A stretch of 64,000 nucleotides of DNA from Streptomyces sp. NBC_01454 (GTDB lineage: Bacteria; Actinomycetota; Actinomycetes; Streptomycetales; Streptomycetaceae), in contig NZ_CP109460.1 of assembly GCF_036227565.1 (NCBI RefSeq), positions 1,116,001-1,180,000 on the forward strand, in the 5' to 3' direction. The position numbers and the translations under genes are program-made. Of the stretch, positions 1 through 64,000 are shown in pieces. Positions within the stretch are counted from its first letter, which is position 1, and the number at the start of each line of letters is the position of its first letter. Under the pieces are notes generated by a model. The model was given only the letters and a program-made list of their open reading frames with translations, was not told the DNA's origin and ran no database searches.

Positions 1-892
1 GCGGGTCGAAGGCGGCCGCCGCGTCTCCGGCGGCCGTCCAGCCCGCACCGTGCACCCGGTCCAGATGGGCGCTGTGCGCGGGGGCGCGGCGGGGCGGCCG
101 CAGGGTGGCCAGGCCGTGCGGACGGGCGTGGCGGGAGAGGTGCCGGGTGGCCAGCAGCCGGTCGCGGAACCGCTCGGCGCCGCGGGCGGCGGCGACGGGC
201 AGATCGGGGTCGGTGAAGTAGGCGACCAGCCGGTGCCGGGAGGGCAGCAGCGCGGTGTACCACCAGCCGTCCTGGTCGGACTCGACCAGCGAACGACCGT
301 CGGCGGGTACCTGCGGGGCCGGGTCGAGGAGGACGTGCAGCGCGGTGAGCCGGTCGCCGGTGCGCCGCCGGGCACCCGAGCGGACGGCGATCGCGGCCTT
401 CCGCCCGGTGGCGTCCACCACCCAGCGGCAGCGCACCGTCCGCTCCCCGGCGCCGGAGGTGTCGCACAGGGTGAGCCGCCAGGTGCCGTCCGGCTGCCGG
501 ACGGGGCGTCGTACGCCGGTGTGCTCGGCGACGTCGGCGCCCGCCGCGTGGGCGGCGGCGCGCAGCCGGCGGTCGAAGAGCGGACGGTCGAGGTGCCAGC
601 CGTGCCCGTAGGGGTCGTGGAGGAAGTCCACGGCGTGCAGGGCGGCCGAGCCCCAGGCGGAGAGGTTGCCGTGGCAGGGCAGATGGCCGCTGCCCAGAAC
701 CGGCTCCGCGACGCCGAGGTCGGCCAGGAGCAGCCGGCCCATGGACACCAGTGCCTCGCCGGTCTTGGGCGGGCCGGTGCCGGCGTCGGCCAGCAGGACC
801 GTGCGCCCGGCCCGTACGAGGGTGAGCGCGGCGGCGCAGCCGGCCGGCCCGCCGCCCGCGATCACGACGTCATAGCCGGGTGCGGGGGTCAC
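1..892 (-). CDS. LodB-like FAD-dependent oxidoreductase (3' end cut by window edge)
   Basis: Probable flavoprotein that matures the neighbouring quinoprotein oxidase; LodB and GoxB proteins are needed to form the cysteine tryptophylquinone cofactor of LodA-type enzymes. About 297 codons are visible and the reading frame runs off the left edge. The N-terminus reads GTG-TPAPGYDVVIAGGGPAG, a dinucleotide-binding GxGxxG loop, followed by the GEALVSMG motif typical of the halogenase/LodB flavoprotein group and, near the cut end, GDAAAAFDP, the second FAD contact. The GTG start at 892 overlaps the stop of the upstream lodA-like gene (GTGA), so the two are probably translationally coupled. A geranylgeranyl-reductase-like flavoprotein would look similar; the partnership with the LodA-like gene decides the call. 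Confidence 0.8.
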   Translation of the reverse strand, partial: MTPAPGYDVVIAGGGPAGCAAALTLVRAGRTVLLADAGTGPPKTGEALVSMGRLLLADLGVAEPVLGSGHLPCHGNLSAWGSAALHAVDFLHDPYGHGWHLDRPLFDRRLRAAAHAAGADVAEHTGVRRPVRQPDGTWRLTLCDTSGAGERTVRCRWVVDATGRKAAIAVRSGARRRTGDRLTALHVLLDPAPQVPADGRSLVESDQDGWWYTALLPSRHRLVAYFTDPDLPVAAARGAERFRDRLLATRHLSRHARPHGLATLRPPRRAPAHSAHLDRVHGAGWTAAGDAAAAFDP

Positions 893-2910
893 CCGGCGCC
901 GTGGAAGGGGTCGAGCTTCTCCAGGTATCCGGCGGCGATCGCCGTCTCGTCGTGTCCGGTCGCCTCCTTCACCTCCTGGACCGCCTGCCGCACGAGCATG
1001 GACTCGACCGACTCGGCTTCGACCTCCCCGGTCCAGGTACCGGCCACGGCGGCCAGTTGGGGCACGCCCGCCTCGGGCACCTGGACGTTGATGAGGTTGG
1101 CGTGGTCGGTGGCCGGCGGATAGCCGGGCTCGGACTCCACCTGGAGGTACCGGGGGAACTTCCCGTCGCCCACGGTGTATTCGCGGGTCTCGACGATGCC
1201 GAACCGGAACCAGTCGTCGATCATCTGCCGGCGCTGCTTGCTGAAGTCCGAGCCCGTCAGGCCGCGCAGCCACACCGCCCGGTTCTCGAAGGCCTGCTCC
1301 CGGGCGCTGTCGTCGGAGCCGGCCGGCGGGGTGTTGACGGTGGCGAAGTCCGACTGCTTGAGCACGTGGTTGGGGACCTGGGCGGGCCAGAAAGTGGGCA
1401 GATAGGGGCTGTAGCGGGGGCCGAGCCCGGACCGTACCTCGTAGCCGGAGCGGCAGCTCGCCGCGTCGCACTGCCAGGGGGCCGCCATCCAGCGGGTGAG
1501 GTCGCCCGGCCCCTGCGCGTACAGCGGGCCGTTCTTGCCCAGGGCGTCCTGGAGCGTGAGGACGTCGCCGTAGTCGCGTTCGGGGTTGTCCGGGGTGCGG
1601 TGCAGGATGCGGAACGGCTCGGCGTAGAGGGTCTTGTGCCGCATGGGCCAGGTGACCTCGATGCCGGGGTGGAACGCGTCGGCGGCGCAGTTCTCCAGCG
1701 CGGCCCGGTCCAGCAGCCCCGGCTGCTCGGCGGGCGGCGCCTCGTCCACGGCCGGGAAGCCGGTGCGGGGCGGGCCGGAGGTGAAGTGCCCCGCGGCCCA
1801 CTCGGCCAGCATCCGGTCCTGGGCCGGGGAGAGCGTGAGGTGCTGCCGGACGGAGGTGGGCTTGCCGCTGGACATGGCGTCGCCGTAGAGCCACGGCCAG
1901 GGCACCGGGGAGGTGCCGTCCCGGTCGTAGTCGCGCAGGTGCACATAGACCTGGCGGCGGAGTTCCTGGCAGGCCGGTCCCGGGTCGGCGAGCCGCTGGC
2001 GCAGGGCCGGGGCGAGGAAGTCGTACGGGCCTTGCCGGCCGAACTGGGTGGCGAAGCCGTGGTTGACCCACTGCAGATCACAGAACCGCCGCAGCAGCGG
2101 TTCGATGTGGTCCGGGTAGGAGATCTGCTGCACGGCGGGCAGGGTGTGCTCGGTGACGAACACGTCGTACAGCAGGTCGTAGAGGGTGCGGACGGTCTTC
2201 ACGCCGGGGGCGAAGTGCGGCGGGGCGACCACGGCCCAGGCGGGGGTCGCGGTCTTCGTGACGCCCCGGATGGTGACCTCCGCCGTGACCGGGCCGTCGG
2301 AGACGTCGTCGTACCAGGTGTCGTTGTTGGCGACGCCGGAGATCGGCGTCTCGGGCACGGTGTAGGACGCCGATCTGCCGACACCGCCGACGACCAGCAG
2401 CCGGCCGTCGGTCTGGGTGGAGATCGCGCCCAGGGAGACCGGCCGGTTCATGATCTTCCCGGCGAAGGTGGCGGTCTCGTGCGTGGAGGCGCGGATGGTC
2501 TGGCGGCCGGGGTCGATGACCAGCTTCTTGCGCTCCGCTCCCCTGACGCCGAAGTTCCGCCGCCGGCGCTGGGTGTCCGGCAGCCCCGCGGCCTCGGGGA
2601 TGTCGAGCGGGAGGTGGAACTGGTACCAGGCGGCCTTCTTGTTGGCCAGGTGCACCGACCACTTGATCTCGGTGACCTCCTCGTCGCCCAGCTTGAGCTC
2701 CCTGACGACCTCCCCCGCCTGGTTGTAGCCGTAGACCCGGAAGCGGGCGGCCTGCCGGATGATCTTCCCCGCGCCGTCCTTGCGGGAGCCGGGTGGTGGC
2801 GGCGGCTCGTCGGGGGACTCCGGGCCGAGGAAGGGCGGCTGGTCGCTGTTGCCGACCCGGGCGATGCCGAGGGCGGGGTGGATCTTCACCTGGGCGATCT
2901 GCGTGTCCAT
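889..2910 (-). CDS. LodA/GoxA-family CTQ-dependent oxidase
   Basis: Probable amino acid oxidase of the LodA/GoxA family, which deaminates an amino acid and releases hydrogen peroxide using a self-derived cysteine tryptophylquinone cofactor. The 673-residue length fits the family. The N-terminus carries the family signature IHPALGIARVGNS. The candidate cofactor residues are Cys408 (in ALENCAADAFHPGIE) and Trp479 (in RWMAAPWQCDA); their 71-residue spacing is close to that of the LodA pair. There is no obvious signal peptide. The ATG at 2910 follows a GAGAGG ribosome site, and the stop overlaps the start of the LodB-like gene. The substrate cannot be told from sequence: lysine, glycine and other amino acid oxidases all occur in the family. 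Confidence 0.85.
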   Translation of the reverse strand: MDTQIAQVKIHPALGIARVGNSDQPPFLGPESPDEPPPPPGSRKDGAGKIIRQAARFRVYGYNQAGEVVRELKLGDEEVTEIKWSVHLANKKAAWYQFHLPLDIPEAAGLPDTQRRRRNFGVRGAERKKLVIDPGRQTIRASTHETATFAGKIMNRPVSLGAISTQTDGRLLVVGGVGRSASYTVPETPISGVANNDTWYDDVSDGPVTAEVTIRGVTKTATPAWAVVAPPHFAPGVKTVRTLYDLLYDVFVTEHTLPAVQQISYPDHIEPLLRRFCDLQWVNHGFATQFGRQGPYDFLAPALRQRLADPGPACQELRRQVYVHLRDYDRDGTSPVPWPWLYGDAMSSGKPTSVRQHLTLSPAQDRMLAEWAAGHFTSGPPRTGFPAVDEAPPAEQPGLLDRAALENCAADAFHPGIEVTWPMRHKTLYAEPFRILHRTPDNPERDYGDVLTLQDALGKNGPLYAQGPGDLTRWMAAPWQCDAASCRSGYEVRSGLGPRYSPYLPTFWPAQVPNHVLKQSDFATVNTPPAGSDDSAREQAFENRAVWLRGLTGSDFSKQRRQMIDDWFRFGIVETREYTVGDGKFPRYLQVESEPGYPPATDHANLINVQVPEAGVPQLAAVAGTWTGEVEAESVESMLVRQAVQEVKEATGHDETAIAAGYLEKLDPFHGAG

Positions 2911-3097
2911 CGAAGGCCTCTCACTGGTCAGGTGGGGATGCCCCCGGTGGCGTCAAACGTAAGTTCGGCGTCCCGCGTGAGGTGAGGTCGAGGCGTCGCA
3001 ATGGGCGCAAGGATTCACCCTTTCGGGACGGCCCGCGCGCGGAGCCGCCCGGGGCACCCGGGGCCGTCGGACGGCACGGCCCCGGGGTGGCGGGTGG

Positions 3098-3370
3098 TCA
3101 TGCCCCGTTCTCCCGGTGCCGCTCACCACGGGTGCCGGCGTCCTGGAGGGTGGCGAGGACGGCGAGCTGCTTGCGGTCCCGTTCCTGGCCGAGGTCGCGG
3201 TACGAGCGGGAGCCGTAGGCGTCCTCGACGGCCCTGATGAGCCGTTCGGTCTGTTCGGGGCCCTGCTCGGGGCGGCCGGGGGAGTCCCACTTGTCGCTCC
3301 TGCCGGAAGTAGATGTACTGCGAATGTTTCCGTCTCCGGCAGTAGGCGCGACGCCGCGGAATGAGAACGA
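3098..3370 (-). pseudogene. Open coding-like fragment without a start codon
   Basis: Ninety codons are open between the TGA at 3371-3373 and the TGA at 3098-3100, and the second half reads like a real charged helical protein (TERLIRAVEDAYGSRSYRDL). No ATG, GTG, CTG or TTG occurs in the frame before that part; the only non-standard candidate is ATT. It may be the 3' remnant of a lost gene or depend on a rare start. It lies between the lodA-like gene and the LysR remnant, next to another decayed gene, which favours decay. The family is not recognised. Confidence 0.35.
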
Positions 3371-3380
3371 TCAAGAAACG

Positions 3381-3415
3381 GAGAAGGGCATGACCACAGC
3401 GGTCATACCCTTCTC
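3381..3415. terminator. Stem-loop terminator
   Basis: GAGAAGGGCATGACC (3381-3395) and GGTCATACCCTTCTC (3401-3415) pair at 14 of 15 positions around a 5-base loop. It lies just past the stop of the minus-strand LysR remnant and is the likely transcription terminator of that gene. The absence of a T-run is usual in Streptomyces. Confidence 0.75.
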
Positions 3416-3438
3416 CGCAGGGTGCGGGCGCGCACGGC

Positions 3439-4040
3439 TCAGGCGAAGAGCTCCTCGGCGAAGATGCGCCGCGCCGCACCGACGAGCGCTTCGAGGTCGC
3501 CGCCCGGCTCCGCCCGGTTCTTGCGGTAGAGCAGCCCGGTGGCCAGCTCGGGCCGGAAGTCCACCACCGGCAGGACGGTGACATTGTCCAGCCGGTACAG
3601 ATGCATCGGGCTGTCCGGCGACAGCATCGTCATGGAGAAGGCGATGCCGCCGGAGACCAGTTCCAAAGTTCCCGCGTCATCGGAGCTGTTGAGGCGAATT
3701 CCCTTCTTCAGCCCGGCGGAATTCAGGCGGGTGTCGATTTCATCGAAATACGCGGGCATGGCTGGGTGGTGCGCTGCGGACGGACGGCCTCCCGCAGCCG
3801 CCAGGGGATGGCGTGGACGCGTTCGAGGACCTCGCGCGCCATCGGCAGCAACGCGGCACCGGCCGGGGTCAGTTCGACGTGGTGCGTGGTGCGGTCGAAA
3901 AGCGTCTGGTCCAGCTCACGTTCCAGGTCCTTGATCCGCCGGCTCAGGGGAGAGGCCGCCATGTGCAACCTGCGTGCCGCCTGGGAGAAATTCAGCTCTT
4001 CGGCCACCGCCACGAAGTAGCGCAGGTGCAGCATGTCCAC
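3439..4040 (-). pseudogene. LysR-family regulator, internally deleted and frameshifted
   Basis: The first 105 codons from the ATG at 4040 give a complete LysR DNA-binding domain (MDMLHLRYFVAVAEELNFS, then the helix-turn-helix AARRLHMAASPLSRRIKDLE). The frame then breaks near 3725-3760. A second frame, 3439-3759, continues with about 106 residues that look like the C-terminal third of a LysR effector domain (FDEIDTRLNSAGLKKG, LVSGGIAFSM). LysR proteins are about 300 residues long, so roughly 90-100 central residues are missing as well as the frame being shifted. This cannot be repaired by one base and is best read as a decayed gene. The N-terminal piece might still be made as a bare DNA-binding domain. 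Confidence 0.8.
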
Positions 4041-4106
4041 GCGCCCCCACTACCCGGGCCGGGCAGCGCGCCCCGTGGCCCGGGGCGGCCGCGCACGGCA
4101 CATCCG

Positions 4107-4580
4107 TCAGTCCGCGGCGAGGCCCAGCAGCGAGGGGTCCTCGGCCAGTTCGCGGAAGGCCGCCCGCGGGTCGGTCAGCAGCTTGCGCGTGGTGAGGTCG
4201 AGCAGTCCGCAGACGGCGCTCACCTCGGCGGCCACCACCCCGTCCGTCCTGCGGACGATCTGCTCGATCCGGAAGGTCTTGCCCTCGCCCCAGACGAACG
4301 CGCAGCTCACCTCGGTCTCGTCACCGGCCCGCAGCTCCCGCCGGTAGCGGATGGTGGTCTCGACCGTCACCGGGCCGATGCGCCGGTCCACCATGGCGCT
4401 CTGGCGGATCCCGCTCGCCTGCAGCAGCGACCAGCGGGCGTGCTCGGCGTACTGGAGGTAGACGCTCTGGTTGAGATGGCCCTGGGTGTCCGTCTCGTAG
4501 CCGCGCACCGTGATGGGGACGGCGAACGGCTCCGCCGCCTCGTGGGTGGTGTCCGCCGCCGTGCCCGTCGCTTCCGTCAC
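4107..4580 (-). CDS. Hotdog-fold acyl-CoA thioesterase
   Basis: A 157-residue single-domain protein of the 4-hydroxybenzoyl-CoA thioesterase group, which cleaves acyl-CoA to free acid and CoA. The diagnostic stretch YETDTQGHLNQSVYLQYAEH holds the D-x-x-G-H-x-N active-site motif at the start of the long hotdog helix, and IRYRRELRAGDE gives the following strand. The first 18 or so residues are Ala/Thr-rich and disordered, so an internal start is possible. It stands alone between the LysR remnant and a secreted protease; the acyl substrate is unknown. Confidence 0.85.
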   Translation of the reverse strand: MTEATGTAADTTHEAAEPFAVPITVRGYETDTQGHLNQSVYLQYAEHARWSLLQASGIRQSAMVDRRIGPVTVETTIRYRRELRAGDETEVSCAFVWGEGKTFRIEQIVRRTDGVVAAEVSAVCGLLDLTTRKLLTDPRAAFRELAEDPSLLGLAAD

Positions 4581-4733
4581 GATCGCTCCGCTCCCCTCGG
4601 ACGCCGGCCCGCCACAGGGGGCACACCGGGCTCATCAGCAACTGGCTTCCCATCGTAGGCGCCGGGTGCCGGGGCCGGGGCGTCTCCCGGTGAGCGGGCG
4701 CCGGCCCGTATGACCCGCGCGGGCGACCGGCCG

Positions 4734-5963
4734 TCAGGGGCTGCCCGTCTTCAGCCGCAGATTCCACTTGGCCAGGGCCTCGCCGATCGGCTGGAAGATG
4801 GTGAGGGTGGGGCCGCCGAAGTTGCCGCAGGTGGCGGGGCCGCCTCCGGAGTGCACGCCGAGTGCCATCGGGGCGCTGGGCTGGGTGACGTACGAACCGC
4901 CCGAATCACCGGGCGCCGAGCAGGCGTTGGTGAACGACAGGCCCTCGATGACCGTGTTTCCGTAGTCCACGGTCTGGTCGACCCGGGTGATCTCCCCGCA
5001 GTGCCAGCCGCTGCTCTGTCCGGAGCGGCACATCGACATCCCGACCAGCCCCTCCTGGAGGCCGGTGACGGCGACCGGTGTGCCGCCCTGACCCGCCACG
5101 TTCGCGCTGACGGTCCAGCCCGGCCCGTCGACCCCGACCAGCCCGAAGTCGCCCTCGCGCCCGTTGACGCTGTGCCCACCGCCCTGGTTGGCCGTCCCCA
5201 GACGGCTGCCGTCCTTGCCGTAGGCGGCCTGGTCGGCGGTGAGCGTGCAGTGGCCGGCCGTCAGAAAGCCCTGGAAGTCGCCCGGTCCGGTCACCGAGAA
5301 GCCGATGGAGCAGATGCCCTCGCTGCCGGGCATCCACCGCTCGCCGCCCACCACCGAGCCGCCCTGCTGGCGCGGCGTCTGGTCGCTGCGCTCGACGGCG
5401 ACCGGGATCCTCGCCCGCGCCCCCAGGCCACGGACGGTCCGCTCGAAGGCGTCGGTCCGCGGGCCACGCCGGGTGCGCCCGACCCGGAGCACGACACCGT
5501 TGGCGCGCTCGTCCACCCCCCACCCGGTGACGCCCGGCACCCCGTGGCCGGCCCGGCTGTTGATCCGGCGTACGAGCCCGGTGAGCGCGGCCCGGCTGTG
5601 CGGCACCGTCCTGGCCACCGCCCCGACGTCCCGTACCCGCCGCGCGTCGGCGGCCCCGGTGACCGCGACCACGAGCCGGCCGGTCGACGGGTCGAACCAC
5701 ATGCCGGCGGGCGGCGCGCTCAGCGCCCGGCGCACGGCGGCCACCGAACGGTGGGCATCGGCCTCCTGCGCGAGCCGGGTCCGCACCTGCGCCGCCGTCA
5801 GCCCGAGGTCCCGCCGCATCGCGTCGAGCATGCCGCGCGGCGCGGGCTGGGGCGACGGGTCGGGCCGGGGCTCGGCGTGTGCCGGGCCGATCGGGCCGGC
5901 CGCCACCAGGACGGCGGCCACGGTCGCGCCCCAGAGAGCTGCCAGGCGAAAGCGGCGTTCCAT
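4734..5963 (-). CDS. Secreted S1-family serine protease with alpha-lytic-type propeptide
   Basis: A 409-residue extracellular protease of the streptogrisin/alpha-lytic protease type. It has a signal peptide (residues 1-30, ending AHA), a propeptide containing LGLTAAQVRTRLAQEADA that acts as a folding aid in this family, and a catalytic domain from about residue 203 with His238 (TAGHC), Asp272 (GREGDFG) and Ser354 (PGDSGGS). The ATG at 5963 is chosen because CGAGGAGA lies just upstream and the signal peptide begins there; the frame stays open further upstream but lacks such a site. Expected to be exported by Sec and to cut itself free of its propeptide. Confidence 0.92.
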   Translation of the reverse strand: MERRFRLAALWGATVAAVLVAAGPIGPAHAEPRPDPSPQPAPRGMLDAMRRDLGLTAAQVRTRLAQEADAHRSVAAVRRALSAPPAGMWFDPSTGRLVVAVTGAADARRVRDVGAVARTVPHSRAALTGLVRRINSRAGHGVPGVTGWGVDERANGVVLRVGRTRRGPRTDAFERTVRGLGARARIPVAVERSDQTPRQQGGSVVGGERWMPGSEGICSIGFSVTGPGDFQGFLTAGHCTLTADQAAYGKDGSRLGTANQGGGHSVNGREGDFGLVGVDGPGWTVSANVAGQGGTPVAVTGLQEGLVGMSMCRSGQSSGWHCGEITRVDQTVDYGNTVIEGLSFTNACSAPGDSGGSYVTQPSAPMALGVHSGGGPATCGNFGGPTLTIFQPIGEALAKWNLRLKTGSP

Positions 5964-6065
5964 CGGGGTCTCCTCGCGGTGTCGGGTGCACGTCGGATCC
6001 GATGGAGCGAGCCTGCGCGACACCACGACGTGCGGCATGAGGGAGAATCCGTGCACCATGACCGG

Positions 6066-6191
6066 ATGACCGACGAGTCCCGCCGCCAAGTCCCCGCCGC
6101 CGACGGCGCGGTAGCGCTCGCCCGGCTGCCCGAGGCGCTGCGCAAGGTGACCTACTCGGGTGCCCGCCATTCCGGGAGCCGGGACACCTGA
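6066..6191 (+). CDS. Possible 41-aa open frame before the NlpC/P60-like gene
   Basis: ATG at 6066 opens 41 codons (MTDESRRQVPAADG...LARLPEALRKVTYSGARHSG) that overlap the next gene in another frame. The LPEALRKVTY part looks coding. It may be a short leader ORF, or the true N-terminus of the downstream hydrolase displaced by a frameshift near 6150-6190. There is no independent support. Confidence 0.25.
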   Translation: MTDESRRQVPAADGAVALARLPEALRKVTYSGARHSGSRDT

Positions 6192-6609
6192 ATGCCCGTC
6201 ACACGCGCCGCACGGGGCCGCCGGTACCGCCGGCCCGCCCGTCCCCGACGCCTTCGCCGACCTGGCCGGCGGCGCCAACTGCCAGCGCTACGCCTATGCC
6301 GTGCTGCGCCACTTCGGGCTGCTGGTACCGCCGTTGCGCTCCGCGGAGCTCTGGGCGGACGACCGGGCGACCCGGCGGGCCGGCCGTCCGCGGCCGCTGG
6401 ACCTGGTGCTGTTCGACGGCGGCCGGGCCGCCGGCCGGCCCCCGGGGTACGGCGCGCATGTGGGCGTCCATCTGGGGCCCGACCAGGTGCTGCATCTGTG
6501 CCGGGAGGCCGGCCGGCCCGTCGTCTGGCGCTATGCGGACTTCGCGGCGCGGCCGCGCTACCGGCGGTTCCTCGGTGCCAAACGGGTGCTGCGCACGACG
6601 GGCCGCTGA
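6160..6609 (+). CDS. NlpC/P60-like hydrolase domain protein
   Basis: A 149-residue protein whose layout matches the NlpC/P60 papain-like fold: Cys41 in GGANCQRYAYAVL at the head of a helix, the strand RPLDLVLFDG, and His100 in GYGAHVGVHLG, a Cys-59-His spacing usual for this superfamily. NlpC/P60 enzymes cleave peptide bonds in cell-wall muropeptides or related amides. There is no signal peptide, so a cytoplasmic or toxin-like role is possible. The GTG at 6160 has AAGGTGA ten bases upstream, and an in-frame stop sits at 6148-6150. It converges on the TPM-domain gene with only four bases between the stops. Confidence 0.6.
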   Translation: MPAIPGAGTPECPSHAPHGAAGTAGPPVPDAFADLAGGANCQRYAYAVLRHFGLLVPPLRSAELWADDRATRRAGRPRPLDLVLFDGGRAAGRPPGYGAHVGVHLGPDQVLHLCREAGRPVVWRYADFAARPRYRRFLGAKRVLRTTGR

Positions 6610-6613
6610 CGGC

Positions 6614-7984
6614 TCAGAAGCCGCCGTCTCCCCCGCCGAACCCGCCGCCGTCGCCGAAGCCGCCACCGTCGCCGAACCCGCCGCCACCACCGAAGCCGCC
6701 GCCGAAGTCATCGGGGTTGAAGTCGGATCCGGAGAAGTCACCGCCGTCGGCACCGGCGCCGCCGAAGTCGGCTCCGTAGGCGTCCGACGACATCATGACG
6801 TTGCCGAGCAGCGTGCCCACCAGGAGTCCGGGCAGCAGACCGCCGCCGAAGTAGCCGCCGGCCCAGGGGGCGTAGGCCGGTCCCGCGTCCCAGTAGGGGC
6901 GGTCGCCGCTCTCCGTGCGGACCGTGCGGGCCAGCGGCTCCCGGCCGTCGTCCAGGCGGCTCTTGTCGGCGGCGCAGACCGGCACGGTGCGCTGGGCACC
7001 GCCCGCCGGCGCCCAGGTGGCATCGACGACGGACGGGCCGTGGCGCGGGTCGAAGAAGCAGGGCAGCCGGCGCTCGGGCAGCGGTTCGCCCGCCCGGCGC
7101 GCGGCAAGGGTGGCCAGCGAGAACCGGCCGTCCTCCAGGGCCTGGGTCACGGCCTGCACCTCGCCGGGGTGCTGGGCCGCCGCCATCGACGACTTGGCGC
7201 TCTCGTACGAGTCCAGCGCACGGCTGTAGTCCGCGCGCATCGCGTCGTCGGCGCCGGCCTCACCGGGGTGGAAGTCGAGCCGGTCCAGCTCCTCGCCGAA
7301 GGCGGTGATGTCCTCGTCGACGACGACCCGCAGCTCCTCCAGCGCGGCCCGCTCCGCCTCGGCCCGCCGCTTGCGGGTGCGGCGGGCGAGGGCGTAGGCG
7401 CCGCCACCGCCGACGACGACCAGCACCCCGAGCCCGATCGCCGTGCCGGTGTCGAAGCCGGAGCCGGAGCCGGAGCCGCCCCAGGAGGACGGGGCCTGGC
7501 CGCTTGCCGACCGGTCCGCGGAGTCGACGAAGCTGTTCAGGCGGGCGCTGACCGTCGGGTACCCCGAGCGCTTGACCGAGCCGACGAGGTTCTGCACCGA
7601 GTTGTGCGACATCACCCGCGGGTCGGCGCCGGCGTTGAAGCCGTCACCGAGGGCGACGGCGTAGACGCCGCTGATGCCGACCTTGGTGCGCAGGTCCTTC
7701 AGCAGCGTGCGGGGCGGGTAGTCGGCGGTGCGCGGCAGCACGGCGACGAAGACCGGCTTGTCCGCGTCCTTGATCTTCTTGGCCAGGCTGTCCGCCTGGG
7801 CGGTGGAGAACTGGCCCGAGGCGCGCGGATCGACGTAGACCGGGCCCTTCTTCAGGGCGGCCGCGGCTTCGTCGAGCCCCCCGGCAGCACGGGCCTGCGG
7901 TGCCATCGCCGCGGCCGCCGCCAGCAGCAGGGCCACCAGCAGCAGAACGGGTCCGGTCAGAGCACGACGAGTTGCGGTCTTCAT
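6614..7984 (-). CDS. TPM-domain membrane protein with Gly-rich tail
   Basis: A 456-residue protein: N-terminal signal or anchor helix (about 1-33), an extracytoplasmic TPM-type domain (YVDPRASGQFSTAQADSLAK to about residue 165), a Gly/Ser linker, a transmembrane helix (GLGVLVVVGGGGAYAL, about 185-200), a cytoplasmic coiled region rich in Ala, Glu and Arg, and a C-terminal tail of GGGFGDGG repeats. TPM domains are linked to membrane protein quality control in other organisms; the function here is unknown. The start at 7984 is the ATG directly before the hydrophobic leader; more distal starts add only poorly conserved residues. Confidence 0.8.
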   Translation of the reverse strand: MKTATRRALTGPVLLLVALLLAAAAAMAPQARAAGGLDEAAAALKKGPVYVDPRASGQFSTAQADSLAKKIKDADKPVFVAVLPRTADYPPRTLLKDLRTKVGISGVYAVALGDGFNAGADPRVMSHNSVQNLVGSVKRSGYPTVSARLNSFVDSADRSASGQAPSSWGGSGSGSGFDTGTAIGLGVLVVVGGGGAYALARRTRKRRAEAERAALEELRVVVDEDITAFGEELDRLDFHPGEAGADDAMRADYSRALDSYESAKSSMAAAQHPGEVQAVTQALEDGRFSLATLAARRAGEPLPERRLPCFFDPRHGPSVVDATWAPAGGAQRTVPVCAADKSRLDDGREPLARTVRTESGDRPYWDAGPAYAPWAGGYFGGGLLPGLLVGTLLGNVMMSSDAYGADFGGAGADGGDFSGSDFNPDDFGGGFGGGGGFGDGGGFGDGGGFGGGDGGF

Positions 7985-8187
7985 GCGTGCGACGCTACCC
8001 GAACCGCACTTTCCAGACATCACCGATGTAGCGACCGGCATCGTTCACACCGGGGGATTTTCCTGCACCGCGGGGAGCCTGTCGCGCCGGAGATGTCCAT
8101 CCAGGTGATCGCTCAGCGCGTCGTTTTTGATGATCGAAGTGCCGGGGATATACCCGCTCGCCCCTCCCCCGAGGAAACGAGGAGACG

Positions 8188-8730
8188 ATGTGCAGGGCCA
8201 CCTCGATGGCCACCAGTCTGGCCGTCGCCGTCGCCACCACCGCCGTCGGATGCATGCTGGTGATCTCGCTGGCGCCGTCGCACCCCGAGGCCGCGAAGAG
8301 CCGGCCGCGGGAGGGCGGTGCGGTGGCCGCCACGTCCGGTCATGCGGGCTCGGCCGCGCGGGCCGCCACCTCGGCCCTGGGCGCACCCGCCGCCGATACC
8401 GGCGAGGGGCGGTACACCTCTCCCCCGACGGGGCGGATCGTGGTGACCGCCCCCGCGCCGGGCGTCGACTACAAGGCGAACGGCAGCACCACGGTGGCCT
8501 GGACGAACACCACGGGTGAGCAGGTGGACATCTGGCTGTGGTCGGACAACGGCCACGGCCCCGCGGAGCGGGTGTCGGTGGTGGCGCCCCGGGCCGGCGA
8601 CGGGCGGCAGGGCGAGGCACTGGTGACGCTGCCCAACGTGCCGCCGGGCCCCCGCTACTTCCTGGAGGTGGCCACCGCCGGTGACGGCGCGGTCCGGGGG
8701 GTCAGCCGGACCTTCGCCGTCACCGCGTGA
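8188..8730 (+). CDS. Secreted Kre9/KNH-like domain protein
   Basis: A 180-residue exported protein: an N-terminal hydrophobic segment (AVAVATTAVGCMLVISLAP), an Ala-rich spacer, then a beta-sandwich region beginning GRIVVTAPAPGVDYKANGST and continuing TVAWTNTTGEQVDIWLW, which resembles the Ser/Thr-rich Kre9/KNH family of wall-associated proteins. The Cys at residue 22 lies inside the hydrophobic segment and is not a convincing lipobox. GAGGAAACGAGGAG precedes the ATG. The role is unknown; the family suggests binding or display at the cell surface. Confidence 0.7.
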   Translation: MCRATSMATSLAVAVATTAVGCMLVISLAPSHPEAAKSRPREGGAVAATSGHAGSAARAATSALGAPAADTGEGRYTSPPTGRIVVTAPAPGVDYKANGSTTVAWTNTTGEQVDIWLWSDNGHGPAERVSVVAPRAGDGRQGEALVTLPNVPPGPRYFLEVATAGDGAVRGVSRTFAVTA

Positions 8731-8752
8731 CCGCCGCCGCGCGGTGCAGCCC

Positions 8753-9910
8753 CTACGGTGCGTCGATCCCGACCAGGGCGCCCAGGGCGTCCCGGTGCCG
8801 TCCCGGCGAGCCGAGGGCGAGTTCATCGCTCTTGGCCCGCTTGAGGAACAGATGGGCCGGGTGCTCCCAGGTCATGCCGATGCCGCCGTGCAGCTGGACG
8901 CACTCCTCGGCGGCGCGTACCGCCACCGGCCCGCAGTACGCCTGGGCGACGGCCACCGCCACCGGGGCGTCGGGGCTGTCGGAGGCCAGGGCGTCGGCGG
9001 CGTACCGGGCGGCGGCGCGGGCCGAGGCGACCTCCAGCCAGAGCGCGGCCATCCGGTGCTTGAGCGCCTGGAACGAGCCGACGGGGCGGCCGAACTGGGT
9101 GCGCTCGGCGGTATGGCGCACGGTCTCGGCCAGACACCATTCGGCCACGCCCAGCTGTTCCGAGGCGAGCAGTCCGGCACCGGTGAGCAGGGCACGGTCG
9201 ACGGCGGCGCGGGCGCGGTCCCCGGTGGCCAGCAGGCGGCCGCGGGCGCCGTCGAAGGTGAGATGGCCGAGGGGGCGGGTGAGGTCGAGGGGGGTGACGG
9301 TGTCGGTGCGGACGCCCTCCGCCGCGGCCTCGACCGCGTACAGCGCCGGTCCGTCGGTGCCCTCGGCGGGGACCAGCAGCAGCGCGGCGGACGCGGCGTC
9401 GGCGACCGAGGTCACCCGGCCGGTGAGGGTGCCGTCCGCCGCGGCCCGTACGGCGAGGTCCGGCGGGGTGCCGGGAGCGGTGGGCAGCGGGAGGGCCAGC
9501 ACGCCGACGGTGCGGCCGGCGGCGAGTGCGGCGAGCGGCGCGGCGACCCCGGCACCGTCGCCGCAGCCGAGCAGTGCGGTCACCGCGATGACGGCGCTGG
9601 TCAGATAGGGCACGGGCGCCACCGAGCGGCCCAGCTCCTCCAGGACCACGGCGGCCTCGCGGGCGCTCGCGCCGTGTCCGCCGAGCTTCTCGGGGACCAG
9701 CAGTCCCGCGGTGCCGATGTCGGTGGCGAGCGCCCGCCACAGGCCGGTGTCGTGGGGGGCGCCGGACTCCAGGGCGGCGAGCACGGTGGCCGGGGCGCCG
9801 CGGTCGGCGAGCAGCGACCGTACGGCGGCGCGCAGCGCCTCCTCGTCCTCGGAGTACAGGAGGTCGGGGTCGGGCGCCGGGGCGCCGGGGCGGGGTGTCC
9901 CGTCGGTCAT
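8753..9910 (-). CDS. Acyl-CoA dehydrogenase (second ACAD subunit)
   Basis: A 385-residue flavoenzyme of the acyl-CoA dehydrogenase superfamily, last gene of a three-gene operon. Recognisable parts are the N-terminal helical domain (GLLVPEKLGGHGASAREAAV), the FAD-binding C-terminal helices (QFGRPVGSFQALKHRMAALW) and LHGGIGMTWEHPAHLF near the end. Its ATG overlaps the stop of the upstream ACAD gene (ATGA). Adjacent, unlike ACAD genes in actinobacteria often form alpha2-beta2 heterotetramers acting on sterol-derived or branched acyl-CoAs; that pairing is an inference here. Confidence 0.87.
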   Translation of the reverse strand: MTDGTPRPGAPAPDPDLLYSEDEEALRAAVRSLLADRGAPATVLAALESGAPHDTGLWRALATDIGTAGLLVPEKLGGHGASAREAAVVLEELGRSVAPVPYLTSAVIAVTALLGCGDGAGVAAPLAALAAGRTVGVLALPLPTAPGTPPDLAVRAAADGTLTGRVTSVADAASAALLLVPAEGTDGPALYAVEAAAEGVRTDTVTPLDLTRPLGHLTFDGARGRLLATGDRARAAVDRALLTGAGLLASEQLGVAEWCLAETVRHTAERTQFGRPVGSFQALKHRMAALWLEVASARAAARYAADALASDSPDAPVAVAVAQAYCGPVAVRAAEECVQLHGGIGMTWEHPAHLFLKRAKSDELALGSPGRHRDALGALVGIDAP

Positions 9911-11202
9911 CGGGGGAGGTCCTTCCACGCGACGTCCTTGTCGGTGCGCGGCTCGGGCGGCAGCCCCAGCACGCGTTCGGCGACGATGTTGAGCAGCACT
10001 TCCGAGGTGCCTCCTTCGATGGAGTTCCCCTTGGCGCGCAGATAGCGGTAGCCGGCCTCGCGGCCGGTGAAGTCGACGCCGTCGGGCCGGCGCATCGTCC
10101 AGTCGTCGTAGGTCAGCCCGTCCTCGGCGAGGAACTCCACCTCCCAGCCGCTGATCTCCTGGGCGAGCCGGGCGAACGCCAGCTTCATCCCGCTGCCCTC
10201 GGGGCCGGGTTGGCCCGTGGGGGCACCTCCCGCTCGAACGGAGTTGAGAGTGGGGGAGAGCTGCTGGCGCAGCCGCTCGCCGGTCAGCCGGGCGACCTCG
10301 GCCTCCACCCACAGCGTCAGCAGCCGCTGGTGCAGGTCGTGGGTGCGCAGTGCGGGGCGGGCGCGCCAGTCCTCGGCGGCGACGCCGATCATGCCGCCCT
10401 CACGGGGGATACGGGAGCCTCCGATGGCGACCCGCTCGTTCATCAGCGTGGTCTGCGCGACCTTCCAGCCCTCGCCGACCTCGCCGAGGCGATGGGCGTC
10501 GGGGATCCGCACCCCGGTGAGGAAGACCTCGTTGAACTCGGCCTCGCCGGTGATCTGCCGTAGCGGCCGCACCTCGACGCCGGGGTCGGTCATGTCGCAC
10601 ACGAAGTAGCTGATACCGCGGTGCTTGGGCACCGAGGGGTCGGTGCGGGCGATCAGAATGGCCCAGCGGGCCAGATGCGCGCTGGACGTCCAGACCTTCT
10701 GGCCGTCCACGACCCAGCCTCCCCCGCCCTCCACACCCTGGTCTCTCCCGCCCTCCACAACCCGGTCTCCCCCGCCCTCGGCGTCCGAGCGGGCGCCTTC
10801 CGCGTCCCGTACCGCGCGGGTCGCCAGCGCCGCCAGGTCGGAGCCCGCCCCGGGCTCGCTGAACAGCTGGCACCACACCTCCTCGCCGGTCCACAAGGGG
10901 CGCAGCCAGCGCTGTTTCTGCTCCTCGGAGCCGAAGCGCAGGATGGTCGGCGCGGCCATGCCGAGGCCGATGCCGATCCGTCCCGGGTCGTTGTCGGGGG
11001 CGCCGGCGGCCGTGAGCTCGGCGTCCACGACGGACTGCAGGGAGCGGGGCGCGTCGAGTCCGCCGAGGCCCTCGGGGAAGTGGACCCAGGCGAGCCCGGC
11101 GTCGAAGCGGGCGCGCAGGAAGTCCAGCCGTCCGGTGGTGGCCGGCGGGTGGGCGGTGAGCAGGGCGGCGGTGCGCCGCCGCAGGTCCGCGGCGTCGGTC
11201 AT
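9907..11202 (-). CDS. Acyl-CoA dehydrogenase (first ACAD subunit) with repeat-derived insertions
   Basis: A 431-residue acyl-CoA dehydrogenase. FSEPGAGSDLA is the flavin-contact signature, VVDGQKVWTSSAH the middle beta domain, and EGGTSEVLLNIVAERVLGL the C-terminal helix. Two low-complexity insertions are unusual: about residues 139-161, encoded by 24-base tandem repeats (10721-10780), and about 315-334 (SPTLNSVRAGGAPTGQPG), encoded by a dispersed GC-rich mini-repeat. Both keep the frame and fall in surface-loop positions. The gene overlaps its neighbours by 4 bases on each side (ATGA), so the three genes are co-transcribed. Confidence 0.87.
   Translation of the reverse strand: MTDAADLRRRTAALLTAHPPATTGRLDFLRARFDAGLAWVHFPEGLGGLDAPRSLQSVVDAELTAAGAPDNDPGRIGIGLGMAAPTILRFGSEEQKQRWLRPLWTGEEVWCQLFSEPGAGSDLAALATRAVRDAEGARSDAEGGGDRVVEGGRDQGVEGGGGWVVDGQKVWTSSAHLARWAILIARTDPSVPKHRGISYFVCDMTDPGVEVRPLRQITGEAEFNEVFLTGVRIPDAHRLGEVGEGWKVAQTTLMNERVAIGGSRIPREGGMIGVAAEDWRARPALRTHDLHQRLLTLWVEAEVARLTGERLRQQLSPTLNSVRAGGAPTGQPGPEGSGMKLAFARLAQEISGWEVEFLAEDGLTYDDWTMRRPDGVDFTGREAGYRYLRAKGNSIEGGTSEVLLNIVAERVLGLPPEPRTDKDVAWKDLPR
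10216..10260 (-). repeat. Dispersed mini-repeat inserted in frame
   Basis: On the minus strand the segment starts CTCTCCCCCACTCTCAACTC and ends in GGTGCCCCCA, giving SPTLNSVRAGGAP inside the acyl-CoA dehydrogenase. Elements starting with the same CTCTCCCCC and ending in G-runs recur at 49532 and 51858. It looks like a small mobile or slippage-derived repeat tolerated in loops. Confidence 0.5.
10721..10780. repeat. 24-bp tandem repeat, 2.5 copies
   Basis: Two 24-base units (10721-10744 and 10745-10768) and half of a third, each built on CCCCCGCCCTCCACA. They code for the repeated RVVEGG/QGVEGG segment of the acyl-CoA dehydrogenase. Because 24 is a multiple of three, copy number could vary without breaking the gene. 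Confidence 0.75.
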
Positions 11203-12197
11203 CGTGCCTCCTCCGCTCCGGGGAGCACCACGAGCCGGCCGACGGACGTCCCGTCGGCGACCCGCTGGACGGCGTCGGCGGCCGCGGCCAGCGGGACCCG
11301 CCCGCCGATGAGCGGCTTGACGGTGCCCTGCGCGGCGAGTTTGGTCAGCTCTTCGTGGCAGGCGTCGATCGCGGCCGGGTCCTTGATCTGGTACAGGCCC
11401 CAATGCAGGCCCAGGATCGCGTAGTTCTTCACCAGGGCGTGGTTGAGGGCCGGGCTGGGGATGGCGCCGCCGGCGAAGCCGACGACGACGATCCGGCCCT
11501 CGAACGCGATGCACTTGACCGACTTGGCGTACGCCTCGCCACCCACCGGGTCGTAGACGACATCGGCGCCGCGGCCGCCGGTGGCGTCCTTGACGGCGGC
11601 GACGAGGTCGTCGCGGTGCCGGTCGAGCACGAGGTCGCAGCCCAGTTCACGGGCGACACGGGCCTTCTCCGCGCCGCCCACGACACCGATGACCCGCGCA
11701 CCGGCGGCCTTGCCGAGCTGGACGGCGGCGCTGCCGACGCCACCCGCGGCGGCGTGCACCAGCAGGGTCTCGCCCGGCTGGAGACGGGCCCGGCGGTGCA
11801 GTCCGAACCAGCCGGTCTGGTAGCCGACGTGCAGCGCCGCGGCCTCGGCGTCGTCCAGGACCTCGGGGGCGGGGCGGACGGTTGCCGCGTCGACGACGGC
11901 GAGTTCGGCCAGTCCCCCGCCGGGCAGCGGCGGCTGGGCGAGCACCCGCGCGCCGATGTCACCGGTCGCGCCCTCCCCCACGGCGAGGACCTCGCCGCAG
12001 ATCTCCACGCCCGGGGTGAACGGCAGCGGCGGCCGCGCCTGGTAGAGCCCGCGGCACAGCAGCGCGTCCGGGAAGTTGACGTTGGCGGCCCGCACCCGCA
12101 GCAGCAGCTGCCCGGGGCCCGGCTGGGGATCCGGCACCTCCTCCAGCCGCATCACTTCACGCGGCTCGCCGTTCGCGTGTACGCGCCATGCCTTCAC
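11199..12197 (-). CDS. NADPH:quinone oxidoreductase-like medium-chain dehydrogenase
   Basis: A 332-residue zinc-free MDR-family reductase that would use NADPH to reduce quinones or enoyl-CoA-type substrates. The catalytic domain opens MKAWRVHANGEPREVMRLEE and the Rossmann site is AAAGGVGSAAVQLGK; there is no catalytic-zinc Cys/His set. The GTG at 12197 is preceded by GTGGAGGC, a good ribosome site. It is the first gene of an operon with two acyl-CoA dehydrogenases, joined by an ATGA overlap, and a TetR-like operator lies upstream. In this setting it may act as an enoyl-CoA reductase in fatty or branched acid metabolism. Confidence 0.85.
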   Translation of the reverse strand: MKAWRVHANGEPREVMRLEEVPDPQPGPGQLLLRVRAANVNFPDALLCRGLYQARPPLPFTPGVEICGEVLAVGEGATGDIGARVLAQPPLPGGGLAELAVVDAATVRPAPEVLDDAEAAALHVGYQTGWFGLHRRARLQPGETLLVHAAAGGVGSAAVQLGKAAGARVIGVVGGAEKARVARELGCDLVLDRHRDDLVAAVKDATGGRGADVVYDPVGGEAYAKSVKCIAFEGRIVVVGFAGGAIPSPALNHALVKNYAILGLHWGLYQIKDPAAIDACHEELTKLAAQGTVKPLIGGRVPLAAAADAVQRVADGTSVGRLVVLPGAEEAR

Positions 12198-12262
12198 CTG
12201 GTGCCTCCACAGACTTGGATACGCGGTGGGGCGAAGGGCACACCGGCCCCCTCGCCAGCGAC

Positions 12263-12280
12263 ATACTAAGCGGTCGGTAT
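12263..12280. promoter_or_regulatory. Putative TetR-type operator
   Basis: ATACTAAGCGGTCGGTAT, an imperfect palindrome (outer ATAC/GTAT arms, central CGGTCG), lies 66 bases before the quinone reductase start. Similar sites are bound by TetR repressors that control acyl-CoA dehydrogenase operons in actinomycetes. The regulator gene is not in this stretch. Confidence 0.45.
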
Positions 12281-12367
12281 CCCTGAGGGAACAGTCTCCG
12301 CCACACGGCGGCGACGACGGGCGACGACGGGCATCCGCCCCCTGACGCTCCCCGGGCGGCGCCGCGA

Positions 12368-13438
12368 CTACTCGCCGCGGAGCGCCGCCCAGGTCCCCGG
12401 GTCCTCGAAGCCGAGTGCCCACAGCCCGGTGCCGCGCACCCCGTACTTCCGCAGCAGCGGCATCAGCTCCCGGACACCGCGCGCGTCCTGGTACCAGACC
12501 TCGTGGTCGTCGCCGTCCTTGCGGTAGGTGAAGTGCGGGGTGCCGGACCGCTCGTCGAAGAGGTAGTCCGCGTCCTCCCGCTCGCGCAGCGCCTCGGCCT
12601 CCTTCCAGGTCCGGTGCGCGGCATGGCCGGTGACACCGGTGACCCAGTCCCAGCCGTAGCCGGGGAAGGCCACCTCGATCTTGTCCCGGGGGATGGTGTC
12701 GGTGGCGTAGCGCAGGAATTCGCCGTACCAGTCCCTGGCGGACAGCGGCCCCGCCTCGCCGCCCGACCAGTGCAGGTCATAGCCCATGATCCGGACCCGG
12801 TCGGCGTACCGGCCGAGCTCCTCGTAGTCGAAGGCCTCACCGGACCCGCGGACCCGGGCGGGCACCGTGACCACGCACTGCGCGTCGCGGGCGTGCAGCC
12901 GCGCGCACAGCTGCCTGACGAGCGCGCTGTATCCCGTGCGCACCCGGGCGCGGACCTCCTTGTCGTGGGTGACCGCCATCGACTCGTAATCCAGGTCGAG
13001 CCCGTCGTACGGCCGGCTGTCCATAATCCCCAGCAAGGCCTGCACATGGTCCGCGCGCCGCTGCGGATCATGCATCAGCTCGGCCATCCGCTCGGCGCCG
13101 AGCGTTTCGGTCACGGTGGGGACCACATCGATCCCCGCGTCGTGCAGCCCGTCGATGACGCCGCGCCGGCCCGCCCCTTCGTGCCCCGTGACGGCGGTGT
13201 CCGAGGAGGCCTGGTACCAGAACGGGCTGACGGTGTGCAGCTGGGAGGCGTGCCGCAGGGCGTCGCGGTAGGCGGCGTCGGTGTCGCCCCAGTAGGGAAG
13301 CCAGGCCGAGCCGGTGCGCCCGCCGTCCCTCGACTCCTTGGGCGCGGCGGCCGCCGGGGACCAGGGCACGAGGAGCGCCGTGACGGCCAGGAGGAGCGCA
13401 AGGCCGGTGCGCAGCCGGGATCCCGAAGGCTGTTCCAT
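12368..13438 (-). CDS. Secreted GH18-type glycoside hydrolase
   Basis: A 356-residue exported protein with a signal peptide (residues 1-32, ending AAA). The TIM-barrel signature YDGLDLDYES matches the GH18 motif DGxDxDxE, placing the catalytic acid at Glu152. The barrel strands IDVVPTVTETL and RVRIMGYDLHW also fit. The short single-domain form resembles YaaH/spore-type GH18 proteins acting on peptidoglycan-like N-acetylglucosaminyl chains more than large chitinases; no chitin-binding module is present. An inverted repeat CTGACG-CAC-CGTCAG at 13465-13479 lies just upstream of the start and may be a regulatory site. Confidence 0.82.
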   Translation of the reverse strand: MEQPSGSRLRTGLALLLAVTALLVPWSPAAAAPKESRDGGRTGSAWLPYWGDTDAAYRDALRHASQLHTVSPFWYQASSDTAVTGHEGAGRRGVIDGLHDAGIDVVPTVTETLGAERMAELMHDPQRRADHVQALLGIMDSRPYDGLDLDYESMAVTHDKEVRARVRTGYSALVRQLCARLHARDAQCVVTVPARVRGSGEAFDYEELGRYADRVRIMGYDLHWSGGEAGPLSARDWYGEFLRYATDTIPRDKIEVAFPGYGWDWVTGVTGHAAHRTWKEAEALREREDADYLFDERSGTPHFTYRKDGDDHEVWYQDARGVRELMPLLRKYGVRGTGLWALGFEDPGTWAALRGE

Positions 13439-13636
13439 GATCCGAGCGTCACCCGGCACCGCTACTGACGCACCGTCAGATGCGCTGAACGGGGAGATGC
13501 GCGGAAGGGCGGGCGGAGTGGCGGACCGATCTTGGGCGCGGCCGGCGGTGCGACACGGAAGCCCCCGCACCGCGGTCCGCCCCCCACCCGGAATGACCAT
13601 GGATCCGATCCCGGTACGCCCTCATGACGGCACCCC

Positions 13637-13667
13637 TTGAAGGAGCGAAGGGGCGTCGGGTTAGCAT
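13637..13667 (+). promoter_or_regulatory. Putative promoter of gap
   Basis: TTGAAG (13637-13642) and TAGCAT (13662-13667), separated by 19 bases, resemble a vegetative sigma promoter about 32 bases before the gap start. The AT-richer stretch TTAGCATATG stands out from the surrounding GC-rich DNA. Confidence 0.4.
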
Positions 13668-13698
13668 ATGAGCACCGCCTAGCTCGAAAGATAAACCT

Positions 13699-15144
13699 GT
13701 GACTGTCAATGACGACTCGTTCACCAACTGGAAAAACCGCGAAGAGATCGCGGAGTCGATGATCCCGATCATCGGGAAGCTGCACCGTGAGCGGGACGTC
13801 ACGGTCCTGCTACACAGCCGCTCCTTGGTGAACAAGTCGGTGGTCAGCATCCTCAAGACGCACCGCTTCGCCCGGCAGATCGCCGGCGAGGAGCTCTCGA
13901 TCACCGAGACGCTGCCGTTCCTGCAGGCCCTCACCACGCTCGATCTCGGCCCGTCGCAGATCGACATCGCGATGCTCGCCGAGACGTACCGGACCGACGA
14001 CCGCGGTCTGTCGGTGGAGGAGTTCACCGCCGAGGCCGTCGCCGGTGCCACGGGTACCGACAAGATCGAGCGCCGCGAGCCGCGCGACGTCGTCCTCTAC
14101 GGGTTCGGCCGCATCGGCCGCCTCGTCGCCCGCCTGCTCATCGAGAAGGCCGGCTCCGGCAACGGCCTGCGGCTGCGCGCCGTCGTCGTCCGCCAGGGTG
14201 GCGAGCAGGACCTCGTCAAGCGCGCCTCGCTGCTGCGCCGCGACTCCATCCACGGCCAGTTCCAGGGCACGATCACCGTCGACGAGGCGAACAGCAAGAT
14301 CATCGCCAATGGCAACGAGATCAAGGTGATCTACGCGAGCGACCCGTCGGAGGTCGACTACACGGCGTACGGCATCAAGGACGCCATCCTCATCGACAAC
14401 ACCGGAAAGTGGCGCGACCGCGAGGGCCTCTCGAAGCACCTGCGCCCCGGTATCGACAAGGTCGTCCTGACCGCCCCGGGCAAGGGTGACGTCCCCAACG
14501 TCGTCCACGGCGTCAACCACGACTCGATCAAGCCGGACGAGCAGATCCTGTCCTGCGCGTCCTGCACCACCAACGCGATCGTCCCACCGCTGAAGGCGAT
14601 GGCGGACGAGTACGGCGTCCTGCGCGGCCACGTGGAGACCGTCCACTCCTTCACCAACGACCAGAACCTGCTGGACAACTACCACAACTCCGACCGTCGC
14701 GGCCGCTCGGCGCCGCTCAACATGGTCATCACCGAGACCGGTGCCGCCTCGGCCGTCGCCAAGGCGCTGCCCGACCTGGACGCGAAGATCACCGGCAGCT
14801 CGATCCGCGTCCCGGTGCCGGATGTCTCGATCGCGATCCTCAACCTCCAGCTCGCGCGGGAGACCAACCGCGAGGAGGTCCTCGACTACCTCCGCCACGT
14901 GTCGCTGACCTCGCCGCTCAAGCGCCAGATCGACTTCACCAGCGCGCCCGACGCCGTCTCGAACGACTTCATCGGCTCGCGCCACGCCTCGATCGTCGAC
15001 GCCGGCGCCACCAAGGTCGAGGGCGACAACGCGATCCTCTACCTCTGGTACGACAACGAGTTCGGCTACTCCTGCCAGGTCATCCGCGTCGTCCAGCACG
15101 TCTCCGGGGTGGAGTACCCGACCTACCCGGCCCCGGTCGTCTGA
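13699..15144 (+). CDS. gap: Glyceraldehyde-3-phosphate dehydrogenase, long form
   Basis: A 481-residue GAPDH that oxidises and phosphorylates glyceraldehyde 3-phosphate. The NAD site YGFGRIGR begins near residue 134 and the catalytic Cys289 sits in SCASCTTN, followed by the phosphate-binding GRSAPLNM region and YDNEFGYS near the C-terminus. About 128 extra residues precede the Rossmann fold (GKLHRERDVTVLLHSRSLVN), which marks the long actinobacterial GAPDH type rather than the ~335-residue glycolytic form. The start is GTG. The stop codon (15142-15144) is followed two bases later by the 5-bp target duplication of a Tn7-like transposon, so the gene is intact but cut off from its probable terminator. 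Confidence 0.93.
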   Translation: MTVNDDSFTNWKNREEIAESMIPIIGKLHRERDVTVLLHSRSLVNKSVVSILKTHRFARQIAGEELSITETLPFLQALTTLDLGPSQIDIAMLAETYRTDDRGLSVEEFTAEAVAGATGTDKIERREPRDVVLYGFGRIGRLVARLLIEKAGSGNGLRLRAVVVRQGGEQDLVKRASLLRRDSIHGQFQGTITVDEANSKIIANGNEIKVIYASDPSEVDYTAYGIKDAILIDNTGKWRDREGLSKHLRPGIDKVVLTAPGKGDVPNVVHGVNHDSIKPDEQILSCASCTTNAIVPPLKAMADEYGVLRGHVETVHSFTNDQNLLDNYHNSDRRGRSAPLNMVITETGAASAVAKALPDLDAKITGSSIRVPVPDVSIAILNLQLARETNREEVLDYLRHVSLTSPLKRQIDFTSAPDAVSNDFIGSRHASIVDAGATKVEGDNAILYLWYDNEFGYSCQVIRVVQHVSGVEYPTYPAPVV

Positions 15145-15146
15145 TC

Positions 15147-15151
15147 GCGGC
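15147..15151. repeat. Target-site duplication, copy 1 (GCGGC)
   Basis: GCGGC directly abuts the first terminal repeat of the Tn7-like element. The same five bases directly follow the other end at 22075-22079. A 5-bp duplication is the hallmark of Tn7-type insertion. Confidence 0.85.
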
Positions 15152-15176
15152 TCTAGGATCCGCATGATCATTGACA
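15152..15176 (+). repeat. Terminal inverted repeat, tnsA-side end
   Basis: The 25 bases begin TCTAGG and end CATGATCATTGACA. They match the reverse complement of 22050-22074 at 22 positions; the mismatches are at positions 2, 7 and 11. The innermost 14 bases are identical in the two ends. Confidence 0.88.
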
Positions 15177-15227
15177 ATGAAGGTGTTTCATTGACATCGG
15201 ATTGGCAAATCCGCGGTTCCTTTGACA
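15171..15227 (+). promoter_or_regulatory. Repeated TTGACA motifs, probable TnsB-binding sites
   Basis: TTGACA occurs at 15171-15176, 15191-15196 and 15222-15227, two of them extended to TTGACAATG. GATTGGCAA at 15200-15208 has an inverted counterpart TTGCCAATC at 22008-22016 in the other end. Tn7-type ends carry several copies of a transposase-binding repeat, and these fit that role. One TTGACA could also serve as a promoter element for tnsA. Confidence 0.6.
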
Positions 15228-15312
15228 ATGGCTACGTTCAGTAGCGGTCCTCTCTGGGCCTCTTTCGATCTCCGCTGAGTCTGCAACGCCCGCTCTCCGT
15301 ACCGTCTCAAGC

Positions 15313-16065
15313 ATGGCAGTACGGAGAGCGGGCGGTACCCGTCGTACACGAAAAGTCCCTTCGACCTCGATCCGGTACGTCGATGGATCGGTACGCGAAG
15401 TCCCGATCCGACAACTCAGGTTGACCGATTTTGCGGAGTCCCAGCCGTGGCGGGCTGTTCGCTCCGTCCACGGGATGGCCCACTACTCGGGCAAGTACTC
15501 GTCTGCAACGACGGGTGGGCACGTGGTGTACGAAAGCCGCCTGGAGCTCGCCCGATTGCTGCTGGCGGACTTCGATCCGGAAGTGCGGGGGATCTTTGCT
15601 CAGCCGTGCCGCCTGGCGGCCCGGGTCGGCGACCGGACTCGCCACCACGTGCCGGACTTTCTGCTGGTCATGCGTTCGGGGACCGTGCGGGTGGTGAATG
15701 TCAAGCCAGCGAGCCGCTTGAAGGATCCGAAGATCGTGGAGGCTCTTGCGTGGCCTGGCGAGCTGTTCCGGCAGCATGGCTGGGACTACGAAATCTGGTC
15801 CGGAGCGGATCGGGTGCTGCTGGAGAACGTGCGGTTCCTCGCTGCCTACCGGCGTCCCGGTGTGGTGTCCGCAACGGAAACAGAGCAGGCATGGCAGCAG
15901 GTGACCGACGGCGAAAAACTGGCCTTGGCTGAGCGCCAGTTGGCCAATGGGCGGCCCGCCGAGGAGGCGAGGCCAGCGTTCATGGCTCTGTTGTGGTCGG
16001 GACGGTTGACGACGGACCTGTCGCGTCCGTTGTCGGGTGAGTCGGTGCTGCGCAGGTGCGTATGA
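15313..16065 (+). CDS. tnsA: TnsA-like transposon endonuclease
   Basis: A 250-residue homologue of TnsA, the restriction-endonuclease-fold subunit that cuts the 5' strands at the transposon ends and so allows cut-and-paste movement. The core reads VYESRLELARLLLADFDPEV, then HHVPDFLLV and VRVVNVKP, giving candidate metal ligands Glu74, Asp115 and Lys131 in the E-D-xK order of the family, with nearly the same spacing as in Tn7 TnsA. The C-terminal part would contact TnsC. No strong ribosome site is seen before the ATG at 15313. The stop overlaps the tnsB start (ATGA). Confidence 0.88.
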   Translation: MAVRRAGGTRRTRKVPSTSIRYVDGSVREVPIRQLRLTDFAESQPWRAVRSVHGMAHYSGKYSSATTGGHVVYESRLELARLLLADFDPEVRGIFAQPCRLAARVGDRTRHHVPDFLLVMRSGTVRVVNVKPASRLKDPKIVEALAWPGELFRQHGWDYEIWSGADRVLLENVRFLAAYRRPGVVSATETEQAWQQVTDGEKLALAERQLANGRPAEEARPAFMALLWSGRLTTDLSRPLSGESVLRRCV

Positions 16066-18251
16066 GCACGTGGACGACGCCCTTGAGGCCAGGGTTGCCG
16101 ATCAGCTTCGACGGTGAACAATTCACGGTCGCCGAAATTGAGGGTCGCCGGATTCTTCTCCAGCCGGCAGTCTCTGTCGTCGGTGTCCCGCAGTGGCGGC
16201 AGGTTGATATCTCTGTGCTGTTGGCGCATCCCACCACCGAGATCCTCACTCCGGCCCCGCAAGGTGAATCAGCTGATGCGGCTGCCCTGAGCGGTCTCAG
16301 CGACAAAGAGGACGATGAGCTGACCCGGCAGTTTCGCCATGTCCAGGAGGTCCGCACCGGCTATCAACTCGGCAGCGAGGAACTGGCTCTGGCGGGCGAG
16401 CCACGACCCGACTACGCGCCCGGAACACCGAAAATGCACCGGTACGCGGCCAAGGCGGCAGAACTGGGAGTTTCCGAAACCACGATCCGCAACTGGGTAC
16501 GGCAAGTGAATAGCTCCGGCCCGGCCGGCCTGGTTCGCGACCGCCCTCAAAAGAGCGTGCTTGACAAGGTCGACCCTCGGTGGCTGGAGATGACCCGGTC
16601 AGTTTTGAAAGGCCACGAGAAGTCATCCCGGCCGGTGCGGAGTCTGATCCTGATCGAGATCGAAGAGCGTCTGGCCAAGAAGTATGGGGATGGCACGGTC
16701 CCGTTTCCGGCCCGCACGACGGGCTATGAGGCACTTCGAGTGCTTACCAAGGGAACGAACGCCTTCGAGGGCAGCACGAAGGGGAAGAGGTCGATCGCGG
16801 ACGCCCCGAAGGGGACCTACGGTCGGCTGCGCGCGACACGACCGGGCGAGTATGTGGTGCTGGACACCAACTGCCTGGACGTCTTCGCGATGGAACCGGT
16901 GACCTGCCGGTGGGTGCGGTGTGAGCTCACGGTCGCGATGGATCTCTATAGCCGGTGCATCACCGGGCTCCGCCTCACCCCGGTGTCGACGAAGTCAACG
17001 GACGTGGCTGGGGTGTTGTTCGAGACGGTCCGGCCACAAGACGTTCCGGGGGACGGGAGCGAGCCGCTGCCGTATTGCGGAGTGCCGTCCACCGTCGTGG
17101 TCGATGCGGACAAGCTCGTCGACCGGGACGGGCAGCCGCTGCTGCCCACGGTCGCGGCCGAGACGATCATCTATGACCACGGCAAGGTCTACCTGTCGAA
17201 CCACATCGAGAGCGTCTGCGCGAAGCTGGACATCTCTCTGCAGCCGGCCCGGCCGAAGACACCGACCGACAAGCCGGTCGAACGCTGGTTCCGAACCCTC
17301 AACCAGGGAGTGCTGGCCGCGCTGCCCGGCTACAAGGGCTCGGACGTGCACAGCCGCGGCGAGAAGGTCGAGGACGAGGCATTCTTCTTCATCGACGAAC
17401 TCGAAGCGATCATCCGTGAATGGATCACTCTGATCTATCACCGGCGCCGCCACCGCGGCCTGCGGATTCCGGAGGTCCCTGGGCTTCAGCTCAGTCCGCT
17501 GGACATGTTCGAGCACGGAGTCACCCGGGCGGGACCACTGCGGATCCCGGCCCGCCCCAATATGGCTCTGGAGTTCCTGGAGGAGGAACGCGTCCCGATC
17601 CACCACTACGGCGTCGAGATCGAAGGGATGCGCTACAACGGGGATGCGCTGAACAACTACCGCAACCAGCCCAGCCCCTATCGCGGAGTGGACGCGGGCA
17701 AGTGGCCGATCGCGGTGGACCGCGGCGATATGCGCAAGGTGTATTTCCAGGACCCAGACCTTCGGACATGGCATACGCTCGACTGGGAACACGCGGCCGC
17801 CCTGAATGGACCGTTCAGCAGAGAGGCGCTGGTCTACGCTCGCCGGATTGCGAAGAAGACGCACCGGTTCCCCGACACCAAACGCGCGTTGGTCGAACTC
17901 CTCGAACGGTGGGGCGCCGGATTGGCCGCGGATCGCACTGAGCGACGCATGGCCCTCCGTCTCTCCCAGGAACGGCTACAGCTGGTGGGAGAGGCCGACG
18001 AACCACGGGAGGCAGAGGACGAGGTCGCCTCGCTGCCATCGGTCCGACGCATTGCCGCCCTGAGTCCATCCGAACAAGACCCAGCAGAAGCCGAGCCCGC
18101 CGAGCCCGGCCTTGTCATCGTCGGAACTGAGGACAACGAACTCGGCGGGGACGACGACGAGGATGAGGAATGCGAGGCAGCCTTCCCGGGCGACGAATCC
18201 GCTCTCATCGATGAGGACGACTACTACGCCGATATCTGGGACAGCCGTTGA
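16062..18251 (+). CDS. tnsB: TnsB-like DDE transposase
   Basis: A 729-residue integrase-core transposase that binds the ends and joins the 3' ends to the target. An N-terminal helix-turn-helix (AAELGVSETTIRNWVRQV) precedes the RNase-H-type catalytic core with Asp268 (VVLDTNCLDV), Asp348 (VVVDADKLVD) and Glu407 (PVERWFRTLNQ). A Mu-type beta-barrel region follows, then an acidic tail (GGDDDEDEEC) that probably contacts TnsC. The ATG at 16062 overlaps the tnsA stop; a GTG two codons upstream is the alternative. All catalytic residues are in place, so it looks functional. Confidence 0.9.
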   Translation: MSTWTTPLRPGLPISFDGEQFTVAEIEGRRILLQPAVSVVGVPQWRQVDISVLLAHPTTEILTPAPQGESADAAALSGLSDKEDDELTRQFRHVQEVRTGYQLGSEELALAGEPRPDYAPGTPKMHRYAAKAAELGVSETTIRNWVRQVNSSGPAGLVRDRPQKSVLDKVDPRWLEMTRSVLKGHEKSSRPVRSLILIEIEERLAKKYGDGTVPFPARTTGYEALRVLTKGTNAFEGSTKGKRSIADAPKGTYGRLRATRPGEYVVLDTNCLDVFAMEPVTCRWVRCELTVAMDLYSRCITGLRLTPVSTKSTDVAGVLFETVRPQDVPGDGSEPLPYCGVPSTVVVDADKLVDRDGQPLLPTVAAETIIYDHGKVYLSNHIESVCAKLDISLQPARPKTPTDKPVERWFRTLNQGVLAALPGYKGSDVHSRGEKVEDEAFFFIDELEAIIREWITLIYHRRRHRGLRIPEVPGLQLSPLDMFEHGVTRAGPLRIPARPNMALEFLEEERVPIHHYGVEIEGMRYNGDALNNYRNQPSPYRGVDAGKWPIAVDRGDMRKVYFQDPDLRTWHTLDWEHAAALNGPFSREALVYARRIAKKTHRFPDTKRALVELLERWGAGLAADRTERRMALRLSQERLQLVGEADEPREAEDEVASLPSVRRIAALSPSEQDPAEAEPAEPGLVIVGTEDNELGGDDDEDEECEAAFPGDESALIDEDDYYADIWDSR

Positions 18252-19375
18252 AAGCGCCGGACGGCGTCGAGCCGTTCGAAGGCGACGACCGCCAGTACAG
18301 TCCCACCCGGCTTCCGGGCTGGCTTCAGGAGGTCAACGGGCCGGACCGGATCCGACCGGAACAGCACACCAGAGCGCAACTGGCTGACCTCTCGCCGCGA
18401 GCGCTCTTAATGCATAACGACAGCCGGGCGGTCTGGCATGCCAACATCGGCCCGATTGAAACCCCGCAACTCCTCCAACTACACGATGAGCTGGACGAGA
18501 TTGTCGATTCGAACCGGCAGGACGGGGATAAGACGAAACCGGCAGCACTGCTGGATTCCTACCCAGGACTCGGAAAGAGCACCGCAGTCCGCGCCTACGG
18601 CCGGAAGCTATTCCGTGAACAGATCACCTTGCGCGGGGAAACCACCCCTAGCGGAGACCGCAGGGTCCCCATCATCTACATCGCACTGAGTGGGAACACA
18701 CAGATCCGCGGCCTGAACGCCGCGATCTGCCGCTTCTACGGACTGCCGGTCACGGGGGACGCCGACACCCTGGCCGAGCGGGCTGTGGACGCGGTGTTGT
18801 CCATGAGAACCGCCGTTTTCATCATCGACGACATCCACTTCCTGGCCGGAGCGAAAACCAACTCGGTTCGCATGTCCAACCAGTTGAAGTACCTGGCAAA
18901 CGTCTTCCCTGTCACCCTCATCTATGTCGGCGTCGGGGTCCAGCAGCGCGGCATCCTCAGCGAGGGATTCTCCGGCAAGAAGAACGAACTCGCCCAGTTC
19001 GGACGCCGCACCACTCCACTGACATTGCTCCCTTTCCAGATCGAGAACGAGGAGGGACGTCGGCAGTGGCAGGTCCTGCTGAAGACGATCGAGAAGAAGC
19101 TCGTCCTGGCGGAGAAATACCCAGGGATGCTCGCCCAGGAACTTTCCGACTATCTCTACTCTCGCTCCACCGGCCACTTTGCCTCCCTCATGGCACTGAT
19201 CAACCGCGGCTGCCTCCGCGCCATCCGCTGCGGCCATGAGCGCCTCGACAAGGACCTCATGGACCAGGTGAAGAACGACGTCGCTGCCGAGGAAGCCCGT
19301 GAGGAACTCGAAGCCGCCATCGAGGCCGGCCTGCTGACCAGTCATCCCGCATCACCCGGCAGGAAATCGGCATGA
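18248..19375 (+). CDS. tnsC: TnsC-like AAA+ ATPase, transposition regulator
   Basis: A 375-residue AAA+ protein linking target selection to the transposase. Walker A is SYPGLGKST (Lys110) and Walker B is AVFIIDDIHFL (Asp194-Asp195), followed by a sensor-like region (PVTLIYVGVGVQQRG). The reading frame overlaps the tnsB stop through TTGA, which implies a TTG start and coupling to tnsB; the next ATG lies more than 50 codons in and would cost conserved N-terminal sequence. Its size is closer to TniB/TnsC proteins of compact elements than to the 555-residue TnsC of Tn7. Confidence 0.88.
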   Translation: MKAPDGVEPFEGDDRQYSPTRLPGWLQEVNGPDRIRPEQHTRAQLADLSPRALLMHNDSRAVWHANIGPIETPQLLQLHDELDEIVDSNRQDGDKTKPAALLDSYPGLGKSTAVRAYGRKLFREQITLRGETTPSGDRRVPIIYIALSGNTQIRGLNAAICRFYGLPVTGDADTLAERAVDAVLSMRTAVFIIDDIHFLAGAKTNSVRMSNQLKYLANVFPVTLIYVGVGVQQRGILSEGFSGKKNELAQFGRRTTPLTLLPFQIENEEGRRQWQVLLKTIEKKLVLAEKYPGMLAQELSDYLYSRSTGHFASLMALINRGCLRAIRCGHERLDKDLMDQVKNDVAAEEAREELEAAIEAGLLTSHPASPGRKSA

Positions 19376-21954
19376 CGGAATGGACGGATGACCGCATTCC
19401 TCTCTGGGTTCCCCCGGTTGAGGGGGAGTCCCTCGACAGCTGGCTGGCGGCATACGCCCGCCGCCTGCGGACGGGCGTGCCGCAGTTCCTGAGCTTCATT
19501 GGTCTGCACAGAGCCCGTCCCAACCACATGGTCCGGTATCTGACAGACCGCGAACGGCAGGTACTTTCCGAACGCACGGGGCTCGCCTCGGAGGAACTGA
19601 CGCCGATGACGCTCGAACCCTGGGACGGAGTGGCGGTGAACATCGACCGTCCGACGCGCCGTCTGAGCCGCCCACCGAACTGGCGGCACACCGGCAATAC
19701 CAGCCGCTTCTGCCCCGGTTGTCTCGACGAAAGCGCCGGACGTTGGCAGATTTCATGGCGACTGCCGTGGTCATTTGCCTGCACCCGGCACGGAATGCTG
19801 TTGCTCGATTGCTGCCCAGAATGCGGACAACCGCCCGTGGTTCATGGGCGACAGCACCTGCGGAACTCTCCTGCGGGAGTCTGCCTCTACGGAACGGGCA
19901 CTGCCGGCGCCGCCCCCTGCGAGTTCTTCCTGCCGCACGCGGCTACCCCTGTCCTCTCTGCAGACTCATTGGTCCTCAATGCCCAGCAAGACGCCACCTC
20001 CAAATTCTTGCAAATCGGTGATTCTCTGGACGACTCCTTGCTGCATGGTCGCGAACTGGCCGTCCTCGGCCGGTCGGCATTGCGCGGGATCAACGACAGG
20101 CTGTCCACAGCGCCTTCCGTTGTCCATGAAGTCCTCGCGGAACTCGGTGGTGATCTGCCTAAACTAGCGAATCGAGAGAGCGGAGTGAACGCTCACGGCG
20201 TGGCAGTTGGCACCACCATCGCCAGGATTGCAGTGCTCCAGGACCGGGATGACAGTGATGCAGTCTTTGCTTGGTTGATGGAGGCCCAACGTTCGAGGCG
20301 GAAGAATACTTATCCGACATCCTGGCTCGTTGACTGGGTTCCAGCCGGACCCCGCGTGATGTCTCGTGCTCTGACCGCCGTGTCCAACGAACTGACCTGG
20401 ACTGCGCGCCTGCGTTTCGGCACGACCACGAGTGGTCCGACCTGGCCGACCCTCGCCGACGAAGACGTACGACGTCGAGCGGCCCGACTGCCGGCGATGC
20501 TCTGGCCCTCTTGGACAATCCGGATGTTGCCTCGCCTGCCCGAACCCCTATTCAGGTTGTCCGGACTCCGCCGAGCATGCGCGACTCTGCTCCTTACGCC
20601 TGGAACATTCTGGGACTATCCTAGAGCCGCTGAACTTCTGGGCAATCCGCACACATCCGACAACAGGAATGCTCTCGACGCAGCACTCGAAAAGCAGCGC
20701 CCCGATGAACTTGCCGCACTCTTGGCCGAGTTAGCTCGCGCTATTGACGCTCATCCAGTTCCCATCGACTATCGCCGTCGGCGGACCATCTTCTCCGAGG
20801 CCACTATCAGATTCGACCTGGACGCCTTCCATGGGTACTGCCGCCGTCGCGGCCTTCGGAGCGGACCGACGCAGATCAAGAGACTCCGGTGGCACCTTCT
20901 CAAGATTCTCCTCGGAGCAGACCCTGGCAGCTCATCCCGGACCCCGACCTGGAACACGAACCTCTCGCACCAGATCACCACAGAGCTCAAAGGATTCCTC
21001 TTCCAGCAGGCAGTAAAGAACCTCCAGGCTCACCAAATTGAAGAACCCGTGCTTTGGCAACCGCCGGCCACCTGGCTCGAAAGAATTGCATGGCCCGGAG
21101 AAGATCCCGAAAAGATCGACCACTCCGCACTCGCCGAGATGCTGATCGCGGGCCGCCCGCTGGCGGAGGTTGCGAGACACCTGGACATCAGCGAGGACCA
21201 CGTCCTCTTGCACCTTGAAATGGCTGATATCGGTGGGACAGCGCCCGATCCCCCGCCGCGTCCCAGCGTTCCGGGCCGCAACATTCCGCGCCAAGACGTT
21301 CTCTCGCCACGAGAACTGCAACGGCTCTACCAGGAACAGCGACTCTCTGTCGTCGATATCGCGCAGCTCGCGGGGTGCAGCTCTCGCACCGTTCGTCGAG
21401 CACTCGTCGAGGCCAAGATCCCTAGCTCAGGGCGCGGAGTTCCTCCCCTCCTGCCGGGCATGGTTACCAGAGATTGGCTGGAAGGGGAGTACGCCATGAA
21501 AGGACGCGGCTGTCTTGATATCGCGCACGAACTCGGCCTCCATCAAGACACCGTGTCGCGCTTCCTGCGGATTTGGGACATCCCGCGACGTTCCAACGGA
21601 CTCGGTTCGAACCCCTTCGCCCACCTCGGTGTCGCGCTCTCGCCAGAAATGCGACGCCTCAGTAATAGGAGGAGCTGCCTGCCGTGGCTACGCAACCTCC
21701 TCCAAATACCCGGACACCCCGGCCTGTCGGCTGCCGCACCGGCAATCAGCGTCCCCGAGGTCACCCTCCGCCGGCAGCTCAGGATCATTGAAAGCGTCGT
21801 GGGGTTCAGCGTGATCGAGCGAACCGACCCGCTGTCTCCCACTCCGACGGGCGTGAGATTCCTGACCGAAGCTCGCGATCTCCTTGATCGTTTCGACAGC
21901 GCCGCAACGCTGGTCGCAACCGGCTCGAGCAGGACCTCAGACCACTCACGGTGA
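19372..21954 (+). CDS. Large TniQ/TnsD-like target-site selector
   Basis: An 860-residue TniQ-family protein. The N-terminal TniQ domain (residues 1 to about 155) has the zinc ligands Cys114/Cys117 (FCPGC), Cys137/His140 and Cys148/Cys151 (CPEC). The middle resembles the TnsD extension. The C-terminal third holds several DNA-binding helix-turn-helix candidates: LAEVARHLDISEDHVLLHLE, SVVDIAQLAGCSSRTVRRAL and CLDIAHELGLHQDTVSRFL, then a LysR-like segment. TniQ/TnsD proteins bind a fixed attachment site and recruit TnsC. The element sits directly past gap, so this protein probably recognises the gap 3' end. The ATG overlaps the tnsC stop (ATGA). Confidence 0.87.
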   Translation: MTEWTDDRIPLWVPPVEGESLDSWLAAYARRLRTGVPQFLSFIGLHRARPNHMVRYLTDRERQVLSERTGLASEELTPMTLEPWDGVAVNIDRPTRRLSRPPNWRHTGNTSRFCPGCLDESAGRWQISWRLPWSFACTRHGMLLLDCCPECGQPPVVHGRQHLRNSPAGVCLYGTGTAGAAPCEFFLPHAATPVLSADSLVLNAQQDATSKFLQIGDSLDDSLLHGRELAVLGRSALRGINDRLSTAPSVVHEVLAELGGDLPKLANRESGVNAHGVAVGTTIARIAVLQDRDDSDAVFAWLMEAQRSRRKNTYPTSWLVDWVPAGPRVMSRALTAVSNELTWTARLRFGTTTSGPTWPTLADEDVRRRAARLPAMLWPSWTIRMLPRLPEPLFRLSGLRRACATLLLTPGTFWDYPRAAELLGNPHTSDNRNALDAALEKQRPDELAALLAELARAIDAHPVPIDYRRRRTIFSEATIRFDLDAFHGYCRRRGLRSGPTQIKRLRWHLLKILLGADPGSSSRTPTWNTNLSHQITTELKGFLFQQAVKNLQAHQIEEPVLWQPPATWLERIAWPGEDPEKIDHSALAEMLIAGRPLAEVARHLDISEDHVLLHLEMADIGGTAPDPPPRPSVPGRNIPRQDVLSPRELQRLYQEQRLSVVDIAQLAGCSSRTVRRALVEAKIPSSGRGVPPLLPGMVTRDWLEGEYAMKGRGCLDIAHELGLHQDTVSRFLRIWDIPRRSNGLGSNPFAHLGVALSPEMRRLSNRRSCLPWLRNLLQIPGHPGLSAAAPAISVPEVTLRRQLRIIESVVGFSVIERTDPLSPTPTGVRFLTEARDLLDRFDSAATLVATGSSRTSDHSR

Positions 21955-22049
21955 TTGCCGGAGCGGTGCTCAACGCCAAGATTGAGAAGCCTGGGCTGAC
22001 AACGGCGTTGCCAATCTGACCCGGATTTCGGCGTTTCTGCAGGAAACAG

Positions 22050-22074
22050 TGTCAATGATCATGAGGAACCTACA
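22050..22074 (-). repeat. Terminal inverted repeat, tniQ-side end
   Basis: Read on the minus strand, the 25 bases begin TGTAGG, the TGT terminus common to Tn7-like ends, and finish CATGATCATTGACA. They pair with 15152-15176 at 22 of 25 positions. Confidence 0.88.
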
Positions 22075-22079
22075 GCGGC
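22075..22079. repeat. Target-site duplication, copy 2 (GCGGC)
   Basis: Identical to 15147-15151. It directly follows the distal terminal repeat. Confidence 0.85.
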
Positions 22080-22097
22080 AGACAGAGCGGACACAGG

Positions 22098-22192
22098 GGC
22101 CCGGCGCCGGAAGCCCGGGTGGCAGTGGGGCGGCAACCGATACCGAGCGGTATCCGGTTGCTCGCCCACCGCCACCCGCCCGGCGCCGGGCC
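22098..22192. terminator. Long near-perfect hairpin, probably the displaced gap terminator
   Basis: Arms 22098-22145 and 22148-22192 pair almost throughout, starting GGCCCGGCGCCGG against CCGGCGCCGGGCC at the base and ending CAACCGATACCG against CGGTATCCGGTTG at the tip, with a 2-base AG loop. With the transposon removed, it would lie about 25 bases after the gap stop, where a terminator belongs. The 22075-22382 stretch otherwise holds only the palindrome at 22328. Confidence 0.65.
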
Positions 22193-22327
22193 ACAGTCGT
22201 CTCAGGACTTCAGCAGCGGGAATGCCGGCGTCCTCGTAACGTGCCCCGTACGAGCCCGCCCCTACTCGCACGGGTGCGGGTTCCGCCCCCACGACCGATG
22301 AGTTCCGCGTCGTCGCGTCGTCTGCAG

Positions 22328-22343
22328 AGGGGGACGTCCCCCT
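22328..22343. promoter_or_regulatory. Perfect 16-bp palindrome before the SRPBCC gene
   Basis: AGGGGGACGTCCCCCT is fully self-complementary and ends 39 bases before the GTG of the next gene. It could be an operator or a small hairpin. No matching regulator gene is adjacent. Confidence 0.4.
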
Positions 22344-22382
22344 TCCGCGCCCGCGGGAGGCCGAGATGCGAGGACAAGGAGC

Positions 22383-22868
22383 GTGCACACCGTGGACCAG
22401 GAGAACGTGAGCGCCACCCTGACGGTCGCCGTGCCCGACGCGAGGGTGTTCGCGGTGCTGGCGGACCCGACGACCCACTCCGCGATCGATGGCACCGGCT
22501 GGGTGCAAAAAGCCGCCGACCGGGCGCCGCTGACCGAGGTGGGCCAGATTTTCCGCATGGACATGTACCACCCCAACCATCCCGACGGTGACTACCGGGT
22601 GGCCAACCAGGTCCACGTGCTCGACCCGCCGCGCACCATCGGCTGGCGGACCGGGACGGAGAAGGACGACGGTCACCTGGAGTTCGGCGGCTGGACCTGG
22701 CGCTACGACCTTGCGCCGCTCGGCCCGTCCGAGACCGAGGTCACGCTCACCTACGACTGGTCGGCGGTGCCACAGTCCATCCGCGAGTACATCCAGTTCC
22801 CGCCATTCGGCCCCGAGCATCTCACCAACTCGCTGCACCACCTGGCCGAGCTTGCCTCCGGTCGGTGA
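22383..22868 (+). CDS. SRPBCC-family (polyketide cyclase-like) protein
   Basis: A 161-residue START/Bet v1-fold protein. VSATLTVAVPDARVFAVLAD is the usual first strand and helix, DPPRTIGWRTGTEKDDGHLE the mid-sheet, and the C-terminal helix is LTNSLHHLAELA. Such proteins bind hydrophobic ligands; many Streptomyces copies have no known substrate. The GTG at 22383 has AAGGAG directly before it. It stands alone just downstream of the transposon and its flanking hairpin. Confidence 0.8.
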   Translation: MHTVDQENVSATLTVAVPDARVFAVLADPTTHSAIDGTGWVQKAADRAPLTEVGQIFRMDMYHPNHPDGDYRVANQVHVLDPPRTIGWRTGTEKDDGHLEFGGWTWRYDLAPLGPSETEVTLTYDWSAVPQSIREYIQFPPFGPEHLTNSLHHLAELASGR

Positions 22869-22896
22869 CGTCAGCGTCCGAGACGACCGGCCCTAA

Positions 22897-22992
22897 GAAC
22901 TCCCATCGAAATGGCTTCGGACATCGCCAGGAGAACTGTGCGCATCCGAGGGTGAGGAAGGCTTCGCTTCGTCGCGTATCTCCCAGCGGATG
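22897..22992 (+). mobile_element. Fossil IS5-type end fragment
   Basis: This segment matches the left end of the IS copy at 23967: the terminal GAACTCCCATCGAAATG aligns with the IS end GAATCTCCTTTCGGAATG, and GCGCATCCGAG, GAGGAAGGCTTCG and CGTATCTCCCAGCGGAT are shared with the last codons of its transposase. Small deletions and many substitutions show it is an old relic. It is in the same orientation as the larger copy, with the SDR gene between them. Confidence 0.7.
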
Positions 22993-23092
22993 GGCAAGAA
23001 CGTCACGCAACCGAGGCCCCACGCCGGCCCCGGTCTATTCGGCACCGGGCGGGCGGTCCCCGGCGAGAACTCCGTGAACCCGCGGTTCCTCG

Positions 23093-23818
23093 CTACCAGC
23101 CGACCTCACCTGTGGAGTCGAAGAGCCGTCCGCTGGGCCCGTCGATCGCCAGGGCGAGCCGCACGACCGTCGCGGCGCTCTGCGCGGGCGTGCTGGTACC
23201 GGTGTGGTTGTTGAGTGCCGTCGCGGTGAACCCCGGGTCGACGGCATTGACGCGGAAGCCCGGCAGGGCGCGGGCGTACTGGTAGGTGAGCATGTTCAAG
23301 GCCGCCTTCGAGACGGGGTAGACCAGGCCCTGCAACCGGGATTCCATGCTCTCCGGGTCGTCGTTGATGGTGAACGATCCGCGGCCGCTCGTCACGTTCA
23401 CGATGCGCGGACGCCGGCCCTTGTGCAATGAAGGCAGAAGGGCGTGCGTCGTCCGGACCGCGCCGAGCAGGTTGACGTCCATGACGTCCGTGAAATCGTC
23501 CGCGGTCGTCTCCTCCACTGCCGGGCGGGTGCCGCCGATGCCCGCGTTGTTCACCAGTACGTCGAGCCTGCCGCACTCCGCCTCGATCGTCCGAGCCGCG
23601 GCTTCGACCTGCGACTGGTCTGCCACGTCCAGGGGCACGAACCGCACGTCGGCTCCACCAGCCGACAACTCACGTGCGGCCGCACGGCCCCGTTCCCGAT
23701 CGCGCGCACCGAGATAGACCACCATCCCCACAGCGGCGAGTTGTCGGGCCACCTCTCGCCCGATTCCCTGGTTCGCGCCTGTCACCATGGCTATGTCCGC
23801 AGTCGTCATACTCGACAT
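23093..23818 (-). CDS. Short-chain dehydrogenase/reductase
   Basis: A 241-residue classical SDR. TGANQGIGREVARQL is the nucleotide-binding TGxxxGxG motif, NNAG follows at LDVLVNNAGIGG, and the catalytic Tyr-x3-Lys is in YPVSKAALNM. The Arg in GARDRERGRAA favours NADP(H). The substrate is unknown. GAGAGGATC precedes the ATG at 23818, and an inverted repeat CTCGT-CTC-ACGAG (23832-23844) lies a few bases upstream. It sits between a fossil IS end and a decayed IS copy, so it may have arrived or been kept there by IS activity. Confidence 0.88.
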   Translation of the reverse strand: MSSMTTADIAMVTGANQGIGREVARQLAAVGMVVYLGARDRERGRAAARELSAGGADVRFVPLDVADQSQVEAAARTIEAECGRLDVLVNNAGIGGTRPAVEETTADDFTDVMDVNLLGAVRTTHALLPSLHKGRRPRIVNVTSGRGSFTINDDPESMESRLQGLVYPVSKAALNMLTYQYARALPGFRVNAVDPGFTATALNNHTGTSTPAQSAATVVRLALAIDGPSGRLFDSTGEVGW

Positions 23819-23966
23819 GATCCTCTCAAGACTCGTCTCACGAGGAGGGTAGACGCGAACGATTCGTCAGCCGTCGCAGGTGCCATGGGACTTGACCTCT
23901 TCGCAGAAGGCGCCCACAGCTCTCGGCCCATCGCTTCCGGTGTGCCTGGCCGCAAGAGTCACCCTT

Positions 23967-24852
23967 GAATCTCCTTTCGGAATGAGTTCAGGCGTCACCA
24001 ACAGATGAGTGCGCATCCGAGAGCGAGGAAGGCTTCGTGGATGTCTTTGCGTATCTCCCAGCGGATCCGCAGGCGGCGGAACCAGTGCAGGTGGGCGAAC
24101 GCGCGCTACGACCCGGCGTTGGGTGCCGAGTCCGGACCCATGCTCGGTGCCCCGGCGGGCGATCAGCGGCTTCACGCCGAGATCCCGGACCAGACGGCGG
24201 TACTTGTCGTGGTCGTAGCCGCGGTCGCCCAGCACCACGTCCGGGCGGCGCCGGGGCCGGCCTCGCTTGCCCCGCGCCGGCGGTACCGCCTGAAGCAGCG
24301 GGATCAGCTGGGTGACGTCGTTGCGGTTGCCGCCGGTCAAGGTGGCGGCGAGCGGGATACCGGTGGCGTCGGTGATCAGGTGATGCTTGCTGCCCGTCCT
24401 GCCCCGGTCGACAGGGCTTCGTCCCGTCTTGGTGCCCCTTTTAACGCCCGGATGTGGGAGCCGTCGACCGCCGCCCGGGAGAAGTCCCGGGCGTCTGCGG
24501 TGCGGAGTTCGGCGAGGAGAACCTCGTGAAGCCGGGGTCACACACCGGCCTCGGTCCACTCGGCCAGGCGGCGCCAGCAGGTCATACCCGAACCGAAGCC
24601 GAGTTCCTGCGGCAGGTGTTCCCAGGCGATCCCGGTATGCAGGACGAACAGGATGCCCTGGAACACCAGCCGGTCCGGATGACCCTTGCGCCCGGAGTGC
24701 CGAGCCCGACGCTCGACCTTGGGCAGCGGTGGCTCGATCACCGCCCACAGCTCGCCGTCGACTTCCCATGGCTTCGACCGCGCCACCCCGCACCCCAGAT
24801 CATCAGTCCCGGAGTGATCCAACCACCTTGCAAAGCATTTCGTTAGAAGTTC
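23967..24852 (-). mobile_element. Decayed IS5-family insertion sequence
   Basis: Imperfect ends GAATCTCCTTTCGGAATG (23967-23984) and CATTTCGTTAGAAGTTC (24836-24852) bound an element of about 890 bp carrying one transposase gene on the minus strand. The length and transposase type fit the IS5 family. A clear target duplication was not found. The element joins the 3' end of the HAD gene. Confidence 0.7.
23995..24822 (-). pseudogene. IS5-type transposase, broken
   Basis: Homology runs across three frames. From 24822 the N-terminal part (ELWAVIEPPLPKVERRARHS, GIAWEHLPQELGFGSGMTCW) meets an in-frame TGA at 24538-24540 where related enzymes have Trp. The same frame then continues to VDGSHIRALKG, shifts by one base near 24440 to KRGTKTGRSPVDRGRTGSKH and DVVLGDRGYDHD, and shifts again near 24105 to give the usual C-terminus AFAHLHWFRRLRIRWEIRKD. 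The first shift could be programmed, as in some IS5 relatives, but the stop codon and the second shift show that it is dead. Confidence 0.82.
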
Positions 24853-25333
24853 TAAGTGCGCCCGCCCGCTGCTGGGCGTCCCGCAAGGTGTCGGACGGGG
24901 ACGACCAGCGGGCGCGGATCACCGGGAAGCCGGCCTTCTCGCATGCGTCGCAGACGAGTTCGTCGTCATCGACCACATGGCGGACCTGGCGGTCGAGGGC
25001 GATCCGGCGCAGGACTTCCAGCTTGGTGTGCCGGGCCGGGCGCCGGTCGTGGTCGGGGCGCATCCACAACCGGCCCTTCGGCAGGCCGTGTCGGGCGAGC
25101 CAGGCCAGTGTGTCGCGGCGGCAGCGCTCCGGACGGCCGGTGAGGTAGACCACCGCGCAGTCCTCGGCGCTGCGGAGCGCCAGGGCCACTCCCTCGGCGA
25201 ACGTCGGGTCCCCGGGGGCCGCCGCGAAGAAGGCCTTCCAGTCGCGGGGGGTGCGCTCCAGCAGATGCTGCCGGTGGGTGGAGTCGGCGAGCGTGCCGTC
25301 CAGGTCGAAGACCGCCAAGGGGCGTGCCGTCAT
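24803..25333 (-). CDS. HAD-family phosphatase, 3' end rewritten by an IS
   Basis: A 176-residue HAD-superfamily hydrolase: AVFDLDGTLAD holds the nucleophile Asp of motif I, VYLTGRPERCRRDTL is motif II, and HVVDDDELVCDACEKAG supplies the motif III/IV acids. It resembles the phosphatase domain of polynucleotide-kinase-like proteins. The last about 19 residues (GALRTSNEMLCKVVGSLRD) are encoded by the end of the adjacent IS element, so the native C-terminus has been replaced, perhaps harmlessly because all motifs are upstream. The ATG at 25333 is the one directly before the core; the longer open frame upstream looks non-coding. Confidence 0.72.
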   Translation of the reverse strand: MTARPLAVFDLDGTLADSTHRQHLLERTPRDWKAFFAAAPGDPTFAEGVALALRSAEDCAVVYLTGRPERCRRDTLAWLARHGLPKGRLWMRPDHDRRPARHTKLEVLRRIALDRQVRHVVDDDELVCDACEKAGFPVIRARWSSPSDTLRDAQQRAGALRTSNEMLCKVVGSLRD

Positions 25334-25777
25334 GCCGTCGCCGTCCTCTTCCGTGTCCGTCGTCCTCGCCGGATGCCTCGGGCCAGGCTGACCGCGATCC
25401 GGGCGATATCGATTCCCTGTGCGAGGGACAGCGATGGTACGCGAGGGCGATACGGAGCGCGATGCCCCGGGGCCCTCGGGAGAGCGCACAAGAGAGCGGG
25501 AGAGGGCGCGCGGGCGGGAAAGCGGCGGCACAAGAACCTCTGCGGTCACGGTAGATGACATTCGCCATTCCGGTTCTGCGCAAGAGCACCCAACCGGCCA
25601 GGATCAACTTTCCAGCCGATTACCTCCGTTGCCCCGCAAAGGCCCCCGCACCTCGGTAATTTTTGCGCTGTGCCTCGATACGGCCGGTCCGAAAGCACGG
25701 CATTCGTATGTGCCGGAGCCACCGCCATGTCGGGTACGTCGAATTCGCCATGTCCAGCGAAAGGAAAGCGATACCGC
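25334..25777. other. Gene-free stretch before two small ORFs
   Basis: I see no convincing gene here. The half nearest the next gene is clearly lower in GC than the surroundings, with runs such as GTAATTTTTGCGCTGTG, and probably holds the promoter of the small-protein pair. AAGGAAAG at 25761-25768 is their ribosome site. Confidence 0.5.
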
Positions 25778-26098
25778 ATGACCACTGGAATCAAGGGCTG
25801 CGACAACCAGTCGAACTCGTACGTGTCCTTCGTCAACGAGGAGCACGCCGGGGACAGCGAGTCCGTGCACCCGAGGTCGTACAGCGACGCCTACGCATGG
25901 ATCTCGCAGCACAAGGACAAGCCGCTGAGCGTGCAGACCGGCCGGGGCAGGTGCATCATCTGGGACGACGACTGGAAGATCAAGGGGCAGTGGGACGACG
26001 GCAGGGGGGAGGTCGTCCTCGCCAAGGTCGAGCACAGTCCGCAGGATTACCGCATGACGGTCAGCAACACGGGCGACATCACGCTGTCCGCGGTCTGA
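25778..26098 (+). CDS. Small protein of unknown function (106 aa)
   Basis: Not a recognised family. The protein (MTTGIKGCDNQSNSYVSFVN...) is polar and rich in Asp, Trp and Asn, with no signal peptide or membrane segment, and looks like a small beta-sheet domain (SVQTGRGRCIIWDDDWKI, DYRMTVSNTGDITLSAV). The ATG at 25778 has AAGGAAAG ten bases before it; the frame opens earlier but without such a site. The next gene, 59 bases on, also encodes a small polar protein, and the two probably form one unit. Lower GC than the neighbours hints at recent acquisition. Confidence 0.6.
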   Translation: MTTGIKGCDNQSNSYVSFVNEEHAGDSESVHPRSYSDAYAWISQHKDKPLSVQTGRGRCIIWDDDWKIKGQWDDGRGEVVLAKVEHSPQDYRMTVSNTGDITLSAV

Positions 26099-26157
26099 TC
26101 CGCGAAATCGTCAGCGAAAGAGCGGAATCGGAAGCGAAAGAGGGGGATGGGATCAGC

Positions 26158-26424
26158 ATGCCCATGGACAACTGGCGTATCACGAATGCCATGGAGAACC
26201 GGACCGGGAATTGGGTGTACTACATCTGTTCCGCCGCGGCAGCCTTCGCGAATCTCCATTTCAGCCGCCACGTCGACAATCCCGCCGACGACCATATGGC
26301 CACGAACGACGGAGCGTATTACTACTACGGCGTGACCGGCACGTTCAATCAGGCGGCACAACAGGCCGACCAGGCGGTCCGGCAAATGCTCGTCGACGCC
26401 TGGAACGACTACTTCGCGGTGTGA
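26158..26424 (+). CDS. Small protein of unknown function (88 aa)
   Basis: Not a recognised family. It reads MPMDNWRITNAMENRTGNWV, with an aromatic cluster (GAYYYYGVTGTFNQAAQQAD) and a helical end (AVRQMLVDAWNDYFAV). No signal peptide is visible. AGGGGGATG precedes the ATG at 26158; the ATG at 26164 is an alternative. Both this protein and its upstream partner are polar, Asn-rich and of similar size, so they may act together. Confidence 0.6.
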   Translation: MPMDNWRITNAMENRTGNWVYYICSAAAAFANLHFSRHVDNPADDHMATNDGAYYYYGVTGTFNQAAQQADQAVRQMLVDAWNDYFAV

Positions 26425-26848
26425 AGGACGCTGCACGGCAGAGAGGAACCCGTCCGCTCGCCCCAGTGGCGTCGCGGGTGCGCGTGCCGCCCCCGTCCGC
26501 CACGAGGCGAGCCGACCGGAACACTCGCCGGCCGCATGAAGCGCACATGAAGCCGCCGTCACGCCACACCCCGCCGCACACTCACTCGAACAGCCGTACG
26601 TTCCGCTCGCCCCCGTCCGCCGGTCACCCGGCGGGTCGCCGGACCCCACGGCGGGCGGAGCGGCCTTCCTGGTGCCCAGGAGGCGCCGTGGCACCCTTGG
26701 GAAGTCTTCCGGTCCGGACGGCCCGTCGGCCCGGTGAAAGCCCCTCCGCCGCCGTCCGGGCGGCGGATGCGCTCTTGAGCGCATCGCCCGCAACAGATTA
26801 GGTGGAGGGCGGCAATCCTGCCGCCGCCCCACGAGGGAGAGGGATTCC
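26425..26848. other. Intergenic region upstream of egtA
   Basis: No gene is visible. It contains a perfect inverted repeat GATGCGCTC-TT-GAGCGCATC (26766-26785), followed by the AT-richer CAACAGATTAGG and a small hairpin (GGCGGCA against TGCCGCC, about 26808-26825) just before the egtA ribosome site. These are the likely control elements of the ergothioneine operon. Confidence 0.5.
26766..26785. promoter_or_regulatory. Perfect 9-bp-arm inverted repeat before egtA
   Basis: GATGCGCTC and GAGCGCATC face each other across TT, 63 bases before the egtA start. It could be a repressor site or a short terminator-like stem; the position favours regulation of the operon. Confidence 0.45.
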
Positions 26849-28126
26849 ATGCCCGTAAGGCCTGCTGTCACGGAAGCGGAGCTTGAAGCTCACCTGCGCG
26901 GAATATGCTTCAAGACCGGGCCACCGCGCCGTCTCGGGGTCGAGATCGAGTGGCTGGTCCACGACGCGCGCAACCCCCGGTGTCCGGTCGAACCGGCCCG
27001 GCTGCGCAGCGCCGCCACGACCCTGCGCGCCCTTCCCCTGAACTCCCTGCTGACCTTCGAACCGGGCGGCCAGCTGGAACTCAGCTCGCCCGCCGCCACC
27101 TCCCTCACCGGCTGCATCGAGGCCATCACCGCCGATCTCGCCCTGGTCCGCCCCGCCATGCGGGCGATGGGTCTGGGCATGGCCGGCCACGGCCACAACC
27201 CCTGGCACCGCCCGCAGCGGGTCCTCACCGAGCCGCGCTACAACGCCATGGAGGCGTACTTCGACCACTGGGGCTCCGCCGGGAGGTCCATGATGTGCGC
27301 CACCGCCTCCGTGCAGGTGTGTGTGGACGCCGGGTACGAGGAGCCCGGCCCGTTCGGCCACGGCCGGCGCTGGCTGCTGGCCCATCTGCTGGGTGCGGTG
27401 CTGGCCGCGGCGTTCGCCAATTCGCCGACCAGCGAGGGCTGCCCCACCGGCTACCGCACCACCCGCCAGGTCGTCTGGTCGCAGCTCGACCCGGCCCGTA
27501 CCCTCGCCCCGCCGCAGGGGCCGGACCCGCGCGGCGCCTGGGTGCGCTACGTCATGGACGCACCGGTGATGTGCATCCGCGCCAAGGACGGCCCGTGGGA
27601 CGCGCCGGAGGGTCTCACCTTCCGTGAGTGGGTCCGGACCGGCGTCCCCCGGCCGCCCACCCAGGAGGATCTGGACTACCACGTCACCACGCTCTTCCCG
27701 CCCGTGCGTCCGCGCGGCCATCTGGAACTGCGCATGATCGACGCGCAGTCGGGCGAGGCCGGGTGGATCGTGCCGCTGGCCGTCACCGCCGCGCTGTTCG
27801 ACGACCCGGAGGCCACGGAGCGTGCCTACCGCGTCGTCAAGCCCCTCGCGGAGACCGCCGGTGCGCGGCCGGCGCCGCGCAATCCGCTGTGGCGGCGGGC
27901 CGCCCGCGGGGCACTGACCGACCCCGAGCTGCACGCCGCGGCGGTTGCCTGCTTCGCCGCCGCGCAGGAGGCCCTGCCGCGGCTCGGCGCCTCGCCCGAG
28001 GTGTGCACGGCGGTCGTGGAGTTCACCGAGCGCTACGTGGCCCGCGGCCGCTGCCCCGCGGACGATCATCTCGACGCCCTGTACGCCGCGGAGGGCGACC
28101 TCATCGTTGAGAAGGACAGCCAGTGA
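26849..28126 (+). CDS. egtA: Ergothioneine glutamate-cysteine ligase EgtA
   Basis: A 425-residue GCS2-type ligase that makes gamma-glutamylcysteine, the sulfur donor for ergothioneine. RRLGVEIEWLVHDARNP is the N-terminal nucleotide/substrate strand, and HGHNPWHRPQRVLTEPRYNA and LELRMIDAQSGEAGWIVPLA are characteristic of the EgtA group. First gene of the egtABCD operon; GAGGGAGAGGG precedes the ATG and the stop overlaps the egtB start (GTGA). The role is assigned by family resemblance and by position. Confidence 0.92.
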   Translation: MPVRPAVTEAELEAHLRGICFKTGPPRRLGVEIEWLVHDARNPRCPVEPARLRSAATTLRALPLNSLLTFEPGGQLELSSPAATSLTGCIEAITADLALVRPAMRAMGLGMAGHGHNPWHRPQRVLTEPRYNAMEAYFDHWGSAGRSMMCATASVQVCVDAGYEEPGPFGHGRRWLLAHLLGAVLAAAFANSPTSEGCPTGYRTTRQVVWSQLDPARTLAPPQGPDPRGAWVRYVMDAPVMCIRAKDGPWDAPEGLTFREWVRTGVPRPPTQEDLDYHVTTLFPPVRPRGHLELRMIDAQSGEAGWIVPLAVTAALFDDPEATERAYRVVKPLAETAGARPAPRNPLWRRAARGALTDPELHAAAVACFAAAQEALPRLGASPEVCTAVVEFTERYVARGRCPADDHLDALYAAEGDLIVEKDSQ

Positions 28127-29442
28127 CCATCGACCCCGAGCTCCTTCGTGAGCGGGCTGCCTCGGCGCTGCTGGCCGCCCGCGACCGCACCCGCCTGCTG
28201 ACCACCTGCGTCGAGCATCCCGATCTCGTCGCCCAGCACTCCCCGTTGATGTCCCCCCTGGTGTGGGACCTGGCACACATAGGCAACCAGGAGGAGCAGT
28301 GGCTGCTGCGCACCGTCGGCGGCCGTGACGCGCTGCGCCCCGACATCGACTCCGTCTACGACGCCTTCGAGCACCCCCGCGCCACCCGCCCCTCGCTGCC
28401 GCTGCTGGCGCCGGACGAGGCGCACGGCTATGTCGCCGAGGTCCGCGGCCGGGTGCTGGACATCCTGGAGCGGACCCCGCTGCACGGCGGTCCGCTGCTG
28501 GACTCCGGCTTCGCCTTCGGCATGATCGCCCAGCACGAGCAGCAGCACGACGAGACCATGCTCATCACCCACCAGCTGCGCAACGGCCCGGCCGTGCTCA
28601 CCGCGCCCGAGCCGCCGCCCGTCACGGACGAGATCATTCCGGCCGAAGTCCTCATACCCGGCGGCCCGTTCACCATGGGCACCTCCACCGAGCCCTGGGC
28701 GCTGGACAACGAACGGCCCGCCCACCCCCGGCTGGTCCCCGCCTTCCTGATCGACACCACACCCGTCAGCAACGGCGCCTACCAGCGGTTCCTCGAGGCC
28801 GGCGGTTACGCGGACCCGCGCTGGTGGACCCCCGAGGGCTGGGCGCAGGTACAGGAACACGGGCTGCACGCCCCGATGTTCTGGAAGCGGGACGGCGGCC
28901 AGTGGCTGCGCCGGAGGTTCGGGGTGACCGAGCCGGTGCCGCCGGACGAGCCGGTCCTGCATGTGAGCTGGTACGAGGCGGACGCCTATGCCCGCTGGGC
29001 GGGGCGGCGGCTGCCGTCCGAGGCCGAGTGGGAGAAGGCCGCCCGCTACGACCCGGCGACCGGGCGGGCGAGGCGCTACCCCTGGGGCAACGAGGACGCC
29101 ACCCCGGCCCACGCCAACCTCGGCCAGCGGCATCTGCGGCCCGCCCCGATCGGCAGCTACCCGGACGGACAGTCCCCGCTGGGCGTACGGCAGCTGATCG
29201 GCGATGTGTGGGAGTGGACGTCGAGCGACTTCCTGCCGTACCCGGGCTTCGCCGCCTTCCCCTACCGGGAGTACTCGGAGGTGTTCTTCGGCGACGAGTA
29301 CAAGGTGCTGCGCGGCGGGTCGTTCGCGGTCGACCCGGTCGCCTGCCGGGGCACCTTCCGCAACTGGGACCTGCCCGTGCGGCGGCAGATCTTCTCCGGG
29401 TTCCGTACCGCCCGGGACGCCGACCCGGAGGCGGGCGCATGA
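28123..29442 (+). CDS. egtB: Ergothioneine sulfoxide synthase EgtB
   Basis: A 439-residue non-haem iron enzyme that joins gamma-glutamylcysteine to hercynine with oxygen, giving the sulfoxide intermediate. The N-terminal DinB-like domain supplies the three iron ligands, His52 (WDLAHIGNQEEQW) and His137/His141 (AQHEQQHDETM), as in mycobacterial EgtB. The C-terminal FGE-sulfatase domain runs from IPGGPFTMGT to VLRGGSF and CRGTFRNWD. GTG start overlapping the egtA stop. Confidence 0.95.
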   Translation: MTIDPELLRERAASALLAARDRTRLLTTCVEHPDLVAQHSPLMSPLVWDLAHIGNQEEQWLLRTVGGRDALRPDIDSVYDAFEHPRATRPSLPLLAPDEAHGYVAEVRGRVLDILERTPLHGGPLLDSGFAFGMIAQHEQQHDETMLITHQLRNGPAVLTAPEPPPVTDEIIPAEVLIPGGPFTMGTSTEPWALDNERPAHPRLVPAFLIDTTPVSNGAYQRFLEAGGYADPRWWTPEGWAQVQEHGLHAPMFWKRDGGQWLRRRFGVTEPVPPDEPVLHVSWYEADAYARWAGRRLPSEAEWEKAARYDPATGRARRYPWGNEDATPAHANLGQRHLRPAPIGSYPDGQSPLGVRQLIGDVWEWTSSDFLPYPGFAAFPYREYSEVFFGDEYKVLRGGSFAVDPVACRGTFRNWDLPVRRQIFSGFRTARDADPEAGA

Positions 29443-29479
29443 GGCCCACCGCCCGGCCGGTCCGGAAGGTCATGTACTG

Positions 29480-30235
29480 ATGTGCCGTCATCTCGCCTAT
29501 CTGGGGCCGGAGATACCCTTCGGGCGCCTGGTGCTGTCCCCGCCGCACAGCCTCTACCGGCAGTCGTGGGCACCGCGCCACCAGCGGCACGGCACGGTCA
29601 ACGCGGACGGCTTCGGCATCGGCTGGTACGCGCCGGGCGACCCGGTGCCCGCCCGCTACCGGCGGGCCGGACCGATCTGGGGCGACGAGCAGCTGCCCGA
29701 CCTGGCGCGGGTGGTACGCACCGGCGCGCTGCTCGCCGCCGTGCGGGACGCCACGGTGGCCGGTGCGGACGCCGAGGCCGCGGCCGCGCCGTACGCCGCC
29801 GGACGCCATCTGTTCAGCCACAACGGCGCGGTGACCGGCTGGCCGGACTCACTCGCCCCGCTGGCCGCGGAGCTGCCCGCCGGGGAGCTGCTGCGGCTGC
29901 CGGCCCGCTGCGACGCGGCGTTCCTGTGGGCGCTGGTCCGGCACCGGCTGGAGCGCGACGACGAGCTCGGCGAGGCACTGGCCGCCACCGTCACGGCCGT
30001 CGCCGCCGCCGCACCCGGCTCCCGGCTCAATCTGCTGCTCACCGACGGCACCACCATCGCCGCCACCGCCTGGGGCGACACGCTCTGCCACCTGGCCGTC
30101 CCCGGAGGCGGCACAGCCGTCGCCTCCGAACCGTACAACGATTCCCCCCACTGGACCGAGGTCCCGGACCGCACCCTGCTGCGGGCCACCCGGACCGAGG
30201 TCCACCTCACCCCGCTCAAGGAGCCCGCCACGTGA
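29480..30235 (+). CDS. egtC: Ergothioneine amidohydrolase EgtC
   Basis: A 251-residue class-II glutamine-amidotransferase-type hydrolase that removes glutamate from the gamma-glutamyl-hercynylcysteine sulfoxide. The mature N-terminal nucleophile is Cys2 (MCRHLAYLGP), which fixes the start at 29480. Further family marks are NADGFGIGWYAPG and HLFSHNGAVTGWPDSL. It lies 37 bases after egtB and overlaps egtD by the sequence GTGA. Confidence 0.94.
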   Translation: MCRHLAYLGPEIPFGRLVLSPPHSLYRQSWAPRHQRHGTVNADGFGIGWYAPGDPVPARYRRAGPIWGDEQLPDLARVVRTGALLAAVRDATVAGADAEAAAAPYAAGRHLFSHNGAVTGWPDSLAPLAAELPAGELLRLPARCDAAFLWALVRHRLERDDELGEALAATVTAVAAAAPGSRLNLLLTDGTTIAATAWGDTLCHLAVPGGGTAVASEPYNDSPHWTEVPDRTLLRATRTEVHLTPLKEPAT

Positions 30236-31194
30236 GCCCGCTCAGCATCACCCGCACCCTCCCCGCCGACGCCACCGCGGCCGCGCTGCGCGCCGATGTC
30301 ACGCAGGGGCTGACCCGCACTCCCAAGCAGCTGCCGCCCAAGTGGTTCTACGACGCCCGCGGCAGCGAGCTGTTCGAGGACATCACCAAGCTGCCCGACT
30401 ACTACCCGACCCGCGCCGAGCGGGAGATCCTGCTCACCCGCGCCGATCACATCGCCGCTGCCACGCAGGCCCGCACGCTGGTCGAGCTGGGCTCCGGTTC
30501 GTCCGACAAGACCCGTCACCTCATCGGCGCGCTCGGCTCGCTGCACACCTATGTGCCCATCGACGTCAGCGAATCGGCGCTGGCCGCGGCGGGCGAGGCG
30601 CTGCTGAGCGACCATCCCGGTCTCACCGTGCACGCGCTGGTCGCCGACTTCCAGCGGGGCATCGAACTGCCCGACACCCCCGGCCCGCGGCTGCTCGCCT
30701 TCCTCGGCGGCACCCTCGGGAATCTGCTGCCGGACGAGCGCGCGGCCTTCCTGCGCTCGGTGCACGCCATGCTGTCCCCGGGCGACGCCCTGCTGCTCGG
30801 CACGGACCTGGTCAAGGACGAGGCCACCCTGGTGGCCGCCTACGACGATCCGCAGCGGGTGACGGCCGCGTTCAACAAGAACGTCCTGGAGGTCATCAAC
30901 CGCGAGCTGGGCGGCGACTTCGATCCGGCGGACTTCGACCACGTCGCCGTGTGGGACGCCCGGCAGGAGTGGATCGAGATGCGGCTGCGGGCCCGCCAGG
31001 ACCTCACGGTGAAGATCCCCGGCGTAGATCTCGCGGTGACCTTCGCCGCGGGCGAGGAGATGCGGACCGAGGTCTCGGCCAAGTTCCGCCAGGAGGGCGT
31101 GCGCGCGGAACTCGCCGCGGCCGGACTGGAGTTGAACAGCTGGTGGACGGACAGCGCGGACCGTTTCGCGTTGTCCCTGGCCTTCCGCGTCTGA
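30232..31194 (+). CDS. egtD: Histidine N-alpha-methyltransferase EgtD
   Basis: A 320-residue SAM-dependent enzyme that trimethylates histidine to hercynine, the first committed ergothioneine step. PPKWFYDARGSELFEDITKL is the family N-terminal motif; the SAM loop is LVELGSGSSDKTRHL; FLGGTLGNL and LGTDLVKD follow. GTG start overlapping the egtC stop. The operon ends here with a strong hairpin. No egtE (C-S lyase) follows, so the last step must be encoded elsewhere or be done by another PLP enzyme. Confidence 0.95.
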   Translation: MSPLSITRTLPADATAAALRADVTQGLTRTPKQLPPKWFYDARGSELFEDITKLPDYYPTRAEREILLTRADHIAAATQARTLVELGSGSSDKTRHLIGALGSLHTYVPIDVSESALAAAGEALLSDHPGLTVHALVADFQRGIELPDTPGPRLLAFLGGTLGNLLPDERAAFLRSVHAMLSPGDALLLGTDLVKDEATLVAAYDDPQRVTAAFNKNVLEVINRELGGDFDPADFDHVAVWDARQEWIEMRLRARQDLTVKIPGVDLAVTFAAGEEMRTEVSAKFRQEGVRAELAAAGLELNSWWTDSADRFALSLAFRV

Positions 31195-31204
31195 GAGCCG
31201 TCCC

Positions 31205-31243
31205 CACCCGGCCGGTGTGACCCACAGGTCCGCCGGCCGGGTG
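31205..31243. terminator. Terminator hairpin after egtD
   Basis: CACCCGGCCGG (31205-31215) and CCGGCCGGGTG (31233-31243) are perfectly complementary across a 17-base loop, 11 bases past the egtD stop. Confidence 0.75.
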
Positions 31244-31341
31244 TCATGTCCACGGTCAATGTGGTTCGATGCCCCGATCGCAGCTTCGTACCGGAGCGGC
31301 CGGTGCGGGGGCACGCAGACTCGACGGACAGGGGAAGCGGC

Positions 31342-32277
31342 ATGGGGCTGGGACTGGATCGGCGGGGGTTCCTCAGAGGCGCGGCCGGGCTGTCGGCCGC
31401 CGGGGCGCTGACGGGCATCGGCAGCGGGCAGTTCACGGCGCGCGCGGCACAGCGCCGCCCCTCCGCGGTGTCCGTACAGGACTGGATGTCGGCGCTCGGC
31501 GACTCCACCCCCGTCCAGCGGCTGACGATCCCGGGCACCCATGACTCCGGTGCCCGGATCGGCGGCCCCTGGGTCGCCTGCCAGAACACCTCCGTGGACG
31601 CGCAACTCGCCTCCGGCATCCGCTTTCTGGATGTCCGCTGCCGGGCCGTCGACGGCGTCTTCGCCATCCACCACGGCGCGTTCTACCAGCAGCTGATGTT
31701 CGGCGATGTGCTCAACGCCTGCCGGGCGTTCCTCCAGGCACACCCCTCCGAGACGGTGCTGATGCGGGTCAAGCAGGAGTACTCGGAGGTCTCCGCCGAC
31801 GACTTCCGCCGGATCTTCGTCAGCTACCTCGACGACAAGGGCTACCGTCCGCTGTTCCGCCTGGACGACGGGCTGCCGACGCTGGGACAGGCCCGCGGCA
31901 GGGTCGTGCTGCTGGCGGACTCCGACGGCCTGGGCGGCGTCCGCTACGCCGATCCGCAGCTGTTCGACGTGCAGGACGACTACATGGCGGAGCCGTTCGG
32001 GAAGTACCCGAAGATCGAGGCCCAGTTCCGCAAGGCCGTCACCCAGCCGGGCAAGCTCTTCGTCAACTACGTCAGCACCTCCGCCTGGCTCCCGCCCCGC
32101 TCCAACGCGGACCGCCTCAACCCGCAGGTCAAGGGGTTGCTGACGGGCTCGGAGGGCAGTCGCTGGACCGGCCTGGGCATCGTCCCGATGGACTTCCCGA
32201 ACGAGGTCGGGCTGGCCGAGGCGCTGATCGCACACCACCTCGCGGGGCAGGCGGTCCGGCTCACCCGACCGGCCTAA
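31342..32277 (+). CDS. Secreted phosphatidylinositol-specific phospholipase C (bacterial type)
   Basis: A 311-residue exported phospholipase that cleaves phosphatidylinositol to diacylglycerol and inositol phosphate. The leader LDRRGFLRGAAGLSAAG carries a twin-arginine motif, so Tat export is likely. The catalytic barrel has His67 (IPGTHDSGA) and a second His in VFAIHHGAFY, the general acid/base pair, plus FLDVRCR. The ATG at 31342 follows CAGGGGAAGC and starts directly at the Tat leader. It lies close to a second, different PI-PLC-like gene at 33620. Confidence 0.9.
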   Translation: MGLGLDRRGFLRGAAGLSAAGALTGIGSGQFTARAAQRRPSAVSVQDWMSALGDSTPVQRLTIPGTHDSGARIGGPWVACQNTSVDAQLASGIRFLDVRCRAVDGVFAIHHGAFYQQLMFGDVLNACRAFLQAHPSETVLMRVKQEYSEVSADDFRRIFVSYLDDKGYRPLFRLDDGLPTLGQARGRVVLLADSDGLGGVRYADPQLFDVQDDYMAEPFGKYPKIEAQFRKAVTQPGKLFVNYVSTSAWLPPRSNADRLNPQVKGLLTGSEGSRWTGLGIVPMDFPNEVGLAEALIAHHLAGQAVRLTRPA

Positions 32278-32454
32278 CGGAACCGCGCCGCGCCCCGCCG
32301 TCGCCCCGCACGGTACGACCCGGCCATCCGGCCTACCGGACCCCGGATGTGACGGGTGTTCCGATGCCATGCGGGCGTGCTCTTGGCCCTCGGTGCGGAG
32401 GATTTGCCCAGGTGAGCCAACCGCGACGCCCCGCCCTGCATCAGACTGGGTGAA

Positions 32455-33648
32455 ATGTCTGGTTCCGGTGCCGATCCCGCGTCCGACGGGGTGACACCGG
32501 CTGATGCGGGGAGGCGGCGGCCGGTGACGACGAGCGAACGCGGTACCGCGCCGGCGGACGACCCCGGGCGGACGGACGAGGGCGCCGGAGCACCGGCGGC
32601 CCCCGGCTGCCCGGCTCCCGGCGGGCCGCCGTGCACGGGGCGCGGCCGGCCGGGCGTCCCGCTGCGGACGTCGCTGGCGCTCGGGGTGGTGGCCATCGTG
32701 GTGGGCAGCGCGGCACTGGCGCTGCGCTCCTCGTCGCACGACCCGTACCTGGCCCCCGGGGACCCCGCCTCCGGGGCGTATCTCGCGCCGCCGGCCGAGG
32801 GCGAGCGGGCCGCCGCCGCCGTGCTCTCCGGACCGTATGTGGAGCGGCCGGGGCCGCTGGTCCCGGCCCGGCGCGGCACCGCCATGGCCGCCCCGACGTC
32901 GGTGTCGCGGCCGCTCATGGCGGCCCCGGCGGACCCCGCGCCGGCGGTCGGCGCGCTCTTCTCCCCCGACGACGACGGCACTCCGGTCCACCACTGCACG
33001 GCCAGCGTGGTGCACTCCCCCGCGGGCGACCTGGTCGTCACCGCGGCGCACTGTGTGCACGACGACGGCTTCCGTACCCGGCTGGTGTTCGCACCCGGTC
33101 TGCACGACGGGGTCGCGTCGTTCGGGCTGTGGGTGCCCAGCCGGATCGATGTCGACCCGCGCTGGATCAGCAACCGGGACCCCGACCACGACGTGGCGTT
33201 CCTGCGGGTGCGCCGGGCGGGGCGGGCCGGCGGCCGGATCGAGGACGTCACCGGCGCCGAACGGATCCGCTTCGACGCGCCGCCCGGACGCCCGGCGCAG
33301 CTGACCGGCTACCCCGAGGACCAGGACAGAGCGGTCAGCTGCCGGCACACGGCGGACGTCCAGAGCCCGACCCAACTCCGCTTCGCCTGCCCGGGGTTCC
33401 CGAACGGGACGAGCGGCGGGCCGATGCTCACCGACCTCGACCCGGGCACCGGCACCGGCTCGCTGATCGGCGTGATAGGCGGTCTCGACGAAGGCGGTGA
33501 CGACCTCGTCTCGTACAGCAGCCGGTTCGGTGCGGACGTGGCCGCGCTCTACCGGCGGGCGACCGCGGGGCCGGCCACGAAGGCGGCCCGGCCGGCCCCC
33601 GGAACCGAGGCGATCGGGGTCAGGCCCCGCGCGGCACCACGGTCTTGA
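32455..33648 (+). CDS. Membrane-anchored trypsin-like serine protease
   Basis: A 397-residue protein: a disordered cytoplasmic N-terminus of about 68 residues, one transmembrane helix (TSLALGVVAIVVGSAALAL, 72-90), a Pro/Ala-rich linker and an extracytoplasmic trypsin-like domain. The triad is His199 (VTAAHC), Asp246 (DHDVAFLRV) and Ser320 in NGTSGGPML, where the usual GDSGGP is GTSGGP, as seen in V8/glutamyl-endopeptidase-like enzymes. Its 3' end overlaps the convergent phospholipase-like gene by 29 bases. Confidence 0.87.
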   Translation: MSGSGADPASDGVTPADAGRRRPVTTSERGTAPADDPGRTDEGAGAPAAPGCPAPGGPPCTGRGRPGVPLRTSLALGVVAIVVGSAALALRSSSHDPYLAPGDPASGAYLAPPAEGERAAAAVLSGPYVERPGPLVPARRGTAMAAPTSVSRPLMAAPADPAPAVGALFSPDDDGTPVHHCTASVVHSPAGDLVVTAAHCVHDDGFRTRLVFAPGLHDGVASFGLWVPSRIDVDPRWISNRDPDHDVAFLRVRRAGRAGGRIEDVTGAERIRFDAPPGRPAQLTGYPEDQDRAVSCRHTADVQSPTQLRFACPGFPNGTSGGPMLTDLDPGTGTGSLIGVIGGLDEGGDDLVSYSSRFGADVAALYRRATAGPATKAARPAPGTEAIGVRPRAAPRS

Positions 33649-34654
33649 GGACGGACGGCAGCGGATACCAGTCGGCGGTGGCGAAGCTCGCATGTGCCGA
33701 GGCCAGCTGACCGACCCGGGACAGCGCCTGCGCCTCGGTCGGGTGGGTGGCGTCGATGGCCGGCGGCACATTGTGTGCGTCGGTCATGATGAGCAGGTAG
33801 TGGCGGGTGTCGTACCAGGCGGTGTCGATACTGCCGTTCAGATAGGTCGCGGCGTCACCGTCGAAGACCACGAACCAGGGGCGCAGCGCCGGGTCCGCGT
33901 AGCGCTCGCGGGGGTCGCCGGGGGCCGCGCCGTGCACCGCGGGGAACGCCGTGGACCGCGCCAGCTTCCCCTGCGCCGCGAGGTCCTTGAGGTGGCCGGC
34001 GTACTCCACGTCCGTCCACAGCTTGTCGAACGGGTTCTTCTCCTCGACGGTGCCCGGTATCAGCTCGAAGAGGAACTTGCCGGCCAGGTCGGCACGGGCC
34101 GGCCAGCCGCCGGCCCGCACCGCCTCGTCCAGGGTGGCGTGCCCGCCGGCGAGGTCGCCGGGGCCGTAGACCGCGTCGCCCAGCTTCTGGCGCACCAGTG
34201 CGTCGAACTCGGCCGGGCCGCGGCCGCCCTTGGCGTTGAAGCCGTCCTTCATCTCGACCTTGAGCAGAATGGGACGGTGGCCGGGGTGGGCGTCGTGCCA
34301 GGCCCTCATGTCGGCGAGGCAGCCGGCGAAGTCCTGGTTGCGGGCCTTGGTGCGCAGCTGTGACGCGTCGGCCGCGCCCTCGCAGTTGTTGTCGTTGCCG
34401 AGCGGGTTGGCGTGCGAGACCCGGAAGGACCTGCCCAGTCCGTTGGTCCAGAGGTCGAGTTCGAGCAGCGCGGCGCCGGAGTCCAGGGCGTCCGCGAAGT
34501 AGGGGTACTTCCCCTTGTCGTAGGCGTTGTGCACGCCCACGGACGTGCTGGTGCCGTAGGTCGCGCCGGCGGGTACGGCGCCCGCCGGTCCGCTCACCGC
34601 GAGCAGTGCCGCCGCCGCGACGGCGACCGTTCCCACACTCCGCTTGCCGTTCAT
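33620..34654 (-). CDS. Secreted Ca2+-dependent PI-PLC-like protein
   Basis: A 344-residue exported protein with a signal peptide (residues 1-26, ending AGA) and the layout of the calcium-dependent PI-PLC-like group: STSVGVHNAYDKGKYPYF (His42), ALLELDLWTNG with acidic metal-ligand candidates, and RVSHANPLGNDNNC. It is unrelated in detail to the Tat-type PI-PLC at 31342. The likely substrates are phosphoinositides or similar phosphodiesters outside the cell. It converges on, and overlaps, the protease gene. Confidence 0.8.
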   Translation of the reverse strand: MNGKRSVGTVAVAAAALLAVSGPAGAVPAGATYGTSTSVGVHNAYDKGKYPYFADALDSGAALLELDLWTNGLGRSFRVSHANPLGNDNNCEGAADASQLRTKARNQDFAGCLADMRAWHDAHPGHRPILLKVEMKDGFNAKGGRGPAEFDALVRQKLGDAVYGPGDLAGGHATLDEAVRAGGWPARADLAGKFLFELIPGTVEEKNPFDKLWTDVEYAGHLKDLAAQGKLARSTAFPAVHGAAPGDPRERYADPALRPWFVVFDGDAATYLNGSIDTAWYDTRHYLLIMTDAHNVPPAIDATHPTEAQALSRVGQLASAHASFATADWYPLPSVLKTVVPRGA

Positions 34655-34880
34655 GTTCCCCGCTTTCCTGGAGGTCGTTGGCCGTCCGGCACCGGTCCGG
34701 ACGCCGCCCGTCCGGTCGGTCGCCCGGACGATCGGGCAGCAGCGTACGGGAGTTGGGGTCGGAGGGGACCACGGAGACGGTGGAGAGTGGAGGAACGGCC
34801 GGTGCCGGCGGAGCGGCGGCCGGGCGACGGGCCGGCCGGGCCGGGGACCCGGCCGCTTCCGGCCCGCCGCGCCCGGCGGC

Positions 34881-36062
34881 TCACCACTCGATGCGGTACC
34901 CGGTCAGCCAGTCGTCGGCGCCCGCGCTGCCACGCTGTGCGCCGTCCCGGGGAGCGGAACGGTCGGTGGCCCCGGTGTCCCCGCCGACGACGAGTTCGGC
35001 CATGCCCGCGCTCGCCGCCACGACCCGCTCCACCCGCTCCCTGCGCAGCTCCTCGTACGCGGCGAAGGCTCTCTGCGCGTCGGGCCGGTCGCGCAGGCAC
35101 CGGGCGAGCACGAGGGCGTCCTCGATGGCCATGGAGGCGCCCTGGGCGGCGTGGGGTGCGGCGGCATGGGCGGCGTCGCCGAGGACGACCATGGTGTCGG
35201 TGTGCCAGGTCGCGATGGTGGCGAGGTCATAGGCGCCGGAGGCGATGACGCGGTCGCCGCTGGCGCGGACCAGGGCGGCGGCCGGGGTGTCGTCGTCCGC
35301 GAAGAGGTCGGCCACCCGCTCGCGCCAGGCGCCGGGGGTGACGGCCGGCGGATCAAAGCGGTCCAGTTCCGTGCCGGGGACGTGGGCGAACCACCAGACC
35401 GCGCCGTCGGGAGCGCGGGTGCAGCCGAAGAAGGCCCGCTTGCCGCGGATCAGGGTGCAGGTGTCCGGCGGGAGCGGGATCTCGGTGTCGCGGACATAGC
35501 CGCAGACGGTGTCCTGGCCGGTGTAGCGGGGGCGGGGCGCGGCCGGGTCGATGAGGCCACGGGTGACGGAGTGCAGGCCGTCGGCGCCGATGAGGACATC
35601 GCCCTCGGCGCGGCTGCCGTCGGCGAAGGTGGCGATGACCCGTGTGCCCTCGGCGGAGGCCACGGTCTCCGCGCCGACCAGCCGCTTGCCGTGCCGCACC
35701 GCGATTCCGCGGCGGGCCGCCTCGGCGTGCAGCACCTGAGAGAGCGTGGCCCGCCGCAGGATGCGCGGGCCCAGGCCGGCGCCCTGTGCGGCGCCGGCGA
35801 TCGGCCGCGCCCCCAGCCGCTCCCCGCTCCCGTCGAAGAACTCCACCCGCCGCGCGGGGAAGGAGTGGGCGACGACGGGGCCGTGCGCGTCGATCACCCG
35901 GAGCGCCTCCAGGCCGTTGGCGAAGACCACGAGGAAGGCGCCGACATCGTCGGCGCCGCTCGGATGGGCCTCGAAGATCTCCGCGTCGATATCCGCCTTC
36001 TGCAGCGCCATCGCGGTCACCGCCCCCGCGATGCCACCACCGATGATCAGGGCCTTGGCCAT
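34881..36062 (-). CDS. FAD-dependent aromatic-ring-type monooxygenase
   Basis: A 393-residue class-A flavoprotein monooxygenase. IIGGGIAGAVTAMALQKA is the FAD Rossmann motif, EGDVLIGADGLHSVTR the DG motif that contacts FAD and NAD(P)H, and VVLGDAAHAAAPHAAQGASM the GD motif with the flavin ribityl contact. Such enzymes hydroxylate or epoxidise aromatic or polyketide substrates. It lies 132 bases after the P450 fusion on the same strand and may act in the same pathway, but no biosynthetic cluster surrounds them. Confidence 0.88.
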   Translation of the reverse strand: MAKALIIGGGIAGAVTAMALQKADIDAEIFEAHPSGADDVGAFLVVFANGLEALRVIDAHGPVVAHSFPARRVEFFDGSGERLGARPIAGAAQGAGLGPRILRRATLSQVLHAEAARRGIAVRHGKRLVGAETVASAEGTRVIATFADGSRAEGDVLIGADGLHSVTRGLIDPAAPRPRYTGQDTVCGYVRDTEIPLPPDTCTLIRGKRAFFGCTRAPDGAVWWFAHVPGTELDRFDPPAVTPGAWRERVADLFADDDTPAAALVRASGDRVIASGAYDLATIATWHTDTMVVLGDAAHAAAPHAAQGASMAIEDALVLARCLRDRPDAQRAFAAYEELRRERVERVVAASAGMAELVVGGDTGATDRSAPRDGAQRGSAGADDWLTGYRIEW

Positions 36063-36194
36063 GTCCTCTTCCCCCCGGTCCAGTCGCCGGCCCGGTCACG
36101 GACGGCGAACGGTGCGGCCCCGGTCGGCCGCACCCGGTCCACCTTGGCCCCGGCGGGCCGGGAGATCCAGTCCGCCGGGGTGGGGAGGCGGATT

Positions 36195-39100
36195 TCAGCC
36201 TGCCGCGTAGACGTCCTCGATGTAGCGGCCGGAGGCGGTCAGTTCGCGCAGCCAGGCCTCGGACTCCTGCGGGGAGGCGCCGGTGCGGGTGCCGTGCAGT
36301 GCGCGGAAGGCGGCCCGTACACCGGGCGCCATCCGGCTGCCGTCGCCGCAGACATACACCCGCGCGCCGGCCTGCAGCAGCTCCCACACCTCGGCGCCCT
36401 CGGCGGCGATCCGGTGCTGGACGAAGCGGTGGCCGTGCTCGGGACGCGCGCTGAAGACCGGGCGCACGGACACCGCACCGGCGGCCTCGGCGGCGGTGAA
36501 CTCCGCGGCGTGCAGGAAGTCGCCGTCCGGGTCGTCACAGCCGAAGTAGAGCCGGGCGGGCGCCGTTTGCCCGGCGGCGACCCGGTCGGCGACCACACCG
36601 CGGAAGGGCGCCAGGCCGGTGCCCGCCGCCACCAGGATGACCGGGGTGTCGTCGGCCGGATCGAGGCGGAAGGCCGCACGGCAGGGCTGCACACGGGCCA
36701 GGACGGTGTCGCCGGGACGCAGCGCGTGCAGATGGGTCGAGCCGGTGCCGCCGGGCAGCAGCGAGACCATCAGATCGGCGTGCCGGGCGTCGGTGGCCGG
36801 CGAGGACGACAGGGAGTAGTGGCGGGTGCGCAGCGGCGGCAGCAGCTCCACGACCACCGGCCAGGGCAGCGCCCCGCGCAGCGCCGGGTGCGCCTCGATC
36901 AGCTCGATCAGGGTGCGCGGGTCGTCCTCGGCGAGGTTCTCCAGGGCGAGCCGCTCGGGCGGGCACGGGTGGTGCGCGGCGAGCACGGCGCGCTGTGCGG
37001 GGGTGGGCCGGTGGCCCAGTTCCAGGTGGTGGGTGAGGAGTTGGCGCACCGTCACGGGGCGGTCGACGGGCAGCGTGTCACGGGCCGGCCGGCCGGCGCT
37101 GTGCAGCGCCAGGAGAGTGTCGAGGTCGGCGCCCAGGGCGTGGGCGGCGCGTGCGACGGCGGCGGGGGCGTTGGCCGGGAGCACGGCGAGGTGGTCGGCG
37201 GTGCGGTAGGTGACGCCGTCGGGCAGGGCGATCCGCAGGAAGCGCTTGGGCCGGGGCCAGCCATCGGCGGTCAGGTCACGGGCCTCGGTGACGGTCATCG
37301 GGACGAGGTCGTGGCGGGCGGCGAGCGCGTCCAGCGGGCCGCCGGTGATCTCGGTGACGGTGTAGCCGGTGTCCTGCGCGGCCGGTGTGGCGCCGATGGT
37401 GTCCGGGTCGCCGTAGCGGGTCAGCAGCCGGTTGCGCAGCGCGGCGGTGAACTCCTTGACGGTTCCGCCCAGGTCGCCGGAGGCGTCGGCCTCGGCGCGC
37501 GGCAGCAGCCGGTGTGCGCCCAGCGCGTCCAGCCGGTCGTCGATGAGGGTCGGTATGTGCTGGTAGGTGGCGGCCCAGTTGCGGTCTCCCACGCCGAGGA
37601 CGGCGAACGGTACCTCGGCGGCGGCGCCGTCCGGCGCGGTGTTCAGCCACTGCACGAACGCGGCCGCGTCATCGGTGGGCCGGCCGTTGTAGGAGGCGGC
37701 GACGATGACGACCGGCCGGTCGTCCGGCAGCGCGCCGGCAGCCGCGTCCAGCGGGGCCACCTCGGCGGCGCAGCCCAGGCCGGTGGCCTCGTCGGCGAGC
37801 CGCTCGGCGAACTCCCGGCAGGTGCCGTAGTTGCTGCCGTGCAACACCAGCAGTCCGGTGCCCTGGCGCACCCGCGTCGCCAGCCCCTCGTCGGTCGCGG
37901 CGCCCTCCTCGGTGCCCGCGCCGCCTCCGGGGAGCACGGCCAGCGCGGTGCGGACCGCCGCCCGGTCGGCGGGCGTACGGGCGGCCAGGGTCAGCGTGAA
38001 CCCGTCGGGCTTGAGGGTGAGCGTCTCCTTGATGCGCAGCCGGTAGCCGGCGTCGTCGATCAGCCGGTAGCGGTGGGCGAGGAGGGCGAGCAGCATGGTC
38101 GCCTCGTGGAGGGCGAACTGCCGCCCGATGCAGGCGCGTTCACCGGTGCCGAACGGCTTGTACGCGTGCGGGGAGCGCGCCGCCTCGGCCTCCGGGCTGA
38201 AGCGGGAGGGGTCGAACAGCTCGGGATTGTCGCCCCAGGCCGGGTCGCGGTGCAGCATCGGGGTGAGCACGGTGACCAGTTCCCCCGCCTTCACCGGGTA
38301 GCGGCCGCCGAGCAGGGTGTCCTCGCGGGCCTGGCGGCTGAACGCGGCGGCGGTGGGCCACAGCCGCAGCGCCTCGTTGAGGACCTGGCGGGTGAACGGC
38401 AGCCGGCCGATGTCCTCGAACGACGGGTCGGGGTCGGCCTGGTCGCCCCACAGCTCGTCCGCCTCGCGCTGCACCATCCGCAGCGCCAGCGGGTCCTTGA
38501 GCAGGTGGTAGAGGGCGAAGGAGAGCGCGCCCGAGGTGGTCTCGTGGCCCGCGATCAGGAAGGTGATGACCTGGTTGCGGATGTTGGCGAGATCGAGGGT
38601 GGGACCGTCCGCCGCCGCGCCGTCCCCCTGGCCCCGGGCGCCGAGCATCAGTCCGAGCAGATCGTCCTCCCCGCTCTCCCCGCCCGCCGTCCGGGCGGCG
38701 ATGACCTCGTCGACGACGGAGGCGAGATAGTCCGCGTCGGCCTGGAACGCCGCGTCCGCCGCGGAGTGGTCGGCGCCGGGGTCACGGGAGAACTTCGTCA
38801 TGCTCCATTCCAGGCAGCGCACCATCGCCTCGACGAAGGGATGCGCGCTCTCACCGCGGGAGAACGACTCGAAGTCGAAGCCGAAGCCGGCCAGTCCGAT
38901 GGTGTCCAGCGTCATCCGGGTCATGTCCTCGGCGACCTGGACGGGCGTGCCGTCGGCCACCCGGCGGTCCCAGGACGCCATGACGCGGCGGGCGACCTTG
39001 AGCATCGCCGGGTGGTAGGTGCGCATCGAGCCGAGCGCGAAGGCCGGCATCAGGACCTCGTGCGCCTTGGCCCAGTTCGGCTCCTCGTTGTAGGCGGTGA

Positions 39101-39380
39101 ACAGACCGTCACCGGCGAACTCCCGGACGTTCTCCAGCACGACCGACACCCCCTTGCGGAAGCGGGTTTCGTCGGCAACCTCGGTGACCAGGTCGAGCGA
39201 GGAGACGAAGAGGGTGCGGTGGTCGCCGAACTTGCGCTGGAAGGCCGGGCCGTGGATCCGGGCGAGGTCCATGGACTGCTGGATGGGCGTGTGGGTGAGC
39301 CCGGCCTCGGTGAGGTCGGCCACCGGAATGCCGTCATCGGCGGCGCGTTCGTCACTGTGGAGCGCGATGGTGTCGGTCAT
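36195..39380 (-). CDS. CYP102-type self-sufficient cytochrome P450/reductase fusion
   Basis: A 1,061-residue fusion of the P450 BM3 type that hydroxylates medium- and long-chain fatty acids without separate redox partners. The haem domain has the I-helix AGHETTSG, the ExxR helix LNEALRLWP and the haem loop FGTGERACIGRQ with Cys417. An FMN domain follows (LLVLHGSNYGTCREFAERLA), then an FAD/NADPH reductase domain (RHYSLSSSP, VAAGTGLAPFRGVV, VYVCGDGSRMAPGV). All cofactor motifs are intact. It is divergent from a PAS-LuxR regulator, with a perfect inverted repeat between them, so substrate-sensing control is likely. Confidence 0.95.
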   Translation of the reverse strand: MTDTIALHSDERAADDGIPVADLTEAGLTHTPIQQSMDLARIHGPAFQRKFGDHRTLFVSSLDLVTEVADETRFRKGVSVVLENVREFAGDGLFTAYNEEPNWAKAHEVLMPAFALGSMRTYHPAMLKVARRVMASWDRRVADGTPVQVAEDMTRMTLDTIGLAGFGFDFESFSRGESAHPFVEAMVRCLEWSMTKFSRDPGADHSAADAAFQADADYLASVVDEVIAARTAGGESGEDDLLGLMLGARGQGDGAAADGPTLDLANIRNQVITFLIAGHETTSGALSFALYHLLKDPLALRMVQREADELWGDQADPDPSFEDIGRLPFTRQVLNEALRLWPTAAAFSRQAREDTLLGGRYPVKAGELVTVLTPMLHRDPAWGDNPELFDPSRFSPEAEAARSPHAYKPFGTGERACIGRQFALHEATMLLALLAHRYRLIDDAGYRLRIKETLTLKPDGFTLTLAARTPADRAAVRTALAVLPGGGAGTEEGAATDEGLATRVRQGTGLLVLHGSNYGTCREFAERLADEATGLGCAAEVAPLDAAAGALPDDRPVVIVAASYNGRPTDDAAAFVQWLNTAPDGAAAEVPFAVLGVGDRNWAATYQHIPTLIDDRLDALGAHRLLPRAEADASGDLGGTVKEFTAALRNRLLTRYGDPDTIGATPAAQDTGYTVTEITGGPLDALAARHDLVPMTVTEARDLTADGWPRPKRFLRIALPDGVTYRTADHLAVLPANAPAAVARAAHALGADLDTLLALHSAGRPARDTLPVDRPVTVRQLLTHHLELGHRPTPAQRAVLAAHHPCPPERLALENLAEDDPRTLIELIEAHPALRGALPWPVVVELLPPLRTRHYSLSSSPATDARHADLMVSLLPGGTGSTHLHALRPGDTVLARVQPCRAAFRLDPADDTPVILVAAGTGLAPFRGVVADRVAAGQTAPARLYFGCDDPDGDFLHAAEFTAAEAAGAVSVRPVFSARPEHGHRFVQHRIAAEGAEVWELLQAGARVYVCGDGSRMAPGVRAAFRALHGTRTGASPQESEAWLRELTASGRYIEDVYAAG

Positions 39381-39423
39381 GACTCCAGCGTGCAGGGCCC
39401 GGAGCGCAGGTCGGGACCTGGCA

Positions 39424-39441
39424 ACTGCATGATTGTGCAGT
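39424..39441. promoter_or_regulatory. Perfect inverted repeat between P450 and regulator genes
   Basis: ACTGCA-N6-TGCAGT lies in the 105-base divergent region, 44 bases from either start. It is a good candidate for the binding site of the PAS-LuxR protein and could control both genes. Confidence 0.6.
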
Positions 39442-39485
39442 GGTTTTTCACCGCGCGCTCTTGCACACGGACCGGAGAAAGGGCA

Positions 39486-40196
39486 ATGGAGAACGAGACT
39501 GCCGACGGGGTGCCGGAGACCGGTGACCCCGGCAAGCCGCCCTGTGCGCCGCGCCCGGTCGACCCGGTCGATCCGGCCGGGCCCTACGCGGGCGGCCCCT
39601 GGCGCAACTACTTCCTGATCCTGCTGGACCGCATCCCCACGCCGATCGCGGTGTGCACGGCCCACGGCGAGGTGCTGATCGCCAATCCGGCCATGGCCAC
39701 CGAGTGGGGCGCGCACCCGGGACAACTGCGCGGCCGCAATCTGCTGGATCTCTTCGAGCCCCGTGCGAAGGCGCAGCTCGACCGGCTCGCCGAGGCCCTG
39801 CGGCTGGGGCGCCGGTCACGCTATCCGATCGAGGTGCGGTGGTCCGCCGGCCCCGACGGCACCGCACGGGAAGGGGAGCTGACGGTCGACCCGGTGGGCG
39901 ACCCCTCGGTGAGCCCGCCCGCGCTGCTGGCGCTGCTGCGGGTGCGCGAGCCCGGCCCGCCGCCCGCTGCGCGCGGGTCGGCCAGCCCGGTGGAGGCGCG
40001 GATCCTGGCGCTGGCCGCGGGCGGCGCGACCACGGCGTCGATCGGGACGGCGCTGGGGCTGACCGTCGACGGGGTGAACTACCACCTCACCCGGCTGGCC
40101 CGCCGCTGGCGGGTACAGGGCCGTACCGCGCTGGTGGCCAGGGCGTATGTGCTGGGCGTGCTGTCACCGGACAGCTGGCCGCCGGCGCCCGCCTGA
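39486..40196 (+). CDS. PAS-domain LuxR-type transcriptional regulator
   Basis: A 236-residue regulator: a disordered Pro-rich N-terminus, a PAS domain (RIPTPIAVCTAHGEVLIANP to about residue 150) that usually binds a small ligand, and a C-terminal LuxR-type helix-turn-helix (LALAAGGATTASIGTALGLT, VNYHLTRLARRW). The architecture matches PAS-LuxR regulators such as those of polyene clusters, but here it faces a CYP102-type gene, a position held by a TetR repressor in Bacillus. The ATG at 39486 follows GGAGAAAGGG. It may sense a fatty acid or related ligand. Confidence 0.83.
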   Translation: MENETADGVPETGDPGKPPCAPRPVDPVDPAGPYAGGPWRNYFLILLDRIPTPIAVCTAHGEVLIANPAMATEWGAHPGQLRGRNLLDLFEPRAKAQLDRLAEALRLGRRSRYPIEVRWSAGPDGTAREGELTVDPVGDPSVSPPALLALLRVREPGPPPAARGSASPVEARILALAAGGATTASIGTALGLTVDGVNYHLTRLARRWRVQGRTALVARAYVLGVLSPDSWPPAPA

Positions 40197-40275
40197 CCGT
40201 CCGGGGCGGCGGGCCGTCGGGCGGCTGCCGGGCCCGCGGTGCCGGCAGCACGCATGTGCGGATAACCTCCCTCGT

Positions 40276-40755
40276 GTGGAAGAGAACGAGGAGCACGAGG
40301 AGCACACGATCGCGCAGTTCGAGCGCGGCACGGACGGCCCGAAGGTCATCGTCGTGGGCATCGACGGCTCCGACTCGTCGTGGCGCGCCGCCGCCTACGC
40401 GGCGGGGCTGGCCCGGCGTCAGTCCTCGAAGCTCGCCCTGGTCTACGTCCAGCCGGTGCTGCCGGCCGGGGCGGCGATGGGGGCGCCGGTCGCCGATGCC
40501 ACGGACGAGGTGGCCGAGGAGCTGATGGCCGAGATCCGCCGGGCGACCGAGCGCCCCTCGGGGACGCGCCCCCTGCGCTGGGAGTTCCACACGCTGCGTG
40601 GCGACCCGTACAACGGGATGGTGCAGATGGCCGATGACCTCAAGGCCGACGCGGTGGTGGTCGGCGCCTCGGAGTCGGCCGGGCACCGCATCATGGGCTC
40701 GGTCGCCGTGCGCCTGGTCAAGGCCGGACGCTGGCCGGTCACCGTCGTCCCCTAA
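40276..40755 (+). CDS. Universal stress protein (UspA family)
   Basis: A 159-residue single Usp domain with the first strand KVIVVGIDGSDSSWRAAAYA and the nucleotide-binding motif VVVGASESAGHRIMGSVAVR, which retains the G-x2-G-x9-G pattern expected to bind ATP. A strongly acidic N-terminal stretch (EENEEHEEHT) precedes it. GTG start. It is followed by dodecin and a permease on the same strand, each with its own spacing; co-transcription is possible but not certain. Confidence 0.9.
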   Translation: MEENEEHEEHTIAQFERGTDGPKVIVVGIDGSDSSWRAAAYAAGLARRQSSKLALVYVQPVLPAGAAMGAPVADATDEVAEELMAEIRRATERPSGTRPLRWEFHTLRGDPYNGMVQMADDLKADAVVVGASESAGHRIMGSVAVRLVKAGRWPVTVVP

Positions 40756-40853
40756 GCCCTCTTGAGGGCGGCTGCTCCGCTGGTGGGGCGGGGCGGCCTG
40801 AGGCACGGTGGGAAGTGGACGGGCGGAGCGCCGCCCCGGCGAGGGAGACCACC

Positions 40854-41069
40854 GTGACCGACCGCACGTATCGCGTGACCGAGATCGTCGGAACGTCCCA
40901 GCAGAGCGTGGACGCCGCGGTCAGCAATGGCATCAGGCGCGCCTCGGAGACCCTGCGCAATCTCGACTGGTTCGAGGTGACCCAGGTCCGCGGGCATATC
41001 GTCGACGGCGCGATCGATCACTACCAGGTCGGTCTGAAGGTCGGGTTCCGGCTGGAGGAGGCCGACTGA
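40854..41069 (+). CDS. Dodecin-family flavin-binding protein
   Basis: A 71-residue dodecin, which forms 12-mers that store or buffer flavins. The family pattern is clear: YRVTEIVGTSQQSVDAAVSN, DLDWFEV-type strand (LRNLDWFEVTQVRGHI) and YQVGLKVGFRLEE. The stacking Trp is present in LDWFEV. The GTG at 40854 has GAGGGAG upstream; the in-frame start further upstream would add a non-conserved tail. Confidence 0.9.
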   Translation: MTDRTYRVTEIVGTSQQSVDAAVSNGIRRASETLRNLDWFEVTQVRGHIVDGAIDHYQVGLKVGFRLEEAD

Positions 41070-41205
41070 CACTCCGTGCGCGTACGTTTCCCGGCGAGTC
41101 CCCGCCGTACGGGGACCGCTCCGGTGGCGTCGCCTTCCTTAGTCGTCCCCGAGGGTCCATGATGAGCCGCCGTCGGACCACAACGGAGCGACGGAGGGAT
41201 GACGC

Positions 41206-42660
41206 ATGGGGCTGCGCGCGGGACAGGGCGTATGGCGCCGTAAACCGATCGAACACATTGAAGAGGCGGAAGGCAGCGCGAGTCAGCAGCTCACCCGGGC
41301 GCTCGGTCTGTGGCAGCTGACGGCCATCGGTGTCGGCGGCATCATCGGCGCGGGCATCTTCACCCTGGCCGGCACCGTCGCGAACGGCAAGGCCGGCCCG
41401 GCGGTGGTGATCTCCTTCCTCATCGCGGGCATCGCGAGCGCCGCGGCGGCCTTCTCCTACGCCGAGTTCGCCGGGCTGATCCCGAAGGCGGGGTCGGCCT
41501 ACACCTATGGCTACGCGGTCCTCGGCGAGCTGGCGGGCTGGTTCATCGGCTGGGACCTGCTGCTGGAGTACACCGCGATCGTGGCGGTGGTGGCGATCGG
41601 CATCTCCGGCTACTTCGGCTTTCTGCTCGGTGAGCTGGGCGTCGATCTGCCCGCCTGGATGCTGGGCGCGCCGGGCACGGGTCCGGGGCACCGGGTGGAC
41701 CTCTTCGCGGCGGTGCTGTGCCTGCTGATCGCCTATTTGCTGACCCTGGGCATCAAGAACGCCGCACGCTTCGAGACGGTCGTGGTGGGCCTGAAGGTCA
41801 TCGTGGTCATCGTGGTCATCGCGGTCGGCTTCTTCCACATCAACACCGCGAACTACCACCCGTTCTTCCCGTTCGGGGTGAGCGGCGCCTTCACCGGCGC
41901 GGCCACGGTCTTCTTCGCGGTCTTCGGCTATGACGCGATGAGCACCGCGGCCGAGGAGTCCAAGGACGCCCAGCGCCACATGCCGAAGGCGATCATGTAT
42001 TCGCTGGCCATCTCCATGGTGCTGTACGTCCTGGCCTGCCTGGTGCTGACGGGTATGCAGAACTACCGGCACATCGACCCGGAGAGCGGTTTCTCCTCGG
42101 CGTTCAAGTCGGTGGGCCTCAGCGGCCTGGCGGATGTCATCGCGGTCGGCGCGATCATCGGCATTCTGACCGTCATGTTCACCTTCATGCTCGGGGTGAC
42201 CCGGGTGTGGTTCTCGATGAGCCGGGACGGGCTGCTGCCGAAGTGGTTCGCCAAGACCAGCGCCAAGCACCGTGTACCGACCCGGGTCACCTGGATCGTG
42301 GGCTTCGCCTCCGCGGCCATCGCCGGCTTCCTGCCGATCGGTGAGGCCGCCGAGCTGACGAACATCGGGATTCTGCTCGCGTTCGTGGTGGTCTGTGTCG
42401 CGGTCATCGTGCTGCGCTACAAGCGCCCCGAGCTGCCGCGGACGTTCCGTACGCCCGGGATGCCGGTGGTGCCGGCCATCGGGGTGTGCTTCTCGATCTG
42501 GCTGATCACGTTTTTGGCGTGGCAGACCTGGGTCCGGTTCGTGGTGTGGTTCCTGATCGGCATGGTCATCTACTTCTCGTACTCCTACCGCCGTTCGAAC
42601 CTGGCGCGGGCGGAGGGGCGGACCGCCTCCGGTACGGACGGCGGCGGCACACCGCGGTGA
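41206..42660 (+). CDS. APC-family amino acid permease
   Basis: A 484-residue polytopic inner-membrane transporter of the amino acid-polyamine-cation family, closest in layout to cationic amino acid (CAT/YfnA-like) permeases. The substrate-binding first helix has GVGGIIGAGIFTLAG, about a dozen hydrophobic segments follow, and the conserved FFAVFGYDAMSTAAEE lies in helix 6. An amphipathic N-terminus (WRRKPIEHIEEAEG) matches CAT proteins. The start ATG is at 41206. The substrate is unproven. Confidence 0.88.
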   Translation: MGLRAGQGVWRRKPIEHIEEAEGSASQQLTRALGLWQLTAIGVGGIIGAGIFTLAGTVANGKAGPAVVISFLIAGIASAAAAFSYAEFAGLIPKAGSAYTYGYAVLGELAGWFIGWDLLLEYTAIVAVVAIGISGYFGFLLGELGVDLPAWMLGAPGTGPGHRVDLFAAVLCLLIAYLLTLGIKNAARFETVVVGLKVIVVIVVIAVGFFHINTANYHPFFPFGVSGAFTGAATVFFAVFGYDAMSTAAEESKDAQRHMPKAIMYSLAISMVLYVLACLVLTGMQNYRHIDPESGFSSAFKSVGLSGLADVIAVGAIIGILTVMFTFMLGVTRVWFSMSRDGLLPKWFAKTSAKHRVPTRVTWIVGFASAAIAGFLPIGEAAELTNIGILLAFVVVCVAVIVLRYKRPELPRTFRTPGMPVVPAIGVCFSIWLITFLAWQTWVRFVVWFLIGMVIYFSYSYRRSNLARAEGRTASGTDGGGTPR

Positions 42661-42730
42661 GCCATGGCCGCCGGCCGGGCGGCGCACACGACGGGGACCG
42701 GCGGATCGATCGGCCGGCCCCCGCGCGCGG

Positions 42731-43207
42731 TCAGAAGACGAACGGCCCCGGCGACTGCGGGGAGGTGGCGTGACAGGTGGCCGTGATGCCCAGCACCACG
42801 ACCGTCAGCGAGGTGGCCGCCAGGCTGTCCCCCGGAGCGACCGTGCCGGTGAGGGGGCCGGTGGAGACCTCGCCGCCGGCCGGGATCGCCGGGTTGGCGC
42901 TGCCCTTGAACTGCGTGGTGCCCGAGCCGTTCTTGGTGAGCGTGAGGGTGGAGGTGACCGAGTGCGCGCCGATGGGTATGGGGGAGCTGATCGCCTTGGT
43001 GGCCAGGCTGATGGTCGCGGCCGTGCCGTTCTCGGTCGCGGTGAGCGTCGCCGAGCCGGAGCCGTACCAACCGCAGTCGAACGAGAGGGTCGCGGTGCCG
43101 GGTGTCACCGCGGTGGCGGCGGGCGCCATGGCGAGTGTGCCCGCGGCGGCGAGGGCGACGCCGAGGGCCGTCCCGAAGCCGAGTCTGCCGGGTCTGAGGT
43201 GTCTCAT
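42731..43207 (-). CDS. Secreted beta-rich protein of unknown function
   Basis: A 158-residue exported protein with a signal peptide (about residues 1-33, ending ATA) and a Thr/Ser/Gly-rich body predicted to be beta-sheet (TATLSFDCGWYGSGSATLTA, VTSTLTLTKNGSGTTQFKG). Two cysteines, one near each end of the mature part (FDCGW and TATCHATS), probably form a disulfide. No family is recognised with certainty. No enzymatic motif is seen. It may be a cell-surface or spore-coat-type protein. Confidence 0.7.
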   Translation of the reverse strand: MRHLRPGRLGFGTALGVALAAAGTLAMAPAATAVTPGTATLSFDCGWYGSGSATLTATENGTAATISLATKAISSPIPIGAHSVTSTLTLTKNGSGTTQFKGSANPAIPAGGEVSTGPLTGTVAPGDSLAATSLTVVVLGITATCHATSPQSPGPFVF

Positions 43208-43672
43208 GGGGGTACCGCCTTCGTGAGGGGGGTGCGGGTCGATACCACCGGCCGTCGAGGGGGTACGCGAGGGAACGACAGGCAGCCACCCGGGGGCCGC
43301 GGCCGGACCCCGTGCCGACCGGACGCCATGATCTGACGAACAGTCACCAACCCGTATGACGCTGCCCATTGAGGCACGCACCCCTGAAGAGAGCAAGGCA
43401 GGCACCGCATGATTTTCGGGTGCCGCCCCCACCGCGCCACCGCTTCCCTCCCCTTGCCCCACTGCCACCTCCGGGGCCACACCCGCACCCGCACCCGCCT
43501 CCAGGCCCCGGACGCACCGGAGTTACCCCCACGCCCTCTTGACGCACATCTGACCGGCCCCAAGAATGAGCGCGCCTTGACAACGTTGTCGAACGCCGGC
43601 GCCGGGTGCACCTGCCGTCCCCGCGCCCGGCGATCCCGTGCGACGACGACCCGACCCCGGAGGTCCGAATCC
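43208..43672. other. Divergent intergenic region with a LacI-type operator
   Basis: No gene is convincing here. The region separates the secreted beta-rich protein gene and the GH92 gene and holds a LacI-like operator at 43577-43593. The open frame running through it into the GH92 gene lacks a ribosome site. Confidence 0.5.
43577..43593. promoter_or_regulatory. LacI-family operator-like palindrome upstream of GH92
   Basis: TTGACAACGTTGTCGAA contains the perfect palindrome GACAACGTTGTC with a central AACGTT core, the form typical of LacI-family sugar repressors. It lies 80 bases before the mannosidase start, and its TTGACA could double as a -35 box, a classic arrangement for repression. Confidence 0.6.
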
Positions 43673-46054
43673 ATGCCATGGCTCAGACGTACCCGGCTGC
43701 GTACCGCGGGCGCGGTGCTGGCGGCCGCGCTCCTCGGGTGTGCGCTCACGGCCCCCGCCGCACAGGCCGAGCCGCCCGGCGGCCCGCTCACCGATCTGGT
43801 CAACCCGTTCATCGGCACCCGCAACGACGGCAACACCTACCCGGGTGCCGCCGTCCCGTTCGGCATGGTCCAACTCTCCCCCGACACCGGCCATTACGCC
43901 GGCTACGGCTGGGACGACGACCACATCCGCGGCTTCAGCGCGGTGCATCTGTCCGGTGTCGGCTGCGGGATCGGCGGTGATCTGCCGGTGCTGCCCACCA
44001 CGGGCGACATCACCGAGACCGACAACGCGAAGTACGCGGCCGCTTACGGCCATGACGACGAGTCGGCCCGCCCGGGCTACTACCGCGTCGGCCTGAAGTC
44101 CTACGGCGGGATCACCGCCGAACTGACGGCCACCACCCGCACCGGCAAGCAGCGCTACACCTTCCCGGCCACCGACCGGGCCAATGTGCTGCTCGACGCG
44201 GGCCAGTCGCTGCACCGGACGGTCTCGACGCGGGTCGAGGTGCTCGACTCCCGCACCATCCGCACGACGATCACGGGCCGCGGCTTCTGCCAGGACACCA
44301 AGCCGTACACCGTCCACACCCTCACCCGCTTCGACCGGCCCTTCGCCTCGTACGGCACCTGGGACGGCGACAAGGTGACGGCGGGCTCCCGGGACTCCAC
44401 CGCCACCGGCCGCCACGGGGCCTACGCCCGCTTCGACACCCGCACGGACCGCACCGTCGAGGCGACCACCGCGATCAGCTATGTGGACGCGGCGGGCGCG
44501 GCGGGCAACCTGCGTGCCGAGGGCGGCCGTTCCTTCGACCGGACGAGGGCCGCGGCCGACGCCGCCTGGGAACACCGGCTGGCGCTGGTGCGGACGCAGG
44601 GCGGCGACCAGGCGCTGCGCCGCACCTTCTACTCCTCGCTCTACCGGTCCTTCCTCGCGCCGAACATCGGCAGTGACGTGGACGGCCGTTACACCGGCTG
44701 GGACCAGCGCGCCCACCGGGCCGAGGGGTTCACGTACTACCAGAACTGGTCACTGTGGGACACCTACCGCACCCAGACACAGCTGCTGTCGCTGCTGGCG
44801 CCGGGTGAGGCCCGCGACATGGCGCTGTCGGTCCTGCGGATCGACAAGGAGAGCGGCTGGCTGCCCAAGTGGGGCTACGGCACGGTCGAAACCAACATCA
44901 TGACCGGCGATCCGGTCACTCCCTTCCTCACCAACGCCTACCAGCAGGGGCTGTTGCGGGGCCATGAGGAGGAGGCGTACGCGGCGCTGAAGAAGAACGC
45001 CGACGGGGTGCCGCCGGCCGACTCCCCGGCCATCGGGCGGGAGGCCAACGCGCAGTATGTGAAGGACGGCTTCGTGCCGTACCTCAAGGACCACCCGCAT
45101 CCCAAGTCCGGCGACTCCGACTTCGCCCAGGGCGCCTCGGCGACCCTCGAATACGCCCTGTCGGACGCCATGCTCGCCCAGATGGCACGCGATCTGGGCC
45201 ACGGCGGGGACGCCGACCGCTATGCGGCCCGGTCCCGCAACTACCGCACACTCTTCGACAGTTCGACCGGCTTCTTCCGGGCCCGCGACGGGAAGGGCGC
45301 CTTCACCGGCCCCGCCGACCCGGCCAAGAGCGTGGGCTTCCACGAGGGCACGTCCTGGCAGTACCAGTGGCTGGTCCCGCAGGACCTCCCGGGGATGCTG
45401 GCGCTGATCGGCGGCAAGGACAAGGCCGACGCGCGCCTGGACGCCTTCTTCGCCTACCCCCGGTTGCTGGCGGACCCGGGGAAGACGGCACGCGAGGTGT
45501 GGGTCAACGGCCCCTACGACTACTACAACGCGGACAAGTACAACCCGCAGAACGAGCCCGATCTGATCGCGCCGTACACGTATCTCTCCACCGGCCGCCC
45601 CTGGAAGACGACCGATGTGGTGCACGCCGCGCTGACCCTGTTCACCGACGCCCCCACCGGGATGACCGGAAACGACGACCTGGGGACGATGTCGGCGTGG
45701 ATGGTGCTCTCCTCGATGGGGATGTTCCCGGTCCAGCCGGGCACCGACACCTGGGGACTGAGCACTCCGGTCTTCGACCGGGTGGATCTGACACTGGACC
45801 GGCGCTTCTACCCGTCCGGCCACTTCTCCGTCACGGCGCCCGGTACGTCCTCCGCCAACCGCTATGCACAGTCCGTCCGCCTGGACGGCACCGACCATGA
45901 CCGCACGTACCTCACCACCGGCGATCTGCGCGCGGCCCACGAACTGTCCTTCACCGTGGGGCCGAAACCGTCCGCCTGGGGCACCGGCGCCCATGCCGCC
46001 CCACCGCCGGTGGGCGGCTCAGCCACACAGCGGCAGCGCGATCACCGGCACTGA
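43673..46054 (+). CDS. Secreted GH92-family alpha-mannosidase
   Basis: A 793-residue exported glycoside hydrolase of family 92, calcium-dependent exo-alpha-mannosidases. A signal peptide (about 1-34, ending AQA) is followed by the N-terminal beta-sandwich (LVNPFIGTRNDGNTYPGAAV, PFGMVQLSPDTG) and the helical catalytic domain (FTYYQNWSLWDTYRTQTQLL, NGPYDYYNADKYNPQNEPDL, GNDDLGTMSAWMVLSSMGMF), all characteristic of GH92. The ATG at 43673 has CCGGAGGTCC upstream. A LacI-type operator lies before it, pointing to induction by a sugar. Confidence 0.93.
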   Translation: MPWLRRTRLRTAGAVLAAALLGCALTAPAAQAEPPGGPLTDLVNPFIGTRNDGNTYPGAAVPFGMVQLSPDTGHYAGYGWDDDHIRGFSAVHLSGVGCGIGGDLPVLPTTGDITETDNAKYAAAYGHDDESARPGYYRVGLKSYGGITAELTATTRTGKQRYTFPATDRANVLLDAGQSLHRTVSTRVEVLDSRTIRTTITGRGFCQDTKPYTVHTLTRFDRPFASYGTWDGDKVTAGSRDSTATGRHGAYARFDTRTDRTVEATTAISYVDAAGAAGNLRAEGGRSFDRTRAAADAAWEHRLALVRTQGGDQALRRTFYSSLYRSFLAPNIGSDVDGRYTGWDQRAHRAEGFTYYQNWSLWDTYRTQTQLLSLLAPGEARDMALSVLRIDKESGWLPKWGYGTVETNIMTGDPVTPFLTNAYQQGLLRGHEEEAYAALKKNADGVPPADSPAIGREANAQYVKDGFVPYLKDHPHPKSGDSDFAQGASATLEYALSDAMLAQMARDLGHGGDADRYAARSRNYRTLFDSSTGFFRARDGKGAFTGPADPAKSVGFHEGTSWQYQWLVPQDLPGMLALIGGKDKADARLDAFFAYPRLLADPGKTAREVWVNGPYDYYNADKYNPQNEPDLIAPYTYLSTGRPWKTTDVVHAALTLFTDAPTGMTGNDDLGTMSAWMVLSSMGMFPVQPGTDTWGLSTPVFDRVDLTLDRRFYPSGHFSVTAPGTSSANRYAQSVRLDGTDHDRTYLTTGDLRAAHELSFTVGPKPSAWGTGAHAAPPPVGGSATQRQRDHRH

Positions 46055-46071
46055 GATCAGGGCTGCCGAGA

Positions 46072-46119
46072 GCAGGGCGGTGCCGGCCCGACCCCCCGTG
46101 GGCCGGCACCGCGCCCTGC
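46072..46119. terminator. Strong bidirectional hairpin terminator
   Basis: GCAGGGCGGTGCCGGCCC (46072-46089) pairs with GGGCCGGCACCGCGCCCTGC (46100-46119) around a 10-base loop. It sits between the convergent GH92 and EF-hand genes. Confidence 0.85.
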
Positions 46120-46140
46120 CGAGCGTGGGCCGGGCCGGCG

Positions 46141-46353
46141 TCAGCCCTGCAGGGCCTGCCAGAACTCGTCGAAGGACATCTTGCCGTCGTGGTCGGTGTC
46201 CTTGGACTTGATGACGGCCTCGGCCATCGGGCCGGTGACGTAGGGGTCGCCCATCTCGGCCATCGCGTGCTTGAACTCGTCCGGCGTGACCTGGCCGTCG
46301 CCGTCCGCGTCGAACCGGTCGAACGTCGCCCGGGCCTGCTCGATGTTTGCCAT
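46141..46353 (-). CDS. EF-hand calcium-binding protein
   Basis: A 70-residue protein made of two EF-hand loops: DADGDGQVTPDEF and DTDHDGKMSFDEF. Both hold Asp at positions 1, 3 and 5 and Glu at position 12, so both should bind calcium. Similar small calmodulin-like proteins occur widely in Streptomyces as calcium buffers or sensors. The ATG at 46353 is preceded by GAAGGGGGCA. It stands as a single gene between two terminator-bounded units. Confidence 0.92.
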   Translation of the reverse strand: MANIEQARATFDRFDADGDGQVTPDEFKHAMAEMGDPYVTGPMAEAVIKSKDTDHDGKMSFDEFWQALQG

Positions 46354-46436
46354 GAGAGGGTGCCCCCTTCGTGATGGTGCGCAGTGCTGCGCGGTGCTGT
46401 TGCCTGGTGATCTGACCTGCGTACATTAGCGGACCG

Positions 46437-48911
46437 TCAGGAGGCGTCCGGCCGCGCCCTCTGCCGGGCCAGATAGGGCGCGGTACGGCTGCCCGGGGCC
46501 GCCGCGACCTCGGCCGGCGTTCCCTTGGCCACGATCCGGCCGCCCTCCGCGCCGCCGCCGGGGCCGAGGTCGATGACGTGGTCGGCGCCGGCGACCACCC
46601 CCATGTCGTGCTCGACGACCACCACGGTGTGGCCGGCGTCGACCAGTCCGTGCAGCTGGTGCAGCAGCACCTCGGTGTCGGCGGGGTGCAGTCCGGTGGT
46701 GGGCTCGTCGAGCAGGTAGAGGGTGTGGCCGCGGCGGGTGCGCTGGAGTTCGGAGGCGAGCTTGATGCGCTGGGCCTCGCCGCCGGACAGTTCGGTCGCG
46801 GGCTGGCCGAGCCGCAGATAGCCCAGGCCGACGTCCTGGAGGGTGCGCAGGCTGCGGGCGGCCGCGGGGACATCGGCCAGGAAGCCGGCGGCCTCGTCCA
46901 CGGTCATCTCCAGGACGTCGGCGACGGTGCGGTCGCGGTAGGTGATCTGGAGGGTCTCGGGGCGGTAGCGGGCGCCGTGACAGGTGCTGCAGGGCGCGTA
47001 GGTGCCGGGCAGGAAGAGCAGTTCGACGGCGACGAAGCCCTCGCCCTGGCAGGTCTCGCAGCGGCCGGCGGCGACGTTGAAGGAGAACCGTCCGGCGGTG
47101 TAGCCCCGGGCGCGGGCCTCGTCGGTGGCGGCGAAGACCTTGCGGACCGCGTCGAACAGCCCGGTGTAGGTGGCGAGGTTGGAGCGCGGCGTCCGGCCGA
47201 TCGGCTTCTGGTCGACGCGCACCAGCCGGTCGATCGCCTCCAGCCCCGCGGTGCCGGTGAGCTCCGCGCGGACGCCCGGTCCGGCGCCGGTGGCCTCGGT
47301 GTCGTCCCCGCCGGCCGCGGTCTGCCGTTCCTCGCCGGTGCCGGTGCCGAGGTGGTCGCGTACGGCGTCCGCGAGGACCCGGGTGACCAGCGTCGACTTG
47401 CCGGAGCCGGAGACGCCGGTGACGGCGGTGAAGACGCCGAGCGGGAAGGTGGCGTCCAGACCGCGCAGATTGTGCAGGGTGATGCCGCGCAGCGTCAGGG
47501 CGCCCGCGGGGCGGCGCACGGTGCGCGCGGGGGGCGGTTCGGTGGCGAAGAGGAAGCGGCGGGTGGCGGAGGCGGCGGTGTCCGCGAGCCCGGCGACGGG
47601 TCCACTGTGCAGCACCTGTCCGCCGTGTTCCCCGGCGCGCGGGCCGACGTCCACGATCCAGTCGGCGCGGCGCACCACCGCCATGTCGTGCTCGACGACG
47701 AACAGGGAGTTGCCCGCTTCCTTGAGCCGGCCCAGCACCGTGAGCAGCGACTCCGTGTCGGCGGGGTGGAGTCCGGCGGACGGTTCGTCCAGGACGTAGA
47801 CGACGCCGAAGAGGCCGGAGCGCAGTTGGGTGGCCAGTCGCAGGCGCTGGAGTTCACCGGCGGACAGGGTGGGCGCGGGCCGGTCCATGCTGAGGTAGCC
47901 CAGGCCGAGTTCGGTGAGCACCTCGATGCGGGCCACCAGGTCGCGGGCGAGGGTCGGGGCGGCCCCGTCGTCCGCCCGCCCGGCGGTGGGCCGCAGCAGC
48001 CGGTCCAGCGCGCTCAGCGGCTGCCCGGCAAGGGTGGCGATGTCGTGCCCCTCGAAGGTGACGGCGAGTGCCTCGGGTCGCAGCCGCCGCCCGAGGCACA
48101 CCGGGCAGGGCTCGGCGACCATGAACCCCTGGACGCGCCCGCGCAGCGTGTCGCTCTTGGAGTCGGCGAAGGTGTGCAGCACATAGCGGCGGGCGCTCAT
48201 GTACTGGCCCTTGTAGGGGCGTTGGATCCGGCCCACGTCGCGCACCGGGTGCACGGTGACGACAGGCTGTTCATCGGTGAACAGGATCCAGTCACGGTCG
48301 GCCTGCGGCAGCTCCCGCCAGGGCCGGTCGAGGTCGTATCCGAGGGTGGCGAGGATGTCGCGGAGGTTCTTGCCCTGCCAGGCGCCCGGCCAGGCGGCGA
48401 TGGCACCCTCGCGCAGGGAGAGCGACGGGTCGGGGACCAGGGACTCCTCGGTGACGCGGTGCACGGTGCCCAGGCCGTGGCACTCCGGGCAGGCGCCGGC
48501 CGCGGTGTTGGGCGAGAAGGCGTCGCAGTCCAGCCGCTGCGCACCCGGCGGGTAGTCGCCGGCGCGGGAGAAGAGCATGCGCAGGGTGTTGGACAGGGTG
48601 GTGACGGTGCCGACCGAGGAGCGGGAGGTGGGCGCGGAGCGCCGCTGTTCCAGGGCGACGGCGGGCGGCAGCCCGGTGATGTCCTCGACCTTGGGCGCGC
48701 CCACCTGGTGGATCAGCCGCCGGGCGTAAGGGGCCACCGACTCGAAGTAGCGGCGCTGCGCCTCGGCGTAGAGGGTGCCGAAGGCGAGGGAGGACTTGCC
48801 CGACCCGGACACCCCGGTGAACGCGACCAGCGCGTCCCTCGGGATGTCCACGTCGATGTTGCGGAGGTTGTGCTCACGGGCGCCGCGCACCCGTACGTAC
48901 GAGTCGGTCAT
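46437..48911 (-). CDS. UvrA-like ABC-type ATPase (short, UvrA2 class)
   Basis: An 824-residue paralogue of excinuclease subunit UvrA. It has two ATP-binding halves ([20 protein letters not shown] and [14 protein letters not shown]), the signature [15 protein letters not shown], and zinc motifs [16 protein letters not shown] and CSTCHG. It is about 120 residues shorter than canonical UvrA, in line with UvrA2/drug-resistance-type proteins that bind DNA lesions but lack part of the UvrB-interacting region. The start [20 protein letters not shown] is at 48911. It may protect against DNA-binding compounds; no partner gene is adjacent. Confidence 0.88.
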
Positions 48912-48931
48912 CCCCCCATGATCGGGCACCG

Positions 48932-50311
48932 TCAGGGTGTGTCCGGGCCGGACGCGAGGGCGGCGCGGATCCGCTCGCGGGCCTCGTCCCAGGCGAGCGG
49001 GGTGGCGACGACCGCGCGCAGGGCACGCAGCCGGCGGGGCGGGAGTCCGGCGGCCAGCACGCCGACGGCGCTGCCGTCCCGGCCGTAGAGGGCGACGGCA
49101 TGCCGCTGGGCCCGGTCCAGGACGGTGGTCTCGACACGGTCGGCGCCCGCGGTGAGGCCGTAGGCCTGGATCTTGAGGTGGTACTGGTCGGACCAGAAAT
49201 ACGGGACGGGGGCGAAGGGGCGGCGTTCCGCTGCCGGGGCGGCGTCCCCGTCGCCGTCGGCGGGGGCCTCGGCGGCGAGTTCGGCCAGGAGGTTGCGGGC
49301 GGCGGCCATGCCCTGCTCGGTGGCGTTCATCCGGTGCTCGAAGCGCAGCGGACGGCCGTGCAGCGGATGGTCCCAGCGCGCCACGTCACCGGCGGCGTAG
49401 ATGCCGGGGGCGGCGGCGCAGTACGCGTCGCAGCGCAGCCCGTCGGTGGTGTCCAGGGCGGGGTCGGCCAGCCATTCGACGGCGGGCCGGGAACCGATCG
49501 CCAGCAACACGAGGTCGGCCGGCAGCCGGCTCTCTCCCCCGGCGGCTACGCCCCCACTGCCGGGGGGACCCCCCTTGGCCAGCCGGACGGCGGTGACCTG
49601 TCCGTCGCCCGCTCCCGCCGGGTCCGCAGGGCCCGTCTCGAAGCCTTCCACCGTGCCGGTGCGCAGCTCGACGCCGCGGGCGCGGTGCTCCTCGGCGAGC
49701 AGTTCGCCGACCTCCGCGCCGACGGCCTCGGCCATCGGGGTCGCCGTGATGCCCACGAGGGTGACCTCGTGCCCCAACTCCCGGGCCACCGCGGCCGCTT
49801 CGCAGCCCAGTACGCCGTTTCCGACGATCACCAGGCGCCGTCCGCCGCCGGCCAGCAGACCGCGCAGGGTCAGCGCGTCGTCCAGGGTGCGCAGGGTGTG
49901 CACACCGGCGATCCGGTCGGCGCCGGGCAGCGAGCGGGCCGCGACACCGGTCGCGATGATCACGCCGGCGCAGGCGAGCGTCTCCGGCTCCCGGCCTCGC
50001 TCGGGCGGGGAGACCCCCACCCCGCCGTCGAGGGTGAGGGTGCGGGTGGCCACGTCGAGGCCGGTGGCGCGGGTGCCGAGCCGCAGGTCCAGGTCGAGCG
50101 GATCGAGCTGGTCCTTGGTGCGCAGCAGCAGCTTCTCCGGCTCCCAGGCGCCGTGCAGCAGCTGCTTGGACAACGGCGGCCGGTCGTACGGGAGGTGGGG
50201 TTCATCGCCGATGAGGGTGAGCGGACCGCGCCAGCCGCCGCGCCGCAGCGCCTCGGCCGCGGCGAGGCCGGCCGCCGAGGCGCCGACGACGGCTATCGGC
50301 CGGGCGGTCAT
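48932..50311 (-). CDS. Ferredoxin reductase-type FAD oxidoreductase
   Basis: A 459-residue NAD(P)H-dependent reductase of the putidaredoxin/rhodocoxin reductase group, which passes electrons to a ferredoxin serving a P450 or dioxygenase. FAD site: VVGASAAGLAAAEALRR; NAD site: LVIVGNGVLGCEAAAVAREL; second FAD contact: GIYAAGDVARWDHPLHG. Two loops carry repeat-like insertions, GVGVSPPERGREPE and KGGPPGSGGVAAGGESR. Its ATG overlaps the stop of a 25-codon remnant that appears to be its lost ferredoxin, so the reductase may now be an orphan. Confidence 0.88.
   Translation of the reverse strand: MTARPIAVVGASAAGLAAAEALRRGGWRGPLTLIGDEPHLPYDRPPLSKQLLHGAWEPEKLLLRTKDQLDPLDLDLRLGTRATGLDVATRTLTLDGGVGVSPPERGREPETLACAGVIIATGVAARSLPGADRIAGVHTLRTLDDALTLRGLLAGGGRRLVIVGNGVLGCEAAAVARELGHEVTLVGITATPMAEAVGAEVGELLAEEHRARGVELRTGTVEGFETGPADPAGAGDGQVTAVRLAKGGPPGSGGVAAGGESRLPADLVLLAIGSRPAVEWLADPALDTTDGLRCDAYCAAAPGIYAAGDVARWDHPLHGRPLRFEHRMNATEQGMAAARNLLAELAAEAPADGDGDAAPAAERRPFAPVPYFWSDQYHLKIQAYGLTAGADRVETTVLDRAQRHAVALYGRDGSAVGVLAAGLPPRRLRALRAVVATPLAWDEARERIRAALASGPDTP
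49532..49576 (+). repeat. Dispersed CTCTCCCCC mini-repeat inside the reductase gene
   Basis: The segment starts CTCTCCCCCGGCGGCTACG and runs to a C-run and G-run (CTGCCGGGGGGACC). It encodes GGPPGSGGVAAGGES on the minus strand. It shares its start and overall plan with 10216-10260 and 51858-51905. Confidence 0.45.
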
Positions 50312-50385
50312 GCGCGCACCTCGCGCACGGCGGCCGGGCGGACGGCGGCGCCGCGGGCCGTGTCGGCATCAAGGGTGATCTTCAT
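50308..50385 (-). pseudogene. Collapsed ferredoxin remnant (25 codons)
   Basis: ATG at 50385 opens MKITLDADTARGAA and closes VRPAAVREVRA, overlapping the reductase start (ATGA). The first part resembles the N-terminus of P450-type ferredoxins (MKI-x-V/L-D-x-D-x-C-x-G) and the last part resembles their C-terminal CPAxAIxV/E segment. All iron-sulfur cysteines and the middle of the protein are gone, as expected from an in-frame internal deletion. It can no longer bind a cluster, but translation of it may still couple to the reductase. Confidence 0.55.
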
Positions 50386-50543
50386 GGCGGAAGGCTCCGT
50401 GGGGGTTGTCGGGGTGTGCAGGAGCGGACGGACCGGTCCGGTACCACGATCACCCGTCGACGGTGCCGATGTCACCAGTTAACGGGCGGGGCGTGACGGC
50501 GGTGAAGGGACATACCGGTATGGAACGGGAGCTTGCCGGGGTC

Positions 50544-50570
50544 GTCAGGGGCGTCAGGGGCGTCAGGGGC
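50544..50570. repeat. 9-bp tandem repeat, three copies
   Basis: GTCAGGGGC occurs three times in a row, followed by the variant GTCCAGGGT. It lies in the 240-base gap between the ferredoxin remnant and the CapA-like gene, which holds no gene. Confidence 0.8.
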
Positions 50571-50598
50571 GTCCAGGGTGCTGCGGCGCGTGTCGTCG

Positions 50599-50631
50599 CC
50601 CCCTCACCTCCCCCTCACCTCCCCCTCACCT
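50599..50631. repeat. 11-bp tandem repeat, three copies, spanning the capA-like stop codon
   Basis: CCCCCTCACCT is repeated three times. On the minus strand each copy contains TGA, and the stop codon of the CapA-like gene (50626-50628) lies in one of them, so the repeats probably arose by slippage at the gene's end. Confidence 0.8.
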
Positions 50632-51798
50632 CCCCCGCGTCAGCCCGTCGGCCGCCGCGCCCCGGCTCAGTACCGCCTTGCCGATCTTCTTGCCGACCTG
50701 GCCGTGACCGGTGGTCCGACCCAGTTTGCGCACCCGCACCCGCGCCCCTTGCTCGGCGAGCTGAGGGATGTACTCGGCCCTGACGACCCGCCAGCGGCCT
50801 CCGGCCGGGTGCGGCGGGGCGAACCGGAAGCGGGCGATGCTGCTCCAGGTGCCGTGCGGCTTCTTCGTGGCCCCGGTGATCTGGTCGCCGAGCCCGTAGA
50901 CGACCCAGGTGCCGTTGACCTTCTCGTAGGGCTGCGGGGTGTGTGCCCGGGTGCCCACGATCAGATCGATGTCGGGCCGCCCGTGGGACCTGGAGGCGGT
51001 GAGCGCACGGGCGAGCGCGAGCTGCCGGCCGTCGGGGGCCGTGCGGTGCGCCGCGCCCCAATACGGGCTGACGACCACGACGTCGGCCCCGGCCCGGCGG
51101 GCCGCCCGGGCATCGTCGATGATCCGCCGCTCGTCGAGCGGATCGACCACCCAGCGCGCGGGCGCCGCGCGGCGGGCGCCCCCGGTGCCCTCGGTGTACG
51201 ACAGCTGGGCCACCCGTGCGCCGCCGGGGGCCCGCAGCAGCGCCGGGCTGCCGCTACCGGCCGCGTCACGCGCCGAGCCCGCATGCCGCAGCCCGACGGT
51301 GTCCAGCGCGTCCAGGGTGCGCCGCACACCCGGGACGCCCTGATCGAGGGCATGGCCGGAGGCGGTGGCGCAGGAGTCGTAGCCGGTCGCCTTCAGGGCG
51401 GTGGCGATCTGCGGCGGCGCCTGGAGCACGGGGTACCCGGCGAAGGGCCCGTCCAGCGGCCCGAGCGGTGCGCCGAGCTGACACAGCGCCAGGCCGGCGG
51501 AGGAGATGACCGGCCGCACGCCCTTGAGCATCGGCCGGTAGTCGTAGCCGTCGTGCGCGGCGTCCTTCCGTGCCGTGGCGAGGACCGCCGGCTGGGAGGG
51601 GAGGACGGCACCCGCGGCGACCAGCGTGAAGGGCCGGCGGGCGGCGACGACGGGGGCGCCGGCGTGGGCGCGGGGCGAGGGTTCCGGGGTGGGCCGCGGC
51701 GCCGGCCGCGGTACGGCGTGCGAGCCTCCGCAGCCCACGGCCAGCGCGGCCAGCGCGACCAGCACGGCAACGGCGGCAGACCGGGTGTACGCGCTCAT
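50626..51798 (-). CDS. CapA-like lipoprotein (poly-gamma-glutamate capsule family)
   Basis: A 390-residue lipoprotein: signal peptide with a lipobox at ALAVGC (Cys near residue 23), a Pro/Ala linker, then a CapA-type calcineurin-like phosphoesterase fold (ATGYDSCATASGHALDQG, ADVVVVSPYWGAAHRTAP, DLIVGTRAHTPQPYEKVNGT, WVVYGLGDQI). The usual metal ligands look eroded: the first motif is VAAGAVL instead of a GD motif, the N-N-H-x-x-D motif reads SGHALD, and HWG-x-E reads YWGAAH. It may be a non-catalytic member. GTG at 51807 is an alternative start. Confidence 0.75.
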   Translation of the reverse strand: MSAYTRSAAVAVLVALAALAVGCGGSHAVPRPAPRPTPEPSPRAHAGAPVVAARRPFTLVAAGAVLPSQPAVLATARKDAAHDGYDYRPMLKGVRPVISSAGLALCQLGAPLGPLDGPFAGYPVLQAPPQIATALKATGYDSCATASGHALDQGVPGVRRTLDALDTVGLRHAGSARDAAGSGSPALLRAPGGARVAQLSYTEGTGGARRAAPARWVVDPLDERRIIDDARAARRAGADVVVVSPYWGAAHRTAPDGRQLALARALTASRSHGRPDIDLIVGTRAHTPQPYEKVNGTWVVYGLGDQITGATKKPHGTWSSIARFRFAPPHPAGGRWRVVRAEYIPQLAEQGARVRVRKLGRTTGHGQVGKKIGKAVLSRGAAADGLTRGR

Positions 51799-51857
51799 GC
51801 TCGACACATATCAGCAGATTTATGCCAGCAAATGGTCCCGTCCCCCGGTGTCCGGCA

Positions 51858-51905
51858 CTCTCCCCCATACGGACCCCTGGCTCCCGCGGGCTCGGGGGAG
51901 GTGGC
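51858..51905 (+). repeat. Dispersed CTCTCCCCC mini-repeat, intergenic copy
   Basis: It starts CTCTCCCCCATACGG and ends GGGCTCGGGGGAGGTGG, the same start and G-run end as the copies inside the acyl-CoA dehydrogenase and the ferredoxin reductase. It sits between the capA-like gene and the alpha/beta hydrolase gene. Confidence 0.45.
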
Positions 51906-51992
51906 GGAGCGCGCCGGGCGTACGTCCGGCGCGCTCGGGCCGGCCGTCCGTCCCGGCCCTCGGCCGCCGGGAACCCTCTAGCATCGGCACGT

Positions 51993-52796
51993 ATGAACTG
52001 TGAACCGCCTCCGGGCCGTGAGCCGCTTCATGTGACGGTGTGGGACGAGGCGACGCCCGGTGCACCGCGGGCGCTGCTGGTCCACGGCACCATGAGCTGG
52101 GGCACGGAGTGCTTCGCGGGCCAGCGGCCGCTGGCCGAGATGTTCCGTCTCGAACTCGTCGACCGGCGCGGCTTCGGCGACAGCCCGGACACCGAGCGCA
52201 GCGACTACGCCATCGACGCCGAGGATCTCACCCAACTGCTCGGCACCGGCGCACACTTGGTCGGGCATTCCTACGGCGCGGCCGCCGTGATGCTGGCCGC
52301 TTCGGCCCGCCCGGAGGCCGTGCAGTCACTGACCCTCATCGAGCCGTCCGTGCTGCGCACCGCGGCCGGGCATCCCCTCGTGGCGGCCGCCCTGGAACGC
52401 ATCCGGGCGTCGTTCGCAGGTCCCGCCGAGGAGTTGAGCCCGCACGAGCATCTGCGGCGGTCCACCGAGCCGTACGGCCTGCCGCTGCCGGAGTCGACCC
52501 CGCGGCTGCTGCGTGCGGTGCGCTCGGCGATGCGCGAACGGCCCGTGTGGGAAGCGGAGATCCCGCTCGGTCCGCTGGCCAGAGCGACCATGCCCAAGGC
52601 GGTCATCAACGGGACCTGGGAGACCGCGCACCCGGCCTACCGGGAGTTCACCGGCGAGGCGCTGGCGGCCTGCGGGGAGTATCTCGCCGAGGTGATCGGC
52701 GCCCGGCACATCCGGGTGAGCGGCGCGGCCCACGCCCCGCACCAGGACCGCCCGGAACAGGTGAACGCGGTACTCACCCGGCTGTGGCAGCACTGA
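51993..52796 (+). CDS. Alpha/beta-fold hydrolase
   Basis: A 267-residue alpha/beta hydrolase with the oxyanion turn LLVHGTMSWG, the nucleophile elbow GHSYGAAA (Ser), and the late His in SGAAHAPHQDRPE. The acid is probably the Asp of the strand-7 region or nearby. The substrate is unknown; esters, amides and lactones are all possible. The ATG at 51993 opens the conserved N-terminus (MNCEPPPGREPLHVTVWDEA). It converges on the Mrr-TerD fusion gene. Confidence 0.85.
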   Translation: MNCEPPPGREPLHVTVWDEATPGAPRALLVHGTMSWGTECFAGQRPLAEMFRLELVDRRGFGDSPDTERSDYAIDAEDLTQLLGTGAHLVGHSYGAAAVMLAASARPEAVQSLTLIEPSVLRTAAGHPLVAAALERIRASFAGPAEELSPHEHLRRSTEPYGLPLPESTPRLLRAVRSAMRERPVWEAEIPLGPLARATMPKAVINGTWETAHPAYREFTGEALAACGEYLAEVIGARHIRVSGAAHAPHQDRPEQVNAVLTRLWQH

Positions 52797-52847
52797 CGAG
52801 GGCGGCGAAGCCGGGGGTGTGGAGCGGACCGCAGCTGCCCCGCCCCC

Positions 52848-54932
52848 TCACGCGACCTCAATGCCGTACTCCTGCACCAGCGCCTCCAGGCCGCCGGCGA
52901 AGCCCTTGCCGCCGATCACGAAGTCCCAGTCACCGCCCGGCCGTTGCCGGAACGAGCCCAGGACCAGGGCGGTCTCTCCCGGCCGCCCGTCCGAGACCTC
53001 CAGTTGCCCCAGCTCCTCCCCCGAGGCGTCCAGCAGCCGGATCCGGGCATCGGTGAAACCGGAGAGATCGGCGTCGGGGTTGACCTGGGGGTCGATCGCG
53101 GCGACCAGGACCAGCCGGTCGGCGTCCGCCGGCAGCGCCTCGAACCGCACCTGCATCGCGGCACGGTCGGGGGCGAACCCGGGCAGCATCCGCACCGAAC
53201 CGTCCGGATTGCGCGGGTTGTTGTAGAAGACGAACTGCTCGTCGCCGAGCACCCCGGCCCCCTTGCACACCAGGGCACAGACATCGAGGGCGACCTCGCC
53301 GGACCAGTTCATGCCGAGGATGTTGTGGTCGGGTGGCTCCTCGGCGGAGTCGGGCCCGGCCGGGGCGGCCGCGCCGAGCCGGCCGCGCAGCCCGTACCGT
53401 CCGAGCAGATCGACGAGTTCGGGTCCGGCGATGAGGCCGAGCGGCTTGCCGTTGGCGAAGGTGTGGGCGCCGGGACCGAACCGGGAGGTCGTCACCAGCA
53501 CGCCCTTGTTGGCGCCCTCGGACTGGACGGTGCCGTAGAGGTCGCGGACAGCGGTGGGCGGGACGGTGTGGCGGTAGCGCTTGACCTGCACCACGATCTT
53601 GCCGCCGCGGACCGGGTCGGGATCCAGCGCGTCCACATCGACCCCACCGTCGCCGGACCGCTGGGTGGTCACGGCCTGCATGCCCATGGCCCGGAACAGT
53701 TCGGCGATCAGGTTCTCGAAGGCGACCGGGTCCATCTCGTAGAGATCCGGCTCGCTGTCCGTGCCGTGCGAGACGACCGCGGCCCCGCCGTCGACGTCGC
53801 CGGGCAGCCGTCCGGGGCGCACCGCGGCCCGCTGGTCGGGGCGGGCGGAGAGCTGGCCGCGCAGCCCCTCGGTCAGACACTCCACCGCGCTGACCTGTTC
53901 GAGGCGGAGCAGGCCGAAGGCGCCGCGGGGCGCCATGACGGTCGCCAGACACACCCGGGCGGGGCGGCCGGTCGCCGGGTCGACATCGTCCACGAAGCCG
54001 TTGAGCGCCACCGATTCCAGCGTCCCGTGGGTGTCGGCGGCGAAGAGGTCGCGCAGCACCAGCAGCATGCTCTGGGCCAGCACATCGCGGTAGAGCGCCC
54101 GGCACTGCGCGGCCGGCCGGGCGGTCTCCTTCTCCTGGTCGGCGGTGGGCATGTACCGGACGGATTTGGTCTGCGGAACGATGTCGTAGCCGGGGAGTTC
54201 CCAGTCCAGCACGAGCTGGCGGGCGGCCGGGTCGTAGGCCGCGGCGACCTGCCGGGGAAAGCCCTCCGGCCAGGCTATGGAGGAGTACAGCGCGGCCGAG
54301 AAGTACTCGACGGCCGCATCCGCGTCGCCGTCGCGCAGGCCGCGGCGCAGCTCCTCGATGCCGGAATTGTGTGCCCGGATGTCCTGCAGCGCCCCGGCGG
54401 CCCACTGGTCGTACTGCTGCCGGTAGGCGGTGAGTTGGGCCTGCCGGCGGCTCTCCGCGGCCTGGGCGGCGTACCAGTCCTGTTCGTAGCGGGCGCGGGC
54501 CTCTTCCTGGGCGCGGTCGCGGCGGGCGCCGAGTTGCCAGCCGCCGGTGGGCGTGTGGTAGCGGGCCGGGTCGGGCATCGGCACCGGGGTGGCCAGGGCG
54601 CCGGGCGCGAACTCCTCGACCTGCTCGGGGCGCAGCAGCGCGGCGGTGGTGAAGGCGGGGGCGCGGCAGCCGTCGGCGAGCAGGCCACAGAGCGCGGCGA
54701 CCCGGGCCGCCAGCTCCTCGGTACGGCGGCGGGCGTCGGCCTCACGCTGCTGCCGGTAGGCCGTCTGCCGCTCGCGGTGCATCCGCGCCATGGCGCGTTC
54801 GGCGTCCCGGGCCTGCCGCTCCTGGTCGCGCTGCTGCTGTGCCAGCGCGCGGCGCTGGGCTTCCTGCTGGCGCTGCTGCTGACGCTGCGCCTCGGCCCAG
54901 ACAGCCATTAATCCATGGGAACGGCGGCTCAT
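52848..54932 (-). CDS. Coiled-coil / Mrr-type nuclease / TerD fusion protein
   Basis: A 694-residue three-part protein. Residues 1 to about 75 form a Gln/Arg-rich coiled coil (QRQQQRQQEAQRRALAQQQR); the middle (to about 380) is helical and beta-rich without a clear family. About 395-500 is an Mrr/REase-like domain: FENLIAELFRAMGMQAVTTQ, GDGGVDVDAL (Asp432) and KIVVQVKRY (Lys451), an intact D-x(n)-QxK nuclease site. The C-terminus (about 525-694) is a TerD/stress domain (MNWSGEVALDVCALVC, DEQFVFYNNPRNPDG). Mrr domains cleave modified or foreign DNA and TerD domains serve stress sensing, so a defence role is plausible but unproven. Confidence 0.85.
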   Translation of the reverse strand: MSRRSHGLMAVWAEAQRQQQRQQEAQRRALAQQQRDQERQARDAERAMARMHRERQTAYRQQREADARRRTEELAARVAALCGLLADGCRAPAFTTAALLRPEQVEEFAPGALATPVPMPDPARYHTPTGGWQLGARRDRAQEEARARYEQDWYAAQAAESRRQAQLTAYRQQYDQWAAGALQDIRAHNSGIEELRRGLRDGDADAAVEYFSAALYSSIAWPEGFPRQVAAAYDPAARQLVLDWELPGYDIVPQTKSVRYMPTADQEKETARPAAQCRALYRDVLAQSMLLVLRDLFAADTHGTLESVALNGFVDDVDPATGRPARVCLATVMAPRGAFGLLRLEQVSAVECLTEGLRGQLSARPDQRAAVRPGRLPGDVDGGAAVVSHGTDSEPDLYEMDPVAFENLIAELFRAMGMQAVTTQRSGDGGVDVDALDPDPVRGGKIVVQVKRYRHTVPPTAVRDLYGTVQSEGANKGVLVTTSRFGPGAHTFANGKPLGLIAGPELVDLLGRYGLRGRLGAAAPAGPDSAEEPPDHNILGMNWSGEVALDVCALVCKGAGVLGDEQFVFYNNPRNPDGSVRMLPGFAPDRAAMQVRFEALPADADRLVLVAAIDPQVNPDADLSGFTDARIRLLDASGEELGQLEVSDGRPGETALVLGSFRQRPGGDWDFVIGGKGFAGGLEALVQEYGIEVA

Positions 54933-55113
54933 GCTGGTCTTCGTCCTCCCCCCGGGGCAGCTGCCCCCGGAAACCCTTCGGAAGCGGCCTCACCTGCGCT
55001 GTTGATACGACTTTAGCGGGGGAGCGCGAGACCGGTCACCGGTTGTGGACGAAGAGGCGCCGCGTTGTCCACAGCGCGCCCCGGCCGGCACCGCGACCGG
55101 GGCGCGTCCGGCG

Positions 55114-55458
55114 TCATCCGGCTGCCGCGGCCCGCAGCTTCGCCGCCGTCGTCGCCGGGTCGTAGCCGTCGGCCACGCCCGGCACCAGCACCACATCGCC
55201 GGCCATGTGCCGGGTGCGCAGCGGAAGGATCTCCCGGTAGGCGGGCGAGTCGTACCAGCCACGGGCCTGCGCCATGTCCGGGAAGGCGATGACGACGACG
55301 GTTCCGGGCCAGCTGCCCTCCTTGACCACCGCCTCGTCACCGTGCACGAGGAAGCGGCCGCCGAAGGGGTCCATCGTCGCCTGGATGGTCTCGATGTACG
55401 TGAGGATCTCCGGGTGCAGGCCGGCGGGACGCAGGTGGGCGATGGCGTAAGCGGTCAT
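55114..55458 (-). CDS. DUF1330-family protein
   Basis: A 114-residue dimeric alpha/beta-barrel (ferredoxin-like) protein of the DUF1330 family: MTAYAIAHLRPAGLHPEILT, GGRFLVHGDEAVVKEGSWPG and VVVIAFPDMAQARGWYDSPA are the family strands and helix. Function unknown; relatives are small cytoplasmic proteins of possible isomerase or binding role. The ATG at 55458 starts exactly at the first strand. It lies downstream of the 574-aa helical protein gene, with 142 bases between. Confidence 0.88.
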   Translation of the reverse strand: MTAYAIAHLRPAGLHPEILTYIETIQATMDPFGGRFLVHGDEAVVKEGSWPGTVVVIAFPDMAQARGWYDSPAYREILPLRTRHMAGDVVLVPGVADGYDPATTAAKLRAAAAG

Positions 55459-55600
55459 GGTGCGGCCTTTCCCGTGGGCGGTTGGTCCGTCGGTGTCCAC
55501 CGTTCCATTCGCCGCGGCACGGGTCGATTACCTCCGGGGTCATCGCGGCGGCTTCGGCCCCCGGGGAGCCCGCGCGCCAAGGCGGGGTGCCCACAGCCGG

Positions 55601-57325
55601 TTACGCCACCGGCGACCCGGTTTCGGCCGGTGCGCTCGCGTCGGTTGTGGTCGGGGCCGGGCCCGGCCCTCCGGCGGCATGCACGGCTGCCAGGGCGGTG
55701 ACGACGCTCTGCGTCCATGACAGCATCGCCCGCTCCCGCTCCTCGGGATCGTCGCAGGCCGGGCGGCCGAAGGCGCCGCACGGGCTCTGCTGGGCGAGGA
55801 GGAACGCCACGGCGTCCCGGGTGAGACGATGCGCCGCCCCTCCCCTGCGGGCCAGGTCGCGGACGATGCCGGCGATCTTCCCCAGGTGATAGTTCCTCCA
55901 GGCCCCGGGCAGGTCGCCGGTGGCCGCCTCCGGGGCCGCAAGCGGCGCCGTGGTTCCGCCGCCGGTCAGCGCGGCGGCCCGCCGGGGGGACAACAGCCCG
56001 AGGTCGGCCAGACGCTGGACGCTGGGTGCCGCTTGGGCAGGGACGGTGTCCAGGAGTTCGACGGCGGCCGCGGTGGACGTCAGGAATCCGTCGAGCGAGA
56101 CACAGGTGATGCCGTGCGCCCGCAGACCGGACGCGAAGGCGCCGACGACCTCCATCCCGTGCTCCTGCCACACGGCGGCGTCCGCCTCCGCGAGGCGCGC
56201 GGCGCAGTCGAGGAGCAGCGGGCGGGTGAGTGCGGGCTCGCCCAGGGCATCGGCCGCGTGGGCGGCGGCCGCGGCGGCCGGCAGCCACCTGGCCGGGTCA
56301 TGGCGCCGGACCGTACGAGCCAGCCACTCCACCGCCCGCCGCAGTGGTTGCGCCACGTCCTGACGGGAGGGCAAGGCGGTGGGCCGGGCCGTCCGCAGCA
56401 CCCGGGGACTGCGGTCCAGGAGCGCGGCCAGGGCGGCGACGATGGTGGTGTGGTAGCCGGTGGCCCAGTGCCCGTAGGCGTCGTCGCCGTCGGTGAGGCC
56501 GGGGTGCACCACGCCCTGGGGGCCGTTCACCCGCCCGTCGGCCTCCTGGACCGAGAGCAGGAACTCCCAGGCCCTGCACGCCTCTTCGGAATCCCGCACC
56601 CCCAGACACAGCAGACAGCACAGCAGCTCCCCCACCAGGTCGGCATTGCCCTGACCGCGGGTGAGGACGAGAAGTGCCTCCAGGAGCTCGACCGCCGCGC
56701 CCTGGTCGAAGCTCCGTGGCCCGCTCGGCCGGCGCAGACCGAAGTCCGTGACGTAGAAGATCGTGTGGGTCAGGGCGTAGATGTCGCGGTCGGCGAGCTT
56801 GAGGACGTTGGGGCTGTTGTGCAGCAGCGTGAAGGGCATCACCTCCGCCATGGACGGCAGGGTGTGCGCAATGCCGCACAGCTCCAGGGTGTGCAGCAGA
56901 TCGAGCTGCCGGTAGGGGATCCGTTCGAAGGCGGCCGCATAACCGCCCGACACCGCCTGCTGGATGAGGGTCCGGAACTCCGGGTCCTCCCGCCCGCAGA
57001 GCCGCAGTGCCGCATACGTGCCCGCGTACAGCAGGAGGGCGGCCTCGTCCCGGGCGATCAGCTCGCGGTAGGAGGGCCGGGCCGCGATGTCCTGGATCGT
57101 GTCCAGGAGGGCCGCATGGTCGCCGTCCAGCGGCGCCGGGTCGAGACGCGCCCGCAGTCCCACCAGGAACGCGGTTTCGAGGAGGGCCTTACGGGCGAAC
57201 AACACCCCGTTCGGGGCCGCGTGGGCCGGGTCGATCCGATCGCGGCGCGCAGCGAGCCAGGCGACTGCCCGTGACCCCACCGCGCGCCTCTCTGCCGATC
57301 CGTCACCGGGCTGCGTCGTGTCCAT
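55601..57325 (-). CDS. Large helical (alpha/alpha-toroid-like) protein of unknown function, 574 aa
   Basis: A soluble, Ala/Leu-rich, all-helical protein without signal peptide. Repeated helical hairpins with Gly/Gln turns (LLSVQEADGRVNGPQGVVHP, GHWATGYHTTIVAALAALLD, FLLAQQSPCGAFGRPACDDP) recall alpha/alpha toroids such as terpene cyclases, LanC or DUF6895-type proteins, but no DxDD or zinc motif decides the family. GGGAGG precedes the ATG at 57325. The gene starts 34 bases after a 72-aa ORF on the same strand, so the two are probably translated together. The pairing of a small peptide with a toroid-like protein is suggestive of a peptide-handling system, but this is inference only. Confidence 0.6.
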   Translation of the reverse strand: MDTTQPGDGSAERRAVGSRAVAWLAARRDRIDPAHAAPNGVLFARKALLETAFLVGLRARLDPAPLDGDHAALLDTIQDIAARPSYRELIARDEAALLLYAGTYAALRLCGREDPEFRTLIQQAVSGGYAAAFERIPYRQLDLLHTLELCGIAHTLPSMAEVMPFTLLHNSPNVLKLADRDIYALTHTIFYVTDFGLRRPSGPRSFDQGAAVELLEALLVLTRGQGNADLVGELLCCLLCLGVRDSEEACRAWEFLLSVQEADGRVNGPQGVVHPGLTDGDDAYGHWATGYHTTIVAALAALLDRSPRVLRTARPTALPSRQDVAQPLRRAVEWLARTVRRHDPARWLPAAAAAAHAADALGEPALTRPLLLDCAARLAEADAAVWQEHGMEVVGAFASGLRAHGITCVSLDGFLTSTAAAVELLDTVPAQAAPSVQRLADLGLLSPRRAAALTGGGTTAPLAAPEAATGDLPGAWRNYHLGKIAGIVRDLARRGGAAHRLTRDAVAFLLAQQSPCGAFGRPACDDPEERERAMLSWTQSVVTALAAVHAAGGPGPAPTTTDASAPAETGSPVA

Positions 57326-57359
57326 TGAATGCCTCCCGGCGATCGGTGCTGTCGATGCC

Positions 57360-57578
57360 TCAGTTGCCGGCGGTGGTGGTGGTGTCGTCGGACTCCGCTA
57401 CGTGGTTGGCGACCACCAGGACGTAGCGCTCCCAGGCGAGCACATAGCCGGCCACCTCATCGAGTTGGCTGACCTGGTCGACGACGCGCTCCAACGGGAC
57501 GTTGAGGTCGACGAGCCCGCTGGTTCTCAGGAAGTCGAGCGCCTTCCGGGCATCGACAGAAGGGGGAGGACAGGACAT
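57360..57578 (-). CDS. Small protein (72 aa) paired with the helical protein
   Basis: MSCPPPSVDARKALDFLRTS starts right after a strong AAAAGGAGCAAGTC site. The sequence continues with amphipathic helices (PLERVVDQVSQLDEVAGYVL, AWERYVLVVANHVAESD) and ends in a Thr-rich tail DDTTTTAGN. No family is recognised. It could be a small regulatory partner or, speculatively, a precursor peptide with the acidic/Thr tail as a core. It is the first gene of the unit; a long gene-free region lies upstream. Confidence 0.6.
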   Translation of the reverse strand: MSCPPPSVDARKALDFLRTSGLVDLNVPLERVVDQVSQLDEVAGYVLAWERYVLVVANHVAESDDTTTTAGN

Positions 57579-58463
57579 GACTTGCTCCTTTTGAGTGGTT
57601 CGAAGGGACATTGCGAGTATCACGACGAATGACTGGGTGGTCACCGCATGCACTCCCTGTCGAAGCGCGGGCGCTTCCATCGGACCTGTTCGGAGCCGCT
57701 GTCGAGCGCGCCAAACCACCCCGAGGGGTGGGTAATCGCCAAGAGGTTCGGAAGAAAAGGGCGCGGCTTGACTCCGCCGCTACGGGGTCGGGGTTGACCG
57801 TCGGGGTCCCATCAGTCGCATCCCTACCGGGAGTTGGGGGTGGGAGCGGATCGAACCGGGTCGTCGGGCTGACCGTCTCGCACCGGGCCGGATCACGCGG
57901 GACCGGTCCGAGCGGAACCGAACCTCCGCGCCCATCCGGCGTTGCCCGCTCACCCTTACGGCATTACCCTGATGGCGTGACTACCGGGTCGGCCATGGGC
58001 CACGAGCGAGTGAGGTTCCCGGTCACCACGTGACCGCGAGGCGGGCGATCAGAGGCCCGCCCCTCCCCTCCTCCACAGTTCGCGCGTTCCGCGCCTTCTC
58101 CTCCGTATCTGTAGACGAATTCCGCCTGCGGGCCGTGCTGTTCGCCTACGGGATCCGGGATACGGACCACGGGTCACGCGCCACGAGCCGCACATTCCGC
58201 AAGCCTGCGCACCTTGCATGAATGCCGCTCCCGTCTCGTTCCCCTTCCGCGTTCCTCCTTCCCTCTTCTTCTTCCCTCTTCTTCTTCCCCCTTCCCCTTC
58301 CCGCTCCACGGCCATCTGCCGCCATTCCACGGCCCGTTCGCCGTGCACTGCGTCATGCCTTATTCGCGGGCACTGCGCCATGTCGGTCCAGCGTGCCCGC
58401 GATGGGTCCGTACACCTCCCGCGGACTCGTCCGCGCTCACCACTACAGGAGAAAACACCCACC
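57579..58463. other. 885-bp gene-free region
   Basis: No convincing gene is found on either strand. It contains the divergent promoters of the 72-aa and 280-aa genes, a small inverted repeat GGTCAC-CAC-GTGACC (58021-58035), and a 51-base pure pyrimidine tract (58252-58302). Several frames are open on both strands, but none has a ribosome site together with a recognisable protein. Confidence 0.5.
58252..58302. repeat. 51-bp pure pyrimidine tract
   Basis: The plus strand has only C and T from 58252 to 58302, including two copies of TTCCCTCTTCTTC in a row. Homopurine-homopyrimidine tracts of this length and near-mirror symmetry can form triplex DNA. It lies in the leader of the DDN-hemerythrin gene, about 160 bases before its start. 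Confidence 0.85.
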
Positions 58464-59306
58464 ATGCCCAACGATTTCAACCGACGGATCATCGAGGAGT
58501 TCCGCGCCCATGGCGGGCGGGTCGGTGGCCCCTTCGAGGGCGGCCGTCTGCTGCTGTTGACGACCACCGGCGCCCGGTCCGGTGCGTCGCACACCACCCC
58601 GCTCGGCTACCTTCCCGACGGTGGCGGACGCGCCCTGGTCATCGCCTCGGCCGCCGGGGCGCCCCGGCATCCGGCCTGGTTCCACAACCTGGTGGCCCAC
58701 CCCCGCGTCACGGTCGAGGCCGGCGTCTTCACTTACGAAGCAGAGGCCCTCGTCCTGGAGGGCATCGAACGCGACCGCGCCTTCGCCCGCGCGGCCGAGG
58801 CCGATCCCGGATGGTCCGCATACCAGGACCGGACCGAGCGGGTACTCCCGGTGGTCGCCCTCCAGGAAATTCCCGCGGGGCCGCCGAATATCGCCGCTGC
58901 CTCGGCGGGTGCCGCGCTCAAGGCCGTACATGACGGATTCCGGCGGGAACTCGACCTGATCCGCAAGGAAATCGCCGCATCGGGCCCGGGCCTCGGCGCC
59001 CAGCTCCGGGTCAATTGCCTGACGCTCTGCCAGGGTCTGCACCATCACCACACCGGTGAGGACGCCGGAATGTTTCCGATGCTCGGCCGGGGCCATCCCG
59101 AACTCGCCCCGGCCCTGGAGCGGATGCGCCAGGAACACGAGAAGCTCGCCGTTCTTCTCGGCGAACTGCGCCAGGTCATTTCCGCGCAAGACGCAGATCC
59201 TGAACGGGTGCTCGCCGAGGTCGAGCGGCTGACCGGGGAGGTGGAAAAGCATCTGGCCTACGAGGAGAAGCAGTTGATCCCGGTCCTCGACGGGCCCGTC
59301 TGCTGA
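58464..59306 (+). CDS. Deazaflavin-dependent nitroreductase-like / hemerythrin fusion
   Basis: A 280-residue fusion. Residues 1 to about 135 form a DDN-type split-barrel domain that binds F420 or a similar flavin (GRLLLLTTTGARSGASHTTP, WFHNLVAHPRVTVEAG). About 145-280 is a hemerythrin HHE domain with repeated His/Glu iron ligands (LHHHHTGEDAGMFPML, RMRQEHEKLAVLL, HLAYEEKQLIPVL). A diiron site next to a reductase domain suggests oxygen, NO or redox sensing or detoxification. AGGAG lies 12 bases before the ATG at 58464. Confidence 0.88.
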   Translation: MPNDFNRRIIEEFRAHGGRVGGPFEGGRLLLLTTTGARSGASHTTPLGYLPDGGGRALVIASAAGAPRHPAWFHNLVAHPRVTVEAGVFTYEAEALVLEGIERDRAFARAAEADPGWSAYQDRTERVLPVVALQEIPAGPPNIAAASAGAALKAVHDGFRRELDLIRKEIAASGPGLGAQLRVNCLTLCQGLHHHHTGEDAGMFPMLGRGHPELAPALERMRQEHEKLAVLLGELRQVISAQDADPERVLAEVERLTGEVEKHLAYEEKQLIPVLDGPVC

Positions 59307-59336
59307 GACCGGGCCGCGCCGGGCGGGTCAGGGCGG

Positions 59337-60899
59337 TCAGATCGCCCCGTCGTGACCCGCCCAGTACGGGTCCCGCAGCTGCCGCTTGAAGAGTTTGCCC
59401 GACTCGTCGCGCGGCAGCCGCTCCTCGAAGACCACCGCGCGGGGCACCTTGTAGCCGGCGAGCCGCCCGGCGACATGGGCGCGTACCTCCTCGGCGCTGA
59501 GCACCACACCCGGTTCGGTCTGCAGATGCGCGGCGAGGGTTTCACCGAACTCCTTGTCGGGGATGCCGAAGACCGCCGCATCGCTGATCCCGTCGAGGGC
59601 CAGCAGACAGCCCTCGATCTCGGCGGGGTAGATGTTGACACCACCGGAGATGACCATGTCGTTGCGGCGGTCGCTGAGGTAGAGGTAGCCGTCCGCGTCG
59701 AGATGGCCGATGTCCCCGATGGTGACGTAGCCGGGCAGGTCGGGCGCTTCCATGGCGGCGCGCCGGTCCGGGTCGCCGAGGTAGGTGAACCGGGGCCAGT
59801 CGTCGCCCGGTTTGAGGTAGATGTCGCCGGTGTCGCCGGCCGGCAGCGGCTTCCCGCCGGGGTCGAGGACCGCGACCGCGCAGGTGCCGGTGGCCCGTCC
59901 GACGGTGCCGGGGTGATCCAGCCACTCCGCGCTGTCGCACCATGTCACGGCGCCGGTCTCACTGCCGCCGTAGTACTCCCGCAGGACCGGTCCCAGCCAG
60001 TCGATCATGGCGTGTTTGACATGCGGCGGGCAGGGTGCCGCGGCGTGGACGACCGAGGTGAGCGAGGAGAGGTCATAGCGCTCGCGGACCTCCTTGGGCA
60101 GCCGCAGCAGCCGGACGAACATCGTGGGGACGACCTGCACCTGCTCGATGCGGTGACGGTCGATCAGCCGCAGGAATTCCTCGGCGTCGAACCTCGGCAT
60201 CAGCGTGATGTCCAGCCCGGCCGCGAGGGCGAGGACGGCGTGCTGGCTGGGCGAGGCGTGGTAGAGCGGGGCGGGGATGAGGGTGCGGCCGCCCGGAGCG
60301 ACCGCGAAGTACTCCAGGAACCGCTGCACCGCTTCGTCGAGCCGGTCCCGGGCGACCGGTTCGCGCAGTACCCCTTTGGGGCTTCCCGTGGTTCCGGAGC
60401 TGTAGATGACGGTGGGCGGGTGCTCCGCGGCGGCCCGGTCGAGCGGGGGATGACCGGCCAGCCAGCGGTCGAGCAGCGGATGGTCGCCGGAGGGGGCGGG
60501 CACCTCGAACCCGCAGGCGGCCGCGACACCGGCAGGGACGGCAGCCTCGATGATCCGTACGCCGTCGGGGAGCACCGCGCTCACCCCGGCCAGCAGGTCG
60601 GTGTGTGCGAAGACCACCTTGCTGCCGCTGTCGGTGAGCACATGCCGCAGTTCATGCTGCCGGAAGTGCCAGTTCACGGGCACCGCCGAGGCCCCGGCCA
60701 GGGCGGCCGCGGCGGTGATCTCCAGATGGGCGGGCTCGTTGCGCATCACGACGGCGATCCGGTCGCCCGGTTCCACGCCCGCGGCCCGCAGGCCGGTGGC
60801 GATCCGCGCCGCACGCTCGAGGAAGGCCCGATAGTCGCGTTCATGGCCCGCACAGCGGATGGCCGGGATGCCGGCGGCGGACGGGACGACGGCTTCCAT
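59337..60899 (-). CDS. AMP-forming acyl-CoA synthetase
   Basis: A 520-residue ANL-superfamily ligase that activates a carboxylic acid with ATP and CoA. The P-loop motif is YSSGTTGSPKG, the adenylate motif is YYGGSETGAVTW, then YLSDRRNDMVISGGVNIYPA, and the catalytic Lys is in LPRDESGKLFKRQLRD. The ATG at 60899 is chosen over one 11 codons upstream because GGAGG lies at ideal distance. The substrate is unknown; the layout is FadD-like. It converges on the hemerythrin-fusion gene with 30 bases between. Confidence 0.9.
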   Translation of the reverse strand: MEAVVPSAAGIPAIRCAGHERDYRAFLERAARIATGLRAAGVEPGDRIAVVMRNEPAHLEITAAAALAGASAVPVNWHFRQHELRHVLTDSGSKVVFAHTDLLAGVSAVLPDGVRIIEAAVPAGVAAACGFEVPAPSGDHPLLDRWLAGHPPLDRAAAEHPPTVIYSSGTTGSPKGVLREPVARDRLDEAVQRFLEYFAVAPGGRTLIPAPLYHASPSQHAVLALAAGLDITLMPRFDAEEFLRLIDRHRIEQVQVVPTMFVRLLRLPKEVRERYDLSSLTSVVHAAAPCPPHVKHAMIDWLGPVLREYYGGSETGAVTWCDSAEWLDHPGTVGRATGTCAVAVLDPGGKPLPAGDTGDIYLKPGDDWPRFTYLGDPDRRAAMEAPDLPGYVTIGDIGHLDADGYLYLSDRRNDMVISGGVNIYPAEIEGCLLALDGISDAAVFGIPDKEFGETLAAHLQTEPGVVLSAEEVRAHVAGRLAGYKVPRAVVFEERLPRDESGKLFKRQLRDPYWAGHDGAI

Positions 60900-61204
60900 G
60901 GTGCCTCCAATGAGTGCGACCTGGCCGCTCATTGAACCGTCACGTCCCGTTGTCCGCCAGGGTGACGAGGGTGGGCCGGCGGACCAAACGCCGACTTCCG
61001 GTCAGCTCTCCCGCGACCGGCCCCGCCCGTCTCAACCAGCGGGAATCACGGGGGTGCCGGGCTTCCAGCCGCCGACCGCAGACAGCCCCGGCCCCAGCGC
61101 CAGCCCCCACAGATCGTGGCGCGACGCCGCCGCGCCCGCTCGGGCGCCGGCCCCGCCCCCAGGGAAATCGCCCCAGGGGCAGGACCGGCGCAGGGTTCAG
61201 CTGA
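60900..61204. other. Intergenic stretch, no gene seen
   Basis: About 300 bases between the acyl-CoA synthetase start and the small gene's stop. Besides the promoter of the synthetase and a hairpin at 61144-61191, no feature is recognised. Confidence 0.45.
61144..61191. terminator. Hairpin after the small gene
   Basis: GCGCCGG (61144-61150) pairs with CCGGCGC (61185-61191), supported by an inner GCCCC/GGGGC pair. It lies just past the stop of the minus-strand 56-aa gene. Confidence 0.5.
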
Positions 61205-61375
61205 TCAGTCGATGCCGCGGAAGATATTGGACTCGGCGGGGTCGTCCTCGCAGCCGGCCAGGCGCACCGGGGCACAGCGGTCCCAGACTTCCAGATTGCG
61301 GACTTCCTTGATCCGGCCTGGCCGCTCGCCCTGCTTCAAGCGGGGCTGCTTGTGTTGAGCCTTGTGCAAAGCCAC
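61205..61375 (-). CDS. Small protein of unknown function (56 aa)
   Basis: A short basic-then-acidic protein (ALHKAQHKQPRLKQGERPGR, then IKEVRNLEVWDRCAPVRL and the tail CEDDPAESNIFRGID). GAAGGAG lies directly before the tandem GTG codons, so the second GTG at 61375 is the best start; the ATG at 61390 overlaps that ribosome site. No family is recognised. The defined tail, two cysteines and good translation signal suggest a real product. It is monocistronic and followed by a hairpin. Confidence 0.5.
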   Translation of the reverse strand: MALHKAQHKQPRLKQGERPGRIKEVRNLEVWDRCAPVRLAGCEDDPAESNIFRGID

Positions 61376-61624
61376 CACGCACTCCTTCATCGAGGTATTG
61401 GTCTGACGCGGTGGCGCCTTGTTTCACAAACCGGGAGGTCAGCCAAGGTTTGTGGCGTTCCCGCGACGGGCCAATGGTGTTGGCGTCTCCCAGAAAGGTC
61501 GTCCGTCGTCCCTCAGAGTAACTACGCCGCACGCGCCGCGCTCGACGTTTTCCAGCGAGAGGGTAATGGGACGGCAAGGCGGATATTCCGTCCCCCTTGG
61601 GCAGCGGGAAATCCGGGCGATTGT

Positions 61625-61638
61625 GTGATGTACGTCAC
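61625..61638 (+). promoter_or_regulatory. CRP-type binding site
   Basis: GTGA-N6-TCAC, in the wider context TGTGATGTACGTCACTC, matches the consensus of actinobacterial cAMP-receptor-protein sites. It lies 68 bases upstream of a plausible -35 box and 162 bases upstream of the LMF-type gene. Confidence 0.55.
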
Positions 61639-61692
61639 TCACCCGAACGGCCCTCATCGCCCCTGCCCGCGGTCACCGCAACGGCCCCCGGG

Positions 61693-61720
61693 TTGCTGCA
61701 TTCGCCCCACTCCCTACGCT
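61693..61720 (+). promoter_or_regulatory. Putative promoter of the LMF-type gene
   Basis: TTGCTG (61693-61698) and TACGCT (61715-61720), 16 bases apart, form a vegetative-type promoter about 80 bases before the GTG start. The 61391-61799 stretch holds only this promoter, the CRP-type site and the small gene's upstream region. Confidence 0.45.
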
Positions 61721-61799
61721 GAAGAGTGAGCGGGGATCCCGCCGTCGAGGCCGCGCGCCATGCCGCAGAGCGCGCGGCCGCAGTGCTACCCATGGGCGG

Positions 61800-63224
61800 G
61801 TGGCTTGGTTCTCGGATTCCGGTTACTGGCTGGGGCGGCTCGTCTTCCAGCGCACGCTGGCCGTTCTCTATCTGGTCGCGTTCCTCGCGGCGGTGCGCCA
61901 GTTCCGCGCGCTCATCGGGGCGCGCGGCATGCTGCCGGTGCCCGCGTATGTGGCGCGGGTGCCGTTCCGTGCCGCGCCCTCGGTGTTCCACTGGCACTAC
62001 TCGGACCGCTTCTTCGCCCTCTGGTCGTGGGGCGGGGTCCTGCTGTCCGCGGCCGTGGCGGCGGGTGCCGCGGACGCCGTCCCGCTGTGGGCGGCGATGC
62101 TGATGTGGGCCGCGCTGTGGGTGCTGTATCTGTCGATCGTGAACGTCGGGCAGACCTGGTACGGCTTCGGCTGGGAATCGCTGCTGCTGGAGGCCGGCTC
62201 GCTGGCGGTGTTCCTCGGCAATGCCGACACCGCTCCCCCGGTCCTGGTCATGTGGCTGCTGCGGTGGGTGCTGTTCCGGGTGGAGTTCGGGGCCGGGCTG
62301 ATCAAGATGCGCGGCGACCGCTGCTGGCGGGATCTGACCTGTCTGTACTACCACCACGAGACCCAGCCGATGCCCGGCCCGCTGAGCTGGTTCTTCCACC
62401 ATCTGCCGCGGCCCCTCCACCGGGTCGAGACGGCCGCCAACCATGTCGCGCAACTCGCCGTCCCGGTCCTGCTGTTCACTCCGCAGCCGATTGCCGGGTG
62501 GGCCGCCGCCGCGATGGTCATCACCCAGCTGTGGCTGGTGCTGTCCGGGAACTTCGCCTGGCTGAACTGGGTGACCATCGCCCTCGCCCTGTCGGCCGCC
62601 GCCCCGCTGTGGGGCGGGCCGTCCGCACCGTCCGGCGCGCCGCCGCTGTGGTTCGAGGTGCTGGTCCTCCTCGCCACCGCCGGCGTGCTCGCGCTCAGCT
62701 ACCGGCCCGCACGCAATCTGCTGACCCGGCAGCAGATGATGAACACGTCCTACGAGTCGCTGCATCTGGTCAATTCGTACGGGGCCTTCGGCACGATCAC
62801 CCGGGTGCGACGGGAGATCGTGGTGGAGGGGACGGCGGACGCGGTGACCGGGCCGGAGACCATCTGGCTGGCGTACGAGTTCCACGGGAAGCCGGGCGGG
62901 GTACGGCGGCTGCCGCGCCAGTTCGCGCCGTACCACCTGCGGCTGGACTGGCTGATGTGGTTCGCCGCGCTGTCGCCCGCCTATGCGCGGGCGTGGTTCG
63001 TGCCGTTCGTGGCGCGGCTGCTGGAGAACGACCGGGACACCCTGCGGCTGCTGCGCAGCAATCCGTTCCCCGAGGTGCCGCCAGCCCGGATCAGGGCCCG
63101 GGTCTTCCGCTACCGCTTCACGACGTGGCGGGAACTGCGGGAGACCGGAGCGTGGTGGCACCGGACCGAGGAGCAGGAGTTTCTGGCGCCGGCCGGGCGG
63201 TCAGCTCTGCACGGAAGGCGATGA
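61800..63224 (+). CDS. Lipase maturation factor-like (LMF) membrane protein
   Basis: A 474-residue polytopic membrane protein. The N-terminal two-thirds have five or more hydrophobic helices (RTLAVLYLVAFLAAVRQF, AMLMWAALWVLYLSIV) and the family stretch FRVEFGAGLIKMRGDRCWRD with DLTCLYYHHETQPMPGPLSW. The C-terminal soluble domain has MMNTSYESLHLVNSYGAFG and YEFHGKPGGVRRLPRQFAPY. These are clear lipase maturation factor signatures. In animals LMF1 helps lipases fold; the bacterial role is unknown. GTG start, with a promoter and a CRP-type site upstream. Its end overlaps the convergent TPR gene by 107 bases. Confidence 0.88.
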   Translation: MAWFSDSGYWLGRLVFQRTLAVLYLVAFLAAVRQFRALIGARGMLPVPAYVARVPFRAAPSVFHWHYSDRFFALWSWGGVLLSAAVAAGAADAVPLWAAMLMWAALWVLYLSIVNVGQTWYGFGWESLLLEAGSLAVFLGNADTAPPVLVMWLLRWVLFRVEFGAGLIKMRGDRCWRDLTCLYYHHETQPMPGPLSWFFHHLPRPLHRVETAANHVAQLAVPVLLFTPQPIAGWAAAAMVITQLWLVLSGNFAWLNWVTIALALSAAAPLWGGPSAPSGAPPLWFEVLVLLATAGVLALSYRPARNLLTRQQMMNTSYESLHLVNSYGAFGTITRVRREIVVEGTADAVTGPETIWLAYEFHGKPGGVRRLPRQFAPYHLRLDWLMWFAALSPAYARAWFVPFVARLLENDRDTLRLLRSNPFPEVPPARIRARVFRYRFTTWRELRETGAWWHRTEEQEFLAPAGRSALHGRR

Positions 63225-64000
63225 CCATGTCGCGGGCGTGACGCAGTCCGATCCGCCGGAAGTCCCGCTCCAGCGCGGCGAGTTCGGTCAGCGTCTCGTC
63301 CCGGTCACGGCCCAGGCGGGCGCGGGACTTGGCCAGTCCGAGCCGGGAGAGGGCCACCCCGCGCGGCTCCTGCATCTCGCGGAACTCGCGCAGCGCGACC
63401 GAGTAGGTCTCGCGCGCGCACTCGTAACGTCCCGCGCGGTAGAAGACATTGCCGCGCATCTTGTGGTTGTAGGCCAGCGCGCTCGCCAGGTCCATGGTGC
63501 GGCAGATCGCCTCCGCCTCGGACAGCAGTGCCAGCGCCCGGTCCGTCTCGCCCTGTACGGACAGGACGTCGGCGACGCCGCGCAGCGACCAGGCGCGCCC
63601 GCGGTGGTCCTCCGCGTCGGCGGCTATGCGGGCGGACTCCTCGAAGAGTTCCAGGGCCTTGGCGTACCCGCCGGTGTTGCGGTGCATCTGGGCGATGCCC
63701 GACATCGCCCAGACCGTGTGCCGGGCCTCGCCGTGCTGTTGGGCCTGTGCGAGCAACTCCTCGTGGAGTGCGGCGACCGCGGCGTAGTCGCCCTGGATAC
63801 GGCCGGTTTCGGCCAGGCCGGCGAGCGCATAGCCGTGGGCGAGGCGGTCGCCACTGCCCTCGGCGAGGGTGACGGCGTGGGCGAGCAGCCGACGGGCGAG
63901 CGGCAGGGATCCGCACTGCCGCGCCAGGGTGCCACCGCTCCACAACGCCCAGGCCCTGGCGCCGGCATCACCCGCGGTGCGGGCACTGCGGTAGCTCTCG
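63118..64000 (-). CDS. TPR-repeat protein, C-terminal part (5' end beyond window)
   Basis: About 293 residues of a tetratricopeptide-repeat region run in from the right edge without a start. Repeats such as ARRLLAHAVTLAEGSGDRLA, ALELFEESARIAADAEDHRG, ALALLSEAEAICRTMDLASA and ARETYSVALREFREMQEPRG follow each other at TPR spacing. In Streptomyces such C-terminal arrays usually belong to large ATP-binding regulators (SARP/AfsR- or LuxR-like), but the diagnostic N-terminus is outside the window. The last about 35 codons overlap the end of the LMF gene on the other strand. Confidence 0.75.
   Translation of the reverse strand, partial: ESYRSARTAGDAGARAWALWSGGTLARQCGSLPLARRLLAHAVTLAEGSGDRLAHGYALAGLAETGRIQGDYAAVAALHEELLAQAQQHGEARHTVWAMSGIAQMHRNTGGYAKALELFEESARIAADAEDHRGRAWSLRGVADVLSVQGETDRALALLSEAEAICRTMDLASALAYNHKMRGNVFYRAGRYECARETYSVALREFREMQEPRGVALSRLGLAKSRARLGRDRDETLTELAALERDFRRIGLRHARDMVIAFRAELTARPAPETPAPRSGATTLRSPAVPATS

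Follow-up and report, generated by a model that had tools for sequence, protein, structure and literature searches.

The window examined here, 64,000 nucleotides of the genome of Streptomyces sp. NBC_01454 (contig NZ_CP109460.1), contains an intact gap gene, encoding a glyceraldehyde-3-phosphate dehydrogenase, and, beginning 7 bp past its stop codon, a Tn7-like transposon (Table 1). The genes tnsA, tnsB, tnsC and tniQ fill the element, each overlapping the next by 4 bp (ATGA, TTGA and ATGA), with non-coding spacers of 161 bp between the left end and tnsA and 120 bp between the tniQ stop codon and the right end; for tnsB, a GTG at 16056 is an alternative start. The first-pass annotation had described a complete Tn7-like element with four intact genes and 4-base overlaps, and this is borne out. 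No cargo genes and no further operon gene were seen between the ends, the gene layout leaves no room there for a Cas effector or CRISPR array, and no tRNA was found in the window.

Table 1. Features of the transposon and its target gene (positions are those of the window).
Feature	Position	Strand	Evidence or remark
gap (481 aa, PRK08289 type), target gene, intact	13699-15144	+	NCBIfam NF006139, 780 bits
Target duplication GCGGC (5 bp), left copy	15147-15151	no strand	
Whole transposon (6,923 bp)	15152-22074	+	limits exactly those of the identical second copy on C2
Left (tnsA-proximal) end, begins TCTAGGATCC	15152-15231	+	TTGACA-type repeats, presumed TnsB sites
tnsA (250 aa)	15313-16065	+	PF08722, 30.8 bits; NCBIfam NF033179 TnsA_like_Actin, 241 bits
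tnsB, DDE transposase (729 aa from ATG 16062)	16062-18251	+	phmmer to PDB TnsB; DD35E
tnsC, AAA+ ATPase (375 aa, TTG start)	18248-19375	+	PF13401, PF05621 TniB
tniQ/tnsD-like target selector (860 aa)	19372-21954	+	PF06527, 84.9 bits; AlphaFold2 pLDDT 89.6
TniQ core, residues 10-144, with CxxC pairs	19399-19803	+	second pair (148-151) just outside
Three helix-turn-helix units of TniQ, residues 584-617, 646-680, 700-734	21121-21573	+	helix triplets in AlphaFold2 model
LysR-type winged helix of TniQ, residues 768-855	21673-21936	+	
Right end, begins TGTAGGTTCC	21986-22074	-	TTGACA-type repeat and variants
Target duplication GCGGC (5 bp), right copy	22075-22079	no strand	

The catalytic and zinc-binding residues earlier claimed for the four proteins could all be located as motifs, with one ambiguity: the catalytic glutamate of TnsA may be either E74 or E78 of YESRLELARLL, D115 and K131 (VNVK) being present. 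TnsA scores far above the NF033179 cut-off of 110 bits and above that of PF08722, if weakly; it had no sequence match among the solved structures of the PDB. The TnsB triad is D268-D372-E407, with 35 residues from the second aspartate to the glutamate (an intact DD35E), and its phmmer matches in the PDB include TnsB of a V-K CAST (5e-13) and of Tn7 (7pik, 1.7e-5). TnsC has Walker A (GLGK at 107) and Walker B (FIIDD at 191) motifs, with PF13401 and TniB above cut-off, and TniQ has CxxC at 114 and 148. An AlphaFold2 model of TniQ from 62 sequences, replacing an earlier 10-sequence model with a pLDDT of 54, predicts a TniQ/TnsD core and four helix-turn-helix (HTH) units, in a fold that matches TniQ and TnsD; the first two HTH units also have Pfam matches, and the third comes from the model. 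The helical middle of the protein (about residues 345-760) is not covered by any of the VIA-align matches listed, which does not in itself point to a new fold.

Both the GCGGC duplication and the 25-bp inverted ends (22 of 25 matching) noted in the first pass are present, the inverted repeat by itself being modestly above chance (in the 1-kb flanks the best 25-mer pair matches at 22 positions, and 30 single-base shuffles reached 20 at most). TTGACA-type repeats, presumed TnsB sites, lie at +20, +40 and +71 of the left end, with a TTGGCA variant near +50; in the right end one clear repeat, at +20, is accompanied by TTGGCA/TTGTCA variants around +60-75. When the ends were folded as single strands, z was -1.9 and 0.1. 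The pattern TNTAGGNTCC-N3-13-ATTGACA has exactly four matches in the 9.46-Mb genome: the four ends of two copies of the element. The second copy, on the plasmid-like contig C2, matches the window's element at 100% identity across exactly 6,923 bp, is flanked by its own 5-bp repeat (GCTGT) and interrupts a plasmid gene unrelated to gap; that site is uninterrupted in 12 related records matching across the junction in one piece, two of which, aligned base by base, are gapless there. Because this copy is identical, has its own duplication and has an uninterrupted counterpart in plasmids, the exact ends proposed earlier (15152 and 22074) are right and movement was recent; the presence of identical copies at two sites, each within a different duplication, also makes the possible activity suggested at that time plausible. 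On the chromosomal side, the flanks of 11 relatives' loci were aligned: L085 and L086 span the joined flanks without the element at about 86%, and in the remaining nine the alignment runs as far as the gap stop codon or close to it.

The position behind gap recurs. All six distinct loci collected with a TniQ identity of 60% or more (the plasmid copy aside) lie 7-8 bp after the gap stop codon in the same orientation, versus 0 of 38 rows with TniQ below 60% (Fisher 1.4e-7, the rows not being independent). These counts derive from 46 loci with a TniQ match, from which L073 (=L109) and L116 (=L078) were removed as duplicates and in which L112, the second copy of the L111 element, was retained; L074 duplicates the L047 locus, and the 46 do not include L081 and L083, which are fragments lacking tnsA. 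The left-end motif was not found in nine rows (L058, L059, L062, L077, L078, L080, L082, L045, L116): the end of L045 was located by duplication search, and the other eight were scored for absence of GAPDH in the locus only. For L062 and L076 the left flank is all but missing. Of 392 genus genomes, 3 showed an insertion at gap by a junction pattern blind to TniQ, a lower bound (being exact, the pattern overlooks variants of gap like those of L075 and L108), and these are the three in that sample with a gap-type TniQ; its reversed control found none there. A contig search with a single TniQ query gave 41 stretches and no confirmed locus.

Right ends were located for three of the six gap loci (window, L047, L108). 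The closest complete gap element found, L108 in Streptomyces G503, has 6,933 bp, a CACCT duplication, TnsA, TnsB and TnsC 88-92% identical to those of the window element, and TniQ 65% identical; at E<=1e-100 the G503 genome has one TniQ match, so no plasmid copy was seen. L047, L048 and L113 have candidate right ends at which the duplication does not match (in L047, a tandem arrangement, GTCAT and CCCCG against CGGCG), and no right end of the G262 element was found in 79 kb of joined sequence. Since insertion falls 7-8 bp beyond the stop codon, the host gene is left intact. The element appears to home to a fixed spot past the end of gap, one apparently chosen by its own TniQ. Neither the recurrent site at the gap 3' end nor the plasmid copy had been picked up in the first-pass annotation.

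In quick trees of 38 rows, the gap-type TniQ forms one clade (SH-aLRT 100) riding on two separate TnsABC backbones, both of which include 7-bp and 8-bp registers. The gap state needs one change on the TniQ tree and two on the TnsB tree, and the AU test rejects a TnsB tree constrained to one gap clade (p 5e-78); eight site classes need seven changes on the TniQ tree, the minimum, and nine on the TnsB tree. Since site changes are fewer on the TniQ tree, insertion position follows TniQ, not the transposase. TnsB and TnsC are about 70-84% identical to those of many elements at other sites, where TniQ is only 35-48% identical; sister elements seem to have swapped TniQ, and so changed their landing site. 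Similarity of TnsB and TnsC was tried as a predictor of site and rejected: L041 (TnsB 84%) and L077 (83%) have no adjacent GAPDH, and L054, L072 and L075 (68%) do adjoin it. These last three, close relatives of one another, make up the second backbone, and among them an old, vertically inherited insertion is conceivable.

Other TniQ groups lie at other recurrent sites, namely genes for ABC exporters, glycosyltransferases, DnaB and NlpC/P60 proteins. In the ABC exporter rows (n=7) insertion is 132-138 nt from the ADRI codon, wherever the stop codon falls, and in the three glycosyltransferase rows measured it is 122-124 nt from YRxH. The tie between TniQ group and site is imperfect: L065 belongs to the NlpC/P60 group yet lies at a GH15 gene, the DnaB pair are not each other's sisters, and the ABC exporter rows fall into two groups. 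L042 and L051 are insertions inside genes, and L057 and L059 are clearly broken. Matching 5-bp duplications were found in 10 further two-ended elements (L041, L043, L045, L046, L051, L055, L063, L065, L079, L108), several of them recognised using the duplication as a criterion. Sites were named by Pfam for L043, L050 and L109 (ABC), L053 (GT2), L042 (PCMT), L063 (DnaB), L061 (NlpC/P60), L065 (GH15) and L115 (PucR), from the record annotation for L045, and by eye from C-terminal sequence for the other rows; the frame upstream of L049 had no Pfam match and was given no class.

The explanation that best fits these observations, and one that is very likely correct, is a complete, cargo-less, recently mobile Tn7-like transposon whose one long TniQ/TnsD-like selector recognises the gap 3' end. 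In the proposed mechanism, TniQ would bind the conserved 3' coding end of gap directly, via its C-terminal HTH array, and recruit TnsC, which would in turn recruit TnsA and TnsB holding both element ends; the element would be cut out and inserted 7-8 bp beyond the stop codon of gap, by a 5-bp staggered cut, with its tnsA end toward gap. The same presumably cut-and-paste, and possibly still active, machinery would also have placed the identical copy into the plasmid gene.

That plasmid copy, together with the relatives within genes (L042, L051), is what might suggest an element with little site preference, adjacent to gap by chance or from a general liking for spots behind genes. This is strongly disfavoured, to the point of being extremely improbable: the close-TniQ loci all share one 7-8 bp spot of one gene, which none of the 38 others occupies, the TniQ-blind pattern yields only the same three genomes, and the ABC exporter rows keep near-fixed distances irrespective of stop codon position. 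A single ancient insertion behind gap, inherited down the lineage, could link TniQ similarity and site without any targeting, and each of the two backbones does hold three fairly close elements; it is nevertheless very unlikely, given two backbones with one TniQ clade at one site (the AU result above), the junction pattern in so few genus genomes (if a lower bound), and both registers in both backbones, although a one-base spacer change could also explain the last.

Homing could also be real with TniQ as no more than an adaptor, like the small CAST TniQ proteins (Faure et al., PMC10293859), and the site picked by TnsC or by some feature of the surroundings of gap in the host, such as transcription end or structure. 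This seems unlikely: TnsB and TnsC of about 70-84% identity serve many elements elsewhere that differ in TniQ, no operon gene besides the four that fill the element was seen, and this TniQ is long, with four HTH units in the model. That the element is a dead relic, as some relatives clearly are (L057, L059), is highly improbable, its four reading frames and ends being intact and two identical copies occupying two sites.

Targeting by the preferred TniQ-guided route is not absolute, because the plasmid copy is not at gap: among insertions known for the gap-type TniQ group, 6 of 7 are at gap, and it is the exception. A protein-level likeness between the plasmid gene and gap was spotted by eye ahead of matrix tests, and a CAG codon lies 76 nt before the insertion in both the plasmid gene and the window's gap. 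Scored in register against a six-site gap matrix, the best of five stretches of the plasmid site is exceeded by 0.076% of background positions (the other four by 0.18-2.8%); against in-frame coding positions, the best of six stretches gives 0.35% and the others 0.7-8%. Because the best stretch was picked among several, the likeness is only suggestive of a degenerate gap site with weak resemblance. A broader model is offered tentatively, as possible but rather doubtful: that one TniQ both homes behind gap and, via a degenerate gap-like sequence at the same distance, reaches a plasmid without TnsE or a CRISPR selector, and that TniQs circulate as plug-in modules among actinobacterial TnsABC backbones, yielding protein-guided systems that each integrate at a site of their own (gap, ABC exporter, glycosyltransferase, DnaB, NlpC/P60).

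Tn7 of Escherichia coli has tnsABCDE and an attachment site, attTn7, behind glmS. Like it, the window element combines TnsA, TnsB and TnsC with a TniQ-domain selector, makes a 5-bp duplication and inserts in a single orientation immediately beyond a conserved housekeeping gene; unlike it, the element targets gap, 7-8 bp past the stop codon, has no tnsE (there is no room for a fifth operon gene), no cargo and a single selector, its TnsB is distant (7pik, E 1.7e-5), and its TniQ bears a C-terminal LysR-type domain. TnsD-type selectors consist of a TniQ core and a long C-terminal region of multiple HTH units, interpreted as the attachment-site reader (Faure et al., 2023; PMC10293859); this TniQ is built like those of CASTs and Tn7, in an element that, unlike CASTs, has no CRISPR part. 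Dual-selector loci in which the proteins are distantly related, the outcome expected if transposons exchange selectors, were found by the same authors in only a few cases (PMC10293859), whereas here it is single-selector elements that show conflicting selector and transposase trees.

The first-pass view of such elements as unusual in a Streptomyces-type genome did not hold up: of 392 genus genomes, 175 contain relatives of TnsB (E<=1e-20, many being distant), the TnsA matches an actinobacterial family of NCBIfam, and Benler et al. (2021; PMC8649781) describe an Actinobacteria-dominated Tn7-like clade, of which, by their account, no member had been experimentally characterised. Host phylum and gene set are like those of this clade, to which the element very probably belongs; the terms "glyceraldehyde" and "gap gene" are absent from the main text of that paper. 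A passage of the same source gives 96% of Tn7-like elements as carrying at least one cargo gene (PMC8649781), so that the cargo-less state puts the element in a minority rather than outside the Tn7-like group.

Protein-guided Tn7 homing is known at a few genes, with glmS, parE, tRNA genes and comM named in passages of two sources (PMC11406308, PMC10293859). The 3' end of gap joins them as a natural site of insertion in Streptomyces, with the gene left intact and the same position used in six genomes, and the relatives add several further candidate insertion sites. With related backbones carrying different TniQs at different target sites, the collection offers a ready-made natural experiment on the way in which TniQ/TnsD proteins recognise DNA and on whether one can be exchanged for another, and the element itself is a candidate single-locus integration tool for Streptomyces.

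The first-pass annotation had outlined a compact Tn7-like transposon in the window, and its limits proved exact: GCGGC flanks 6,923 bp on both sides (Table), and a second copy, identical at 6,923/6,923 positions, lies in reverse orientation on contig C2 (639 kb) of the same assembly, flanked by its own 5-bp duplication, GCTGT. The proposed inverted ends (TCTAGGATCCGCATGATCATTGACA / TGTAGGTTCCTCATGATCATTGACA) and four-gene array, with 4-bp overlaps between genes, were also borne out. The ends match at 22 of 25 positions (maximum 20 in 30 shuffles); this repeat alone would be weak evidence, and it is the second copy that is decisive. Exactly four end motifs occur in the genome, which two elements account for, leaving no solo ends by this measure. 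C2 resembles a large plasmid: sequence around its copy matches Streptomyces plasmid records (the collection searched held plasmids only). When its flanks are joined with one GCTGT, they form a single open frame of 115 residues; 12 plasmid records run unbroken through the junction, and the two of these compared at base level show no gap there. Other mobile-element-like frames of this genome are listed in the Table; at the two further TniQ loci among them, L007 and L006, no TnsB passed the genus-wide TnsB search.

Coordinates of the transposon and of features observed in its genome and relatives
Feature	Location	Coordinates	Strand
Tn7-like element, tnsA-tnsB-tnsC-tniQ	window	15152-22074	
Left GCGGC	window	15147-15151	
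Right GCGGC	window	22075-22079	
Frames resembling IS5-type transposase pieces (by eye)	window	23867-24822	-
Frames resembling an IS21 transposase pair, 3 kb from plasmid copy; first with rve + Mu-transpos_C_2, second by eye	L005 (locus of plasmid copy)	15369-17692	
Open TniQ frame, 635 aa, TniB-like ATPase upstream	L007, same genome	G000:C1:1810000-1828000	
TniQ fragment, 167 aa, beside rve/HTH_21 transposase	L006, same genome	G000:C2:521000-538000	
Open frame of 838 aa in gap element, also in L074	L047 (G191:C13), S. albospinus	~10447-12960	
Left end directly behind apparent right end of another element	L110 (G525:C181)	near 3217	
ABC exporter insertions	L041, L043, L044, L050, L109, L111, L112	3' end of ATPase gene	

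The gene before the window element, on which the annotation was silent, encodes glyceraldehyde-3-phosphate dehydrogenase (GAPDH, gap; NF006139, 780 bits). Relatives were collected from the best TnsB matches in 392 genus genomes (20 loci taken), plasmid records (6 taken from those listed), a genome-contig search with a TniQ alignment (12 loci) and TniQ matches in 394 family genomes (10 loci taken), and GAPDH was looked for across the full length of every collected locus. It adjoins the left end in six distinct loci: the window, L047 (= L074, S. albospinus), L054, L072 (S. olindensis), L075 (S. diastatochromogenes) and L108, where the element starts 7, 8, 8, 7, 7 and 7 bp, respectively, past the gap stop codon, with the tnsA end facing gap in 6/6. 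These are all of the collected loci with TniQ identity >=60%, the plasmid copy aside; GAPDH was found in 0/38 collected rows with TniQ <60%, a count that takes in rows with poor left flanks (e.g., L062 and L076, which have almost none). Relatives sharing one backbone (TnsA/TnsB/TnsC set) are not independent. A TniQ-blind pattern, gap C-terminus followed by element end, located the junction in 3/392 genus genomes, the same three with gap-type TniQ in that sample, and this is a lower bound because, being exact, it would overlook gap variants such as those in L075 and L108; its reversed control gave 0 matches. A further complete gap element is that of L108 (length 6,933 bp, duplication CACCT), and the candidate right ends of L047 yielded no matching duplication.

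The 838-aa frame of the S. albospinus element joins nearly all of TnsC directly to TniQ's C-terminal portion, starting at residue 370, the TniQ core being missing; it could be either a naturally occurring fusion of TnsC and selector or the outcome of a deletion. Directly behind it comes another set of ends, in tandem at gap. L110 also appears to hold tandem Tn7-like elements, with a second tnsA piece upstream.

An empty chromosomal site, expected from the annotation to lack exactly the element and one GCGGC, was looked for in relatives. Some part of the joined window flanks matched in 53/61 genomes (own included; none same-species), many by a short stretch only. Among relatives aligned there (11 loci), L085 and L086 cross the junction without the element; the other nine alignments stop at or near the gap stop codon, because the spacer diverges.

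TniQ and TnsB were compared in quick trees, flagged by the software for long branches beyond the gap groups. Among 38 TniQ proteins, all six from gap elements fall in a single clade (SH-aLRT 100), and one change accounts for the gap state. On the TnsB tree, gap elements fall into two separate groups, window + L047 + L108, adjoining the ABC-exporter element L041, and L054 + L072 + L075; a single gap group is rejected (AU p 5e-78). Eight named site classes, most rows of each group being named by eye from the C-terminus and one or a few per group by Pfam, need 7 changes on the TniQ tree, the least possible, vs. 9 on the TnsB tree. This conflict implies an exchange of either tniQ or its surrounding backbone, with the insertion site following TniQ. 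Faure et al. (PMC10293859) report only a few dual-selector loci fitting tniQ/tnsD exchange between transposons, and the Annual Review (PMC11406308) mentions that TniQ partners are promiscuously exchanged in a different branch.

Within TniQ groups the same upstream genes recur. At ABC exporter ATPase genes (seven assigned rows), insertion keeps a distance of 132-138 nt to the ADRI codon, irrespective of whether the stop has been reached, and sometimes removes the last codons; L109 duplicates L073, and L111 and L112 represent a single element that is present twice in genome G474, at two genes of this type. A lasso-peptide gene lies alongside that of L043. Insertions at family-2 glycosyltransferase genes are 122-124 nt from YRxH in 3/3 measured rows, with L114 an apparent fourth by reading. 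L063 and L079 lie 8 and 11 bp, respectively, downstream of the dnaB (replicative helicase) stop codon, and these related elements are of cargo-sized length (12.0 and 10.0 kb). NlpC/P60 genes precede L045, L060 and L061; L045 is on a Streptomyces plasmid, its neighbour there carrying a conjugal transfer annotation, and L046, also placed with these elements, is on a Rhodococcus plasmid behind a peptidase gene. A PCMT-like methyltransferase gene is interrupted in L042 and L051. The tie between TniQ and site is imperfect: the ABC rows split between two TniQ groups, those at DnaB are not each other's sisters, and L065, within the NlpC/P60 TniQ group, is at a GH15 gene and has a shortened TniQ frame.

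The plasmid copy shows that the window element's TniQ does not hit gap only. The plasmid gene (QLVELITAVSGLDD) can be set against gap (QVIRVVQHVSGVEY): the reading frame is shared, as is the distance to the insertion, 76 nt both here and for the gap gene of the window. The resemblance, noticed by eye, is in the top 0.08% of background sequence (best of 5 stretches) and only the top 0.35% of in-frame coding sequence (best of 6), and is suggestive.

No publication was found in which gap is named as an attachment site, though an entry in a supplementary table or subscription paper is possible; in PMC10201428, GAPDH is a blot control. Tn7-like elements are known in Actinobacteria, PMC8649781 describing a clade that Actinobacteria dominate, none of it characterised by experiment. 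The tnsB/tnsC beside Streptomycetaceae CRISPR loci mentioned in PMC12231136 are an arrangement different from that of the window element. All functional reading of the element is comparative, with TniQ as the presumed target selector; the Tn7-like kind itself being known, the novelty lies in the site and the selector.
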